Shown here: positions 1 through 64,000 of the stretch, in pieces | Layout: every line of letters starts with the position of its first letter | Position numbering within the stretch: position 1 is the stretch's first letter | DNA from: Sialis fuliginosa | Taxonomy: Eukaryota; Arthropoda; Insecta; Megaloptera; Sialidae | Direction: 5' to 3' | Assembly: GCA_961205875.1 (NCBI GenBank) | Contig: OY540814.1 | Coordinates: forward strand, 6,120,993-6,184,992 | Length of the DNA: 64,000 nucleotides | The notes under the pieces: generated by a model | Told to the model about the DNA's origin: nothing | Database searches by the model: none | The model's input: only the letters and a program-made list of their open reading frames with translations | Made by a program: the position numbers and the translations under genes

Positions 1-718
1 AACACGGTGATTTCAGTCTGCGAGGCGATTATAAGTTATACACAGAATATTCTCGAGTTGGAAGTTGTATAGCCACCCCGTAAGTTTAGACCCCCCAATA
101 AGAACCTAACCAAAACATACCAACCCTAAGATACCGAATACTCCAGTGGTTAAATCGATGTTAACAATTCAAAACATTTTGATACAAAACATACTATCGA
201 ATCTGCCATATTATATCTGTGAATTCATAAGTTAGCGGTTGATGTGCTCCCTCAAATGATTGAAGGGGAAGTCTTGAACTACCCCAATGAGAAAGAGTCT
301 TGCAGAAGATCTTATACATCAAAGGAGTGCCGGTTTAATGCAAGGGAACACTTGATAAGGTTATGGACCATTAAAGGAACGTTGAAACCCTTGTAATGTT
401 TAAGAGAATGGATGCAACTACCGCTACCGATCTTTGTAAATATATTTAATTAAATTATATCTGCGTGTAATGTTGCTCTATGAGAATTATATGCCTGAAT
501 AAATCGATATAAGATAAATAATCATAGCTATCAATTGATTTAAGGATGGTTTTAATTGTTAAAAAATAAGCCGTTATATTTTCTTTTATATAAGAAAGTG
601 TATCAAAACCTCTATAGTATTCTATAAGTGAGGAATTATTAGTTAAAATTGAAAATCTGTTATATAATAGAGTAGTTTTTCCGAACGCATAGGTATGTTA
701 AAAATTAAAAAAATATCG
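1..718. other. No gene seen
   Basis: AT-rich sequence without a coding frame or a repeat I can match elsewhere in the window. Confidence 0.5.
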
Positions 719-1575
719 AGCCACAGAACTTTCTTATACGAAATACTGAGAGCGAACAGTGTACGTGCTTTAATAAGATAGAATAAAATATATGGGACAT
801 AAATTAAAGATAATAATATTCTCTACAACATGTATGTATCAAATCAAGTAATTACCTGACCGGAAACGGATATATGTATACTCTTGTCCATTTTTGAATT
901 TTCGAATTATTAAGAAAGAATAATTTAGATAAAAAATGTCAATTATGTGATTATCTATAATTTATTCCCCATACATTTTTTCCAACATTTATGATTTAGC
1001 CAGAAAGAATTTTTATAAATTATTAATTAGAATCACCCACACTGTTCACTCTGAGTATTACGTATAAGAAAGTCCCATGACACTCATGGTAGATATTTCT
1101 GCTCTGTTATAAACCATTTGAAATATAATTTTAAATTATTTTTTTTCGATAATTTGTTTTTTTTTTTTTAAATCAAAAGAACATAAAATAGATACTACAC
1201 TTTTTAGCTTGACCATTTTTCTGTAATTCACACCGTTTCAAAAATAATTAGAAAAATTTAAAAATTGACATCAGTAAACATCCGTATCCGGTTTAAAGAT
1301 TGTTTTCAAAAATAGTAGGTTGTCATCCCAGACAAAAATGAATCTTAAATATAAATATACAATTTCACCCTTCTACGATTTGTCGTATTTGAGTTACAGA
1401 GCTTACAAACAGACCAACACACAGACATCATGGCAAAAATAGTCTGAATCGATTCGGGGAATGTCAAAATGGATAATTCCATCAAAATCCGGATTTCGAA
1501 AAAAATCGGCTTTACAATACTTACTTATACCATATATTAACAATAAGTATATGTATATTTCATATGTACATACGT
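719..1575 (+). repeat. Interspersed repeat, copy 1 (pair with 44219-45160)
   Basis: About 860 bp clearly homologous to 44219-45160 in the same orientation. It contains an internal imperfect foldback: TTTCTTATACG near 730 faces CGTATAAGAAAG near 1062. Both copies end with a conserved stretch including CTACGATTTGTCGTATTTGA and ATCCGGATTTCGAAAAAAAT. No coding capacity. Probably a non-autonomous transposon of unknown superfamily. Confidence 0.75.
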
Positions 1576-2295
1576 TACATAAGTACAAGAAAGTAAAAAT
1601 AAGTTTCTCTTTTGCACGTAAGTAGGTTATGTTTTTAATTAAAATTACCGAAATTTTCAAATTACTTCAAAATTACAAAAAATACCTATTCTACAGATTT
1701 TTGTCCAAAGTTTATATTAAGGTATTCTGTTGAAAATTTTCAATACCAAAATTTTTATGGAAATATGCATTTTGATCGTATTAAATTCTAAAATTTACAT
1801 ATTTTGATTTTATCAAAAAATCTATAAAACCCAAAACTTGTGGCTAGAGTTTAGAATTCAATTAGCAAATAGCGTGTAACGGGTTTGTATTAGACCCTAG
1901 GGAGAAATGATACGGTCTATGCATAATTTCCTATCTTATACAGTAAGTGAAGTAGTACCAACTTCGGCCGGCCACTCCGTGTCTTACATCTGAAGACGGA
2001 GAGTAGCACGTGTAATAATTACATGAAAGGATCTCGCATCTTGTAATGGTCTCACTCATCACCACCACCACCCTCTCTCTTACTCTATATCTCTACAACT
2101 CCACACGTCCGCAACCGCCAAACCACTCTATTAGTTCTGCACCTATTTTAACCAGGGATGTATTTGTGTCGACTGTGCGTTAAATATATTAAACTAGTTT
2201 GAATTTTTTTATTCCCTGGGACTAAAATAGCATTTCTTACTTTCTTTGTCCTTTGTATAAATAAATGTTTCATCAACAAAAAAAACTATCACATT
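1576..2295. other. No gene seen
   Basis: AT-rich sequence with a less AT-rich part at about 1965-2150 (CGGCCGGCCACTCCGTG) that contains no usable reading frame. Confidence 0.5.
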
Positions 2296-2428
2296 TTGCT
2301 TCCTCGCAATATCAAGATACAAGAAGCTATGTGATCGTTTCAGATTGAGACAAAAAAAATGTTCTCCAAATTCAAAATTTTAAATTGATTTATCCGTTTC
2401 ACGTCAAGGCAAACACTTTTCGTTCAGT

Positions 2429-2459
<31 letters not shown>

Positions 2460-3075
2460 CGTCCGTGTGTCCGTCTGTCCCCTGAATCCTTGTCACACGC
2501 ATAACTCATGAACCACTAAACCGATATTATTGAAACTTGGTCGGATGATTGGGTCTGGCTTGAGGACGGTCTCATTTTTAAATCATCAAAATCGTGTGTA
2601 AGGGGGAGGGGTAACACCCCAAAATATTTATTTTTTCAAGATATCTCAAGAACGACACATGTTACGTGAAAATTGCATAGACTATTTTTTGTAGAGCATT
2701 AAATTTCCTATAATAACGTTCGTTGTAAAATATTCCCTTCCGAAGATTTATCTCAATTTATTTTAAAAATTCGTGTTTTGTTTTTCTAAATTGATATTTG
2801 CTTGAATTCTTGGATATATTAAATGTCATTTTGACGTTTTAAATGTCATTTTGAAATATGTCAAAAAATTAAAAATATACGAAAAAATAATCAGGTGTCT
2901 TGAGAAAAATTTAGAACTAATATTTTTTAGTAAAATTGTATAAAAATTAAATGGTTAACCAATTCCAGGCAATTTATCTCAACATTATCGGTTTTTATTT
3001 AAATTGTTCAATAATTAACTACCTTTGGTGAATTTAGCACGAGGAAGCACTGTGCATTTACTTGGCAGATGTTTT
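2296..3075 (+). repeat. GTCT-bearing interspersed repeat family, copy 1
   Basis: Homologous to 5010-5820 (same strand), 21100-21810 (opposite strand) and part of 63218-63420 (opposite strand). Shared landmarks in order: TGCTTCC(T/G)(C/A)GCAATATC, a GTCT/GTCC run, TTGTCACACGCATAACTCAT, GAAACTTGG(T)(C/T)GGATG, TAAATGGTTAACCA, and TTAACTACCTTTGGTGAATT with CTTGGCAGATG at the end. Its terminal part is duplicated again at about 3165-3220. No intact frame. The superfamily is not clear. Confidence 0.8.
2427..2480 (+). repeat. (GTCT)n/(GTCC)n microsatellite inside the repeat
   Basis: Seven or so GTCT units passing into GTCC units. The same site in the 5010 and 21100 copies is a shorter run, so the tract has expanded here. 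Confidence 0.9.
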
Positions 3076-3282
3076 TTAATTAAAATCTAAAAGCAGAAAG
3101 GATGTAACTGACTCAAATACATGTAAGAATAAAAATAAAACAAACCATTTTTATAAACTTTAACTACCTTTGGTGAATTTAATACGAGGAAACACTGCAT
3201 TTATTTGACAGATGTTTTTTATGAATTCCTGTATTTACTAAATCTCTAAATTTAATTTTCCTCTCCTGAAATATTTGAAATA

Positions 3283-3510
3283 GTGAAACCATAGACATAG
3301 AGCATGGACCTAACATTCTATATTAACATAATAGTGTAACATTTCTCCAAAACAGTGAGAGAGATGCGGTGGCGTTTGGGATATATCTATATCTTTTTTT
3401 AATAAGAATGAAATATACACTCCTGTTTAAAAAAGGACAAGTATATCCCAAACATATTTATATCTCTCGAGTCAGATGCGCTGTCCATGCTCTATCTGTG
3501 AGTGAAACCA
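3283..3510. repeat. Imperfect foldback (MITE-like)
   Basis: GACATAGAGCATGGAC near 3293 faces GTCCATGCTCTATCTGTG near 3483, and TTTGGGATATA near 3376 faces TATATCCCAAA. The arms are about 100 bp with a short centre. Confidence 0.65.
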
Positions 3511-3580
3511 TCTGGTTTTCCATAGAACCACACAACATAAAACAAATATTTATTTACAAATCCGGCCCTGTAAAGTACTA

Positions 3581-3775
3581 TTACTCATTCATAGATGATA
3601 AACACCGGAGGCTCCGCGAAATTACCAACTCCTTTGAGAAATGACCGGCGGCTGAAGCAACTCCTTGCCTTACCCGCAAGGCCTCGCCGCGGTACACGAG
3701 CATCAAATTATCAATTCCCTCTAACCTCGCCGGTTTTGACAGCTCCGATATGTATGCAAGACGCATAACTACCAC
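3581..3775 (-). other. GC-rich island with an open frame, unrecognised
   Basis: A 64-codon frame (includes MRLAYISELSKPARL and YRGEALRVRQGVASAAG) in about 200 bp that is much richer in G and C than its surroundings. No family recognised, no second copy in the window, no start context or splice sites that would make a gene. Possibly a fragment of a transposon gene. Confidence 0.25.
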
Positions 3776-3915
3776 CCTCCACCCATCGACTTAGTCAAAC
3801 TTACCTGTGCTAATGTGTTTCAGATGTGACACAACCCTTCTTTCATTCAAAATGTATATAATCACTCGTTTTACCCGCGTATAACATACCTGTATACAGG
3901 GTGATTTACAACTTG

Positions 3916-4990
3916 TGTAAAAAAAATTAACAGTAGATAGAGGATGTAATTTTAAGCAAAAAATATTATGTGAACCTATGTCCGGAAATTCTTCGCGAGG
4001 GAGCTACAGACTTTTACCCAAAATTAGTGTTTATTTAATATCTAGAGAACCCATTGTGCTACAGTTATGAAATTTGATACAGAGATTAGTATTAATAAGT
4101 GTCATCGATTTCTAGTATCAAATAATAATAATTTGGACCAGGGGTGTATGGAGCCAGTGGGTCCGCCGATTTTTATCAAGTGTTTTGTTCTTTAATTTTT
4201 TCCTGAGTTGGGAACTTGTAGAAGACTATATGATATAAAATACACAAAAATATACTTTGTTCATTTGTCATAAGATTAACCGTTTTCGAAAATTATCGAA
4301 AAAAAGAAAGTACTGCAGAATTTTACTTAATACGGATGCTTCAAATTGCACAAAGTAAGTTTATATTATTGTTCTATAATTAAAAATAAAATAAAAAGTT
4401 AATATAAATATACCTCCAAATACACGTATTTTACTAATATGATTAAAAACCGAAACTATAAATGGCTGTTTGTTGTTAAAAATGCAGTTTTGGAGGTATA
4501 TTTATATTAACTTTTCATCTTATTTTTAATTAGAGAAAAAGAATATAAACTTTGTGTAATTTGAAGCATCCGTATTTAATAAAATTCTGCAGTACTTTCT
4601 TTTTTTCGATATTTTTCGAAAACGGTTAATCTTATGACAAATGAACAAAGTATATTTTTGTGTATTTTGTATCATATAATCTTCTACAAGAACCCAACTC
4701 AGGAAAAAATTCAAGAACAAAAAAATACTTGATAAAATCGGCGGACCCACTGGCCCCATACACCCCTGGTCTAAATTATTATTATTTGATACTGGAAATC
4801 GATAATACTTATTAATACCAATCCCTGTATCAAATTTCATAACTGTAGCACAATGGGTTCTCTAGATATTAAATAAACACTGATTTTGGGTAAAAGATTG
4901 TAACTCCCTCAGGAAGAATTTCCGGACATAAGTTTACATAAGGTTTTTTGCTTAAAATTACATCCTCGATCTACTGTTAATTTTTTTACA
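3916..4990. repeat. 1.07-kb foldback element
   Basis: The left arm from TGTAAAAAAAATTAACAGTA mirrors the right arm ending TACTGTTAATTTTTTTACA. Arms are about 500 bp and visibly 90% or more alike, with the turn near 4440-4490 (ATATACCTCCAAA facing TTTGGAGGTATAT). No coding frame longer than chance. Non-autonomous foldback of unknown superfamily. Confidence 0.85.
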
Positions 4991-5009
4991 GTAGTTATTC
5001 AATTTTAAT

Positions 5010-5820
5010 TTTTGCTTCCGAGCAATATCGAAGATTTTGAAGAATTCTCCGATTTCAAAATTTTAATTTATCTGTATGTGCGTGTGTGTGTGTCTGTCTG
5101 TCTGTCCTCTGAAACCTTGTCACACGCATAACTTATGAACCACTGAACCGATATTAATGAAACTTGGTTGGATGGTTGGGTCTGGCTTGAGTATAGTCCC
5201 ATTTCAAAATCGTGTGTAAAGGAGAGGGTGACATCCCAAAATATTTATTTTTTTCAAGATTATTAGATATCTGTAGAGTATTTTATTTCCTATTAGTCCA
5301 ATCATTTTAGATTTTTTCACGAAAAAAAACTGCCTCTAACTTTTGACGCAGTTCTGTGTCCCCGGCGGAGTAGATGATGAAATCACATTCTTGCCCATAA
5401 ATTAATTACCGGAAGTGTCCGCCATCTTGGATTTTGTATTTTTGTCGATATGAACGCGTATTTTGCATTTCTCGATAAAAAGTTTAATAATAATTTTGTA
5501 GAGAATTTATTGCTAATAATAAGCAAAAAATGTTAAAAATTAGAAGAGTGGCGAAATTTTTTCAACTTTTGTGCAATTTTTATTGAAAATAAGTAGCATA
5601 TTTAAATGACAAAGTTGAAGAGGACTCAATTTTCAACAGCTTTTGTACAAACACGAAAAAATAATCAGGTGCGTCTTAAGAAAAATTTCGAACTAATATT
5701 TTTTAGTAAAATTGTATAAAAATTAAATGGTTAACCAATGCCAGGTAATTTATTTGAACACTTTATCAGTTTTTATTTAAATTGTTCAATAATTAACTAC
5801 CTTTGTTGAATTTAGCACAA
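5010..5820 (+). repeat. GTCT-bearing interspersed repeat family, copy 2
   Basis: Same order of landmarks as 2296-3075, with a different middle (about 5300-5640). Ends at TTAACTACCTTTGTTGAATT. Adjacent to the foldback at 3916-4990. Confidence 0.8.
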
Positions 5821-5849
5821 AGGGCAGTAGCATATGTAGAAAAAAAATT

Positions 5850-6650
5850 ACATATTAATCTCGTAAAAAATAGCTAATTTTGTAGTTTTCGGATTTTTTT
5901 TAAATTTCTATGTAATGGCTAGAAAAATCTAAATAACAAAACGAACCAAATTACTCTTTTAAGATAATTATTAAGAGCACTAGTAGTTCCCCACATAACT
6001 TTTTTTTGCTTCGAAAAGAGCTGACTTTCGTATTTTCTTGTTTTTTGGTGATATTAAACTTAATTTTTTTAATAGAAAATGTGTATCAATCAAGCTGATT
6101 CCACCTCCAGTGGTTGAGGGGTGATTTCTACCCCTAAAAAGCGTATTTAGCCGAAACAAAAAAACACGTATTTAATATTTTTCGGTGTTTAATAAGTATG
6201 TTAAGTTTCATTCAAATCGGTGAGTTACAGTTGGGTAGTGTTACTTGTCAGTACTATCATAACTTACACATAATTACAGTTCTGTTAAACCCGAAAGCCA
6301 CAGAAAATTTTGAAAAATAAATAAAATGAGAATTTTATTAATGAAATTAAAAAGCCTCTTTCTACAACAAAAATAATTTAAACTCAGAATTGAGCAAGAT
6401 CAGTTGAAACTAGACCTTCTATGCTTTCAAATGACATCAATCATCATTATAATTGCTTAATAGAACGCGTACTATGGCGAATTAAAAAAAATGAAAATTG
6501 ACGAAATGTTCATATCTATGATCATTAATTTTTTCTAATTACAGTTTCTGTTAACTAATACGTATAATTAAATAACAACTGCATCAAAATTAAAAATGGT
6601 GCGACATCAATTTTTTTTTTATTTTGATTATAAATGGAATGACTCCGTTC
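5850..6650 (+). repeat. Diverged single arm of the 178-bp foldback family
   Basis: Matches 51110-51740, the right arm of the 4-kb foldback, in the same orientation. Shared segments: CCCCACATAACTTTTTTTTG, ATCAATCAAGCTGATT, CATAACTTACACATAATTA, AGAACGCGT(A/G)CTAT(G/A)GCGA and TATAAATGGAATGACTC. No 178-bp array is present here. It is an old solo arm. Confidence 0.75.
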
Positions 6651-7074
6651 TAATATAGGTAACATAAAATTATGAAATTTTTTTCTGGCAACCTTCAGAA
6701 TTTCATTCTTTACATCTTTCTGAATGTAAATCATTAACTCTTATGAATCCTAACGGTTTTTGGCGCCTGCACTATTAATTTCATATATAAATAATATGAT
6801 TTTGTTTATGTTTGATTTGATTAAATATATTAGAAAATTATGGTCTTGATAAAGGTAAATTAGAATTGCATTTTAATTAAAAATAAATATTTTGGAAATA
6901 CTGCGGATCCCATGGAATGATCGATTTAAAGTCTGCAGGATTGCAAACTTTAGTCATAGCGAATCATACCGAACCCAAAAAGTACATACTCATAAGATAT
7001 GCAACTTTAAATGCAAAGTCGTATAAAAATTACTTATAGTTCAATTTTTGTTTAAATTATTTGTAATAAAATAT

Positions 7075-7369
7075 AATTTTCCCAGGGTCGTAACTACAGG
7101 CTTGGAGGCCCTGGGGCAAGATAAGACCGAGGGGCTCCCAAAATATGAAAAATTGAAGACCTTTTTTTATCCTTACTTGGAAATATACTACTTACTTGTA
7201 ATTTTTTTTTTTAGTCGACAATCTCAAGTGTACTTGTACATTTCCTATTAACTTTATTTTCATTAATAATAAATCAAAATATGTGTAACATTTTCAAGAA
7301 CTAAATAAAAATAACAGTTTTACGTTGCCGCGGGGGGGGGGGGGGGCCTGTTACGGCCCTGAATTTTCC
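7075..7369. mobile_element. Short hAT-type non-autonomous element with 8-bp target duplication
   Basis: The element at 7083-7361 (279 bp) starts CAGGGTCGTAACTACAGG and ends CCTGTTACGGCCCTG, so the termini are inverted. It is flanked by AATTTTCC at 7075-7082 and again at 7362-7369. An 8-bp duplication and CAGGG ends fit the hAT superfamily. A run of 15 G lies just inside the right end (7332-7346). The termini are the same type as the 36600-37455 element. Confidence 0.88.
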
Positions 7370-7862
7370 TAATTATAAAAATATATACCTACCGCAAAAA
7401 AATAACACTATTAATTAATATAAAATTATTATTAAAACAAAATGAATAACTTTTAAAACTTTAATGTTGATTTCATAAAGAATGGATTCATAGTGTAAAA
7501 TGAAATGAATAAATGAATTTATAAATAAAACATTACATTCATCAACTTTTATATTATTGCTAAAATAAATAAATTTATAAAAATACACTTCATTATTTGC
7601 CAATAGTATATTGTAGTCAGTTATTTCACTTTTAATAAATTCATTCGAGATACAAAATCAAGTAAATTTTAGAACACAGTACAGAGAATACAAATAAATA
7701 CAATATGTATTATAATTTATTCCAATATTAAAATTTTAAATACAATCTATAACCATTCTAAAAAAATCTAATTAGTTAAGATAATACTTTTGAAAAACTA
7801 ACAAAAATTAGTTAATAATAATACTACTCTTTCCTTTCATGATTGCTATTATGATATTTAAT
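7370..7862. other. No gene seen
   Basis: Very AT-rich spacer between the hAT-type element and the next foldback. No repeat match noticed. Confidence 0.5.
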
Positions 7863-8652
7863 ATACAGGTTGCTCCATTTTAATTTCCCCAGACCAATAT
7901 CTCAAAAACTAAACAAAATGATAAAAAATGTTTCAGGTAAAATTTGAGGGAGACATTTATTATTGCTGTGGGTTTTTATAGTTTATGGGGTAACATTTTT
8001 TTTTCAAATAATAACCTGTAATTTTTATCGTAATGTACGGAAAATTATACATAACTTTTATAGGAAACATTTTTTTAGAAAACATCAAATTTTTACGATT
8101 TGAAGGCTTAAATCTAATCTAAAAAGTTTAAATGATTTTTAAATCAACTTTAATAAAAAATAATAATAAGAAACAAAAGATGTTTTATTTATGATAGAAC
8201 AGCATTTTTTTTTATATATATTTTACAAACTTTGATAAAGCTCTTCATCACTGAAAAACGAAAAAAATCTCTTATTTCTTACAAATTTTTAACAATCCTA
8301 GTCTAAATCCTAGCAGTTTCTGCGTATTGCGTTTTTCTTTTTAAAGTTTTAGTTTTTAAGTAAAAAATTATTGAAAATCCAGAAATTTCTGTTAATTTTG
8401 TTTAATACCGTAAAAAAATTATGTTTTCTAAAAAAAAATCTGATAAAAAATACTTTTTTTTTTCGTAAATTCCGAATCTGCAATAGAAAATATAGGTTAC
8501 TATTTGAAAAAAAAAATGTTACCCCATAAAATCCACAGCAATAATAAATGTCTCCCTCGAAATACTTTAACTTTGAACTGAAACATTTTTCACCATCTTG
8601 TTTAGTTTCTGAGATATTGACCTGGGGAAATTAAAATGGAGCACCCGGTACA
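7863..8652. repeat. Foldback family with ends TACAGGNTGNTCCATTTTAA, copy 1
   Basis: Left end ACAGGTTGCTCCATTTTAAT mirrors right end ATTAAAATGGAGCACCCGGT. Inner matches include TTATGGGGTAACATTTTTTT facing its complement at about 8511-8530. Related to 12466-13190, with a bare left-end fragment at 46763-46790. It lies downstream of DLST. Confidence 0.82.
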
Positions 8653-9101
8653 ATGTGATTGAATGTTATTTTTTTATATATATATTCGCAAATGTTTATT
8701 TATTTTGAACAGTTATAAAATATCACACTTCATGTATACAAATAAAATAATCAGATACACATATATTTCATAACAGATCATCTTGCAAATATTATATAAT
8801 ATTATATTTAATCCTTACAAAAATATTTGTAAAAGTGTCAACAACTGATAAAATTTTGAGAACAATAAATTAGGCCAGATGTCAAGTATTTTGGCTCCTG
8901 GCCTATAAGTAATTTAGCCTCATTTAAAGTTCAAACATATTATTAAATCTTAAGCACAATAATATCAATTTTATGTTTGGCAAAAAATTAAATATTAACA
9001 TAGAATAAAATTACTTTAAATCTGTACATGTGAAAATTATTAAATAAAATTGATGTTTTGGTGTACAGGCTATTGCATTTGGGGTTACGTTACGAATTAT
9101 C
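8653..9101. other. DLST 3' flank and 3' UTR
   Basis: AT-rich sequence after the DLST stop, presumably 3' UTR. Only an ATTAAA hexamer at 8807-8812 was noticed. Confidence 0.5.
8807..8812 (-). terminator. Possible DLST poly(A) signal (ATTAAA)
   Basis: ATTAAA on the minus strand about 290 nt past the DLST stop. No AATAAA was seen nearer. In DNA this AT-rich such hexamers occur by chance, so confidence is low. Confidence 0.3.
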
Positions 9102-9236
9102 CTACAGGCCAGCCAAAATAATACGAGGGTCTTCAACAGCTGCCTTGATTTTCTTCAAGAAGATCACAGCTTCACGTCCGTCAATCAATCGATGATCGTA
9201 AGTTAAAGCGATGTACATCATTGGTCGAATAACAAC
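9102..9236 (-). CDS. DLST: DLST exon 9 (active-site exon and stop)
   Basis: Begins [20 protein letters not shown], holding the catalytic His and Asp of the HxxxDG motif. It ends at PRIILAGL followed by TAG at 9104-9102. Acceptor TTATTTAG. Confidence 0.96.
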
Positions 9237-12200
9237 CTAAATAACATACATAATCGGTACCAGCAATACATCTTTTATATATGCACAGTCGAGTATCTTT
9301 TTAATGCAGTTTTGAAGTTATATAAAGAGAGTGTTAACTTTTACATTTACAAGTACAAGTAGTGTACTATCCAGCGGTATCACTAAGAGGGGGCGGTACG
9401 TCTTGGGTGACTTCCTCAAATGGGTAACACCCATCTCATATGTTAAAAAATAAAGCCTATTTCAGGTGATAAAATGTGTAAAAAAAAATTGAACCAATTG
9501 ACTTTTTTTTGTCTTTGAAAGTCTATAAGGGGTGACAACAAAAGTGACAAGGAAAGATAAAGGACTAATAACACATTAGTGTTGTTACCATATTGCTCCA
9601 CAGATTTTAAAATAAATATCAATTGTTTTGAATTATAAAATTAATTAATAATATCTGTTTTATAATTGTCTTTAAAAGTATTTCAGTGATATTTGATTAA
9701 CAGAGAAACGTCTATTTGGAACTATCATCTCTCATACATACCAAATTCAATTGTAATTTAAAGCTTATTTGTATATTATAAATTTTCAACTGACGCCTCT
9801 GAGATAATATACATGTAACATTTAAGAAAAGATGGCCGCCGTCAAATTTGGTAACACTTTCATATACGGACTAGCATTGGTTGTTATGTATCCATAGTCT
9901 TTCCTTATTATCTAAGGTTTAGTTATTCTAAAAATGTGTATTATAGTATTGATATTAGGATTTTAGAAAGGTGAATTTTATTTTTTACAAATTTTAGAAG
10001 GTATGTAAAAATGATTGCCAGTTTTTTAAAGTGGAGTATCGCTTCTTACTATCTTTATTCTGTGGACTAGCCTAGTACAAGAATAGTGCCTGTGTGAATC
10101 ATACAGTCTAATCCCCGCCCACCACTTCAATCTTAAACAGACTATAATTTGCAACAAATATCGTTTAAATCACTTCTCCATGTACTAAACAAATTTCATA
10201 CATATTTATGCAATGTTTGGATGGTATTAAAAATTTAATACCAAGAATTTTAATAAAATTGAAATATGTTGTTCAACTTGATATAAAAATATATGTCTCA
10301 ACTTTTCAAAATTTTGTATATTAAAGATTTAATTTTCAAATAATGATAGTTGAAAATCAATGATGGACTAGACTTTCTCTTTGCCAAACGAAATAGTACC
10401 GAATTTTTCAATGCTGTTTTTTTGTGCAATTCTTTCATATGCGATTTTCTGTGGAACCTATCTACTGCATAAAAAAAAAGACTCGACTGTACTCAATCAA
10501 ACTTTACGTACCTGTCCCTTTACTGCGACTGGCCGTTCAAATGTACCGTGCATTCCTAAGATTGCTGACTGCGGAGGGTTTATAATAGGTGTTCCCATCA
10601 ATGAACCAAACACACCACCGTTACTGATTGTAAAAGTTCCACCATCCATATCTTCAACCGCCAATGCTCCTAACAGACAAATAAAAACAAATTACTGGAA
10701 TAATAAAAACCTTTGAGAAAAATTGAACAAACAAACCTTTTCTTGCTTTTTCACCAAGTTCATTGATGGCAATTTCAATATCAGCGTAATTCATTTGCTC
10801 TACGTTACGTAAAACAGGAACTACAAGGCCTTTAGGTGTTGCAACAGCTACGGAAATATCGACATAATCACGGTACACAATTTCCTGCCCGTCAATAACA
10901 GCATTGACGACCGGTTGATCTTGAAGAGCGTATGCAGCTGCCTTGCAGAACGGAGACATGAATCCTAATTTCAGACCATATTTCTTCTGGAAAGCATCTA
11001 AATGCTGCTTTCTAAAGTCTATGATAGCACTGAAACAATACCAAATCTCAATTATATACCACATACAACATTAAATAATGAATAAAAGTACCTCATATCG
11101 ATTTCATTAAAGGTGGTAAGCATAGCATTTACATTTTGTGCTTCTTTAAGGCGTTGAGCAATACGTAACCGCATTCGGTTCATTTTGACTCGTTGCTCTG
11201 TACGAGTTCCAGCAATTTCTTTAGTTGGATCACATGGGGGCACCTAAGAAATACAAACTTCTTTATAAAAAAAAAATCATTTGGTTTTTGACGTAAAAAA
11301 CGTCTAGTGTTTCACGCCCAGATACTGGGTAGACAATTCAGAAACTTGATATAACACGCAGAGATCAGTTTGCGCGCTAGTGTAAATTTAAAATTAGTAT
11401 ATCACGACACTCAGAGCAGATACCATATGGATTTTGGTCTGAAATTATAGACCTCAATTAAATCTACGAGGTACAAGTAAAAATCAAAACATTTAACCAG
11501 TTTTAATGAATGAAAAACATCATATTATAAAAAGTTAAAATTTGTATGTCCAAGATTGCGCTTGTAAATATTAATAAATTGAATTGAAAAAAAACAACAG
11601 TATATTAGCATGTATTCTCTACGATCTAATGTTTTTAATTTTTTGATTAAAGTTTTTTAAATTGAATAAATAAATAAAAAGTAAATTTCGTACAAATCAT
11701 AAGAAATAACAATACTAGTCTGTATGTATTACAAAATTTCATATCGAAATTTATAAAACTACCGGAGTATGAATGACTCAGAGCGCAGTTATAAAAATTT
11801 AAGCAATAAACTTTAACGCAAGTGGTTGGCATGGTATCTACGAAACAACTTAAACAATTGGCTTCAAATTTGGTCTACATATCGATCATTCAATGAACTA
11901 GAATAGCGATAAGTTATGTATGTACTTTTTTTTTAACTGCAAAAGAAATTGATAAATATTTAAAGAAAAAATTGTAGTTTTCGATAGTTGAGGACATGTA
12001 GAAGTCATATTTATTATAATAGCTATTTATATAATAATAAAAAAAACCTACTTTCACAGTAGCTGCTTCGATAGCTTGAGCATGTCGAATCGCAGCGACA
12101 GGAATAGAACTCATCGGTGCGGCTGGAGCAGCAGGTCTAGACGCAGGCGGCGGTGGGGGAGCTGCAGCTTGTGGAACTGGTGGTGGAGCGGCCACAGCAG

Positions 12201-14446
12201 GGGCTGCCTGGGGTGGCGGCGGCGGAGGGGCTGATGCGGATTTAGGTGCAGGCGACGCAGCTCTAGGTGGGGGAGCTGCTTTGGCTGCTGGCTTCTCACC
12301 TAATGCACAAGTGTATTTAAGTATTGGTAATTTAGATTGACAAATTATTAGGGAAACTGTAAATTTTCATATACAAATTAATATTTGATAAAAAATAAAA
12401 AACAAATATCATGAAATACATGAAAAAAAAAATTATATGTGCCTAATATTACAATTAGCATTAATATACAGGATGTTCCATTTTAATTTCCCTAGGCCAA
12501 TATTTTGAAAACTAAGCAAAATAGTAAAAAATGTTTCAGACAAAAGTTAAAGGGGACATTTATTATTGCTATGGGTTTTTATAGTTTCTGGGGTTTTATG
12601 GGGTAACATTTTTTTTCAAATAAAAACCTGTGTTTTTTATTGCAGATTCGTAATTTACGGGAAAATACACATAACTTTTGTAGGAAACGTTTTTTTAGAA
12701 AGCATTAATTTTTTTATGATTTGGAGGCTTAAATCTAAAAAGTGATCGATATTAAATGATTTTTAAATCAACTTTAATTTTTTTAAATTAAGAAATAAAA
12801 GATTTTTTTTTAGATAGAACTCTGGCAATTTTTTTTTGTTAATATTTTATAACTTTTTTATCAAATTGATAAAAAATTTTCATCATTGAATAACAAAAAG
12901 AAAAATCTCTTATTTCTTACAAATTTTTAACAATCCTTGTCTAAATCCTAGCACTTTTTGCCTCTTGTGATTTTCTTTTTAAAGTATTAGTTTTTGAGTA
13001 AAAAATTATTGAAAATTCAGAAATTTATGTTAATTTTGCTTAATATCGTAAAAAATTGGTATTCTAAAAAAAAAATTCAGATAAAAGTTATCTATTTTTT
13101 TCGTAAATTAAATACAATTTACTATTTGAAAACAAAATGTTGCCCCATAAATTATAAAAACCTATAGCAATTTATTATTGCTATTAGTTTTTTAATTTTA
13201 AATATCATAGTTTTATATAGCATATAAAATATAAATATCAGGGGGAGCATTTACAGCTAGTCCACCTCCCTCTTCCTTGATCTGGGTACACCATTAGCAG
13301 TAGTTATGGCAAATGAGAAGTGATATGAATCACATCATGCAAAAATTGAGAAATTAGATTACTCCATTGAAAATAAAAAAAAAAACTTTGTTCAAATCAT
13401 ATTTCCAATACTCACTTGCAGCTTCATGAGGTGCAAATAATGAAAAAGAAATGTTTAATTTAAAATTTCATAAATATACATATATTTAGTTTACAGACGT
13501 AGAACAATAAATGATAAGAAAAACAAATATGCCAACATTTTTGTTCTATTATATAATTTAAAAATAGCTCTTTTGAACTTGGATTTTTTATTCTTACAAC
13601 TGTATTCTATAATAAAATACCTGTAACATTGATTTTAAACAATGGTTGTCCAGGTTTGACTGTGTCTCCATCTTTGACAAGAAATTCTTCAATAATTCCA
13701 TGTCCTGGAGAAGGCACAGGAACTGATGTTTTATCAGTTTCAATTTCTAAAACCACTTCATCTTCAGCTACATGATCACCTACTTTTTTTTCTATTCTAA
13801 ATTTCAGAAAAGAAACATGTTTGATTTTTATTCAAAAATATTTTATCTTTTTTTCCTCACCTTACATCACCTTCAGAAACTGAATCGGCAAAGGGTGGCA
13901 CATTTACTGTCTGGGATGCTAATAAACTAGACGATACTCTATAATTCCTTGTACAAAACGTCCAATTCGATATTTGAGTTCTGAAAAAAAATATTACATA
14001 ACAACAAGATAAGATTTAAAATCATTGCAAATACTTACTCAAATGATAAAATTGATTTTTCATGAGATAAAAATTTTCTACACTTTTTTGCGATCTGATG
14101 ATATGCTCTTGTATTTACATTAATCTGTCAAATCAAATGAAGATTAAGTTCAAATGTCAGGGTAAACATTTTCATATATAACCTCAAAATTACGTCACAT
14201 TAATTTTATCAATATAAATTATCTTATCTAATGATGGACACACTCGTAATGATAGTAATAAAGTTGGTTACATAATACACGTTTTAGTAATTAAACACTA
14301 TCTATTTTTGACCTAGTTTTTAAAAGATAAATTATGTTTTCATATATTTCACATACCCGCGACAAATTTAATTCCATGGTCCATTTTGACAGTCGTAAAA
14401 CACTCCGCGGTAAATTCCGGGATGTTAGGGAGAGCATACTTGCCAT
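9102..14446 (-). CDS. DLST: Dihydrolipoyllysine succinyltransferase, E2 of 2-oxoglutarate dehydrogenase, 9 exons
   Basis: Joined exons on the minus strand: 14446-14357, 14124-14039, 13980-13861, 13796-13621, 12299-12052, 11243-11092, 11029-10737, 10669-10512, 9236-9102. All introns are GT-AG and phases agree; the total is 1458 nt, 485 aa plus stop. In animals this enzyme passes the succinyl group from E1-bound ThDP through a lipoyl arm to CoA in the mitochondrial TCA cycle. Order seen: basic Ser/Arg/Leu-rich presequence (about 1-80); lipoyl domain with the modified lysine in ETDKTSV (K121); Pro/Ala linker (about 160-230); catalytic acyltransferase domain ending in DHRLIDG, with H456 and D460 catalytic. 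No clear E1/E3-binding domain is seen between linker and core, as is usual for animal E2o. The start is the first ATG after an in-frame TAG; a second ATG lies three codons on. The gene is divergent from PSMD9. DBT or DLAT is excluded by the single lipoyl domain and the E2o-type core ([20 protein letters not shown]). Confidence 0.96.
9237..10511 (-). other. DLST intron 8
   Basis: GT-AG intron of 1275 bp. About 9372-9530 looks like a decayed transposon end (CAGCGGTATCACTAAGAGGG). The rest shows nothing I can name. Confidence 0.6.
10512..10669 (-). CDS. DLST: DLST exon 8 (catalytic domain)
   Basis: Encodes [20 protein letters not shown] and [20 protein letters not shown], the substrate-channel segment strongly conserved in succinyltransferases. 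Acceptor CTGTTAG, donor GACAG|GTACGT. Confidence 0.96.
10737..11029 (-). CDS. DLST: DLST exon 7 (catalytic domain)
   Basis: Begins [20 protein letters not shown] and continues through [16 protein letters not shown] and [20 protein letters not shown] to [10 protein letters not shown], all conserved in E2o cores. Acceptor TTTCAG, donor AAAAG|GTTTGT. Confidence 0.95.
11092..11243 (-). CDS. DLST: DLST exon 6 (start of catalytic domain)
   Basis: Encodes [20 protein letters not shown] then [17 protein letters not shown] and ends in TTFNEIDM, the conserved first helix and strand of the acyltransferase core. Acceptor TTCTTAG, donor ATGAG|GTACTT. Confidence 0.95.
11281..11520 (-). repeat. Interspersed repeat family A, copy 1 (fragment)
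   Basis: Lies in DLST intron 5. It is the reverse-strand counterpart of the end of 23446-24430 and 60481-61185: CACGCCCAGATACTGGGTAG, ACTTGATATAACACGCAGAG and ATTTAACCAGTTTTAATGA correspond to segments in those copies. Confidence 0.75.
12052..12299 (-). CDS. DLST: DLST exon 5 (Pro/Ala-rich interdomain linker)
   Basis: Eighty-two codons, more than half Pro or Ala, with runs of five and six prolines, ending [13 protein letters not shown]. Such linkers are flexible and let the lipoyl arm swing. It is far more GC-rich than its surroundings because of the CCN and GCN codons. Acceptor GCATTAG, donor AAA|GTAGGT. Confidence 0.93.
12466..13190. repeat. Foldback family TACAGGNTGNTCCATTTTAA, copy 2
   Basis: Lies in DLST intron 4. 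The left end ACAGGATGTTCCATTTTAAT matches 7863-8652. The right arm is decayed and lacks the terminal bases (stops near GCAATTTATTATTGCTAT). Confidence 0.75.
13621..13796 (-). CDS. DLST: DLST exon 4 (lipoyl domain core)
   Basis: Holds [19 protein letters not shown], with the lipoyl-accepting lysine at residue 121, then [20 protein letters not shown]. Acceptor AAATTTAG, donor ACAG|GTATTT. Confidence 0.95.
13861..13980 (-). CDS. DLST: DLST exon 3 (start of lipoyl domain)
   Basis: Begins [20 protein letters not shown] and runs into [16 protein letters not shown], the conserved first strand of the E2o lipoyl domain. Acceptor TTTTTTTCAG, donor AG|GTGAGG. Confidence 0.93.
14039..14124 (-). CDS. DLST: DLST exon 2 (presequence region)
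   Basis: Encodes [20 protein letters not shown] and onward, still basic and targeting-peptide-like. Acceptor TTTGACAG, donor GA|GTAAGT. The last two bases join exon 3 to make a Glu codon. Confidence 0.85.
14357..14446 (-). CDS. DLST: DLST exon 1 (mitochondrial presequence)
   Basis: Thirty codons beginning [20 protein letters not shown], rich in Ser, Arg and Leu and with no acidic residue in the first 23. This is what a cleaved mitochondrial targeting peptide looks like. An in-frame TAG lies three codons upstream of the ATG. The donor is CGG|GTATGT, phase 0. Confidence 0.85.
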
Positions 14447-14888
14447 GAAGAACTACAAAATAAGTACCACTATTGTTTTTCTCCCTTATAAAAATATTGC
14501 AATTTTTCTAAAATGATCTTTACCTGAAAAGAAATTTCAGGGAGAATATATGTTGCCACCTATAATTTCTACAGTAACCGAAACCCCTAGTGCACTATTT
14601 TATTTTATTAAATATTTTTCTGTAAAGCATAAACAAGATTCATATTCAATAAATACAATATTTCACGATTTTCCCATACTTATATTCTCAAAACAATTAT
14701 ATATTTTTTAATTTTCATTATATGATAGGGATTTTCAGTAAAGATAAAAATAAATCATGGCCTGTGGTACGGGCACGCCAAACAGTCAAAATAAAACATA
14801 ACCAAAAAGATAACAATTTTGATGCAAGTCATTTAACCTGTGCTGCATATTTATTTAAATTATTAAAATAAATTATATTGTCGTTGAA
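14447..14888. promoter_or_regulatory. Shared DLST/PSMD9 divergent promoter region
   Basis: The 442 bp between the two initiation codons must hold both 5' UTRs and both promoters, since the genes point away from each other. A less AT-rich stretch (about 14756-14795, GGCCTGTGGTACGGGCACGC) lies nearer PSMD9. No TATA box or factor site can be named with confidence. Confidence 0.6.
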
Positions 14889-14999
14889 ATGGTAGTCCCA
14901 AATCCAACTAACCCGATGAGGGAGTACGTATTAAAATTAATGTCTGAAAAAGATGAAATTGAAACAAAAATTCGTGAATTGACAGCTATTTTGACAACA
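14889..14999 (+). CDS. PSMD9: PSMD9 exon 1
   Basis: ATG then 36 more codons (MVVPNPTNPMREYVLKLMSE, ending LTAILTT). Donor ACA|GTAAGT, phase 0. Confidence 0.93.
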
Positions 15000-17377
15000 G
15001 TAAGTAAAATTGTAAACAATTCACTGATTTAAAAAAAATGCAAATATTGCTTGAACACTATTTATTTTTTGGATTCTTAAAAGAAGCAGTTAAAAAACAA
15101 ATCAAACTTTCTTTATTTTTGCACATACCTACTACTTTTTTATAAAAAATTACACATATGTAAAATATTACAGTTCTAGCTTTAAAACAATCTCATATTA
15201 ATTTATAGTATCGCTATTACTTTTAATGTAACGTTGATATTATTTTAAAACTTTATTGTTATTACAGAATAATGTTGGTATGACCGATCCTCTTGTTGAC
15301 AGCCAAGGCTTCCCAATTAGTTCAATAGATGTGTATCAAGTTCGTCATGCAAGACATCAAATAATATGTACGTCAATCTGTGAAAAAAATAGCAATTAGT
15401 TGATTTTTTGTATACACCTTCGTTACGGTGTTTTAAATAACGTGTAAAAAGTCTCCAACAATATCGTGCCGGCGTTGCGAGATATTGAAAGTCTAATGTC
15501 GCGAAAAACAGTTATTAGCAAATATCTCGCTTCCTATGGCTCGGAGGTCAATGGGGGTTATTATATTAATTATTATTAAATTCTTAAGAAAAAAGGTTCT
15601 CTCCTTTTTTTTTAAATAATGGTTTTCACGGTAGAGCATCGAGAAAGTATGACTATATATTCGCATACGGTATGACGCACTCTATGGGATCTGACTATTG
15701 TACGTTAAAAAATTACAGGACAAAAATTAACGAGTAGACAATTCTCTATAAAGTGTGCAATCCGGATACATTAAAAAATCATTTTTAATCAATTTTAATC
15801 ACTTTTTGTAGAACTATACAAACAGCAATATATGAAAAATTACCATTACTGTCCAATTTTGTGTTCAAAATCTCTACAAAGCTTCTGCAAAGTTATTTAA
15901 TGGTTCTACTAAAATAAGCTTTGGACATATTGAGCAGAAAAGAGAGATAATTGTGTTAAATTGACCTGCATATAACAATAGGCAAAAATTAAAAATCGGA
16001 AAAAAATTATTTAATTATAAAATGCACCCTGTTTAAAGTTTTATGTGTACTTATGTTATAAATATGACTAAACACTAAAATTATAAATGTTTATAGGCTA
16101 CAAACATGTTTTTTTCATATTTTTTTGCTAGAAAAACGTATATTGGCCGCCCGATACCCGGCCTTACAGCTCGCTGGATATTCGGTATTCGGTATCCGGC
16201 CAAAAAAACTATCCGTTTCATCTCTAATTCATATATTATATATAATTTATATTAGGTCTTCAAAATGATCACAAGACTATAATGAAGCAAATAGAACATG
16301 GGCTACATGAGGTACATGCACAGAATTCAACTGGCTCTACTTATAGCAATAGTAGCCCAAGTAGTTCAAATTCACACTCGAATATTGATGCAATGGATAC
16401 CACTTCACAAATACCTTTTGCACGAATTAATTTAGTCAGCCCAGGTTCACCAGCAGAAATCGATGTAAATATTTCATAACATTCTATTGTTTTCTTAATT
16501 AAATTTTACCACTTTTTATTATTTTAAAGAAAGGTACTTGAACTTTAAGCCCCTAATATCTAATTAAAAAATATTTCAGTACTTATCTATTATATCCCCG
16601 GCGGTTTGAAAAAACTAAAATCACTAGGAACATAAAATAACCAGTTCTACAGATAGGTAAGTATCAAGGTATATAAAGACAAGGTAGTCTCATCAGCTCC
16701 TTGACCAATCAGCGTTGACGTGGGAATTGACGTATTCAAATGTTATAAATGTATAATAGAATATCAATCCTTTATTTATTCTTGTCATTGTATTTTTTGA
16801 TATTTTAACAACACATACAATCAAAGAAGTACAAAATATAACATTTGAATATATCCCCCAGGTGACATCAATTGAGACTGTAGTCTAAGAGCTAGCAACG
16901 TTTTCGAGAGAGAATTTTAGGTAGGCTGATTTTTTGATATACCCTCTATTTGGCTTTCTCGGTCAGCGTGCAAGCCATCTGGCTGGTGGTAGAGGTTGCG
17001 TTTACCTGTGCACATAGTACCTATACTATAGAATTGTCTATCTATAGAATTAGTTATTTTATGTTCCTAGTGATTTTATTTTTTTCAAACCGCCGAGGAT
17101 ATAACAGATAAGTACCAATATTTCATAAACAATTTGATGTAATTTTTAGGGTATTCGATTAGAAGATTTAGTTGTGGAATTTGGATCTGTGAACAATAAT
17201 AACTTTAACAGTCTCACTGATATTAGTACAGTTGTGCAACATTCAAATGGACACGCAATTCCTGTCAAGATTTTGAGAAGTCAAAGATTTATTACAATCA
17301 ATTTAACGCCTCGAACATGGGTCGGTCGAGGATTACTTGGTTGTAATATTGTTACGTTGGATAATGTTGAAAGATAA
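14889..17377 (+). CDS. PSMD9: 26S proteasome non-ATPase regulatory subunit 9 (p27/Nas2 assembly chaperone), 4 exons
   Basis: Joined exons 14889-14999, 15268-15367, 16256-16464 and 17150-17377; total 648 nt, 215 aa, close to the usual 200-225 aa. The family chaperones assembly of the proteasome base by binding the C-terminus of the ATPase Rpt5 through a PDZ-like domain. Seen: N-terminal helical coiled region (about 8-100) with LMSEKDEIETKIRELTAIL and CLQNDHKTIMKQIEHGLHEV; a Ser/Thr/Asn-rich linker; then the PDZ-like domain from ARINLVSPGSPAEIDGIRLE through LEDLVVEFGSV to the conserved LTPRTWVGRGLLGCNIV. The gene is divergent from DLST. AATAAA lies 74 nt past the stop. Intron 3 is almost wholly a foldback element. 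I see no other candidate for its identity. Confidence 0.96.
15268..15367 (+). CDS. PSMD9: PSMD9 exon 2
   Basis: Encodes NNVGMTDPLVDSQGFPISSI then DVYQVRHARHQII, conserved in Nas2/p27. Acceptor TATTACAG; donor T|GTACGT splits the next Cys codon. Confidence 0.94.
15368..16255 (+). other. PSMD9 intron 2
   Basis: An 888-bp GT-AG intron. It holds mixed, less AT-rich segments such as 15440-15490 (CGTGCCGGCGTTGCGAGAT) and 16140-16200 (GGCCGCCCGATACCCGGCC) that look like transposon debris. No match within the window. Confidence 0.55.
16256..16464 (+). CDS. PSMD9: PSMD9 exon 3
   Basis: Encodes LQNDHKTIMKQIEHGLHEVH, a Ser/Asn-rich linker, then ARINLVSPGSPAEID at the start of the PDZ-like domain. Acceptor TATATTAG, donor GAT|GTAAAT. 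Confidence 0.94.
16568..17124. repeat. Foldback filling PSMD9 intron 3
   Basis: Left arm GTACTTATCTATTATATCCC then CGGCGGTTTGAAAAAA, mirrored near 17040-17118 by TTTTTTTCAAACCGCCGAGG and ATATAACAGATAAGTAC. ATCACTAGGAACATAAAATA is also matched in reverse near 17057. Arms are about 85 bp. The element takes up about 557 of the 685 bp of the intron. Confidence 0.8.
17150..17377 (+). CDS. PSMD9: PSMD9 exon 4 (PDZ-like domain and stop)
   Basis: Begins GIRLEDLVVEFGSVNNNNFN and ends in LTPRTWVGRGLLGCNIVTLD, the family's most conserved segment, then NVER and TAA. Acceptor AATTTTTAG. Confidence 0.96.
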   Translation, partial: GIRLEDLVVEFGSVNNNNFNSLTDISTVVQHSNGHAIPVKILRSQRFITINLTPRTWVGRGLLGCNIVTLDNVER

Positions 17378-17450
17378 ACTAGTTTTATGTACATATTTAT
17401 AATGGAATTTGTATTTTATATAAGCATGCTCTTTAAGATCTTATTATATT

Positions 17451-17456
17451 AATAAA
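17451..17456 (+). terminator. PSMD9 poly(A) signal AATAAA
   Basis: AATAAA 74 nt after the PSMD9 stop. A second AATAAA lies at 17500-17505. Either could direct cleavage. Confidence 0.6.
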
Positions 17457-17505
17457 CCTAATTTTTTTTATCCAAATGTATATTTTTAATCAAAGGATCA
17501 ATAAA

Positions 17506-17857
17506 ACTGAAACTTGTATTACATTGGTCAATTATTTTACTTGGTCAATTTTTATTCAAATTTTACAAACCTTGAAACATTAACACCAAATTATTTTATA
17601 AGAATTATATTTAATTATTTTAATTTTAAATTTCGTCAAAAGTATGTTTATTAAATAGATTTTTACACGCTGATTTCAAATATGTCGGCCAAAATCAAAT
17701 CCGACCACATTCAAAAGTTACGGCGATTTTTCTTCAAAATTTTGAAAAAACTGGCTTGAAAATTAACATAAAATGATACAAATTCCAACAATCTTGTACT
17801 TACTGTAAAAATCCCTGTTAATATCCTAGTCATATTCAGATTAGCATAACTATTATG
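17506..17857. other. PSMD9 3' flank, no gene seen
   Basis: AT-rich. About 17680-17760 (TCGGCCAAAATCAAATCCGA) resembles transposon interior but is unmatched here. Confidence 0.5.
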
Positions 17858-18182
17858 TTCTACTAGTGTCCCTGATCATCCCACAAAACATCCGAGTTGT
17901 GCTACCGCCGCCATCTTGAATAAAATGTTGGAAGCTTACATATTTTCAGTTTTTCTCTGAAATCGTTCATTTTACGAATACGGTGTAAAGGACTTTTTGT
18001 AGAACATAAAATTTCTTTAAAATAAGTCCACCTCGTATTCGTAAAATGAACGGTTTCAAAGAAAAACGCGAAAAACTACGAAAAAAATGTTACCCGTCCG
18101 CCAATTTTTTCAAGATGACGGCAATAGCACAACTCGGATCCGCTCGAACTTTTCGTGAGATTATCAGAGACACTAGTAGAAC
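17858..18182. repeat. 325-bp foldback (MITE-like)
   Basis: Ends GTTCTACTAGTGTC and GACACTAGTAGAAC are inverted. Inner arms match through GTTGTGCTACCGCCGCCATC and TCATTTTACGAATACG facing CGTATTCGTAAAATGA. Arms are about 155 bp around 18015. Confidence 0.82.
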
Positions 18183-18469
18183 GTTCCCACCAAAAATCAT
18201 TTTGGTCTGAATTAGTTACAGGTAAAAGTATAATCTGATTGGACTATCTCTAGAAATTTACAAAAAATTGACAACTTGAATAACTATTTTCACCAATAAA
18301 TTGAACATAAAATAACAAGAGTACCTAATACAGGATTTAATAATAAAAGAACTCTAATATAGGTAAACAAATAAAAACAAATTACTTATAAAAGAACTAT
18401 ATTTGCATTATTTTTTTTACAAGTTCAATATTAAAGTATCATTTTAATGTTACAAAGAAAAACATCATA

Positions 18470-18840
18470 ATTGGGAGCGTTCACGTCTGACTAAAAAACG
18501 GAACGAGCATTGATTAGTTGATTCATGGAATTTCTGGTAGAATGTACCAGAAATTAAAAGAATGTCATTTTTTTAGCGTGTAAGGAAGTGAGAAAGAAGT
18601 AACTAGAAAGAGATAGAAACTAGTGACCAGGCTAACAAAAGAACTTTTATATTCACTTCATGTTGAGCATTTCTGCCACAACACTAGTTTCTATCTCTCT
18701 GATTACTTCTTTCTCACTTCCTTACATGCTTAAAAAATGATATTCTTTAAATTTCTGGTACATTTCACCAGAAATTCCATGAATCAACCAATCAAAGCTC
18801 GTTGTTCACTGTTTTTGGTCAGTCGTGAACGTGACCATTG
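18470..18840. repeat. 370-bp foldback (MITE-like)
   Basis: GAGCGTTCACGTCTGAC mirrors GTCAGTCGTGAACGTGACC. Inner arms carry TTCATGGAATTTCTGGT, AAGGAAGTGAGAAAGAAGTA and GAGATAGAAACTAGTG, each repeated in reverse. Arms are about 150 bp, turning near 18600-18680. Confidence 0.85.
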
Positions 18841-19120
18841 CATTGAAGTGAACATTCTGAAATTTCTAGTGTTTCATTTTTGCAATAAAAAATTGTAATA
18901 GCAACGCTAAAAAAAACATTACTTACATCGAAATACTTTACATAAATGACTCAATTCTGACTTCTTACAACTATTAGATCCAATCATGGCCATTATCTGT
19001 GTTCATGGAAAATATAAAGTGTTATTTTTATCTAATAAAAAAAACATTCAATTCATTCTCTCCGTATTACACGTAAATAAAAATCTTTAGTTTATTATGA
19101 AATTAAAATATATATTCATT

Positions 19121-19851
19121 ATAGCAGCGTCGATTTATCTGAAAAAAGGCTGTTTTGTTTTGTGAAATCTCTTAGTAGTAAAATTTTTTTGACTAAATCG
19201 CTTCCTTTTGGGCTCAAGAATATGTGAATAAGTTTTCCGGATTTTGAGTGCTCCGGAACAGGGTCAAAAATACATTGGTTTGTAACAAATTAAGGTTTTT
19301 TGACGATAGTTCAGCTAATATTTTAAATAATTTTTTTTTTAAATATGAGATGATGCGTTATAAAAATACAAATAAAATGAATTTGACCTTCAAAAATTTT
19401 TGAAATTTGTTTATTGTGGCTGTTTAAACAAAAACTATGAGATGAGATGTTGCGCATCAGTTTGTACCGTTAAAAACTATCTTTTGAAGATATTTTTAAA
19501 AAATTAAGAGTTTTATTTAGTTTTTTATCTTAATTTTAAAAATACTGTGTTTTCCACCATTTTTTTACGGGTGAACGGAATCACCTTTTGACTTCTACCC
19601 AGTGTCATTTTACTTGTATTTTCATAGCGCATCATCTTAAATTTTTTAAATTTTTTTATTTAAAATATTAGCCGAACTATCATCAGAAAACCTTAATTTG
19701 TTACAAACAAATACATTTTTGACCCTGTTTCGGAGCACTAAAAATCCGGAAAACGTACGCACATATTCTTTAGCCCAAAAGGAAGCGATTTAGTCAAAAA
19801 AATTTCACTACTAAGAGATTTCACAAAAAAATATAATTCGACGCTGCTATT
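19121..19851. repeat. 730-bp foldback
   Basis: Ends ATAGCAGCGTCG and CGACGCTGCTAT are inverted. Further matches include TGAAATCTCTTAGTAGT and AAATCGCTTCCTTTTGGGCT with their complements near 19762-19830. Flanks read TAT/ATA, so a TA target is possible but not proven. Confidence 0.83.
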
Positions 19852-20754
19852 ACATTATTTTTCAATACTTAAATAGTTATTTTTTTATTTATTTTTTTTT
19901 GGTACACATATTTAGTTTCAAAATAAAGATAAAATTTTTTTAGTTTTTATTTATAATTTCTTTTTACAACTTTATAGTAAAATATTTTTTTTCATAAAAA
20001 TAAAATTCTCTGAAGTTGGTCATACATAAAAGAATGAATGATTGAATACATATTTAAAATACACTGAAAAATGATAAGTTCTGCATTTCTATTCAACAAC
20101 TGAATTATTAACAGTCACTCAGTTGCCAATGGGGTCAATCAATATGAAGTGGTCATCACTGATTGCTCGATTATTCTTAAAAAAAATTGATTTTTTAACA
20201 TGTTAGTAGTTAAAAGAAACCATTATTTTAATTTTTTTGTTTTTTGTTTTCGCGTGGCAGCCATATTTGTTCTACAGGTCACAGTATTTTTTAGTTTAAA
20301 GGGTTTGCGGAAACTAAAATATCTCAGGATCTACCAAACCTTTTATCATAGGACTAAAAGCAAATTGTTCAAAGAAAAACAGACTACAAGAATAGTTGTA
20401 GACATTTTCACCTAAATGTAATCCTAAAGGGTGTAAAATTAAATTTTAAAATTAAAAAGCTGTAATTCTTAGCTGTTTTTTTGAAAAAATCCCATTTTCA
20501 AGGAGATGTTTTTGTAAGGAGAAAAGTTAATAAGTCAAATTATTTTTTACAAATAGATGGGTACTAGTTGTATTCACACACCAAAGTTCAACTTTGAGAT
20601 TTGCCCCCCTTTTTTTTCAAAAAATTCTCAAAATTTGAAAATTCGAGAAAATGGCACTTTTCAAAGCTAAATATCTCTGGTGGGGGACCAGATAAAAATC
20701 TGAAATTTTAGCCCATAATAGTACTACATAATGATATTATCATACATTAATCTA

Positions 20755-20815
20755 TTGATTTTGTTCATACTAGAAGAGATATTTTTTTAAACTCTTCTAG
20801 TATGAACAAAATCAA
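20755..20815. repeat. Perfect 24-bp hairpin
   Basis: TTGATTTTGTTCATACTAGA plus AGAG at 20755-20778 is exactly complementary to 20792-20815, with a 13-nt loop of A and T. Confidence 0.9.
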
Positions 20816-21099
20816 CTTTTTTTTAAATGCAATATTTAGTACGAAAAGAGTCTATCTAAATTTTATTTTCAGCTTTTTAGTCGGTTTTTAAAAGGCAAAT
20901 TATTTTTAAAAAAAGTTTTTTTTATATTTTTTATATATATATCGCTTAATCAACTTGGAATACACTGTATAATTAAACTATCAAAAAACAACTATACTTA
21001 AATTCAAGTTATTAAACGTGAAATAAAAATGGTAAAAATTTTTTTTTATATTTATGGTCAATTCAAAGACGAAATTTCAGACGGAAAAAGCAACAGAAA

Positions 21100-21810
21100 A
21101 AAACACATCTGCCAAGTAAATGCACAGTGCATCCTCGTACTTAATTCACCAAAGGTAGTTAATTATTGAACAATTTAAATAAAAACCGATAAAGTGTTCA
21201 GATAAATTGCTTAACATTGATTAACCATTTAATTTTTATACAATTTTACTAAAAAATATTAGTTCGAAATTTATGCAAACGTCAAATATAATATATATAT
21301 ATATAATATAAGTAAATATCAATTTAAAACAAACAAAACACAATTTTTAAAAGAAAATTGAAATAAATCTTTGTAAGGGAATATTTTACAACAAACGTAG
21401 ACCTATACTATAGGAAATTGAATGCTCTACAAAAAAGATCCTACAAAATTTTCACGTAACATGTGTCGTTCTTGAGATATCTTGGAAAATAAATATTTTG
21501 GGATGTCACACCTCCTCCCTTACACATGATTTTGATGATTTTAAAATGGGACCGACCTCATACCAGATCCAACCATCCAACCAAGTTTCATTAATATCGG
21601 TTCACCGGTTCATGAGTTATGCGTGTGACAAGGATTCAGGGGACGGACAGACAGACAGACACGGAATGAAAAGTGTTTGTCTTGACGTGAAACGGAAAGA
21701 TCAATTTAAAATTTTGAAATCGGAGAACAATTTTTTTCTCATTCTAAAACGATCACAAATAGAAGATTTTGTCGAAAGCTTCTCGTACTTTCGATATTGC
21801 GAGGAAACAA
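21100..21810 (-). repeat. GTCT-bearing interspersed repeat family, copy 3
   Basis: Opposite orientation to 2296-3075. Holds CATCTGCCAAGTAAATGCAC, CACCAAAGGTAGTTAATTAT, GGTTCATGAGTTATGCGTGT, GACAGACAGACAGACAC and GATATTGCGAGGAAAC. An open frame across it is accidental. Confidence 0.8.
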
Positions 21811-22594
21811 AACAAAATAAATCAATAATATAGTTTGCGTTTAATGCTAAGCGTATTTACATAGATATATACTGGACGCACATAAATTGAACGCTTACCA
21901 ATGGTAAAACAATTCAAATAAATATATGACCTCGAAGGATTGTTTGTTAGCTAAATACAATATTCTGTGCTAGTAGTGCCATCTACATTTGTCTTGGTTA
22001 AGCAAAAAATTCTGGATGGGTTATATATGTAGATTAATATATGGTATTATGTATCAAAAATTTTGAGATTGAGATTTAACTACTAGCACATTTAATTGCA
22101 AGCACAAAAATGCACAAAAACCCTTTCAAGTGCAAAAAATACTGCGACCTGTAGAACAAATATAGCCGCCACACGAAAACAAAAAACAATAAAATTAAAA
22201 TAATGGTCATTTCGAACTACCAACATGTTAGGATAATTACACACAAAAAATCAATTTTTTTTAGAATGACCGAGCTGGACCACTTCATATGGATTGACCC
22301 TAAAAACATATTTGTATCTTACGTTCATGTAAACTTTATTTTTATTTTTTTAATGTTGAATAAATGGGCTTAGGCTACAGTCACACATTAGTCATTATAA
22401 TGTACGTCTGACCCTAATCCTACTCGTTTTGGTTTCTGAATGACTTAACTGTCTTTAATATTGTGCCTTAATTATTTAATATACAGCGAAAGCTCAACTA
22501 GTCTAGTTAATTAATTTAAAAGACAATTACAGTTCTTGATTATGTTTGTACGTTAAACCGACATAATTATTTAAGAGGGAATGAAATGAACTCA

Positions 22595-22600
22595 TTTATT
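22595..22600 (-). terminator. Prp39 poly(A) signal AATAAA
   Basis: AATAAA on the minus strand about 160 nt past the Prp39 stop, the nearest clear signal. Confidence 0.55.
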
Positions 22601-22760
22601 AAAACCACACAGATTAGTTTTGTATAATTAGCTACTTTTGATTCCAACATTTACAATTTAATTCATTGTCAAAGACAAACTTCACTATTAAACAAATCGT
22701 TTTTGAATCCGACTCTACACAATATCTTTTAAAAAAGGGTCAAAATTACAACGTAGCTAT

Positions 22761-23025
22761 TCAATAGTAGTTACCGTAACCACCCCACTGGCCGTAGCCA
22801 CTGTAACCGGGCTGTGAGTACTGCCAGTTCTGGTACTGGTACTGATCACTGCCCTGTGGATATTGACCACTGTATTGGCCGCTGTAGCCACCAGCGCTAC
22901 CGTACTGCGAGTAGCCACTCTGACCTGAATTACTGCTGTACCCACCGTAGTTACTGTACTGGTTTGTCTGTGTGTTCGGAAGTGGTGGTTGTGCATCCTT
23001 TGCTTTTTTAGCATTCGGATCCAAA
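22761..23025 (-). CDS. Prp39: Prp39 exon 11 (Gly/Tyr/Gln-rich tail and stop)
   Basis: After [17 protein letters not shown] the last 70 residues are Tyr, Gly, Gln and Ser (for example [20 protein letters not shown]), ending YGNYY and TGA. This low-complexity tail resembles prion-like domains of RNA-binding proteins. Acceptor TCCAACAG. Confidence 0.93.
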
Positions 23026-26000
23026 CTGTTGGAAAGAAATTATGTATTAACTGAGTACAATACCGAGATCCCAGTCAAAACTTACCTTTTTGTTTCATCT
23101 TTCTTCTTCTTATTTTCCTTATTAATTTTACAATATTTCTGATATTCATCATATGCCTTTTGAACTGACTGTATATCCGATCCAAAATCTTCTAAAAACT
23201 CTAGCTTCCGTTGCGAGAATAAAACTTTCTGTTCAACATCAACTCCCTCTTTCTCTAGGAACTGATCGATGATACCCAGTATTTCTTTCTCATCTATTAC
23301 CTCTTTTTGTAAATACATATCGATTAATTGTAGATGTAACCGTTGATTTGTTGGATCTTTTGTTATAGCTGTTTGTAGAATTTCCATTGCTTTTTCGGTG
23401 TCTTTGCATACCTAAAATAATTAAAACAGATAATTAGATAAATAAAAAATGGGTGTGACTGTGTCTGGATGCACAGTCGAGGGAATGACGTAAATACATA
23501 GGGGGTTAAGTAAAACTCACCTTGGGTTGCATAAAGCAAAATTAACCACAATTAATTAATCAGTTCTTTTAAAATCAATATTACGTCAATTCTGATATAT
23601 TTTATAATGTAAAAAATCAGCATATTTAGTGAATTACAAATTGAGATTAAGTTTAGATTTAACATTAATCATGGTTTGAAAATAACTGATTAACTAATTG
23701 TGGTTAATTTTGCTTTATGCAACCCGAGGTCAGACTAGTATTGTATAATATAGTTATTTCTTAAAATTTGTACGAATATAAAAACAATTAATTAATAGTT
23801 ACAAACAAAATTTACTTTTTATTTTTTTATTCAATTTAAAAAACTAATCAAAAAATTAAAAACGTTAGGTTGTAGAAAATATATTCTAATATACTGTTAT
23901 TTTTTTCAATTCAATTAATTAATATTTACAAACGCAATCGTGGACATACAAAATTTAATTTTTTGTTGTTTTTTTATATTAAATTTAATTTAAATAAACA
24001 TTGTTATTTTTGTTTAATTTAAATTAATTAATACTTACAAGCAAAATCATGGAAATTCAAAAAAATTTTGGTCCATATAAAAAACTTTAGTAAAAAAATT
24101 AAAAGCGTTACTCCCTAGAGAATTTATTGTAATATACGGTTATTTTTGTTTCAATTCAATTAATTAATATTTACAAGCAAAATCGTGGAAATGCAAAATT
24201 TAATTTTTTTTTTCAAGTATGAAGTTTTTTACTCATTAAAACTGGTTGTATCACGTAGATCTAATCGAGATCTATAATTTGAAACCAACACCTACTGTAG
24301 CTGCTCTGAGTGTCAAGATACACTGATTATAAATTTACGCTAGTGTAGCAAACTGATCTCTGCGCGTTACATCAAGTTTCTAAAATGCCCAGTATCTGGC
24401 CTGAAATACTAGACGATATTCACGTCAAAAACAAGAATAAATTTAGATACCATACCTTTAGGCAAAACCTTGCATACTTAATGGCCATATTATTAGAAAT
24501 CATCTTATTCTTTGAGTTATTGATATACGATTCATACAACTGGGCACATTTCTCATGATCATTTCGTCTCCTCTCCAAGTTAATACGTCTGTAAGCGACT
24601 TGCAGAAGATTTGGCACTGACTTCTCCAAATTAGCAAGGATTTCTGAAGCCCGTGTATGATTACCGGCCGCCTCTTCGTGGATAGCCCAAGCTAGGTGAA
24701 GACCAGGTTTACCGACATGATGAACCGTGCAAGCTCTCTCGTATACCTCATGTGCTCGAGTATAGTCTTTGATGTTCTCCAAATATCTCACGTACCGTAA
24801 CCAGAATTCTTCATACAAAGCGCAAGCGATCAGACAACGTTCAAATAATACTATTATACGTTGTCTGTCACCTTGTTCTATTTCAAAATCCAGGTACTCC
24901 TTCCAGTTTTTCAACTGGCAACGTTCCAGTGGTTTGACGTGGAAATACGGCCGTTTTATCTGAAAATTTAAAATCATTAAATATGATTTAAAGTAGACTA
25001 TTTTATATTAAGATCATTACCCCTTCTTCGTAATTCCATCTAGCAGTAACAGCTGTTACAGTAGCCTTGTGATATTTTCGACGAGCAGCAACTATACGTT
25101 CTTTAATTGCTTTTGTTTCTTCATCGGACTTCTGAAACAAAGAACAGTTTATAAATAGCATGGCTTGGCACACCTCTTAAACTTTTGAAACTATCAGTTT
25201 TTGAAGGATGTTTAAAAAATTGTAATTTTTTTTCTTATCTTTACTCTCATTTCTTGTAAAAAATTGATATTAATAGTAATAATAGTGGTTTTATAAGTTC
25301 ATTTAAAAACATAATAAATAAATGACATAACCTAAGTTTCAAGTAGTATATATTCTTAAAACAATTTGTTACAAAAGAATAAATAAATACAGAACCTGAA
25401 AAACATATTCCACAAATGATAAATAATACATTTTAATTTATCATAATACGTTAGTCCTACAATTATAATTTTTCAGAATTAACATTAAACAACAAACAGA
25501 ATTAGAAAAAAACCATTCCATACCAACAATGAAACGTATGAAATTCAGAACACAGAACAATATCCAATGTTTATTACCGTTGTATATTTTCATAGAAAAA
25601 TGTATCAAACAATAAGTGACAATAACATAATTTAATATAATGCAATACATGTAGATGTATGTTTGATACAAATAAAATAAATGTGCTCCATATTTTTTAA
25701 TGCAAACTTACCAAATTTTATCTTGATTAAAGATGTAACATTATAAAACAGAACTCAAGATAAACATTAAAATAGAAAAAATATTTAAATAAACTGCAAA
25801 TTTCTTTACTTCTAGTTTTCCAATTTGGCTGACAAGCAAACATCCCAAGGTGCCACTCTCCAACATTAATGAAACTTGGTAAAATATTCTTTGGGTAAAA
25901 ATTAAGGACATGTATTTTTTTATACATACCTGTTTTTAAGTTTAGGTGGTGAAATCGAACCTTGAAAATGAGGGTAAAATTTTTAATTTGTAAATAGCTC

Positions 26001-29000
26001 GTAAACCGCTTGGAATAGTGGCTAGTGTATAATACAAAATTTGTTTGGTATTACAAGAGCTACCACACCCCTAAACTTTTTCAAAAATTATTTTTTCTTT
26101 CATAAATAAAAAATTTTTTCAAAATAACGTATCTTCAAACTTCTAAGATATCGACACTTTTGTAGTCCGTCATATACTTTATACACTGTATAAAGTATAT
26201 GGCATGCCGTGCCACGCGCCAGTCAAAGCTAGTGTAACACTTTTTAAAGTAGTGTGGTTCTATTATAAGTTGTGATATTAATTTGATAATTTACAAATGT
26301 CATCAACATGGGTTTATTTTAAATTACAAAGAGTAAAAAATTTTGCAAATTCATCGATAGGGGGTGTGCAATCCTTACAGTAATGAACAATGAAATATAG
26401 TTAGTGATTTCAAGTATTGAAAAAATGGTTTTAAAACTATTCATGCCAAGGCAATGATAATATTCATTAAAGGTTGTACATGTGTTTTTTTTTTTTAGTT
26501 TTACTGGTGATAATATGGTAAGAATAAATCTCTATACTTCAGTTTACGAGTAGATTTAAAAAATACAGCTATGCTAATTAGGATAGTTTAAGAATGTTGT
26601 GATTATTAAGAATTTAAGATACACGACATTTTTATTAAAAATAAATCTAAATAGTTTTCTTTAAATTTTTGCAATTAAATTTTTTCAATACTTAAAATCG
26701 CTATACATTTCATTATTCATTACTTTAAGGGTTGCATACTCCCTATCGATGAATTGGCAAAATTTTTACTCTGTAGTTTAAAATAAATCCATATTGATGA
26801 TATTTGTGAATTATCAAATTAATATCACAACTTATAATAGAACCACACTAGAACTACTTTGAAAAGTGTTCTACTAGCTTTGACTGGCGCGCGGCACGGC
26901 ACGCCATATACTTTATACAGTGTATAAAGTATATGGTGGACAACAAAAGTGCCGATATCTCCAAAGTTTGTAGATACGTTATTTTGAAATTTTATATCAT
27001 TATATTCAGAATACTACACTCTATTGATTTATGAAAGAAAAAATAATAATTTTTGAAAAAAGTTGAGGGGTGTCCATTATACCCCCCAAATAAAATTATG
27101 GGGGGTACCACATTTATGTTATTTTATAGCACCTAAACTTAAAAACGGGCACATATAAAAAAATACTTGTCCTTAATTTTTACCCAAAGAATATATTTAC
27201 CAAGTTTCATTAAAATCGGAGAGTGACACCTGGGGATGTTTGCTTGTGAGTTTGCTGTTAATTTATTACATTTTGCAACCTGCAACGTGTAGCTATGATG
27301 TAAAAATAAGTATATATGGATAAATTGAACTGTTTATACCTTTAAGACAGAAAATTATAACCAATCGATATTAAACTAAGTAAATATGAAGACTGTAATG
27401 ATCTCATTCAGAAAATGTTAACTTTTAAGGGGGTTACTAAAGAAATTTAATATGTAATACTCATTTTATCAAATTTCATACAAAAAAAATATAACAGGAC
27501 AAGAGTAGAACACACTTCCAAGCCTGCTTGGAGTGTGCAATAAATACAATTTAAACAATATAATCAAACTTACAATTGCATCGTCTTCAACATCTTCTTC
27601 TCCGGGAGGAGCATCTGAATCTGGTGCTTTTTCTGCATTTTCACTTTTTATTGCTTGTTTCACTTCTTTTCTTATAAGTAAAAATTCATCTACACTAAGT
27701 ACTTTATTAGGTGGATGTGCAGCGATATGTTCTTGGAAGCTATAAAAAAAATTATGTAAAGTACAAAGCAATAGACCTCGCTTTTATGTGAAATACATAC
27801 TTGTCAAAGTGGGAAGTGTAACCCTGCGTCGGTGTTGCCAAAAGCCGATCGTAGATCGCAGTCACATTCTGTAAACGTTTTCCTTCACCTTCCCACTTAA
27901 TGTATGTGTCCCAAAGCCTGTCCGAACGGAACTCTAATCCACACGCCAACAGAGCTCGCTCGAATTGCTCACGGATATGCGTTTCATTATCAGAATACGA
28001 ACTCTTTGTATAATTGAGGAAATGAAGCCACAGATCGACGGACAGAGGGATTGCCTTCAAACCTCGTTCGAACACCTTCCCACCCGCCAAGAAATTCAAA
28101 TTAGTTACATGTTCTAGACGTGCTTTACATATTTTGGTTCCATATGCAAAGCACAAATTAACAACATGCCGTTTTGAAACAATGCACTTTAATTTTTTAA
28201 TTGATTTGCATTGAAACAAAACTTAATGTCAATTAGTAAATCAAAGTCAAGTACAGTTAGCTGTAATATTAATTATAAATCACTGTTGAATGACTTTGAT
28301 CTACATACTTAAATATACTATTATTGTAAATACGTCAATTTTATATTTCATTAAAAATATATAAAAGAAACCTACGCTCACGTACGAGACACACTAACTC
28401 TTACATGGGACTGTAAGCATGAGACGTGTCCCGCGCAGTCGCCCTTTTCTTCTATGCTAACCGCAAGATATAGTTATATTATATCAATATAACATTATAT
28501 AACATGTTACAAGTATCAAATTCACACTATTACATTATTATATATACTATTGTGTATCACAACATTATCCCTAAATACAATACATTAGCTATATATATAT
28601 ATTTATATAAATATTCATTAATATATAATAAAATATGGCACACTCGACGGCTGCAATGTCTGTGACGCATCGAACGCTGTAGGGAAAAGAACCAGTTGAG
28701 TTTGAGATCGCGCATCCAACTCGTATTTACTAGAATTCAGTCAATTTGAACAATATATCTCAATACACTATAATAGTTTTAAAATATATTCAAATTAACC
28801 AAATCTAGAAAAAAATGAGCATATTATACTAATTTATTTATTGCACAATCACATCCAATAGAATCAAACTTACCTCTTCGCATTTTTTCTTGTTCCCCTT
28901 ACGTTTTTCATAGTCCGCATACTTGCGCCAATAACCATAACAGTATGGGTAATGAGACAAGAACGCATCGTACGCTTCACGTGCAGCTTCTATTTCATTC

Positions 29001-32000
29001 TGTAAACAAAATAAATAAAATTTATACTGGCATAAATATATAAGAGATGTTTGTATGTGGGTTTGTTATAGGTAATCTCAAAAACTACTGCTAGCAGGTT
29101 AATAAACAATCAAATCTCTATATATACATATAAATAAAAACAAACTTGTTTGTTTAAACGTCAAAATTTATTAAAGAAGAGGAAACCGCAAGCTTTCGAT
29201 TCACAGAATCATCGTCAGGCTATTAATAAAGATTTAAATTTGAGAAAGATGTCGTTATCTCAATAAAATTCATGTGACTGAATTATTGAGATAACGACAT
29301 CTTTCTCAAATTTAAATCTTTATTAATAGCCTGACGATGATTCTGTGAATCGAAAGCTTGCGGTTTCCTCTTCTTTAATAAATTTTGACGTTTAAACAAA
29401 CAAGTTTGTTTTTATTTATATTTAACGTCACTACTATTATATTATTATATTATATACATATATATAGATTCGGGAATTACTAAACCAATTTCAATGCGGT
29501 TTTCACCAATAGTTAGATAATTAATATAATATAATAATATAATAAAAAAATCTTTATCAAGTCGTGTTTTGTTTCCATGATATCGCAGCAAACAGCTGTC
29601 ATTTATATAAAAATCACAGAATAAAATAAAAAACATAGTAACCATGGAATAAAGAATTCTATAATTTACGTTTTGAATATTTTATTTAGGTCACTTTGAT
29701 CACGTCTCTTTCAAATATTTTATTGAACTGGATGATTTCTGACACATGTAACAATTAAATATTTTGAAATATCTGTATTGATTGAAAAGTGAAATATGTA
29801 TAAAGAAAAATTTCTGGTGTTTCCTGGGAGTTTGAAAATATAATTTTACACGATTTTCTCAGTAACTACTGAACGGATTTATTTCGCTTTTCGCTAATGG
29901 ATATTTTGTGTAAATTTCATGAAGTCGGAAAAAAAAATACAATTCGCAGTGAACCGTGTGTTATGGGCATGTTGGGTGTGCATGTTGGGTGGGCATGTTG
30001 AATATTTTAGGTCACTATGATTTTATAGATATTTACCCGGGTAACACCGGGTAAAATGCGTTAGTAATAAATAAAAGAACATAAAACACTTACCACTTGA
30101 TCAACATACTGCAACAAATACGTCCAGCCTGTAAAATCTGTCGGGTCATCATTCACCGCTTTCCAATATTTGTCAAGTTCAGGTAGCTTGTGTGATGTTG
30201 AATCTTTATCTTTATCTTTATCCTTATCTTTGTCCTTTTCTTTCGATGATGCTTTGTCCTTTTCTTCAGTCTCAGGTACAGCTTCATCGTCGACCGACAG
30301 TGCTTGACGTTTGGCAGCGACTGCATCGGTTTCCGATGTCGGGCTGCCGGGATCATATTCACTGGATTCTAGCTTACGTTTAACGCCATCTTTCTTCACA
30401 GATGGTAGTTCATCCTCTGACACAACCTTTAATGATAAATTGGAACAAAAATAAATTTTTTTATTACCATAAGTTAAAAGAAACATATACACTTTATTTT
30501 AAGAAGAAACCCAAGATAAATTAATAGAACAAAGGAGTATTTTTAATTCAAAATTAATAATGATTCTTTAATATCCGGTATTATAAATGAGTTAGCAAAA
30601 TTTGCTAGCTAGCAAGCATTTTCAAATGAGGTTTCTAGCCTATCTGATAGTTCTCCTTTAATTTTATGATGTATTTGACTATTTTCGTGCATGCGTGGTA
30701 TGTAAACACCAACAGAATTAAAACAGTGGTGATATTATGAAAATTATTTTGTACGGCCAGAGTCGTCAACTATGCTACAATAAGTTGAAATATCACTGCT
30801 CTAAATTTCATAGCTAATCCATAGATACAGAATTAATACCCCATTTGAAAGTGCTTGCTAGCTAGTAATACCAGACATAAATGTTTATCTTTTTTATTGC
30901 ATCAAAATTTTAAACTTATCATGCTCTATAGTCCGGTGAATTTAGTAACTGACCCAAAAATTTTTGGGACATTTTTTCCTTTGTGGCTCGTTTGAAAGGG
31001 GCTTCAACGGAGACCTTAACCCTGAATTCACGCACTGCCCAAATTGCCCCTTCCACCACCATCTTCATGTTTTCAATATCTCATAACTCGCGTTCTAAAT
31101 ATCCCACAGCAATGAAACCACTCGTCAGACTTTAATCTTTAATTAAGTTTATGTCAAATTAAACTCTCCGATATCCTGGAAAAAGTTATTAGCGTCCAAA
31201 GTGGGAAAAACTTTCCCAAAAGTCCTTTCGCCCGCTTTCTCCGTGCGTAGCTCTTTTCCAGTGCAGCTGAAACCCCCTTCGACAGTTTACTATTTGAAGT
31301 AGACTCAATTTCCAGTATTTTGAAAAAAAAAATCATCCCGATTAGTTGATTTTTCGCCCGCCAATTCTAATACTCGCATGGCGCGCTCTTGCGCGTTCGC
31401 GCTGTATTTCTCGCTTTTGCGACTAATAAAACAATAATGAATTAATAACATCCACATATTTGTTTATACTACGTTTAGGACACGCGTTTTACTTAAGTTT
31501 TAAGGAATTATAGATGCCTTTTATAGGTATTTAGGGTAAAAAGGTCAACTCTAGAAATTTCTAGGTAAGTTTTTTTTAAATTTTACTCAACATTTTGATA
31601 AGAAAGTGTTTAATCTTAAAGTATGCAACAATTTGAATGGTACTTTCATTGTAAGAAAGCCTAAGACCCCATAATTAGTTTGTAGCGACATAACACACAA
31701 AAACAATCACACGGGACAGGCACTATGGAAAATTCCCAAAATACGAGCAGCTCTCTTCAAACAAACAGTGGAAACTTCCAAGAAGGAGAAAGAACCACTA
31801 TATAAGAGTTGCTACTGAAACATTCAGTGATTGTCAACTATAGTCATTACTATCATTGTTGTTATTTGTAATAGTTAATATATGTATCAGTCAATTGTTG
31901 TTAAATAAAAACTACAAGTTAGGAGCATTTTCGTCATTATTGTTAACCCAACAATGACCGAAAATTCATCAAACCTACAAGTTTAAGTTATATGATAATC

Positions 32001-35000
32001 TTCTAAATTAATAAAATAATAAAAATTTTCTGAATGCAATTTACAGGATACAGGTTGCTTGGACCTGATTTAGGTCTTCTGATGTAATATCTGGTAATGT
32101 GTACCAACATAAATATGTGGACAGATACTGGTTGTAAGCCGTGTCCTTTCATCATATTCAAAGTTTACACTGTCACAAAAAATAAGAAAACATTTACAAA
32201 TATCATTACGAATAGCCAGTGGCAAACCAAGATTTTTTTTCGATGAGCGGGGGGTAAATTTTCTTTGTAATTATATATAATTTTCTTGTATATGTATCTA
32301 TCTTAATTTTCAAATTAAATAATGTATAATGATTAAATCAGAACTATATTTATATGGCTTCAGTGTTCTATAATCATTTTTTAAATAATTTTTATTATGT
32401 ACAATTTAAACAAAATTTAAAAAAATTAAAATTATGCATATTTCCAAAATCATTTATCCGATAAGTACCAATTTTAGTCTTCGTTAAGACGAATTGCTAC
32501 TTTTTAGAGAAGGTACCGTGAATAAAATAAACTACTACAGACAGACAGACACACGCACAACCGTCATGCGGAAGACAACTTTTCTTTGTTTTGAAAGTAG
32601 TGCTAAAAGAACATGACTTTATCTCGGACACGATTTTTGGACCCTATGTACTTTCATTTCTTTTGAAACATGGAAGTAAATTCGGTCATTTTTGATATAT
32701 TATTAAAAAATAAGTATTTATAATGTTTTTAGGATTTATTTCATTATCAAATAATGTTTATGGACGTTATCTAACATTTTAGCCCTGTACCTAAAAGTAA
32801 TAAATGGACCTGAAAGTTTTTATTTTTATTTAATTTTTATTTTTCTGCAATATTTTAATTTCTGCAATATAGAGGGTAATATTTCGCATCTATGTAAAAC
32901 TATTTTTCAATCTATGAATACATAATTTAAGATTTAACACTTTCTTATCTAAATGTTGAGAAAAATTTAAAAAAATTTACCTAGAAATTTCTAGAGTTGA
33001 CCTTTTTTACCCTAAATACCTATAAAATGCATCTATAATACCTTAAAATTTAAGTAAAACGCGTGTCCTAAACGTAGTATAAACAAATATGTGGATGTTA
33101 TTAATTCATTATTGTTTTATTAGTCGCAAAAGCGAGAAATACAGCGCGAACGCGCAAGAGCGCGCCATGCGAGTTTTAGAATTGGCGGGCGAAAAATCAA
33201 CTAATCGGGATGATTTTTTTTTTCAAAATAATGGAAATTGAGTCTACTTCAAATAGTAAACTGTCGAAGGGGGTCTCAGCTGCACTGGAAAAGAGCTATG
33301 CACGGAGAAAGCGGGAGAAAGGACTTTTGGGAAAGTTTTTCCCACTTTGGACGCTAACAACTTTTTTCCAGGATATCGGAGAGTTTAATTTGACATAAAC
33401 TTAATTTAAGATTAAAGTCTGACGAGTGGTTTCATCGCTGTGGGATATTTAGAACGCGAGTTATGAGTGATTGAAAAAATAAAAACTAATCAAAGATGGC
33501 GGCGGAAGGGGCAATTTGGGCAGTGCGAAAAATCAGGGTTAAGGTCTCCGTCGAAGTCCCTTTCGAACGAACCACAAAGGAAAAAATGTACCCGAAATTT
33601 TTGGGTCACACCTATAAAATTTTGCTAAATTAACTGGACTGCTAGTATTTTATAATAAAATATATTTTTCAAAGTTGTTTATCGTTATTCACATTATAAA
33701 TGAAGCTATTTAAAAATTAGTTTGTTAAATTTAATGTATTAATTAATTTGTATGCTTTATTTTTTTGTTATTTAATGAAAATAAGAAAAATATATATATT
33801 ACTGATCAATACATTTAAAATAGAACCAATCCAATCATTTTTATTTACATTATAAAGAAAATGCACTGATAAAATTTGATTTAAAATATAATATATATTT
33901 ATTTATCAACCGCTTCATTGAATTTAATTACTTTTAAATCTGGCCGAACATAAGGATCAAATAAAAAAAAAGGATTGCCTACACACCTCTGTATCGGCTG
34001 GAAGTTCGGCCAGCTTGGGCCCAGGCAATTCATCGTCAGATACTTCCTCTGTTTCAGGAACTTTTGCCTCTTGCACCGACGGCAATTCATCCTCAGATAT
34101 AACCTCTGTATCAGTATTTGTCTCCTACAATTTGGAATATAATTTCAGTTAAAATTGAAACGTGCATTTTTACAATTATTAAAAGAAACACGAATAAATC
34201 AGATGGCCCTTGCGGAACTTCTACATCGTAGCAATCAGAGTTTCTCTTTAAACAACGTCAAAGAGAAACCAGTATGCAAAATCATCATGGATGTTAGTAT
34301 ATTATAAATAGTAAAATAAATCAAACCCAGTCTCCAGATGAAAAAGATTTAACATGCAAAAAGCTTAGTAAAAGCAGTTACACACATAACCCAATTAATA
34401 TAGAAAAAAAGGCTGTTTGGACAACATTAAATCTGAGAGTTTTCGACCTTGGCAAACTGCCACTTGCATTGGAAAAAAGGCCGACAAAATCATATTTTGG
34501 ACAGGTAATAATGTAAAGGACATTTAATTTAAATATGGAAACTAAAAATATCCTTTAAAATTGATGAATCAGTGCAATAGTAGTCCCAATTATAGAACCT
34601 GCAAAACAATTTTTAGGACAAAAATTGTTAAATTATATTTTTATCATTGGCTCATCAAGGTTTAAAACTCTGCAATCATTGAGGACCCGAAACTACGTGA
34701 CTGATTTAAATATCAATGTAACCCAAAATTACCTATTAACTGAACTAACATACAAACGACTATTAATATACAGTTTTTATTAGATTTAATAAATATCCCA
34801 TCAAAAAAATAATATTTTTACAAATTATTAAACCAATATAACTAACCTCTTTATTTTCATTTTCCTCATTTGAAGATTTCTTTTTCGTAGGTGTAACAAC
34901 TTTGGGTTTATCTTCATCAACATCCATACTTTCTACTTCCTTATTTCCTTCATCATTTTCTGGTGAATAAGTTAGAACGATGTTATCTTCTTTAGCACTA

Positions 35001-35870
35001 TCCCTTGAATTATCTTCATGATCAGGAACTTCTTTGCTAACATCTTTATCTGTACTACTTTGATTTTCCAAAATATCCATTGCTTCAAGTTCACTACCAT
35101 TAATAGAATCTTTAGTTACTGTAACGTTTTCATTCACTACTGAGAAAGAATTTTTAAAATCATGTCCGATGCAAGCATCTTCGATATCATTGTCTTTAAC
35201 GTTTTCAAATTGATCTTGAGCAGATTCCACTGTAAATGCATCAAAATGTCCATCGCTATGTACAACACTATCAGAATCTTCTATTGGTTGTATCAGACTT
35301 TCATTATTTAAGGGATCTGACGATAAATCTTCATTAAACTGTCCACTATTACTCGTAGCATCAAATATTTGTTCTGCAAACGTAGATTCAGAAAAACTAT
35401 TTGAATTTTCTTGTGTAGGAATGTTGGCTTGTTCAGGTTCTGCAGATTCTGCTGTAGGTTCATCTGACTGAGTTGCTATTTCAGATTCTGAAACTGGCAA
35501 GTTCTGAACATCTTCCTCTTCTTCAGATACATCCACTTCTACAAGAACCATTTTTTTTCTCGTTCTCCGTGGAGTTTTTGGGGCAGGTGGTGGTTTAACA
35601 GCTCGTCCCGATCTTGTTCGTCGAACTAAACAAATAATAAAAATCAATCAAATATTTATGTTAGAAGTTCCAAATTCAAGCAATGTGCTACGATGTGGTT
35701 GTAATTATGCCGGGAAACGCATTTTAAGAAATATTAACAGTACATATTTTTAAAAGTGTCACTAATATACTGATTACATATAAATCAAATTGCACTACTG
35801 TATTTTTTATAATTCAATGTATAATACCTGGTTCATCGTTATTAATATTCTCATCGTCAACCGAAGCCAT
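22761..35870 (-). CDS. Prp39: Pre-mRNA-processing factor 39 (U1 snRNP-associated), 11 exons
   Basis: Exons on the minus strand: 35870-35828, 35625-34847, 34124-33987, 30426-30094, 28999-28874, 28075-27801, 27739-27574, 25131-25021, 24959-24456, 23411-23086, 23025-22761. Phases agree across all junctions; 3066 nt, 1021 aa. The family is a scaffold of HAT (half-a-TPR) repeats that binds U1 snRNP in early 5' splice-site recognition in the nucleus. Seen: N-terminal acidic, Ser/Glu/Asp-rich region (about 1-385) with basic patches [20 protein letters not shown] and a Lys-Asp run; HAT core (about 395-930) with [86 protein letters not shown] and [15 protein letters not shown]; then a tail rich in Gly, Tyr, Gln and Ser. 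Introns 6, 8 and 10 are only 60-61 nt. The long ones are full of foldbacks. Confidence 0.96.
23086..23411 (-). CDS. Prp39: Prp39 exon 10 (last HAT repeats)
   Basis: Begins [20 protein letters not shown] and holds [20 protein letters not shown]. It ends in a Lys/Glu/Asn-rich stretch [14 protein letters not shown]. Acceptor TATTTTAG, donor AAAG|GTAAGT. Confidence 0.95.
23446..24430 (+). repeat. Interspersed repeat family A, copy 2, in Prp39 intron 9
   Basis: Begins GTGTGACTGTG..GGATGCACAGTCGAGGG and ends CAGTATCTGGC..AGACGATATTCACGT, matching 60481-61185 throughout. The interior has three to four degenerate tandem units beginning TTAATTAATATTTACAAGCA (about 23795, 23925, 24035, 24165). It carries a nested foldback at 23518-23733. 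It covers nearly the whole 1044-bp intron. Confidence 0.82.
23518..23733. repeat. Nested 216-bp foldback inside the family A copy
   Basis: GGGTTGCATAAAGCAAAATT, AACCACAATTA and AATCAG on the left are mirrored by CTGATTAACTAATTGTGGTT and AATTTTGCTTTATGCAACCC on the right. It is absent from the corresponding point of the 60481-61185 copy, which supports insertion. Confidence 0.82.
24456..24959 (-). CDS. Prp39: Prp39 exon 9 (C-terminal HAT repeats)
   Basis: A 168-codon exon starting [20 protein letters not shown] and containing [31 protein letters not shown] and [20 protein letters not shown]. Acceptor ATTTTCAG, donor AAAG|GTATGG. Confidence 0.96.
25021..25131 (-). CDS. Prp39: Prp39 exon 8
   Basis: Thirty-seven codons, [20 protein letters not shown] and on to TARWNYEEG, a basic helix leading to the conserved [14 protein letters not shown] block. 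Acceptor TTTCAG, donor GGG|GTAATG. Confidence 0.94.
26170..26202. repeat. Palindrome in left arm
   Basis: CATATACTTTATACA is followed at once by its near-perfect complement TGTATAAAGTATATG around a two-base centre. Confidence 0.85.
26904..26936. repeat. Palindrome in right arm
   Basis: CCATATACTTTATACA then TGTATAAAGTATATGG, the same palindrome as at 26170-26202. Confidence 0.85.
27574..27739 (-). CDS. Prp39: Prp39 exon 7
   Basis: Encodes [20 protein letters not shown] and ends [17 protein letters not shown], the acidic insertion between the two HAT halves. Acceptor TTTTATAG, donor ATT|GTAAGT. The upstream intron is only 61 nt. Confidence 0.93.
27801..28075 (-). CDS. Prp39: Prp39 exon 6 (HAT repeats)
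   Basis: Begins [20 protein letters not shown] and ends in [15 protein letters not shown]. The acceptor must be GGTGGGAAG|GTG to keep frame with exon 5 and the family spacing CEE-VFERGL. That is a poor acceptor with purines next to the AG, so this left edge is less certain than the others. Donor AA|GTATGT. Confidence 0.88.
28076..28873 (-). other. Prp39 intron 5
   Basis: A 798-bp GT-AG intron. It holds a TA-rich core (28485-28630) and less AT-rich patches at 28370-28450 and 28635-28720. No repeat match noticed. Confidence 0.55.
28874..28999 (-). CDS. Prp39: Prp39 exon 5 (HAT repeat)
   Basis: Forty-two codons with [20 protein letters not shown], one of the best conserved Prp39 HAT motifs. 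Acceptor GTTTACAG, donor GAGAG|GTAAGT. Confidence 0.95.
29129..29420. repeat. Perfect 138-bp palindrome in Prp39 intron 4
   Basis: Base by base, 29129-29266 is the exact complement of 29283-29420, with a 16-nt loop (AATTCATGTGACTGAA). No mismatch was found by eye. Ends are TATAAATAAAAACAAACTTG and its complement. The right arm reads CTGACGATGA, TTCTGTGAAT, CGAAAGCTTG at 29331-29360, a motif also present at 56058-56096. Confidence 0.93.
29800..30060 (+). repeat. Probable retroposon 3' end fragment
   Basis: Contains TCAGTAACTACTGAACGGAT, TTTCATGAAGTCGG and ACCCGGGTAACACCGGGTAA followed by GCGTTAGTAATAAATAAAAG. This wording is common at 3' ends of arthropod LINE or SINE copies. There is no second copy here to prove it. 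Confidence 0.45.
30094..30426 (-). CDS. Prp39: Prp39 exon 4 (acidic/charged region into HAT core)
   Basis: Begins [20 protein letters not shown], a third copy of the exon 3 motif, then a run of alternating Lys and Asp. It enters the HAT core at [20 protein letters not shown]. Acceptor CATTAAAG, donor GTG|GTAAGT. Confidence 0.93.
30590..30885. repeat. Foldback in Prp39 intron 3
   Basis: TTGCTAGCTAGCAAGCATTT and TCAAATGAGGT near 30600-30632 are mirrored by ACCCCATTTGAAAGTGCTTG and CTAGCTAG near 30838-30866. The outer bases (CCGGTATTA facing TAATACCAG) also match. Confidence 0.78.
31154..31336 (-). pseudogene. Small conserved frame in left foldback arm
   Basis: Sixty codons containing [20 protein letters not shown]. 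It matches the right-arm frame at 33210 with few changes up to FPLWTL, then diverges because a T run differs by one base. Family unknown. Either a decayed transposon exon or a chance frame kept by recent arm identity. Confidence 0.4.
31681..31953 (+). mobile_element. LTR-like segment (possible solo LTR)
   Basis: Starts TGTAGCGACATAACAC, has CTATATAAGAG at about 31798-31808, AAATAAAAAC near 31903, and ends AACCCAACA. A short frame [10 protein letters not shown] starts straight after. TG..CA ends, a TATA box and a poly(A) signal suit an LTR, but no flanking duplication or second LTR was found. Confidence 0.35.
33210..33398 (+). pseudogene. Small conserved frame in right foldback arm
   Basis: Sixty-two codons, the counterpart of 31336-31154. 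The end passes through ACTTTTTTCCAGGATATCGG, which looks like a 3' splice site, so the frame might be one exon of a former transposon gene. Function unknown. Confidence 0.4.
33987..34124 (-). CDS. Prp39: Prp39 exon 3 (repeat-bearing acidic exon)
   Basis: Forty-six codons with two copies of an acidic motif, [12 protein letters not shown] and [12 protein letters not shown], about 21 residues apart. The exon ends in PADTE, and the motif restarts in exon 4. Acceptor AATTGTAG, donor GAG|GTGTGT. Confidence 0.87.
34847..35625 (-). CDS. Prp39: Prp39 exon 2 (acidic disordered region)
   Basis: A 259-codon exon. A basic start ([20 protein letters not shown]) is followed by an Asp/Glu/Ser/Asn-rich stretch with no visible fold, ending [13 protein letters not shown]. 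Acceptor TTGTTTAG, donor GAG|GTTAGT (less usual but acceptable). Confidence 0.9.
35828..35870 (-). CDS. Prp39: Prp39 exon 1
   Basis: ATG and 13 further codons, [14 protein letters not shown], then one base of a Val codon before donor CCAG|GTATTA. Confidence 0.82.
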
Positions 35871-36591
35871 TTTCACGTAAAATTATCTACAATTATTATG
35901 AAGTTGTCAACAAATGCATAAGTAGTTAGTAACAAACACAGGTAACAAACATAAGAATACCGAAATTCTTTTTTGTATTAATACTAGCGCCAAATTTAAA
36001 AATATATTTAATTAATTTTTAAGAAATAAATAATCAACTTATTATTATTCAAGCCAATCCCAATACGTGATATTCTACTAGTATTTGGATAATATTCATA
36101 GATATCATAAAAAAAACTTTGGCTTATGATTTATAATTTTACAGAATTTATTAAAATTGTATAAATGATTTTTAATTTACATTGCAGGTAATAACATAAT
36201 ATCGTCTGATTTTCAACTTTATCAGTAATCAAATCGAATTAATCCTTATCAGTAATTTTTAAATTTCTTATCAAATAATTAAAATTTTAAAACCAATAAA
36301 TTTTCAAAATAAATTGTGTTCTGCTTTCAATTAACCTTATTATAACTACTTATGTTAGATAAATATTTTAAAATATAAAAACTTTCTAAATATAGTCATC
36401 ATCAGATTACATCAACGAAAGTTATGTATTTCTTAATATTTATATTATTGTTACTTCAAACGTAAACAAAAAAATAAACACGCAACTTCTATAGTTTTTA
36501 GCGAATTTTGGAAAAGATTAAAATTCAATTTTTACACTGGATTTATTAATATGCAAACAAGGTTTCCCCGGTTATCTTTATATAATACATA
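35871..36591. other. Prp39 5' flank
   Basis: AT-rich sequence upstream of the Prp39 start. It should hold the promoter, but no core element stands out. Confidence 0.5.
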
Positions 36592-37463
36592 CTCACAATC
36601 AGGGCCGTAACTAGAAGTTCGGGGGCCCCGGGGCAGCAGGTGATCGAGGGGCCCCCCTTATAAAAATGTTTTTGAACAATTTTGAAATATGTGACTATTT
36701 TCGAAAAAATAAGTTTTTCATTAAAAATATGAATGCTTTCAAATTTTAATTATTGATATTTTTTGTAAACAATGAAAACTACTCCACTAAATAAAATTTT
36801 TGAAAAAACAATAATTTCTCATATCGAGCTGCATGAAACTCGATATATAGTGCAGTCAGATCTGCGAAATTTGTTGTACCTTGTTGAAAAAACGACCATT
36901 TTTACGGGTTTTCGTGTACGATTTTTTTTAAATATCTCCAATTCTATTGACCGGATTACAAAAATAAAAAAATCTTTTTAAAATTCATGTTATGAATTTC
37001 CCTATAAAACTAAATTTTTAAAAATCTTATAATTTTATTACAGAACCTATTTCCAACGGCCAATAAAATCGATGAAATAAAAATTTTGGGGAAATATAAT
37101 ACATTCTTTATGATTATAAATATGTAAGTGTGACAAGTTCCAAATCAAAACGGCTAAAAAACACATTTAAAAATAAAAATTGATTCGTTGATATCTTGTG
37201 AGCAACAAATGGTAGAGGGACATTCTTTTTTTGTAAATTTTTTATACTATGCGATGGCTCTGAAGATAATTCTATAAATGTATTAAAGAATTTTTTTTCG
37301 AGTTTTTGTTTTTGAAAAATTTTCTCCGTGTTAAATCAAAATCAAAACCTTTTTTAATCCGATTTCGTAAAAAATACCTTCCTTTCTCGGGGCCCCCCTA
37401 TGCATGGGGGCCCCGGGGCACAGCCCCGGCTGCCCCGGTGGTAGTTACGGCCCTGCTCACAAT
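36592..37463. mobile_element. hAT-type non-autonomous element with 8-bp target duplication
   Basis: The element at 36600-37455 (856 bp) starts CAGGGCCGTAACTAGAAG and ends TAGTTACGGCCCTG, so 14 terminal bases are exactly inverted. It is flanked by CTCACAAT at 36592-36599 and 37456-37463. Inside both ends lie GGGGCCCCGGGGCA blocks. There is no transposase frame. Ends are shared with 7083-7361. The perfect duplication suggests a fairly recent insertion. Confidence 0.93.
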
Positions 37464-39306
37464 CAGTGGCGTTGCTAGGGGGGTGACACCCGGGACGGAA
37501 ATCGAGAGTATTACCCCCCACCCCTCCAAAAAAGTCATTTATTTTTACACATTAAACAGGTATCACCTTTTGATTTTTTAACGATGTCGAGAAACGAATA
37601 CATACATAAAATGTTTCAACGCACCCTGGAGCAGAAATTATAGATTTTCATAGGTTTTGATCTGTACACTTTGAACTATCATTCCACAAAAAAAGGAAAA
37701 ACTTATTGATTTTGTGCGGGGTCATTTCTTTTGCTCTATTGCTAAAATGGGTCGTTTGAGGACATGAGTTTATTAACTAAAAGTACTTGTTTTAATATCC
37801 TGGACAACTCCTGAAAATTTGTCGGTATTTTTACGGGGCACCCTGAATATTATTATAATCGTATTATAAAATTATAAAATATTGCTCAGCAAAAAAATCT
37901 GAATGTTTTTACGTTATGTGTTCAATACATAATAAGTCACATTTCTTGTACTGTCCTTAAAAATAAATAAAGGTCTTATTTTAGGTAATTATAACAAAAT
38001 ATATATTCATTTCTGCAAGTAGAGCATGACGAAAGTATATTCTGCCATACGGATATGAGCGTTTTGCAATGTACATACACTAAAAATATTCTTATGAAAA
38101 CAAAATTAGTTTAATATACGAAAGCTGTGATTTTATGTCATTACAAACAAGTGACAGTGATTTTACCAATGTAAATTACTTCAAATTAGCACTTGTTTCA
38201 TGATTAATCGACGGGGTCATTTCTTGTAACTGGAACTTATTGCTATAGCGATCAGTGTGTATCTTATCCTTAATATATATAGGTACAGCTCAACGTCTCT
38301 CTGTCTGTCTGTCCATTAGTGCGCTTATCACTCGAGAATCACTTATTCGATTTACGTGGTTTCTTTTTTAATTCATTGATACGTTTTCTGGCCAGGTTAT
38401 AGGCTATATTTTGTTACATAGGTAACATAACAACTAAGCAGTGACGATAACAGTAAATCAAGTCGGAAAAAATTTTGCCGTCGGCGCGCTATTTTGTAAT
38501 ACGCTGCCTTAACCGTTCAATATTGAACAAAATAATGTATTAAAGAATTGTGTAGAATCAAAAGATCTACAATAAAGTCAGCGACACCACATGTCTAACT
38601 TTTATATTTAAGCCACAATAACTGCTTTTATGTTACAAAGAAAATTTAAAATATTTGGGTTTTGTTTACGTGGACTCAGTAGCTTTCGACCAATTAGTTT
38701 GGGCACCCCAGATGACGTATTTCCCTATCTCACGCCGAGCTACTGAGGCTAGCTTGTAGGTACTTTACATACCTTGGGGGTGACTTTAGTATAACCTACC
38801 AAAAATTTACATTAACCTTCGGTATAGCAACAATCAAAACGACTACATCGTGATAACGCGCGCGCCGTGTAAAAAGGGCCCAATTTTAATAGTTAAATCC
38901 GATAGTTCAAGAATCCTGTTTGGGGATGAATGTAGGGGTGTACTGGAGCCGGTTGTTAAGATTTTAGAAAATCGGCAAGCCGGTTTTTTTTATGTTTTCA
39001 TTTTCACGCGGTACCTGTTGATTTCATTTCTACTACAAACACTACATACCGTGTTTTGCTCTTTTCCTCAGTTCTGCTAATATTTTTTAAATTTGTGTTC
39101 TAAAAATTTAAGAATAAAAAAAGAGCTTTAAAAGTGCATTTAAATTTTTTTCGGTATGTGTAGCTCAGAGGGTGTTGAAGATAGACCTCACCTTTCCGTA
39201 TAATTTTTTACTTACAATGAGTTAAGGAATCAGCTCTTAAAATATCTGTATCCCAAACCAGACCAGCCTGTATATTATATCATATGTGTACTATTAGTTA
39301 CTTATA
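37464..39306. other. Gene-free stretch with transposon debris
   Basis: 37465-37570 starts CAGTGGCGTTGCTAGGGGGG, a hAT-like end without its partner. 38265-38400 (CGTCTCTCTGTCTGTCTGTC, ACTCGAGAATCACTTATTCG) looks like a retroposon tail. The rest has no coding frame. Confidence 0.5.
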
Positions 39307-40419
39307 TTAACCCATTAGCGCCCAAACGTCCGCTTTTTTCTCGCAACTTTTTGTCGCCTTAGTTGTTATGATAATGATCCTGAAAAAATTTGTGAAATAC
39401 ATATTCTTATGTAAAAATTATCGCTCTCACAGATTCCGTGGTCGAAAGTTTGCTAAAGTAATCCGGAAATTAGTTATAACCAAATTAATGAAAAAAAACA
39501 TGTTTTTTTCGCCTTTTTTTCTCAGAAGTACTGTTTTTTCACATGGGAAGAGCATTGGACGGACCTTAAAAACAATAAATATTGCGTCCATGGATCCTTA
39601 GCTTCAAATATTGGGCATAGTCAAATTGAAAAACCAAGATGGCATCCTCCAAAATGGCAACCGAAGGTCAAATTGCTTTCAAAATCTTATAGAATTTTTT
39701 ACTCGAAAACGATCAACTTTTTTGAAAATGTTTAAAGAACAAAACATGCTTACAATTAACCAAGAAACACGCATGAATATTTTCAGAATTTTTTGACTTA
39801 TTTTTTTAATTTTTTGACGTGGCAATTTTTTGAAAAAATTCAAAATTCTCGAAAAATTCTGAAAAAATTCATGCGTGTTTCTTGGCTAATTGTAAGGCTT
39901 TTTCATTCTTTACAATTTTTTTTGAAAATTGTTCGTTTTCGAGTAAAAAATTTCTAAAGGTTATAATGCGTTTATCATATAAAAATACCAGTGGCCTAGC
40001 GCGGGAGTGTTCCGTATGGCTAATGATTGAATTAAAATATTCTAAGTTCGTTTATCATATTATAGTCGGAGTGTCAGGGAGGCTTGGCCCGTAATAAAGA
40101 GTGTAGCGATTAAGAGTGGATAATTAGATTTAAATCTCCGCGCTAGGCCACTGGTTTTAAGGTCCGTCCAATGCTCTTCCCATGTGAAAAAACAGTACTT
40201 CTGAGAAAAAAAGGCGAAAAAAACACGTTTTTTTCATTAATTTGGTTATAACTAATTTCCGGTTTTTTTAGCAAACTTTCGACCACGGAATCTGAGAGAG
40301 TGATAATTTTTACATAAGAATATGTATTTCACAATTTTTTTCAGGATCATTATCATAACAACTATAAGGCGACAGAAAGTTGCGAGAAAAAAGCGGACGT
40401 TTGGGCGCTAATGGGTTAA
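39307..40419. mobile_element. TTAA-flanked foldback element
   Basis: The element at 39311-40415 begins CCCATTAGCGCCCAAACGTC and ends GACGTTTGGGCGCTAATGGG... in inverted form, with TTAA at 39307-39310 and 40416-40419. Arms of 250 bp or more match closely (AGTACTGTTTTTTCACATGG, GAGCATTGGACGGACC). TTAA with CCC ends fits the piggyBac superfamily. A second element (39989-40153) sits inside the right arm. Confidence 0.87.
39989..40153. mobile_element. 165-bp MITE nested in the TTAA element
   Basis: Starts CAGTGGCCTAGCGCGGGAG and ends CTCCGCGCTAGGCCACTG, with termini inverted for about 18 bp. It interrupts the right arm. The hAT-like CAGTGG start is seen, but no 8-bp duplication was found. Confidence 0.72.
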
Positions 40420-41150
40420 TTTGTGCATATTCGGTTACTATTTTCGGAAACTGCACCAGAGCATTAAAAATGCGTAAGGCGTTTTTTTTTTTATAGTGAG
40501 TCGGTTGATAAATGTTTGGTAGCACACCCCTGTATGTATGTGTTTAAAAGTTTTTATTTACTACCACTTATTTAAATTTGTTTAAAAACGGAAATATCGT
40601 TCAACTGAATTTTTTGTAGAGTATGACAATAATTGCGTCTGACGCTTCTGACTATGTTAATTTAAAATTACTAACACTACAGGATGATTTGATTTATGTC
40701 AGCTCATGTTACGTGAAATATGAAACTAGTGTCAAATTATAAAGTCATCGTCCCTAAATTGCTTACACATTTTTTATCTGTTTTGCAATTAGCTTCAACT
40801 GTTGCTTGGATTCTTAATATACTCGTAAGTCAGTAATCTTTGCTCTCGAACGTATATTGTTTTATCGGGGAAGCCATAGTTTTGTACAAATACACTAGAC
40901 TCGTTAATCCGGATATTCATTGTACAAAAATGACCGGATTATAGTGTGTCGGATTACTGAGAGTCAACATGCGACATTACCAGTAATTCCTTTAAATTTT
41001 TATAGATTATTGTATATTTTTATTACACGTTCTAACATGTAGACTAGAGCTGGGCGCGGGCCGTGAATTTTTCGGGTCACGGCCATGCATGATCGTGAGT
41101 CAAATTAAAACAACAATGCGTGACCGTGCGTGAGTACATTTTTGTTTCAT
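40420..41150. other. Gene-free stretch
   Basis: Contains a possible pogo/Tigger-like end at about 40900-40975 (TCGTTAATCCGGATATTC, GACCGGATTATAGTGTGTCG) and AGAGCTGGGCGCGGGCCGTG at 41045. Both are single fragments. Confidence 0.4.
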
Positions 41151-41169
41151 TATTTATATTCTAGAGTAT

Positions 41170-41420
41170 TTATTTTAAGTTTCAAGTAAATCCGACCAAA
41201 AAAACATTTCTGCCTCATACAAACTATGACACCCCTTTTTACCCCCGTAGGGGTTGAATTTCGAAAAATCCTTTCTTAGTGGATGCTTACATCATAAAAG
41301 GAAAACACCCCCAAAATTACACGTTTCTAGGTTCAGTGGTTTTGGCTCGGCGATGATGAATCTGTCAGTCCGTCAGTCAATCAGTCAAGACATGTTATTA
41401 TATGTATATATAGATTAAGA
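41170..41420 (+). repeat. Probable retroposon 3' end
   Basis: CACCCCTTTTTACCCCCGTA, GGGGTTGAATTTCGAAAAAT, CCTTTCTTAGTGGATGC and a run of CAGTCNGTCAGTCAATCAGT followed by TATATATAGATTAAG. This wording recurs in arthropod LINE/SINE 3' ends from general knowledge. Only one copy is in the window. Confidence 0.5.
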
Positions 41421-41874
41421 AAATGTTTCGTTATAAAAAGAGATCGATTTTTTCTCGGTCTCGGTGTTGGTGGCGTGTACAAAACGAGACTGAGACGAGA
41501 TGGCTTCAATTTTCACAAGACAAGATCGATACGAGATTATCAGTTGTAAAATTCGAGACCGAAGTAAGACTTTAATTATAATAAAAACCGAAACGATGCG
41601 ATACTTTTCTCAATATATATTTGTAAAAAAGTGTCCTCAGTCACAATGTACAACCCAACCCTTGGACATAGAAACGTGTTTTAGGAGTGTCTTCCTCTTA
41701 TGACGTAAGCACTCACTAAGAAATTCAACCGCTAAATGATAGAAAAGGGTGTTAATTTTTTATTTATTATAATACGGTTATCTGCAAAATCCTCATAGGG
41801 GTAATAATTGTTCTAGCCTAACAGTACAAATGGTATTAGACTGTACCCGGTATAAATCCAATATATACACTATA

Positions 41875-42404
41875 GAGTACGTTTATACACAGCGCTGTTG
41901 TTCCGGTTTTACTGTAACCGATGTAGTTAAACCGTTTTAAGCGATGCATTCATACGAGAATAAGTCACGTCATCTGAAATTATAATTTCGATTTGAAGTA
42001 CGCTATAAGTTCGATGGTGTACCAACAAGAAATCCCAAAAATACTTTGTCTCATCTACGTTCCACGAATCCCGCTTTCTTTTGTTTTCAATCTCTTCGTC
42101 TCGGGTGTTTTAACTTTTAACCATGTTTTAATTAACGACGCTTTTTCTTTTTTTTAATATTTTTTGGGGTTGGCTAAATAGATATAACTATGTCCATGCA
42201 TTCTGTGGTCCATGTAGTTTACACGCTTTTTTATTTCTGCTCTATTCCGGTTTAATTATGCTTTGCCTGTAGGTCAACAAGAATAGCATAATTAGTGTAA
42301 CTAATAAAGTGTAAAGTGCCATCTACAAGAACTTTTACACCCGGTTTTATTACATCGGTTATAGTAAAACCGGAATAACAGAACAGCACTGTATAAACGT
42401 ACTC
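41875..42404. repeat. 530-bp foldback
   Basis: GAGTACGTTTATACACAGCG is mirrored by CACTGTATAAACGTACTC, and GTTCCGGTTTTACTGTAACC with GATGTA by TACATCGGTTATAGTAAAAC. Arms are about 60 bp, with a larger unrelated centre. No certain target duplication. Confidence 0.8.
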
Positions 42405-44218
42405 ATACACTTGACAGTACTTATTTTAAGTCGCTGATTTCTATTTAACGCATATGCGTCAAGGTCATCATTTATACGATTTCATTCGCTACATCTAATT
42501 AACTTTTTAAATGAATTCTTTATAATACCGGGCATTAAAAAATAATACAACACGGGTATGCTGCTAGTACAATAATAAATTAAAACTATGAATTAAAAAA
42601 GTTGAAAAAACGTATGCATTTTAACATGTAACAAGTAAATAACCGCCACATAAATAAAACATAAAAAGTCATTGTAGTGATTATATGAACACACTGTACC
42701 AGCCAATGGTATGTCGATCGCCACGCCTCTTTGTACTTGTTTTTATTGTAGTAGCAAACTAGCAATGTCACACTCTTAAGTATCAATTTCAAGAATATAA
42801 AATTTACGGAAACAGCATTCAAGGACGCAAGAAAGTTTAAATCCATAATGCAATTGGCTTTGTTTTTAAATATGTTTATAAAACATGCAACTTTAAAAAA
42901 AAATTATACGCAGAAATTAAAATTTGCTCCTTATATTGAAGAAATCATACGTATATAATATACCTTTTTTATTTTTCATCGATTATATATATAGCAGCTT
43001 TTGACGCTCCAGAAAGTATGGCGCCAAAACATCCTCAATGTTTTTTTTTTCTTATCAAAACACACATACATCAGTGGCGGGCTTAGGAAAGTTACGGTCC
43101 GGAACGGAATGTCAATGTAAAAAAAGAAATTATGAAATTCTTATTTTTGTCTTCAAGCAATTTTCCCAGTTTATTACTTCAAAAAAAGGTTATCACATCA
43201 AATTTTTTACCATTCAAAGTCTTCCAAAATCATTTTTTTCCATGCCACAGTCGGCCCCTCTAGCACTTGGGGCTAGGGACGGAACACCCTCCTTGCCTGA
43301 ACCCTCAAACTATCTTATCAATATAAAAAAAGTTTTGTTTACATATGTTTTGATAATACGTAAATAACGCCCCCTAAAAAAAACCAACTTTATTGTTGTA
43401 TCAAATTCAATATGATAATTTATTAAATATACGAATTTGTATTATCATTTCATAATTTTTTATCATACAACTTATAAAAACTAGCTTAGTAATTTTTAAA
43501 AACAAAAACGAATTACCTACAATCTATAATTAATTATCGCACCTATTTTTTGTATTCACTCTTTTTACACATGGATAGATAACAATTGCATTTATAATGA
43601 TTGTTGACATACATGACAAGGTGTTGTTTTTATTAATAGAAATAGAATAAAAAACATTGACAGCCCTGTTCGCTCACGCGCATTTCACGTATTTAAGTCA
43701 CTATGACAAGGTCGCAACTACGGCTATGCTGTTTTTATACAGTAGAAAAAAAAGAGATTGCGCAACATCTGTTCTGGCATTAGATGTGCATTTAGTAAAA
43801 GGCCATATACGAAGTAAATGTACGAACTATTATATTTAAGTTCATCTTTGGCAATGCAGCAATACTAGAAAACCGGTATTTTTCCGTTGTGTAAACTCAG
43901 ATGTCCACTGTACTTTTCTTTTTTTAATTGTACTGTTTGTTGTAAACAATCGAAGATGCTATCTACGTTTCATAACGATTCTGCCAGCCGTTGTTTGTAT
44001 GTCATTATTGGCAAGCACGATTTTCTGCATATATTTTTTCTAATAGTCTATTTACCTATTTTATTTCTTCAGTTAACATACTTTAGAAGAACTTTATTTA
44101 CTTACTTTATCAACTGCAATATGTATGTTCAAAAGAGATATTTATTCAAAAAGGGACATCTAGTAGATTAGCCACAACGAAAAAAAGAGTAATTTATAAA
44201 AAAAATATCTGCCTTGGG
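42405..44218. other. Gene-free stretch
   Basis: No gene. At 43075-43260 CAGTGGCGGGCTTAGGAAAG and later TCGGCCCCTCTAGCACTTGG look like transposon-end debris. Remaining frames are chance. Confidence 0.5.
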
Positions 44219-45160
44219 AACCACGGGACTTTCTTATACGTAATCATAACAGTGAATAGTATACGTGATTTTTATTTTTATTATTAAAACATTTCTGACA
44301 AACTAACAAGATAGAATAAAATGACTAATATAGGTTAAATTATTCTCTCCATTATACATTAACAAGTGATTTTTTTTAACTGAAAACGGATGTTTACTCT
44401 TGTAAATTTTTGAATTTTCGAATTATTTTTGAAATAAGAAAAAAATGTTTTAGATAAAAAATGTCGAGTATGTTATTATCTATAATTTATTCCCCATGCA
44501 TTTTTTTCCAACATTTATGATTTAGCCAGAAATAATTTTTTTATGTAATTATTTAGATTCACCTACAGTTACACTGTTCACTCTCAGTATTACGTATAAG
44601 AAAGTCCCATCGTATCTATGGCGAACACACACACTGTTCAATCTCTGTAATACGTATAAGAAAGTCCCATGACACTCATGGCAGATATTTCTCCTCTGCT
44701 ATGAACCATTTGAATTATAATAAATTTTTTTTTCTTCAAAAATTCGTTTTTACGAAAAAATGAATAGAACATAAATTATAGATAATGATATTACCTACAA
44801 TTTTTAACTTGACCATTTTTCTCTATTTCGCACTGTTTCAGAGTAATGCCGAAAAATTTAAAAATCAACGTAGGTAAACATCCGTATCCGGTTGAAAGAT
44901 CGTTTTCAAAAATAGGACGTTTTCTTCCCAGACAAAAATTAATCTTAAATATAAAAATTCGCCCTTCTACGATTTGTCGTATTTGAGTTACAGCGCTTAC
45001 AGACAGACAGACACACAGACATCATGGCGAAAATAGTCAGAATGGATTCAGGGAAGGTCAAAATGGATAATTCCATCAAAATCCGGATTTCGAAAAAAAT
45101 CGGCTTCACTATACTTACTTATACTAGATGTATATTTCATATACATGGTATAAGAAAGTA
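44219..45160 (+). repeat. Interspersed repeat, copy 2 (pair with 719-1575)
   Basis: Matches 719-1575 along its length. It carries an extra local duplication at about 44570-44690, where CACTGTTCA..TCT..GTA and TACGTATAAGAAAGTCCCAT occur twice in tandem. Confidence 0.78.
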
Positions 45161-48100
45161 AAATGAAGAAGGGTTTTTTTTCGCTTTGAGTGTCAAAAAG
45201 CTTAGCCTACAAGAGGCAAAATTGTATGTGATGAGAAGTTTCGTCAGGATTTTGCTTCGCCTGACATGAAGTTATGTTAGACTTCGAATAATGTCTAGCT
45301 TTTTGGTAAAATTTTAAAATAAATACATGGTAACCCTATCATTATATGGGCTCGCGGTTTTTTCTGTGATTCTTATTTTTTTTAGATGGAAGCACTTTAA
45401 AATAACATAATTGATGCATTTACGGCACACAATTTGAGAAGTACTACTTAATTAGTGTAAGTGTGGGTACTGTTTCTTTAAAAAATGTACATTCTTAAGT
45501 ATGTATTTTTAAACCATTTTTTTCGAATTAGAGATTTTAATGGAAATATCCATAAATTTTGATCATCCCTGAACCCATTCTGACTATTTTCGTATGGGAA
45601 GAAAATCTCCTATTTGTATATTACAACCAGAAACAGAATTTTGTTGTTTGACTTATATACTAGGGCGCTACATTTGTAGTAATTTAGGGCCTCGCATTAC
45701 TTTAATCTGGCCCTGTTAGTATCAATTAGTGTTAATGATTATGTATACAAAAACATACATATATAAACCAATAGATATGCTAAAATAAAATAAAAGGTTT
45801 TATTAAGTAATACCCCCTTCATTTTGTCAGTTGATAGTTGAAATATACATATTATTATCGGAAGGTCATTAATTAAACGCTACAGCTCTGATTCAGATAT
45901 TAACTCAACGATTACTGCGGACAATCCTAATGAAATTACAATAAGATAATAATATAATTCTTCATTACTAAAGACTCCAAATGCATATTGATTGCTGACG
46001 TATTAAAGTCGAACATTGATTACAATTTTCCATTAAAAACGAGCTTTTATTAAATGAGGAATGATGTCTGTTTGATTATAATATTTTATATTTTATAATA
46101 TACATTAGTTTTTAAAGAATTTAAAATTATACAAGATAACTTATTTATCATAACAGAAACATTTAAAAAGGTTAAACTCATGTCATTTATGTTGTTTTTT
46201 TGTTTGTTTTTTACCAGCCATTCTGTTCATAATTTATTCTGTTCATAATTTATTATACATAGTATATTCAATATTTTATATTATATACAGAATGGTTCGC
46301 CAGAATCGAGTGATCATTGCTAACTTTGTTATTACGGAGCTAGAAGATCGGTTAAATGGGCAAAGTATCAGTATTTTTTCCGGGATGAAGAATGACGGTC
46401 TCAAAAAAACAATTAAATGTCGAATTTCAGAGATTATTAAAATATACCTTTTTTTTAAATGTAATAACCTGCATTTTATTAATGGATTTTATAGCTGAGA
46501 ATTTAATTTTTATAAAAGTGTAAGTTATAATAAGTGATATGCAGATTTAATAAAATACAAACAATTGATTAAAATTATTAAAACAATAATTCCGGGAATT
46601 TATGTCTTATTTCGCAGATTTTTAACGTTTTTGAGTATTATTGATAAAAAATTTTAATTAATTATAATAATCTGGCATATATCTTATTTTATATCAATTT
46701 TACCACCATACATGTATAAGGCTTATAAAGAGAACATTCTTAGCTTTAAAATCCAATAATAATATACAGGATATTCCATTTAAAAAAAAAAAACGTTATA
46801 TTTTAATATATCTCTAAAATTCATTCGTTCGTTTAGTTTAATTACGTAAAAATGCAAATATAATTGAGATTTGAGTCTAATTCATTTCCAATAAAAATAC
46901 AATAGTTATAATAATCGCAACTGTATTTATATTAATATTGATTTTGTTATTATTATTATTATTATTTCCAGACATACCTCATATAGTTAAAAATATACAT
47001 TCTGATGATTTCATATTGTGTTATTCACAAAATACACTTCTTTCCTGTTGACAAAAAATATTAGTCATAAATCAAAAGATAATAAATAATGATGAATGAA
47101 AACAAATAATAACATATTAGTCCATAATATATTATATCTAGAATAATCTATAGATAACAATGCTACAGATAAAATATATATACCTATATATTTATATTAT
47201 ATAGAATAATAATCTTAAAAAGAAAATTAATTTATATAAGAAAACACGTACATGAGGTCATAGAATTATGCCGAGACCTAAAAAAAGAAAAAAATCGTAC
47301 TAACGAGGTTTCACTATACTCAATTTTTATTTTTATTGCCTCTGAAAACTCATGATTACATTTTATAATTTGTTTGTTAAAAAAATACAGAAAATAGATT
47401 TTAATAATTACACGTCACTTCAAACCTGCCCTAAAAAAACAGGATCCAAATTTTGGGAGGGCAAAAAGTAGTCATTGCCTCCCCACTGAAAATGTTGAGG
47501 GGACAACTAGCTCCCCTGTATAGGTATATAAACATAATATATATATAAGTGTCTGTTAATTATAAATTATTAGTTACTTTAAATTATTTTATTATTATTT
47601 ATGACTCTTTACATCGTCCTACAGTCCTACTAAATAATAATAACCAGTAAATATACTTAAAAATGATTTTTAGCACCCCGGACATAAGTGGCTTATTTAA
47701 CCTATTTGAACATTTGCCATAACATGGGTATTAAATTAATGTCAAAGACAACTTCCACTGTTAAATATATAATATAATAACCTCAATGTTATTGCAATGT
47801 AATAGTTTTCTTGTGCATGGACAAGGTAAAGGATTTAAAAGAGAATGTTTGAAATGTTTGATTTATTGTCTAATTTACATTCATGTGTCTTGTAATAAAT
47901 GTTGTTCATTTTGACATTTAACATATTAAATATTTCTAGTACATACCTGATTTTTGTACATTTTTTTCACATGTGCTTAGAGTAAAGTAGGTAAATGTCA
48001 AATATTTAAATGTAGAAAATATGTAATTCCATATATCTTCTTGGTCTATCAGTATTTAACCATCCGTATGAGTTGATTGGATAATTTCAGACGGTATTAC

Positions 48101-48205
48101 TGAATGCTAATGTATGTTTCTGTTTATACCTAAGAAAGACAAATAATAATCAATAAGTATTTAAAATATTTTTGCGTCTATTTATACTTTTCCTGAAAAA
48201 TACAC
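45161..48205. other. Long gene-free stretch
   Basis: Very AT-rich with no gene. 46763-46790 is a lone left end of the TACAGG..CCATTT foldback family. 47440-47530 (CAAATTTTGGGAGGGCAAAA, GTAGTCATTGCCTCCCCACT) is inverted relative to a like segment at 61507-61600. Confidence 0.5.
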
Positions 48206-48973
48206 TTAACAAGGAATCACTAAATTTTTTCAATATTTTTAGATATTTTTGAATGGCTGCATCTTCGCAAAAAATGATTGTAGAACGGTTTTAAAAAACA
48301 ATTTTAAAGGTAGAACATTCCAGTTTTCGAATCATTTGTTGAAAATTGTAATGTCCTTAAGGATAACCTCTCTTTAAAGATGAAACGCTGAAAAAAAATT
48401 TCAAAAATATATATGGGTCATTCCATATAAAATCATCAAGGTGCTGAAGTTGCACCATTTTTAATTTTGATGAAAGTTTAATCAGTTGTTATTATACTTA
48501 TTAGATAGCAGAAACTGTACTTAGAAAAATTTTAATGGCCATAGTTCGGGGGTGGTGACCGTTTTACCCTCTTAAGATATGAAGATTTCGTCGATTTTCA
48601 ACGTTTTTTCAACTCGCTATAGCACGCGTTCTAATAAAGCAATTAAAACGAGCTTAATGTCATTTGAAAGACTAAGGAATCTAGTTTCAATTGATCTAGC
48701 ACAATTTAAAGTTTAAATATTTTTTTTGTAGATAGAGGCTTTTCAAATTTATTAATAAAATTGTCATTTTTTCTATTTTTCGAAATTTATTGTGGCTCTA
48801 AGGTTAAACTGAGAAAGCTATAATTATGTGTAAGTTATGTTCATTTATAGTACTCAGTACCCACAAAAAATCAGCTTGATTGATGCACATCTTTTATTAA
48901 AAAAAATTTGTTAAATATCGCAAAAATCACGAAAACACCAAAATCAGCTGTTTTCGAAGCAAAAAAAAGTTAT

Positions 48974-50165
48974 GTGGGGGACGAGATAAAATTCTGAATT
49001 TTTTTTTACAAATGCTCTAAATAGTTATCTTTGAAGGTCTTATAGATTCGTTTTGTTATTTTCATTTTTATAGCAACCAGAATTTTTTTTTAAATTTAAA
49101 AAATACGAAAATTTCAAAAACAGTTATTTTTAAACATAATACAAAAATATGTTGGGCACGAGATAGAATTCTGAATTTTTTTTTACAAATGCTCTAAATA
49201 GTTATCTTTGAAGGCCTTAATGATTCGTTTTGTTATTTTCATTTTTATAGCAACCAGAATTTTTTTTTAAATTTAAAAAAATACGAAAACTTAAAAAACG
49301 GTTATTTTTAAACATAATACAAAAATATGTTGGGCACGAGATAGAATTCTGAATTTTTTTTTACAAATGTTCTAAATAGTTATCTTTGAAGGCCTTATAG
49401 ATTCGTTTTGTTATTTTCATTTTTATAGCAATCAGAATTTTTTTTTAATTTAAAAAAATACGAAAACTTCAAAAACGGTTATTTTTTAAACAATACAAAA
49501 ATATGTTGGGTACGAGATAGAATTCTGAATTTTTTTTTACAAATGCTCTAAATAGTTATCTTTGAAGGCCTTATAGATTCGTTTTGTTATTTTCATTTTT
49601 ATAGCAACCAGAATTTTTTTTTAAATTTAAAAAAATACGTAAACATCAAAAACGGTTATTTTTAAACATAATACAAAAATATGTTGGGCACGAGATAGAA
49701 TTCTGAATTTTTTTTTACAAATGTTCTAAATAGTTATCTTTGAAGGCCTTAATGATTCGTTTTGTTATTTTCATTTTTATAGCAACCAGAATTTTTTTTT
49801 TTAATTTAAAAAATACGAAAACTTCAAAAACAGTTATTTTTAAACATAATACAAAAATATGTTGGACACGAGATAGAATTCTGAATTTTTTTTTACAAAT
49901 GCTCTAAATAGTTATCTTTGAAGGCCTTAATGATTCGTTTTGTTATTTTCATTTTTATAGCAACCAGAATTTTTTTTTAAATTTAAAAAAATACGAAAAC
50001 TTCAAAAACGGTTTTTTTTAAACATAATACAAAAATATGTTGGGCACGAGATAGAATTCTGAATTTTTTTTTACAAATGCTCTAAATAGTTATTTTTGAA
50101 GTTCTTATAGATTCGTTTTGTTATTTTCATTTTTATAGCAATCAGAATTTTTTTTTAAATTTAAA
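48974..50165 (+). repeat. 178-bp tandem array, left arm (7 units)
   Basis: The segment TGTTGGGCACGAGATAGAAT recurs at 49151, 49329, 49505, 49683, 49861 and 50039, with a diverged first unit at 48974 (GTGGGGGACGAGATAAAATT). Spacings are 176-178 bp. Each unit also contains CTAAATAGTTATCTTTGAAG and GATTCGTTTTGTTATTTTCA. Confidence 0.95.
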
Positions 50166-50444
50166 TAAATTATTATTAATAAATTTATAAAATTAAAATA
50201 ACTTCAAAAACCAATTGACCGTTAAAAAATTAATTAAGGTATCTGTTAAAAACAACTAGATTTTATTTTTTGCTCCACATAATTTTTTTTTTTTAATTTA
50301 TTTTCGAAAATACATGATTTTAGAGTTTTTACACTTTTAAGGATTTAAAAAAAGTCTGGTGACTAGAAAAATGAAAATAACAAGAAAAAGTCAATTGGCT
50401 TTTAAAGTTAATTACTTAAAGCAATTATAAAAAAAAATTCAAAA

Positions 50445-51180
50445 TTCTATCTCGTGCCCAACATATTTTTGTATTGTTTAAAAAATAGCCATTTTTGAAG
50501 TTTTCGTATTTTTTTTAAATTTCAAAAAAATTCTGGTTGCTATAAAAATGAAAATAACAAAACGAATCATTAAGGCCTTCAAAGATAACTATTTAGAGCA
50601 TTTGTAAAAAAAAATTCTGAATTCTATCTCGTGCCCAACATATTTTTGTATTATGTTTAAAAATAACCGTTTTTGAAGTTTTCGTATTTTTAAAATAAAA
50701 AAAAAAATTCTGGTTGCTATAAAAATGAAAATAACAAAACGAATCATTAAGGCCTTCAAAGATAACTATTTAGAACATTTGTAAAAAAAAATTCAGAATT
50801 CTATCTCGTGCCCAACATATTTTTGTATTATGTTTAAAAATAACCGTTTTTTAAGTTTTCGTATTTTTTTAAATTTAAAAAAAAATTCTGGTTGCTATAA
50901 AAATGAAAATAACAAAACGAATCATTAAGACCTTCAAAGATAACTATTTAGAGCATTTGTAAAAAAAAATTCAGAATTCTATCTCGTGCCCAACATATTT
51001 TTGTATTATGTTTAAAAATAACTGTTTTTGAAATTTTCGTATTTTTTAAATTAAAAAAAAAATTCTGGTTGCTATAAAAATGAAAATAACAAAACGAATC
51101 TATAAGACCTTCAAAGATAACTATTTAGAGCATTTGTAAAAAAAAATTCAGAATTTTATCTCGTCCCCCACATAACTTTT
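50445..51180 (-). repeat. 178-bp tandem array, right arm (5 units, inverted)
   Basis: The reverse-strand unit, with ATCTCGTGCCCAACATATTT, recurs at about 50456, 50634, 50811, 50989 and, diverged, 51166. Spacings are 177-178 bp. The diverged outermost unit corresponds to the diverged first unit of the left array. Confidence 0.94.
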
Positions 51181-52587
51181 TTTTGCTTCGAAAACAGCTG
51201 ATTTTGGTGTTTTCGTGATTTTTGCGATATTTAACAAATTTTTTTTAATAAAAGATGTGCATCAATCAAGCTGATTTTTTGTGGGTACTGAGTACTATAA
51301 ATGAACATAACTTACACATAATTATAGCTTTCTCAGTTTAACCTTAGAGCCACAATAAATTTCGAAAAATAGAAAAAATGACAATTTTATTAATAAATTT
51401 GAAAAGCCTCTATCTACAAAAAAAATATTTAAACTTTAAATTGTGCTAGATCAATTGAAACTAGATTCCTTAGTCTTTCAAATGACATTAAGCTCGTTTT
51501 AATTGCTTTATTAGAACGCGTGCTATAGCGAGTTGAAAAAACGTTGAAAATCGACGAAATCTTCATATCTTAAGAGGGTAAAACGGTCACCACCCCCGAA
51601 CTATGGCCATTAAAATTTTTCTAAGTACAGTTTCTGCTATCTAATAAGTATAATAACAACTGATTAAACTTTCATCAAAATTAAAAATGGTGCAACTTCT
51701 ATATTTTAATAAATTTGATGATTATAAATGGAATGACTCATATGCAATTTTTAGGTCACTTTCAAGTGGATTTTTCAGAATGAAATTTTTTTTATCAAAA
51801 AAAGGACGTTAAAAAAAAACTTTCAGCTTTCGAAATCTGTCCTTGAATTATTTTTTTAATTATTTGATTCCTAGTTATATAGGCGCTCAAAGTGAAATAT
51901 GTGATTTTTGTTTTGATTGCAAGTAACTTGGTCAAAAATGGTCGTACAGCAATAGAAAACAAAATTGTTTGATCTACAAACATCATTTATTTGATTGGAT
52001 CAAAAAAATTTCTCAGGTCCTGTAGAGCCTCTCAAAAATGATATACAATTTTGAAAAAATTTTTTGGCGTTTCATCTTTAAAAAAAGTGGTTATCCTTAA
52101 GGATATTAAAAATTTCAACAAATGATTCGAAAACTAGAATGTTCAAGCTTTAAAACTTTTTTTTTAACTGTTCGACAACCATTTTTCGCGGAGATGCAGC
52201 CATTCAAATATACCTAAAAATATTGAAAAAATTTAGTGATCCCTTAATTTTGGAGTTTAGTGTATAAGTGCTGCTCTTATGGCTGATATTGTACCTATAA
52301 AAAGAATGCCAAGAAATACAAAAAACGTGCTGTGTATTATTGCTGTTTATCTCTAATAAAAAACTAATATCACCTTTCTATTTTAAATTAAATTAGAGTT
52401 AAATAATAAAATTTATAACTTTTGACATAGTAGGCGTGTCACTCAACATATGCACAAATATAGACTGTTTATATGTACATAAAAAAATTGATATTTCGTT
52501 TATTCAAATCGAACCTGTTATTTATCAGTCAATTCGAAATAACTATCTATCTCTTAAGGCAATTGACATTAAGCGATGACTGAAATG

Positions 52588-52719
52588 CGCTATACTCAGC
52601 GGTTCTTAAACTTATGTGGTCTAGGAAGCCCCTCCTGACAGAAAAACAAAGAAGGTCGTTAAATAAAAATGTAAAAATACTTTAATTTATGCTAAGTTTA
52701 AGAACCACTGCGCTATACT
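52588..52719. mobile_element. 114-bp hAT-like MITE with 9-bp direct repeats
   Basis: The element at 52597-52710 starts CAGCGGTTCTTAAACTTA and ends TAAGTTTAAGAACCACTG, inverted with one mismatch. It is flanked by CGCTATACT at 52588-52596 and 52711-52719. CAG(T/C)GGTTCTTAAAC ends are typical of hAT MITEs. The ninth matching base may be chance. Confidence 0.9.
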
Positions 52720-52992
52720 ATTCATAAGCGTAGTAAAAATTATTTTTTTGTTACCATTAGGTACCTTTAATAATCAACCACAACTCGTGGGCCACCCATT
52801 AATCTTCTTTTGTGGTATATCTCTGCTCCTTTTATTTTTATAAAGTATACCTATAGGTAATTATTTTGAAAATTAATGATTGATATCAAATATAATTTTT
52901 TTTACTAATTATATTTTAAAACCGAGACAATCGACGAGAATTATAAAAAAGTTTCGTCTCGTCCGATTTTACCCCTTAGGATTCTGATGTTT

Positions 52993-53253
52993 TTAACCTT
53001 TTGAACCCTATTGGCCGGTATACTGGGTGCTGTTGCTCAGGTGTTCAGGGCCACACTTCAAGTAAGTCCAACAGTTTAGGGTTCAAATGCGGTTAAAACA
53101 TTTTCGATATATTTAGATCTAGCTATATCTGGCTAGAATATAATATACTCGTAATAAAGTGTATGTTACGTTTTCCTCATAACATTTAAAAAATTTAATA
53201 ATAATCCCGGATCACCGGCCTGTTTCTTAGGAGTTCAGGGTTCAAAGGGTTAA
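52993..53253. mobile_element. 253-bp TTAA-flanked MITE
   Basis: Element at 52997-53249: CCTTTTGAACCCT at the left, AGGGTTCAAAGGG at the right, with TTAA outside each end (52993-52996, 53250-53253). CCGG segments inside also face each other. Possibly piggyBac-related. Confidence 0.7.
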
Positions 53254-54193
53254 TGCACTTTTTAACTTTCAACTTTTGAACAACTCATATTCTTACATAC
53301 TGAATGAAACTAACTAATAAAATTAAACTATATAGATAGACTTTATGTAACATTTAAATATCATTCTGGTTTATTTATTACATTCCCAAAAAGGCATTAT
53401 TTTTTGTCCATCTGGTATTAGACCAAAATATAAATTTTTGGCGCATTCAATTGTTTAAAAAAAAAAAACAATATCTTGCAGGCCACAGAATTGTAAAATT
53501 ATACACTATCTAGAATTAAAACTATATTAGTAAATACCAAATCCATTCTACTTTAAAGGGTACAGTCGTGATATACTTAATTATTAATACTATAGCGTTT
53601 CACTCTCTGCGGCTTACATAAAAGATTCAGAGACGAGCAAAATAAATAAAATGCATTTAACTTCAATTAAATTAACAAAACTCAATTAATGTAAGTAGGT
53701 TCTATGGAACGTGGTTTGTAATATAAAAGTGAGAGTTAAATAAAGTAATTTAAAATTCAACCAGCTAATTAGGTTTACAAGTGTCAATATAATATTTAAT
53801 ATATTAATATGCAAATTTTATAGCTGATAAAACAGTTTTTTTTAGAATTTGTAAACATGTTTGTAGTCAAGTCGTTTTTTGAATGTTTTTATATATTTTG
53901 CAAATATTTATTGAGACAGTAAAGTGAAGAAAAAGAAAATGTTCTAATGCATCTTTGCTTGAACTCTTATAGAGATAAGTAATACAATATGTACTGTATT
54001 TAATTAGTATACTGTTGTGTAATTATAACTAGATCAACATTTTATGTTAATTACGTGAAAATAGGAGTGCCAAATGTTGAACATTAAATACAGTAAGAAT
54101 TGTTGGGATTTCAAAGAAATTGACTCTGGTTTTAATCGACTAATTGTTTTACTTATGAACAGCTCGTATTCTTACAAACATTCTTTACAAATC
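53254..54193. other. Gene-free stretch
   Basis: AT-rich, with no repeat match or coding frame noticed. Confidence 0.5.
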
Positions 54194-55240
54194 TAGCGAT
54201 TTCCAAACTGGGAGGCGCGGACTAGTGCAAAGGGAGGCGCGAAAAATTTAACATAAATGTAATTTTCATAAAATAACATTTAGGTATAATTATAAATAAA
54301 AAATATATACATATATGTATACTTTTAAAACATAACATTATTCTTTTATATATTATCTGTTCCCATGTAGTTTTAGACTGACAACTATTGAAAAGAAAAA
54401 ACTAATAGAATAGGTATGATGCCTAATTTTTAAAAACTATTTTATGATGATCTTACGTGTCTCTTATTTCCAAAAAAATGTTTATTTCTGCAGAAAATAA
54501 AGGTTTGATCGTAAAAATTGACCCTTTTAAAACTAATTTTGAATTTGACTCCAAAACGCTTGTAGGTGTCATGGCGCATTTTTGACATCACGCCTATGTA
54601 AACATTCCTTGTCAACTATAATAAATCTTTGTTCCATCGCTAATGTTTCTCGGTTTTACTTTTGGTAACACAAAACTGAGCAAATTGATAATTTAAAACC
54701 ACAAAATAATTTATAAACAGTGCAGATATTAATGAAACAAAAATAAAAATAAATTCATTTTTAGAATCTTTTTAACTTATTTCATTATTTAAAATCATAA
54801 TTTCAGTGATACTTTGTTACTGGCATCATGCCTATTATCATGCGATACTTCAAATAAAAATTTCAGAGTGAAACCCTAGTTCAATTTTGATTGAATCGAA
54901 GTGAGGAATATAATACTTCAAGCAAGTACTGGTACCATTCGTAACATCATATTTATGCGAAGCGGGATTAGTTGCAATGACATCCAAATATCGAGACCGT
55001 TTAGTAGTAGACAAAGATATACGAGTAGCACTCTCCTCAATGACACCTAGATTTAATAAAGTTTGTGCTAATAAACAAGCACATTCATCTATCAATTACA
55101 TTTTTTAAATTTTTTGTATTAATACATTTTATACCTTTTTAAAACGTGTCTTTATTATTTTATAAAATAAAGAGGGTAGGAGGCGCCAAGATTAAATTTT
55201 TTAAAGGGAGGCGTAATAAAATAAAGTTTTGAAACCACTG
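54194..55240. mobile_element. Decayed hAT-like element
   Basis: Left end TAGCGATTTCCAAACTGGGA and GGCGCG. Right end GGGAGGCGTAATAAAATAAA through TTTTGAAACCACTG. Inverted CAGTGGTTTCNAAAC ends followed by GGGAGGCG are typical of one hAT group. The interior has no recognisable transposase, and the flanks show no target duplication, so it is old. Confidence 0.55.
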
Positions 55241-56012
55241 TTTTAATCAATACCTAAGATAAGATAATATAAGTATTTGATGTTAAAATTTACGGAAAGT
55301 AATTTTATATGAATACTTTAATACCTATATGATAATTTGTAAAGTTAATATCTATAACAAAATAAATATAGTCATTATAGACAAGTTGCGATGTAAAATG
55401 AGTGAATAGCCTTCTTTGAGATTAGATTTCCTATAGAAGTTTTTATTTTATAGCATAATATCTATATATTAATACGTGAACATCGAAAATTGTCGTACGT
55501 TTTTTAGTATTTATTATAAATGGAAGTGAATGAAACTCATATTATCGTTAAGGCAGGTAAAATAAAGTTTACATACACACATGATTTCCTCTCGCATCGT
55601 TCGACATCATAACAATACTCCTAGCGCCACCAAGCGGCATAAATAAATAGTTTTGGGTTTCTGTCAAACGTAGAGAATGCGTATAGAAATTTCAATTCGC
55701 GTTCAATTGGAAATTTTTGTTGTAAAAGCAGATTAGGTTAGGATAGGTACTGTGCCATAGATGTGCACAAAAAAAATCATGTTACCTAATATAGCCGTTA
55801 AGGCAGGTAATATATTGGTCGAATTTCGACCATAGGCGATACTAATATTGATAAATAGATAATTTTTAAAGTACAGTAATGTTCTGTACTGATATAAAAT
55901 TGATTTAAAAAAAACAAATCTAAATGTACGAAAAACAAAATTGCCAGAATAGTTGATGTCAGAATACCAGACCTAATTTCCGATTTTCTTTTATTCAATC
56001 TATTGTAGTTCG
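55241..56012. other. Gene-free stretch
   Basis: A 14-bp segment CGTTAAGGCAGGTA occurs twice in direct orientation (about 55549 and 55797), bracketing 246 bp that include GCGCCACCAAGCGGCATAAA. The meaning is unclear. Confidence 0.45.
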
Positions 56013-56165
56013 TAGTAGCTAACTTTTCGGGCTGTTGTCCACGTTGTCGTATTTTTACACTTGACGTTTCGACTCTCATGTCGGAGTCTTCTTCAGACAT
56101 GAGAGTCGAAACGTCAAGTGTAAAAATACGACAACGTGGACAACAGCCCGAAAAGTTAGCTACTA
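56013..56165. repeat. Perfect 70-bp palindrome
   Basis: 56013-56082 is the exact complement of 56096-56165, with a 13-nt loop (GGAGTCTTCTTCA). On the minus strand it reads CTGAAGAAGACTC, CGACAT, GAGAGTCGAAACGTC, the same pattern as the palindrome at 29129-29420. The frame MRVETSSVKIRQRGQQPEKL across the right arm is probably incidental. Confidence 0.93.
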
Positions 56166-58904
56166 TGGACAACGGCCACGAAAGCCTACAGAAGAAAATT
56201 ATTGTAGTTCGATCGTTCCTTCGGTCAACGTTTCGTCGTAAATTGCACTACCCTCCTGTAATGTAATCAAGCCTAAATTTTGACTATACTTCATTTTACC
56301 TAAATTAGTAATTTTTGACAGGACAGTTTACTTTCAGAATTTTAATTAACACAGGTGATACTCGTTATAATCATGTGATACAAAACGTTGGTCGAAAAAA
56401 TAACGCAACTTGCACCCAAGAGCCAAAAATCATTTCAATATTACAATTAAAGAAACAATGATGAATAAATATTGTTTTTTTAATGGACTAAATGTGTACC
56501 TATTGATTTTTTTAAAGTATATATTTTATGTAAGTACTGTATGTACAATACATATAGTCATATGTAAATAATATCAATTAATCAATTACTCATATTTCAC
56601 ACTCAACCAGTTATTCCTTGCATGGCTAGCTATACAATTTTTCACACTTATTCAGTCGATTTACTTCTGCATAAGTAATAGTAATAACAATAACACAAAG
56701 AGAATATAACAAATACAAAAAAAATTTCACTCATACTTTCGTTTATAATACGAAACATTTAAATGGTAAAGTTCAAGCGGTTACAAACCAACACATGCGT
56801 GTGTGAATAATATTGTATAAGTTGAATAATCACAGTAAAAGTCATATGCGCATCTTGAAACATTTATGTGTATGCATGGGTGTAACCAGGATTTTGTTCA
56901 GGGGAAAGGGAGGCAATTTTTTTTAAACTGATTTAGTCGGCGAGTTTTGCCTAGGACCCCTCGAAAAAGGGGTGGGAGACTCAAAAATATGGGTAGTTAA
57001 TCTTTTCGGGTGTTGAAGAGAAAAAAAAATTATATTGCACTTATATATGGGCATTATTGTAAACAAACATTGCGTAATTTTTCCTTTTTTAGGGTTCTGA
57101 AGAAACCCTATTAATCTCATTTTGTCGTCCGTCCGTCCATTTCACTAAAAGCTAAATAGCTCGTAAAGTATATAAGCTAGAAACTTGAAATTTTTACTGA
57201 ACATGTAAAATGACGCCCTCTAGTAAAAACTGTACAAATATATTGGAAAAATAATTTTTGAGGGGGGCACTAAGGAGCAAAACTAGGTAAAAAAAATATT
57301 TTTTTATACCAAGGCATGTGGCACGTTAAAATGTATAACCAAACAAGCAAAATTTGACTCTTTTACTATTTTTTTTTAATTAAAAATGGTGCCTGCAGGG
57401 GGCTTTAAGGCAAATCCAATAAAACAAAAAAATTGTATATTTACCAAGACGTGTGGGGTATCAAAATGTAGATCTCAATCAGTAGAATTTAACCCTATTT
57501 TTTTCTAACTTATAAATGGCGCCTGTAGGGGGCTAAAAGCAGTATTTTATTTTGTTCACCCTACCTCTAGCTCGGTAACTACTGGCTCAAAAAATCTGAA
57601 AAAAAATTGGTAGCGAGGCTTTGGTGGGACTACCAACGACAAATACTAAAGTCAACAATATAATTTTAAATTTTTGAATATGGAAAAAAAAATTTTTGTC
57701 TAGAAATATAGAAATATCCTTGTTTAGCCAATATACTGATTTACTTGTTACTTTTTGAGCGCAAGCTAGGCGAGGAGGAGCAAGCGCCCCCACTGCCACT
57801 TTCTGGGACGCCCATGTGTGTATGTACATATATAATACAATATCGTGATGTATAGGGCTTGCGGAATTAAATTTTGTGTGAAGGTTATACATATTAAAAT
57901 ATCAACAGATGTTAACTTTGAGCTTTATTTATTAATAAAATCTTTAATATGGTTCAGGATTTTGTAATCTATTTTATTTTTCATAATAATTTATTATGTA
58001 GGTACATTTACATATGTATATTAGGGCGGTCCTTAGATGCGGTTGGGATGAATTTTGACTGGGCCGCCTCTCCCCCAAATCAGCTCCAAATAATTCAAAA
58101 AAATGTGGAAAAAGTTTCATCCCTCTATCTTAAAAATTGGCCATTACCAGAGTGGGGTGATTTTCCCATTTAAAATACACGTGTTTTTTCGATTTTTCAA
58201 AGACCTGCGTACTAGAGCGTATTAAACTCTTTCTAAAAATCTAGAATACTCATAAATGCATTCCTGGTACTCATATTCAATATCTAGATGGATAAATTAA
58301 ACTTGTGATTCAACGTTGACAACTATATGGGTCATTGGGCCATTCTATCATGAAAAAAAATTCTATAATTTCTAGATAATTTTGTCAGAAAAACGTTTGA
58401 CAATGAAAATATTGATCTTGAAATAAAAAAAATGTATTCTAAAATTAAAAAAGATTGTTCTATATATATCATTTTCTAACTGGCGCGACCCATTTTTTTC
58501 TATTTTAATTTTTGAATCAACATCGTTTTGACTTTTGAATGGCTAATATGTTACTAAAAGAAGGTATTACCTTAAGAACAATTTTTAACAAAGCAATACT
58601 AGTATTTTATATTTAAGGTTTTTTGGTTCCTGTTGTCATCATTTAATTAAATTATTTCCCTCTAATATCAGGGCTCAGAAAGTACCGGAGTAAACCGAAA
58701 TGAATTTATTGAAAATATCGTTCTGGTCCGTACGCAAGATACCTACCTATTTTTTGTCATATTATTCTTTTTTTTATATTGAAATGGTGTTTCAGTTCGT
58801 GAAATTTTCCATTTCGATTTGTGTATAGCATCTATTAGATACTAGTTAATACTGGACTAAAATATCATTTCTACGACTGTCAATTATTAAGGGTGCAATC
58901 GTTT
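56166..58904. other. Gene-free stretch with repeat debris
   Basis: 56876-56990 (GGGTGTAACCAGGATTTTG, AAAAAGGGGTGGGAG) resembles a transposon end. 57075-57600 starts GGTTCTGAAGAAACCCTATT, has GTCGTCCGTCCGTCC and a two-unit tandem. 58020-58340 (AGGGCGGTCCTTAGATGCGG) is probably another single-copy fragment. No gene. Confidence 0.5.
57307..57535 (+). repeat. Two-unit 136-bp tandem repeat
   Basis: TACCAAG(G/A)C(A/G)TGTGG starts units at 57307 and 57443. Each unit ends AAATGG(T/C)GCCTG(C/T)AGGGGGCT. Units are diverged, so the duplication is old. Confidence 0.7.
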
Positions 58905-59810
58905 GATTGATTTTTTTCAGTAGTCCCCCTTTTTTGAAATTCAAATTTTTGAAAGTTGTGCAAAATTGTGCTAGTTGTTCCTAACATTGTGCCAAAACAT
59001 CAATACTCTAATATAATTTTTCACCCCCCCCCCCGCCCAGATAAAAATATATTTTTCACCAGCCTCCCTTTTGTTGAATTTCACAATTTTGAAAGTTGTG
59101 TTAAATTGTGCTAAACTTGTGCTACATTGTGCCAAAACAATTTTAAAGTTCATAAAACCTTGAATTTAGGAATTTTTATTCATGAAAATGTATACTTTAA
59201 AAATAATGTTACTTATTATACTTCTTAATAATTTTTTTTTATAATCTTCAAATGAATGTTAACAATATGGTATACTTCAATTTCATGATTATTACCGGCA
59301 ACCACCTTAATTTTAATTTGCAATTAAAGTATACATTTTTCATGAATAAAAATTCCTAAATTCAAGGTTTTATGAACTTTAAAAAGTTTATAACAAATAA
59401 AGGAGTAAAGTCATAGTTATGAGGCCTAAAGATGATTCAAAAATAATTTTTGATTTCAAAAAGCATTTTTTTCCTTTTGTAGGGCCTTTTCGCGATTTAA
59501 AAAATATCGAACCAAGATACCGACTGACCCCTTGCATTTTTAAGTTCTGTTCTGGGGGGCCGGAAAATTATATTAGAGTATTGATGTTTTGGCACAATGT
59601 TAGAAACAACTAACACAATTTTGCACAACTTTCAAAAATTTGAATTTCAAAAAAAGGGGGGCTACTGAAAAAAATCGTTTTTTGGGTTTTTATAGTGTTA
59701 TTTTTATTTTAGGGGGGAAATATTTTGGTAAAATGTAGCACAACTATAGCACAATTTGACACAACTTTCAAAAATTTGAATTTCAACAAAAGGGGGGCTA
59801 ACTTCACACA
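58905..59810. repeat. 900-bp foldback with rearranged arms
   Basis: The left side has blocks A (58905-59020, GTAGTCCCCCTTTTTTGAAA), B (59050-59140, AGCCTCCCTTTTGTTGAATT) and C (59140-59190, CCTTGAATTTAGGAATTTTT). The right side has C' (59325-59385), A' (59560-59685) and B' (59720-59805). The order is A-B-C / C'-A'-B' rather than a simple mirror. Runs of 11 C and of G interrupt it. Confidence 0.78.
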
Positions 59811-60480
59811 GGTTCGTCATTTATGTTTTTACATATAATTTTTTTATAGATTATAAACAACATTGTACAATCTTTAATAAAAGAATCACGTAAGAATGAT
59901 TTAAAGAAATCTAATTATAGTTACCTTTCGCGCTTACTGGCTTCCTAAAAAATGACAACGATGTATTTTTATATTTTAAACGATATGTAATATCAGGGTT
60001 CTCTAACAAGAGTTGTCAGGTATTTTTAATAACCTATATACAAGATTTGTTTCCTACAGATGTCATTTATAATCGTACATTTTATGTTACATTTAAGTAT
60101 ATAATGTTTTAGTTATTTGATAATTTATTAGGCATAATATTGATAAGATAATATAAACTGCGTTTATCTGAAATTTTTTTTAGTGAATTGAAAAAAAATC
60201 TTAAACTTTACATTATATTTCCAGATTAGATTATACAGTTCATATATAATACAACCTCGATTATGCGCACCGGTAATCGTAATATAATACAGGTGTCCCG
60301 TAAGTCAGGACTCAAAAGGATTCAAATATTATAAATTTTTCGACTATTATTTTTTTCTTTGGACCCTAACTTACAATCCATAAAATACACAATTCAAAAA
60401 GTCAAGAAAATCAATGTCTTTCTACATACCTACAAGAAATTAAAATATTGATCGATTTATTGACAAATATATACAAAAAA
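59811..60480. other. Gene-free stretch
   Basis: AT-rich. ATACAGGTGTCCCGTAAGTC at 60289 may be a decayed transposon end. No coding frame. Confidence 0.45.
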
Positions 60481-61185
60481 TAGGTGTGACTGTGTGTGGA
60501 TGCACAGTCGAGGGATTGGCGTGAATACGTGGAAGTGGGGTTAAATAAAACTCAGACTCATGGATTGCTACATCTTTAATTTTTCTGTTACACAGAATGA
60601 ATATTTGTAAAATGGACATCAAATGTTGCTGTAAACTTAGTCTAAATAAAGAAATATAAAACTAGTTTTGTATAATGTAGTTATTTCTTATGATTAGTAT
60701 GAACATAAAAACAATTAATTAATTAATACTTACAAGCGAAATCGTGGAAAAACGAAATTTACTTTTTATTTTTTTATTTAATTTAAAAAACTTTAATAAA
60801 AAATTTGAAAACGTTAGGTCGTACAGAATATATTCTTATATACTGTAATTTTTTTTCAATTCAATTAGTTAATATTTAGAAGCGTAATCGTGGAAATACA
60901 AAGTTTAATTTTTTGTTGTTGTTTTTTTATAATATTAAATTTATCACTTATTAAAACTGGTTAAATGTTTTGATTTTTACTTGTACCTCGTAGATCTAAT
61001 CAAGATCTAAAATTTAAGACCAAAATCCGCGTGGTAGTTGATCTGAGTGTCGAAATATGCTGATTTTAAATTTACGCTAGCGCACAAAACTAATTTCTGC
61101 GATTACATCAAGTTTCTGAAATGCCTACCCAGTACCCAGTATCTGGCGTGAAACAGTAGACGTAATTCACGTTAAAATAATTTTT
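60481..61185 (+). repeat. Interspersed repeat family A, copy 3
   Basis: Matches 23446-24430 from GTGTGACTGTGTGTGGATGC through CAGTATCTGGCGTGAAAC to ATTCACGTTAAAA, without the nested foldback. It has two TTAATTAATACTTACAAGCG-type units inside. A duplicated CAGTACC at 61129-61138 is a small private change. Confidence 0.82.
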
Positions 61186-61458
61186 GGGTTTCTATTAGAC
61201 TCAAAAATTCCCTACGTCAAGTTCAATCAATCGACTGTGAATTTATTTATATTTATTCAAACTAATAATAGAGGAAGCCTGCGATCAATAGGCGACGTGA
61301 ATATTATATCTAGCATTTGCTTTAACTATTTAGTATCAACCAAGTGCTTTAGTACCTAAAGCTTTGAATTTTAATATGTATCAGAATTGAAGTAAATAAT
61401 CGTAGTGTTATGCCTATAGTAAATACTGAAGTATCTGATCAGATATACTAAAATAGTA

Positions 61459-62588
61459 TTAAGGGGGAACACCACTCTAGTGGCCGAAAAAAATACCTAA
61501 CTGGCGCCTGATCTGGGGGGGGGGGACAGCTGGCCCCTCCACAATTTTCAGTGGGGAGGGCAATGATTACTTTTTGCCCCCCCCCCCCAAATTTTGATCC
61601 TGTTTTTTAGAGCGACATGCAATTATAAAAATCTGTTCTTGTGCACTAAAGTTCAAAATTAAGGGATCATTACATTTTTTCAATATTTTTAGGTATTTTT
61701 GAATGGCTGCATCTCCGCGAAAAAAGGTTGTAGAACAGTTTTAAAGCTTGAACATTCTAGTTTTCGAATCATTTGTTGAAAATTTTAATATCCTTAAGGA
61801 TAACCTTTAATTTTTGTAAACTGATGTTAACGCTCACAAATAAACTATAAAATGTAATCACAAGTCTAGTCAAAGACAAAAAAATTGAAAAGTCAGTATC
61901 ACTCTGTTTAATTTTTTTAACAAATAATACGATATTAAGCAAGTTAAAGAAAATTGAAGTCAATTTTGCATTTTAAGAACGTCAAGTAAGGTTAGGTGAG
62001 CTTAATTTTTTAGATTCGTACTGCCTCCTCAGAAAAAAATGGTTCCGGCACCACTGCTTAACTTTGACGATTTTTTTTGGGAGTATAATAAGTATAAGGA
62101 ATGGGACTTCTTTTAAAATATAGAAAAAAAATTGTTATTTTTTTGTACAAAATGGCGGCGAGAAAATTTAAAATCTATATAATATTGACTATAGAACTAC
62201 GTAGGGATTTTTTATTTAATCAAATTTTGTAGAAATGGTGCACTTTCGAAAAAAAATCGATTTTTTGCCAAAAAATAAAAAAAAAACCTACATACATCTA
62301 CAAATAATCTAATTGTGAAGCTACTGTCAAAATTTATAATTTCTAATTGATCCATGCAACTGTGGTGAAGTAATGTTTTCGTTAAGATTGAAAAATGTGG
62401 TTTCGAGAAAAACGCGTTTAAAGTTTTACGTAGCGTATCCTGGTGACCTTTTGTGTAACCTTAAACACCTTTTGCAATGTAATTTTTTTACTATAGAACT
62501 AAGTGCATATTGTTTTATTGATGTTAAAGCATTGTTTAAGCAACAACAAAAAAATCAAAAGCGATCCTAGAGTGGTGTTATCTCTTAA
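61459..62588. mobile_element. 1.12-kb TTAA-flanked element carrying nested fragments
   Basis: The element at 61463-62584 starts GGGGGAACACCACTCTAG and ends CTAGAGTGGTGTTATCTC, so AACACCACTCTAG is exactly inverted. TTAA lies at 61459-61462 and 62585-62588. The interior includes a G/C-run segment (61510-61600) and, at 61663-61812, the end of the 178-bp foldback family. No transposase frame. Confidence 0.8.
61663..61812 (+). repeat. Terminal fragment of the 4-kb foldback family
   Basis: GGGATCATTACATTTTTTCA, ATATTTTTAGG and TTTTTGAATGGCTGCATCTC match 48210-48370 and the complement of 52080-52243. TTAA precedes it at 61659-61662. Only about 150 bp is present. Confidence 0.82.
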
Positions 62589-63217
62589 GCAATTTCTAGC
62601 AAGTTGAAGTAAATTATTATATTTATTTATTCACATCGCCAATTTATAATTTATTACCAAAAATTGAAAATAATTAGATTTTACGTGTTTTAAGAGATAC
62701 AATAATGTTATTGATATAGATTTGGGTTCAGAATTACTTATCCAATGTTATTTAATTTGAATGAAGCATAAAACACATACGTAGCATAGGTATATGTATC
62801 TAATAATTAGAAAAACTTGACACCCCTACATATTTTCTATAAAGTACGACGAAATATATTAAAATAGAAACCCATTTAGCGACAAACTAAATGACATATT
62901 TTCTCATCTCGGACACTCGCTACAATACGCAGTTTAATGATTTAACAAAACATATACGAACGAATGTAATGATACCTGCCGTATAGTGATAATCAAGCAC
63001 GCCAAGGCCTCGCTGAGTGACGGCGGTTGTTTAACAACTCGCTATTTAAAAATAGGCACTGTGTCATTGAGTCAAGACCTGGGTGCAGTAGAACAGGTGT
63101 TGGATTGCATATGAGCCACTGTGTGGATGGGTATGTATGCTCACGACGCAGCTCATATACATAATCTGTAGATACCTACTGACAATTAGATCATTCAGAA
63201 GCCGACGCAATTATGTA
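62589..63217. other. Gene-free stretch
   Basis: No gene or matched repeat. 62995-63160 is less AT-rich (GCCAAGGCCTCGCTGAGTGA), without a frame. Confidence 0.45.
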
Positions 63218-63420
63218 AAAAAAAACATCTGCCAAGTAAATGCACAGTGCTTCTTCGTGCTAAATTCACCAAAGGTAGTCAATTATTGAACAATTTAAAT
63301 AAAAACCGATAGAGTTTAGATAAATTGCCTGGAATTGGTTAACCATTTAATTTTTATACAATATTACTAAAAAATATTAGTTCGAAATTTTTCTTAAGAC
63401 GCATCTGATTATTGTTTCGT
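63218..63420 (-). repeat. GTCT-bearing repeat family, copy 4 (one end only)
   Basis: CATCTGCCAAGTAAATGCAC, CACCAAAGGTAGTCAATTAT and TTAGTTCGAAATTTTTCTTA match the end of the family. The rest is missing. Confidence 0.8.
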
Positions 63421-63618
63421 ATATTAAAAATATACATAATATATAGGTATATATTTAAAATATATATATGTATGTATTATAGTTAATCAATTATTATTTT
63501 TCAATATATTTATGCTTATAACAAGTTTATAAATGTTATGTATTTTTTTTTTTTCAAATATCTTGAGTTACTTTATAAAATAAGCTTCCTTAAGTAAAAA
63601 TGTCACGCCTCGCCATTT

Positions 63619-63876
63619 GGGTGACCAGGTCACCGGTTTTGACCCGGAGTCTCAGGGTTTGCATACTGGATCTCCGGGCTCAGGGTTTGGGTGCAATTTC
63701 TCCGGGTTTTGCAAAAAATGACGACGACTAAAAAAAAAAGGTCGTCAAAAATAGAGCAGGGGATATAACAGTTCAGATTATGGTGACAAATTTTATGAAA
63801 ATAAAATAAAAAAATAAAAAAGATAAGATAAAATAAAACATCTCAGGGTTTACCAAAACTATAATCTGGTCACCCT
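63619..63876. mobile_element. 258-bp MITE with GGGTGACCAG ends
   Basis: Left GGGTGACCAGGTCACCGG. Right AAAACTATAATCTGGTCACC and CT. Both ends have TCTCAGGGTTT inside. Flanks CTCGCCATT and CTCGCCACT agree at 8 of 9 bases, allowing for one or two offset bases, which hints at a target duplication. Confidence 0.65.
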
Positions 63877-64000
63877 ACTCGCCACTGGTAGTGAATTATA
63901 AATATGTGTTGATATTTGATTACTACCATTCCTGAATATTAATCTATATACATTTAACTGTCTTACAGTGTGATTTGATGACAATCAGCCAATAGGTGTC

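Follow-up and report, generated by a model that had tools for sequence, protein, structure and literature searches.

Two nested elements in the window

The window, that is, the whole stretch of 64,000 nucleotides of Sialis fuliginosa DNA that we analyzed, carries exons matching PRP39 and two nested elements. The inner element consists mainly of two long inverted arms, each of which contains an array of tandem units, and it lies between the two parts of a second element, hereafter called the host element. The coordinates of these features and of two related sequences elsewhere in the window are given in Table 1.

Table 1. Features of the two nested elements and related sequences in the window (TSD, target site duplication)
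Feature	Coordinates	Strand	Basis
Inner element: non-autonomous foldback DNA transposon, 3325 bp, mobile unit	48415..51739	+	ends and TSDs of copies
TSD ATAT, left	48411..48414	.	copy comparison
TSD ATAT, right	51740..51743	.	copy comparison
Left terminus (GGGTCATTCCATATAAAATCATCAAGG...), at the left end only; 0-1 mismatches in 36 complete copies	48415..48449	+	
Left arm between terminus and array; identical to the right arm over its first 515 nt	48449..48979	+	
Left array: seven units of 176-178 bp, of which L1-L6 are full and L7 is partial	48980..50170	+	tandem-repeat and unit comparison
Non-coding centre of about 126 nt, unpaired, matching a part of the ~600-nt centre of other copies	50171..50295	.	
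Right array: five units, of which R1-R4 are full and the innermost is diverged and partial	50296..51165	-	tandem-repeat and unit comparison
Right arm outside the array	51166..51695	-	
Right terminus (GAGTCATTCCATTTATAATCATCAAAT...), at the right end only; 0-1 mismatches in 36 complete copies	51696..51739	-	
Host element, left part (inverted end); starts with CACTTAAC, preceded by TA (48201-48202)	48203..48410	+	
Host element, right part (internal part and inverted end); GTTTAGTG at its end, followed by TA (52263-52264)	51744..52262	+	
Separate end of the host family, without inner element; resembles the outer part only	61638..61820	+	
Old truncated relative of the right half of the inner element; same terminus, without host sequence	5841..6651	+	

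The inverted arms (48429-49489 and 50656-51716) were 98% complementary over 1061 nt, which is well above chance. Tandem repeats were detected at 48971-50170 in the left arm (6.8 copies with a period of 178) and at 50347-51174 in the right arm (4.7 copies with a period of 177). The spacings of successive copies were 177, 178, 176, 178, 178 and 178 in the left array and 177, 177, 178 and 177 in the right array. The tandem-repeat analysis and the comparison of units thus bore out the seven left and five right units, in inverted arrangement, that an initial annotation of this DNA had counted.

When the units were compared in arm orientation, L1 and R1 were 99.4% alike, as were L2 and R2. The outermost units were unlike the inner ones and similar between the two arms, in agreement with the earlier statement that they had diverged in the same way on both sides. 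Further, the inner units matched out of order: R3 was closest to L5 (97.7%) and R4 to L3 (94.9%). The two arms thus agree where arm and array meet, and further in the arrays have been altered one unit at a time.

No stop-to-stop frame of more than 106 aa was present in 38 copies of the inner element. Pfam scans of 20 of the 23 stop-to-stop frames of at least 95 aa detected no transposase in the window. An Rfam scan at gathering scores and a tRNA scan were both empty, and viral-contig pattern scans gave 0 matches. It had also been suggested that a transcript through the locus would form about 2 kb of double-stranded RNA; the predicted fold of 48415-51739 retains such long-range pairing at a smaller extent, with 1330 pairs spanning more than 400 nt.

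Copies of the inner element in the genome

A search of the genome (392 Mb in 20 contigs) with the element gave at least 142 matches, the best 38 of 1164 candidates being scored. We extracted 37 matching loci, which together with the window made a set of 38 copies from one assembly; counts based on this set are lower bounds. Among the matches listed, four full-length copies with 99% identity covered only about 48410-51747 of the window. Both ends were present in 36 of the 38 copies (L013 and L021 were truncated), and a perfect TSD of 4 bp was found in 35 of these 36, the TSD of the complete copy L032 being unmatched. The two termini were unlike each other, consistently so in the 36 complete copies (GGGTCATTCCATATAAAATC... 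at one end and GAGTCATTCCATTTATAATC... at the other, with 0-1 mismatches each). Only one pair of copies (L019 and L030) had flanks that were similar over at least 80 bp. The TSDs were AT-rich; we claim no target preference, because the flanks were AT-rich too (75% AT).

The initial annotation had considered a transposable carrier, and the exact 4-bp duplications, with a single pair of similar flanks, support it. They also bear on a different reading, in which inversion or duplication affected a satellite array at the locus without transposition, or in which the palindrome is an assembly artefact. Palindromes and arrays are a common source of trouble in assembly, and our copies come from one assembly. 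However, the same two ends recur in the complete copies together with the duplications and with flanks that differ, and unit number and order differ between the arms, unlike the outcome of a simple read inversion. We therefore consider inversion in place or misassembly very improbable.

Eight close relatives, of which the window is one, were separated from L009, a sister copy, by 3-22 substitutions over about 3 kb. The difference from L009 was 5-6 substitutions in about 3.3 kb for L010-L012 and 22 for the window. These low counts among L009-L012 and the window therefore indicate recent movement. The length of the centre differed by copy: it was 82-159 nt in some copies (126 nt in the window), about 410-450 nt in others and zero in L025. 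In five copies (L034, L036, L041, L043 and L045), a centre of about 600 nt contained parts of both other centre types.

The host element and the nested insertion

The right end of the host element (GTTTAGTG) is the complement of CACTAAAC. A search with 51740-52270 gave at least 66 matches (best 40 of 868 candidates scored), of which the main ones outside the window were 79-86% identical. All three host copies that we extracted (L054-L056) were without the insert. These copies were aligned to the window after removal of the inner element and one ATAT, and the junction sequence (AAAATATGCAA...) aligned in L054 and L055; in L056 it showed one additional difference. About 60 nt to the left of the junction aligned poorly between the empty host copies and the window, and the left part of the host copy in the window is therefore diverged or rearranged. 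Copies of the host family are in a more worn state than the sisters of the inner element, which fits a host that is older than its guest.

TA is present on both sides of the host element in the window, and the host copy in L054 spans about 770 bp. L054-L056 share flanks and longer TA-rich repeats beyond their ends; a 2-bp TA duplication would fit the window copy. TA-type MITEs (Tc1/mariner-like) are described as having a TA duplication, inverted ends and a length of less than 800 bp (PMC5199201, in the part cited here).

The initial annotation had treated 48206-52247 as one element bounded by TTAA sites. A single piggyBac-like element of this extent, the left arm of which had lost about 300 bp, would account for TTAA at both places and for the inverted outer stretches (48211-48414 and 52041-52245). 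However, the arms do not form an uninterrupted inverted repeat: the outer stretches agree at only 86% of 206 columns, no left counterpart exists for about 300 nt on the right (51744-52040), and beyond these the arms are nearly identical. Copies of the inner part elsewhere in the genome terminate at 48415 and 51739 with TSDs of their own, and the inner part is absent from the three extracted copies of the outer part. Further, similarity extends past the TTAA. In the 20 positions outside it, the right end of the host element and the copy at 61638-61820 agreed at 16, compared with at most 14 of 20 for the other 1892 of the 1894 TTAA flanks of the window. Among the three host relatives examined, L056 lacked TTAA at one end. 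A single TTAA-bounded element thus has hardly any probability, and both the extent and the ends first assigned to it were wrong: the locus holds two nested elements. Assignment of the inner element itself to piggyBac or another TTAA element was also rejected, since TTAA was found in only 1 of 35 inner-element TSDs and the TTAA at the proposed ends lies within the host element.

We conclude that 48415-51739 is, very probably, a recently mobile, non-autonomous cut-and-paste foldback transposon with 178-bp arrays, inserted in an older element. Its insertion into the latter (about 48203-52262) duplicated ATAT. A transposase supplied in trans would act on the fixed ends.

Classification and known relatives

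By structure, the inner element is a foldback element: long inverted arms make up most of it, its internal tandem repeats are variable in number, and its mobility is recorded by a TSD in 35 of 36 complete copies. It belongs with foldbacks of the Tetris/Tm1/Galileo-F type, and departs from their descriptions in its TSD.

Tetris of Drosophila virilis is likewise a non-coding foldback with long arms, each made up of a flank on the outside and an array (units of ~220 bp in Tetris), in which unit number differs by arm and copy and the unit shares a stretch with the flank (PMC4079207). In the part of that report cited here, Tetris is MITE-related, its arrays are able to expand, its units form satellite arrays of up to 66 copies, its TSD is 8-10 bp, and the array is proposed to have grown from a 37-bp stretch shared by units and flank (PMC4079207). 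The inner element differs, by description rather than by sequence, in its TSD of 4 bp and in the number of units, of which at most 17 were seen. We rejected assignment to Tetris or the Mutator superfamily, which needs a TSD of 8-10 bp (PMC4079207); the TSD here is 4 bp in 35 of 36 copies.

The Tm1 Mutator/foldback elements of root-knot nematodes resemble the inner element in having unlike short end motifs and tandem units in the arms that vary by end and copy (PMC3169594). As far as the cited part of their description goes, they have 1-9 units per arm, units of about 14 bp, a 9-bp TSD and a Phantom-like transposase, in contrast to the units of 176-178 bp and the 4-bp TSD found here (PMC3169594). 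Subfamily F of Galileo in Drosophila mojavensis has arm repeats of ~210 bp, the number of which is independent in each arm, as in the inner element; two or three units are reported, and copying of one arm onto the other has been proposed (PMC3573991, in part). Galileo and the P superfamily were rejected, as their TSD is 7 bp (PMC3573991) and that of the inner element 4 bp.

The miDNA4 and Xstir MITE satellites of Xenopus are also non-autonomous DNA transposons with a variable tandem array; miDNA4 belongs to Tc1/mariner, and a mirrored long-arm array is absent from the descriptions of these satellites in the parts cited (PMC12628747, PMC9659126). Sola2, the TSD of which is 4 bp and, in the cited part of its description, of the form AWWT (PMC3627910), was rejected as well: the length fits, and AWWT was found in 1 of 35 TSDs.

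In a literature text search, we recognized no description of the inner-element family among the matches listed. Searches with 11-letter pieces of both ends gave no transposon paper, by title, among the matches listed, and a search for TTAA MITE satellites in insects gave no match. The type of element is already known. The origins of satellite arrays and their seeding by transposons are hard to settle using old and worn copies. Where a family has exact TSDs and near-identical sisters, as here, the steps by which arrays grow and shrink and arms are equalized can be counted in one copy after another and compared among individuals.

Similarity between the arms

It had been proposed that the arms are kept alike by gene conversion. 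Among 88 private variant records on the arms of 36 copies, 7 sites private to one copy were present on both arms (four in L034, two in L024 and one in L036). When variants were placed at random, the mean number of such sites was 0.08 and the maximum was 2 in 5000 trials. Six more variants were present on both arms in every copy that carried them. These results support conversion of the arms by each other in some lineages. Equalization is partial, because 72 of the 126 arm variants were singletons and 33 shared variants were restricted to one arm. Template use between the arms, by conversion or gap repair, may keep them alike.

In the window copy, the two arms had 2 mismatches in 900 columns from 48472 to 49371 versus about 14% outside, and we once read this as gene conversion at the locus. 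This reading was dropped, because complete copies share both unlike ends and the right-arm differences of the sisters look derived. At three sites where the right arms of close sisters differ, the window shows the state that is shared by 28 of 37 right arms; judged from this common state, the sisters probably changed and not the window, and the identical arms of the window look ancestral. The data thus support conversion between arms in the family and give no such support for the window copy.

Variation in the number of units

Unit numbers, which come from one assembly, ranged from 2 to 9 in the left arm and from 2 to 7 in the right arm of the 38 copies when partial units were counted, and the 36 complete copies had 19 configurations. 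Parsimony on an arm tree, which was midpoint-rooted and poorly resolved, gave at least 17 changes of unit number on the left and at least 13 on the right. The longest array seen was that of L057, in which one arm carried 17 units and the second arm at least 3.

Compared with L009, the deletions comprised 177 bp (one unit) in L014, 531 bp (three units) in L016, 178 and 177 bp (one unit per arm) in L020, and 208 bp (one unit and about 31 bp) in L015. These differences are most simply losses, because the window, which branches outside, has the same plan of seven and five units.

Units may be gained and lost by unequal exchange or replication slippage. Alternatively, array size might alter mainly during transposition, through gap repair or aberrant excision, with each arm serving as the template for repair of the other. 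Of the nine closest complete copies (the truncated L013 being left out), five are L009-L012 and the window; the remaining four (L014, L015, L016 and L020) differ by one to three whole units at no more than 22 substitutions from L009, and the variants found on both arms fit arms that template each other. However, unequal exchange predicts the same outcome, and we put forward change during transposition tentatively, as one possibility. That arm-to-arm templating in transposition drives the gain and loss of whole units, so that each jump founds a new array length, is rather unlikely. If true, the satellite-like arrays in the genome, which have 2 to 17 units, would form a series that can be dated, all in one recently mobile carrier, and thus a natural record of satellite birth.

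Among 19 representative copies, the difference between copies was 0.024 for the outermost units and 0.076 for the inner units. The nearest relative of 79 of 127 inner units was in another copy, and arrays were partly homogenized within a copy. A unit of the same copy was among the nearest for 48 of 127 units, with ties counted as same copy, compared with about 6 expected; this excess is only a hint.

Origin of the arrays

The initial annotation had raised the possibility that the element spreads satellite DNA. In the search with the monomer, the best 40 of 227 candidates were scored, 150 of 372 matches were listed, and some of those loci were extracted. No free-standing long array was found among the 40 of 227 candidates scored, and the longest array, of 17 units, was in an element arm. 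The proposal thus holds in that the arrays travel with the element and reach this length; long free arrays, the other side of it, were not seen among the scored candidates.

The arrays probably arose when a segment of the arm was duplicated in tandem, since the unit ends in a sequence that resembles the adjoining arm and variation is lowest in the outermost unit. The resemblance is between the last 74 nt of the 178-bp unit and the last 73 nt of the left arm before the array (48907-48979), and it is weak (E 7.5e-4). Such a weak likeness, confined to these 74 nt, would also fit capture of a pre-existing genomic satellite by the element instead of growth from its own arm. However, all arrays read in the 38 copies and in L057 sit in element arms, and in the old relative at 5841-6651 the same arm runs into the unit. 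Capture is thus improbable compared with growth from the arm, which we prefer. The main BLAST pieces of the old relative were 71-75% identical to the right half of the inner element. Another repeat family (5653-5822) adjoins this relative.

Nested and foldback-shaped repeats

In the three fetched genome copies of the host element that lack the insert (L054-L056), the host element is itself embedded in an even longer repeat, whose inverted ends are CAGTGGCGTAGCG-like; this adds one more level of nesting. Further, at least six other inverted-repeat pairs, with arms 88-96% alike, were detected within the same 64 kb window, and foldback-shaped elements therefore look common in the Sialis fuliginosa genome.

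Inverted-repeat pairs and genes in the window
Feature	Position	Strand	Source
Inverted-repeat pair	30950-31625 / 32921-33608		
Inverted-repeat pair	39306-39574 / 40152-40420		
Inverted-repeat pair	26117-26426 / 26679-26989		
Inverted-repeat pair	19155-19380 / 19605-19831		
Inverted-repeat pair	58909-59030 / 59554-59676		
Inverted-repeat pair	3920-4173 / 4734-4987		
PRP39-like splicing factor gene, exons	23085-30498	-	Pfam
2-oxoacid dehydrogenase acyltransferase, exons	10657-11070	-	Pfam

A weak match to the arm-array junction of the inner element (E 5.3e-8) was located at 20572-20709, within another repeat, perhaps a distant family with a GGGGGAC.AGATAAAA-like motif in common. Direct comparison of this repeat with the 5.3-7.3 kb stretch, which holds an old truncated relative of the inner element, revealed no similarity.

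Inner-element copies and arrays elsewhere in the genome

Three inner-element copies (L029-L031; G000:C1 at 30.97, 31.12 and 31.82 Mb) lie within 0.85 Mb, all with seven units on the left arm and six on the right, and their arms differ at 0-1 positions per arm. Each copy has a separate target site duplication, and no similarity was found when the flanks were compared among the three. Local jumping is a possible origin of this cluster.

The longest array among the inner-element copies and matches inspected was the 17-unit arm of L057 (G000:C7:24103400-24108000), whose other arm has at least three units. Among the matches listed, two arrays of the 178-bp unit on another contig (G000:C8:2598257-2599142 and 2605930-2606815), separated by 7.7 kb, were listed with an identical pattern of units; candidate readings are a tandem duplication and a paired insertion.
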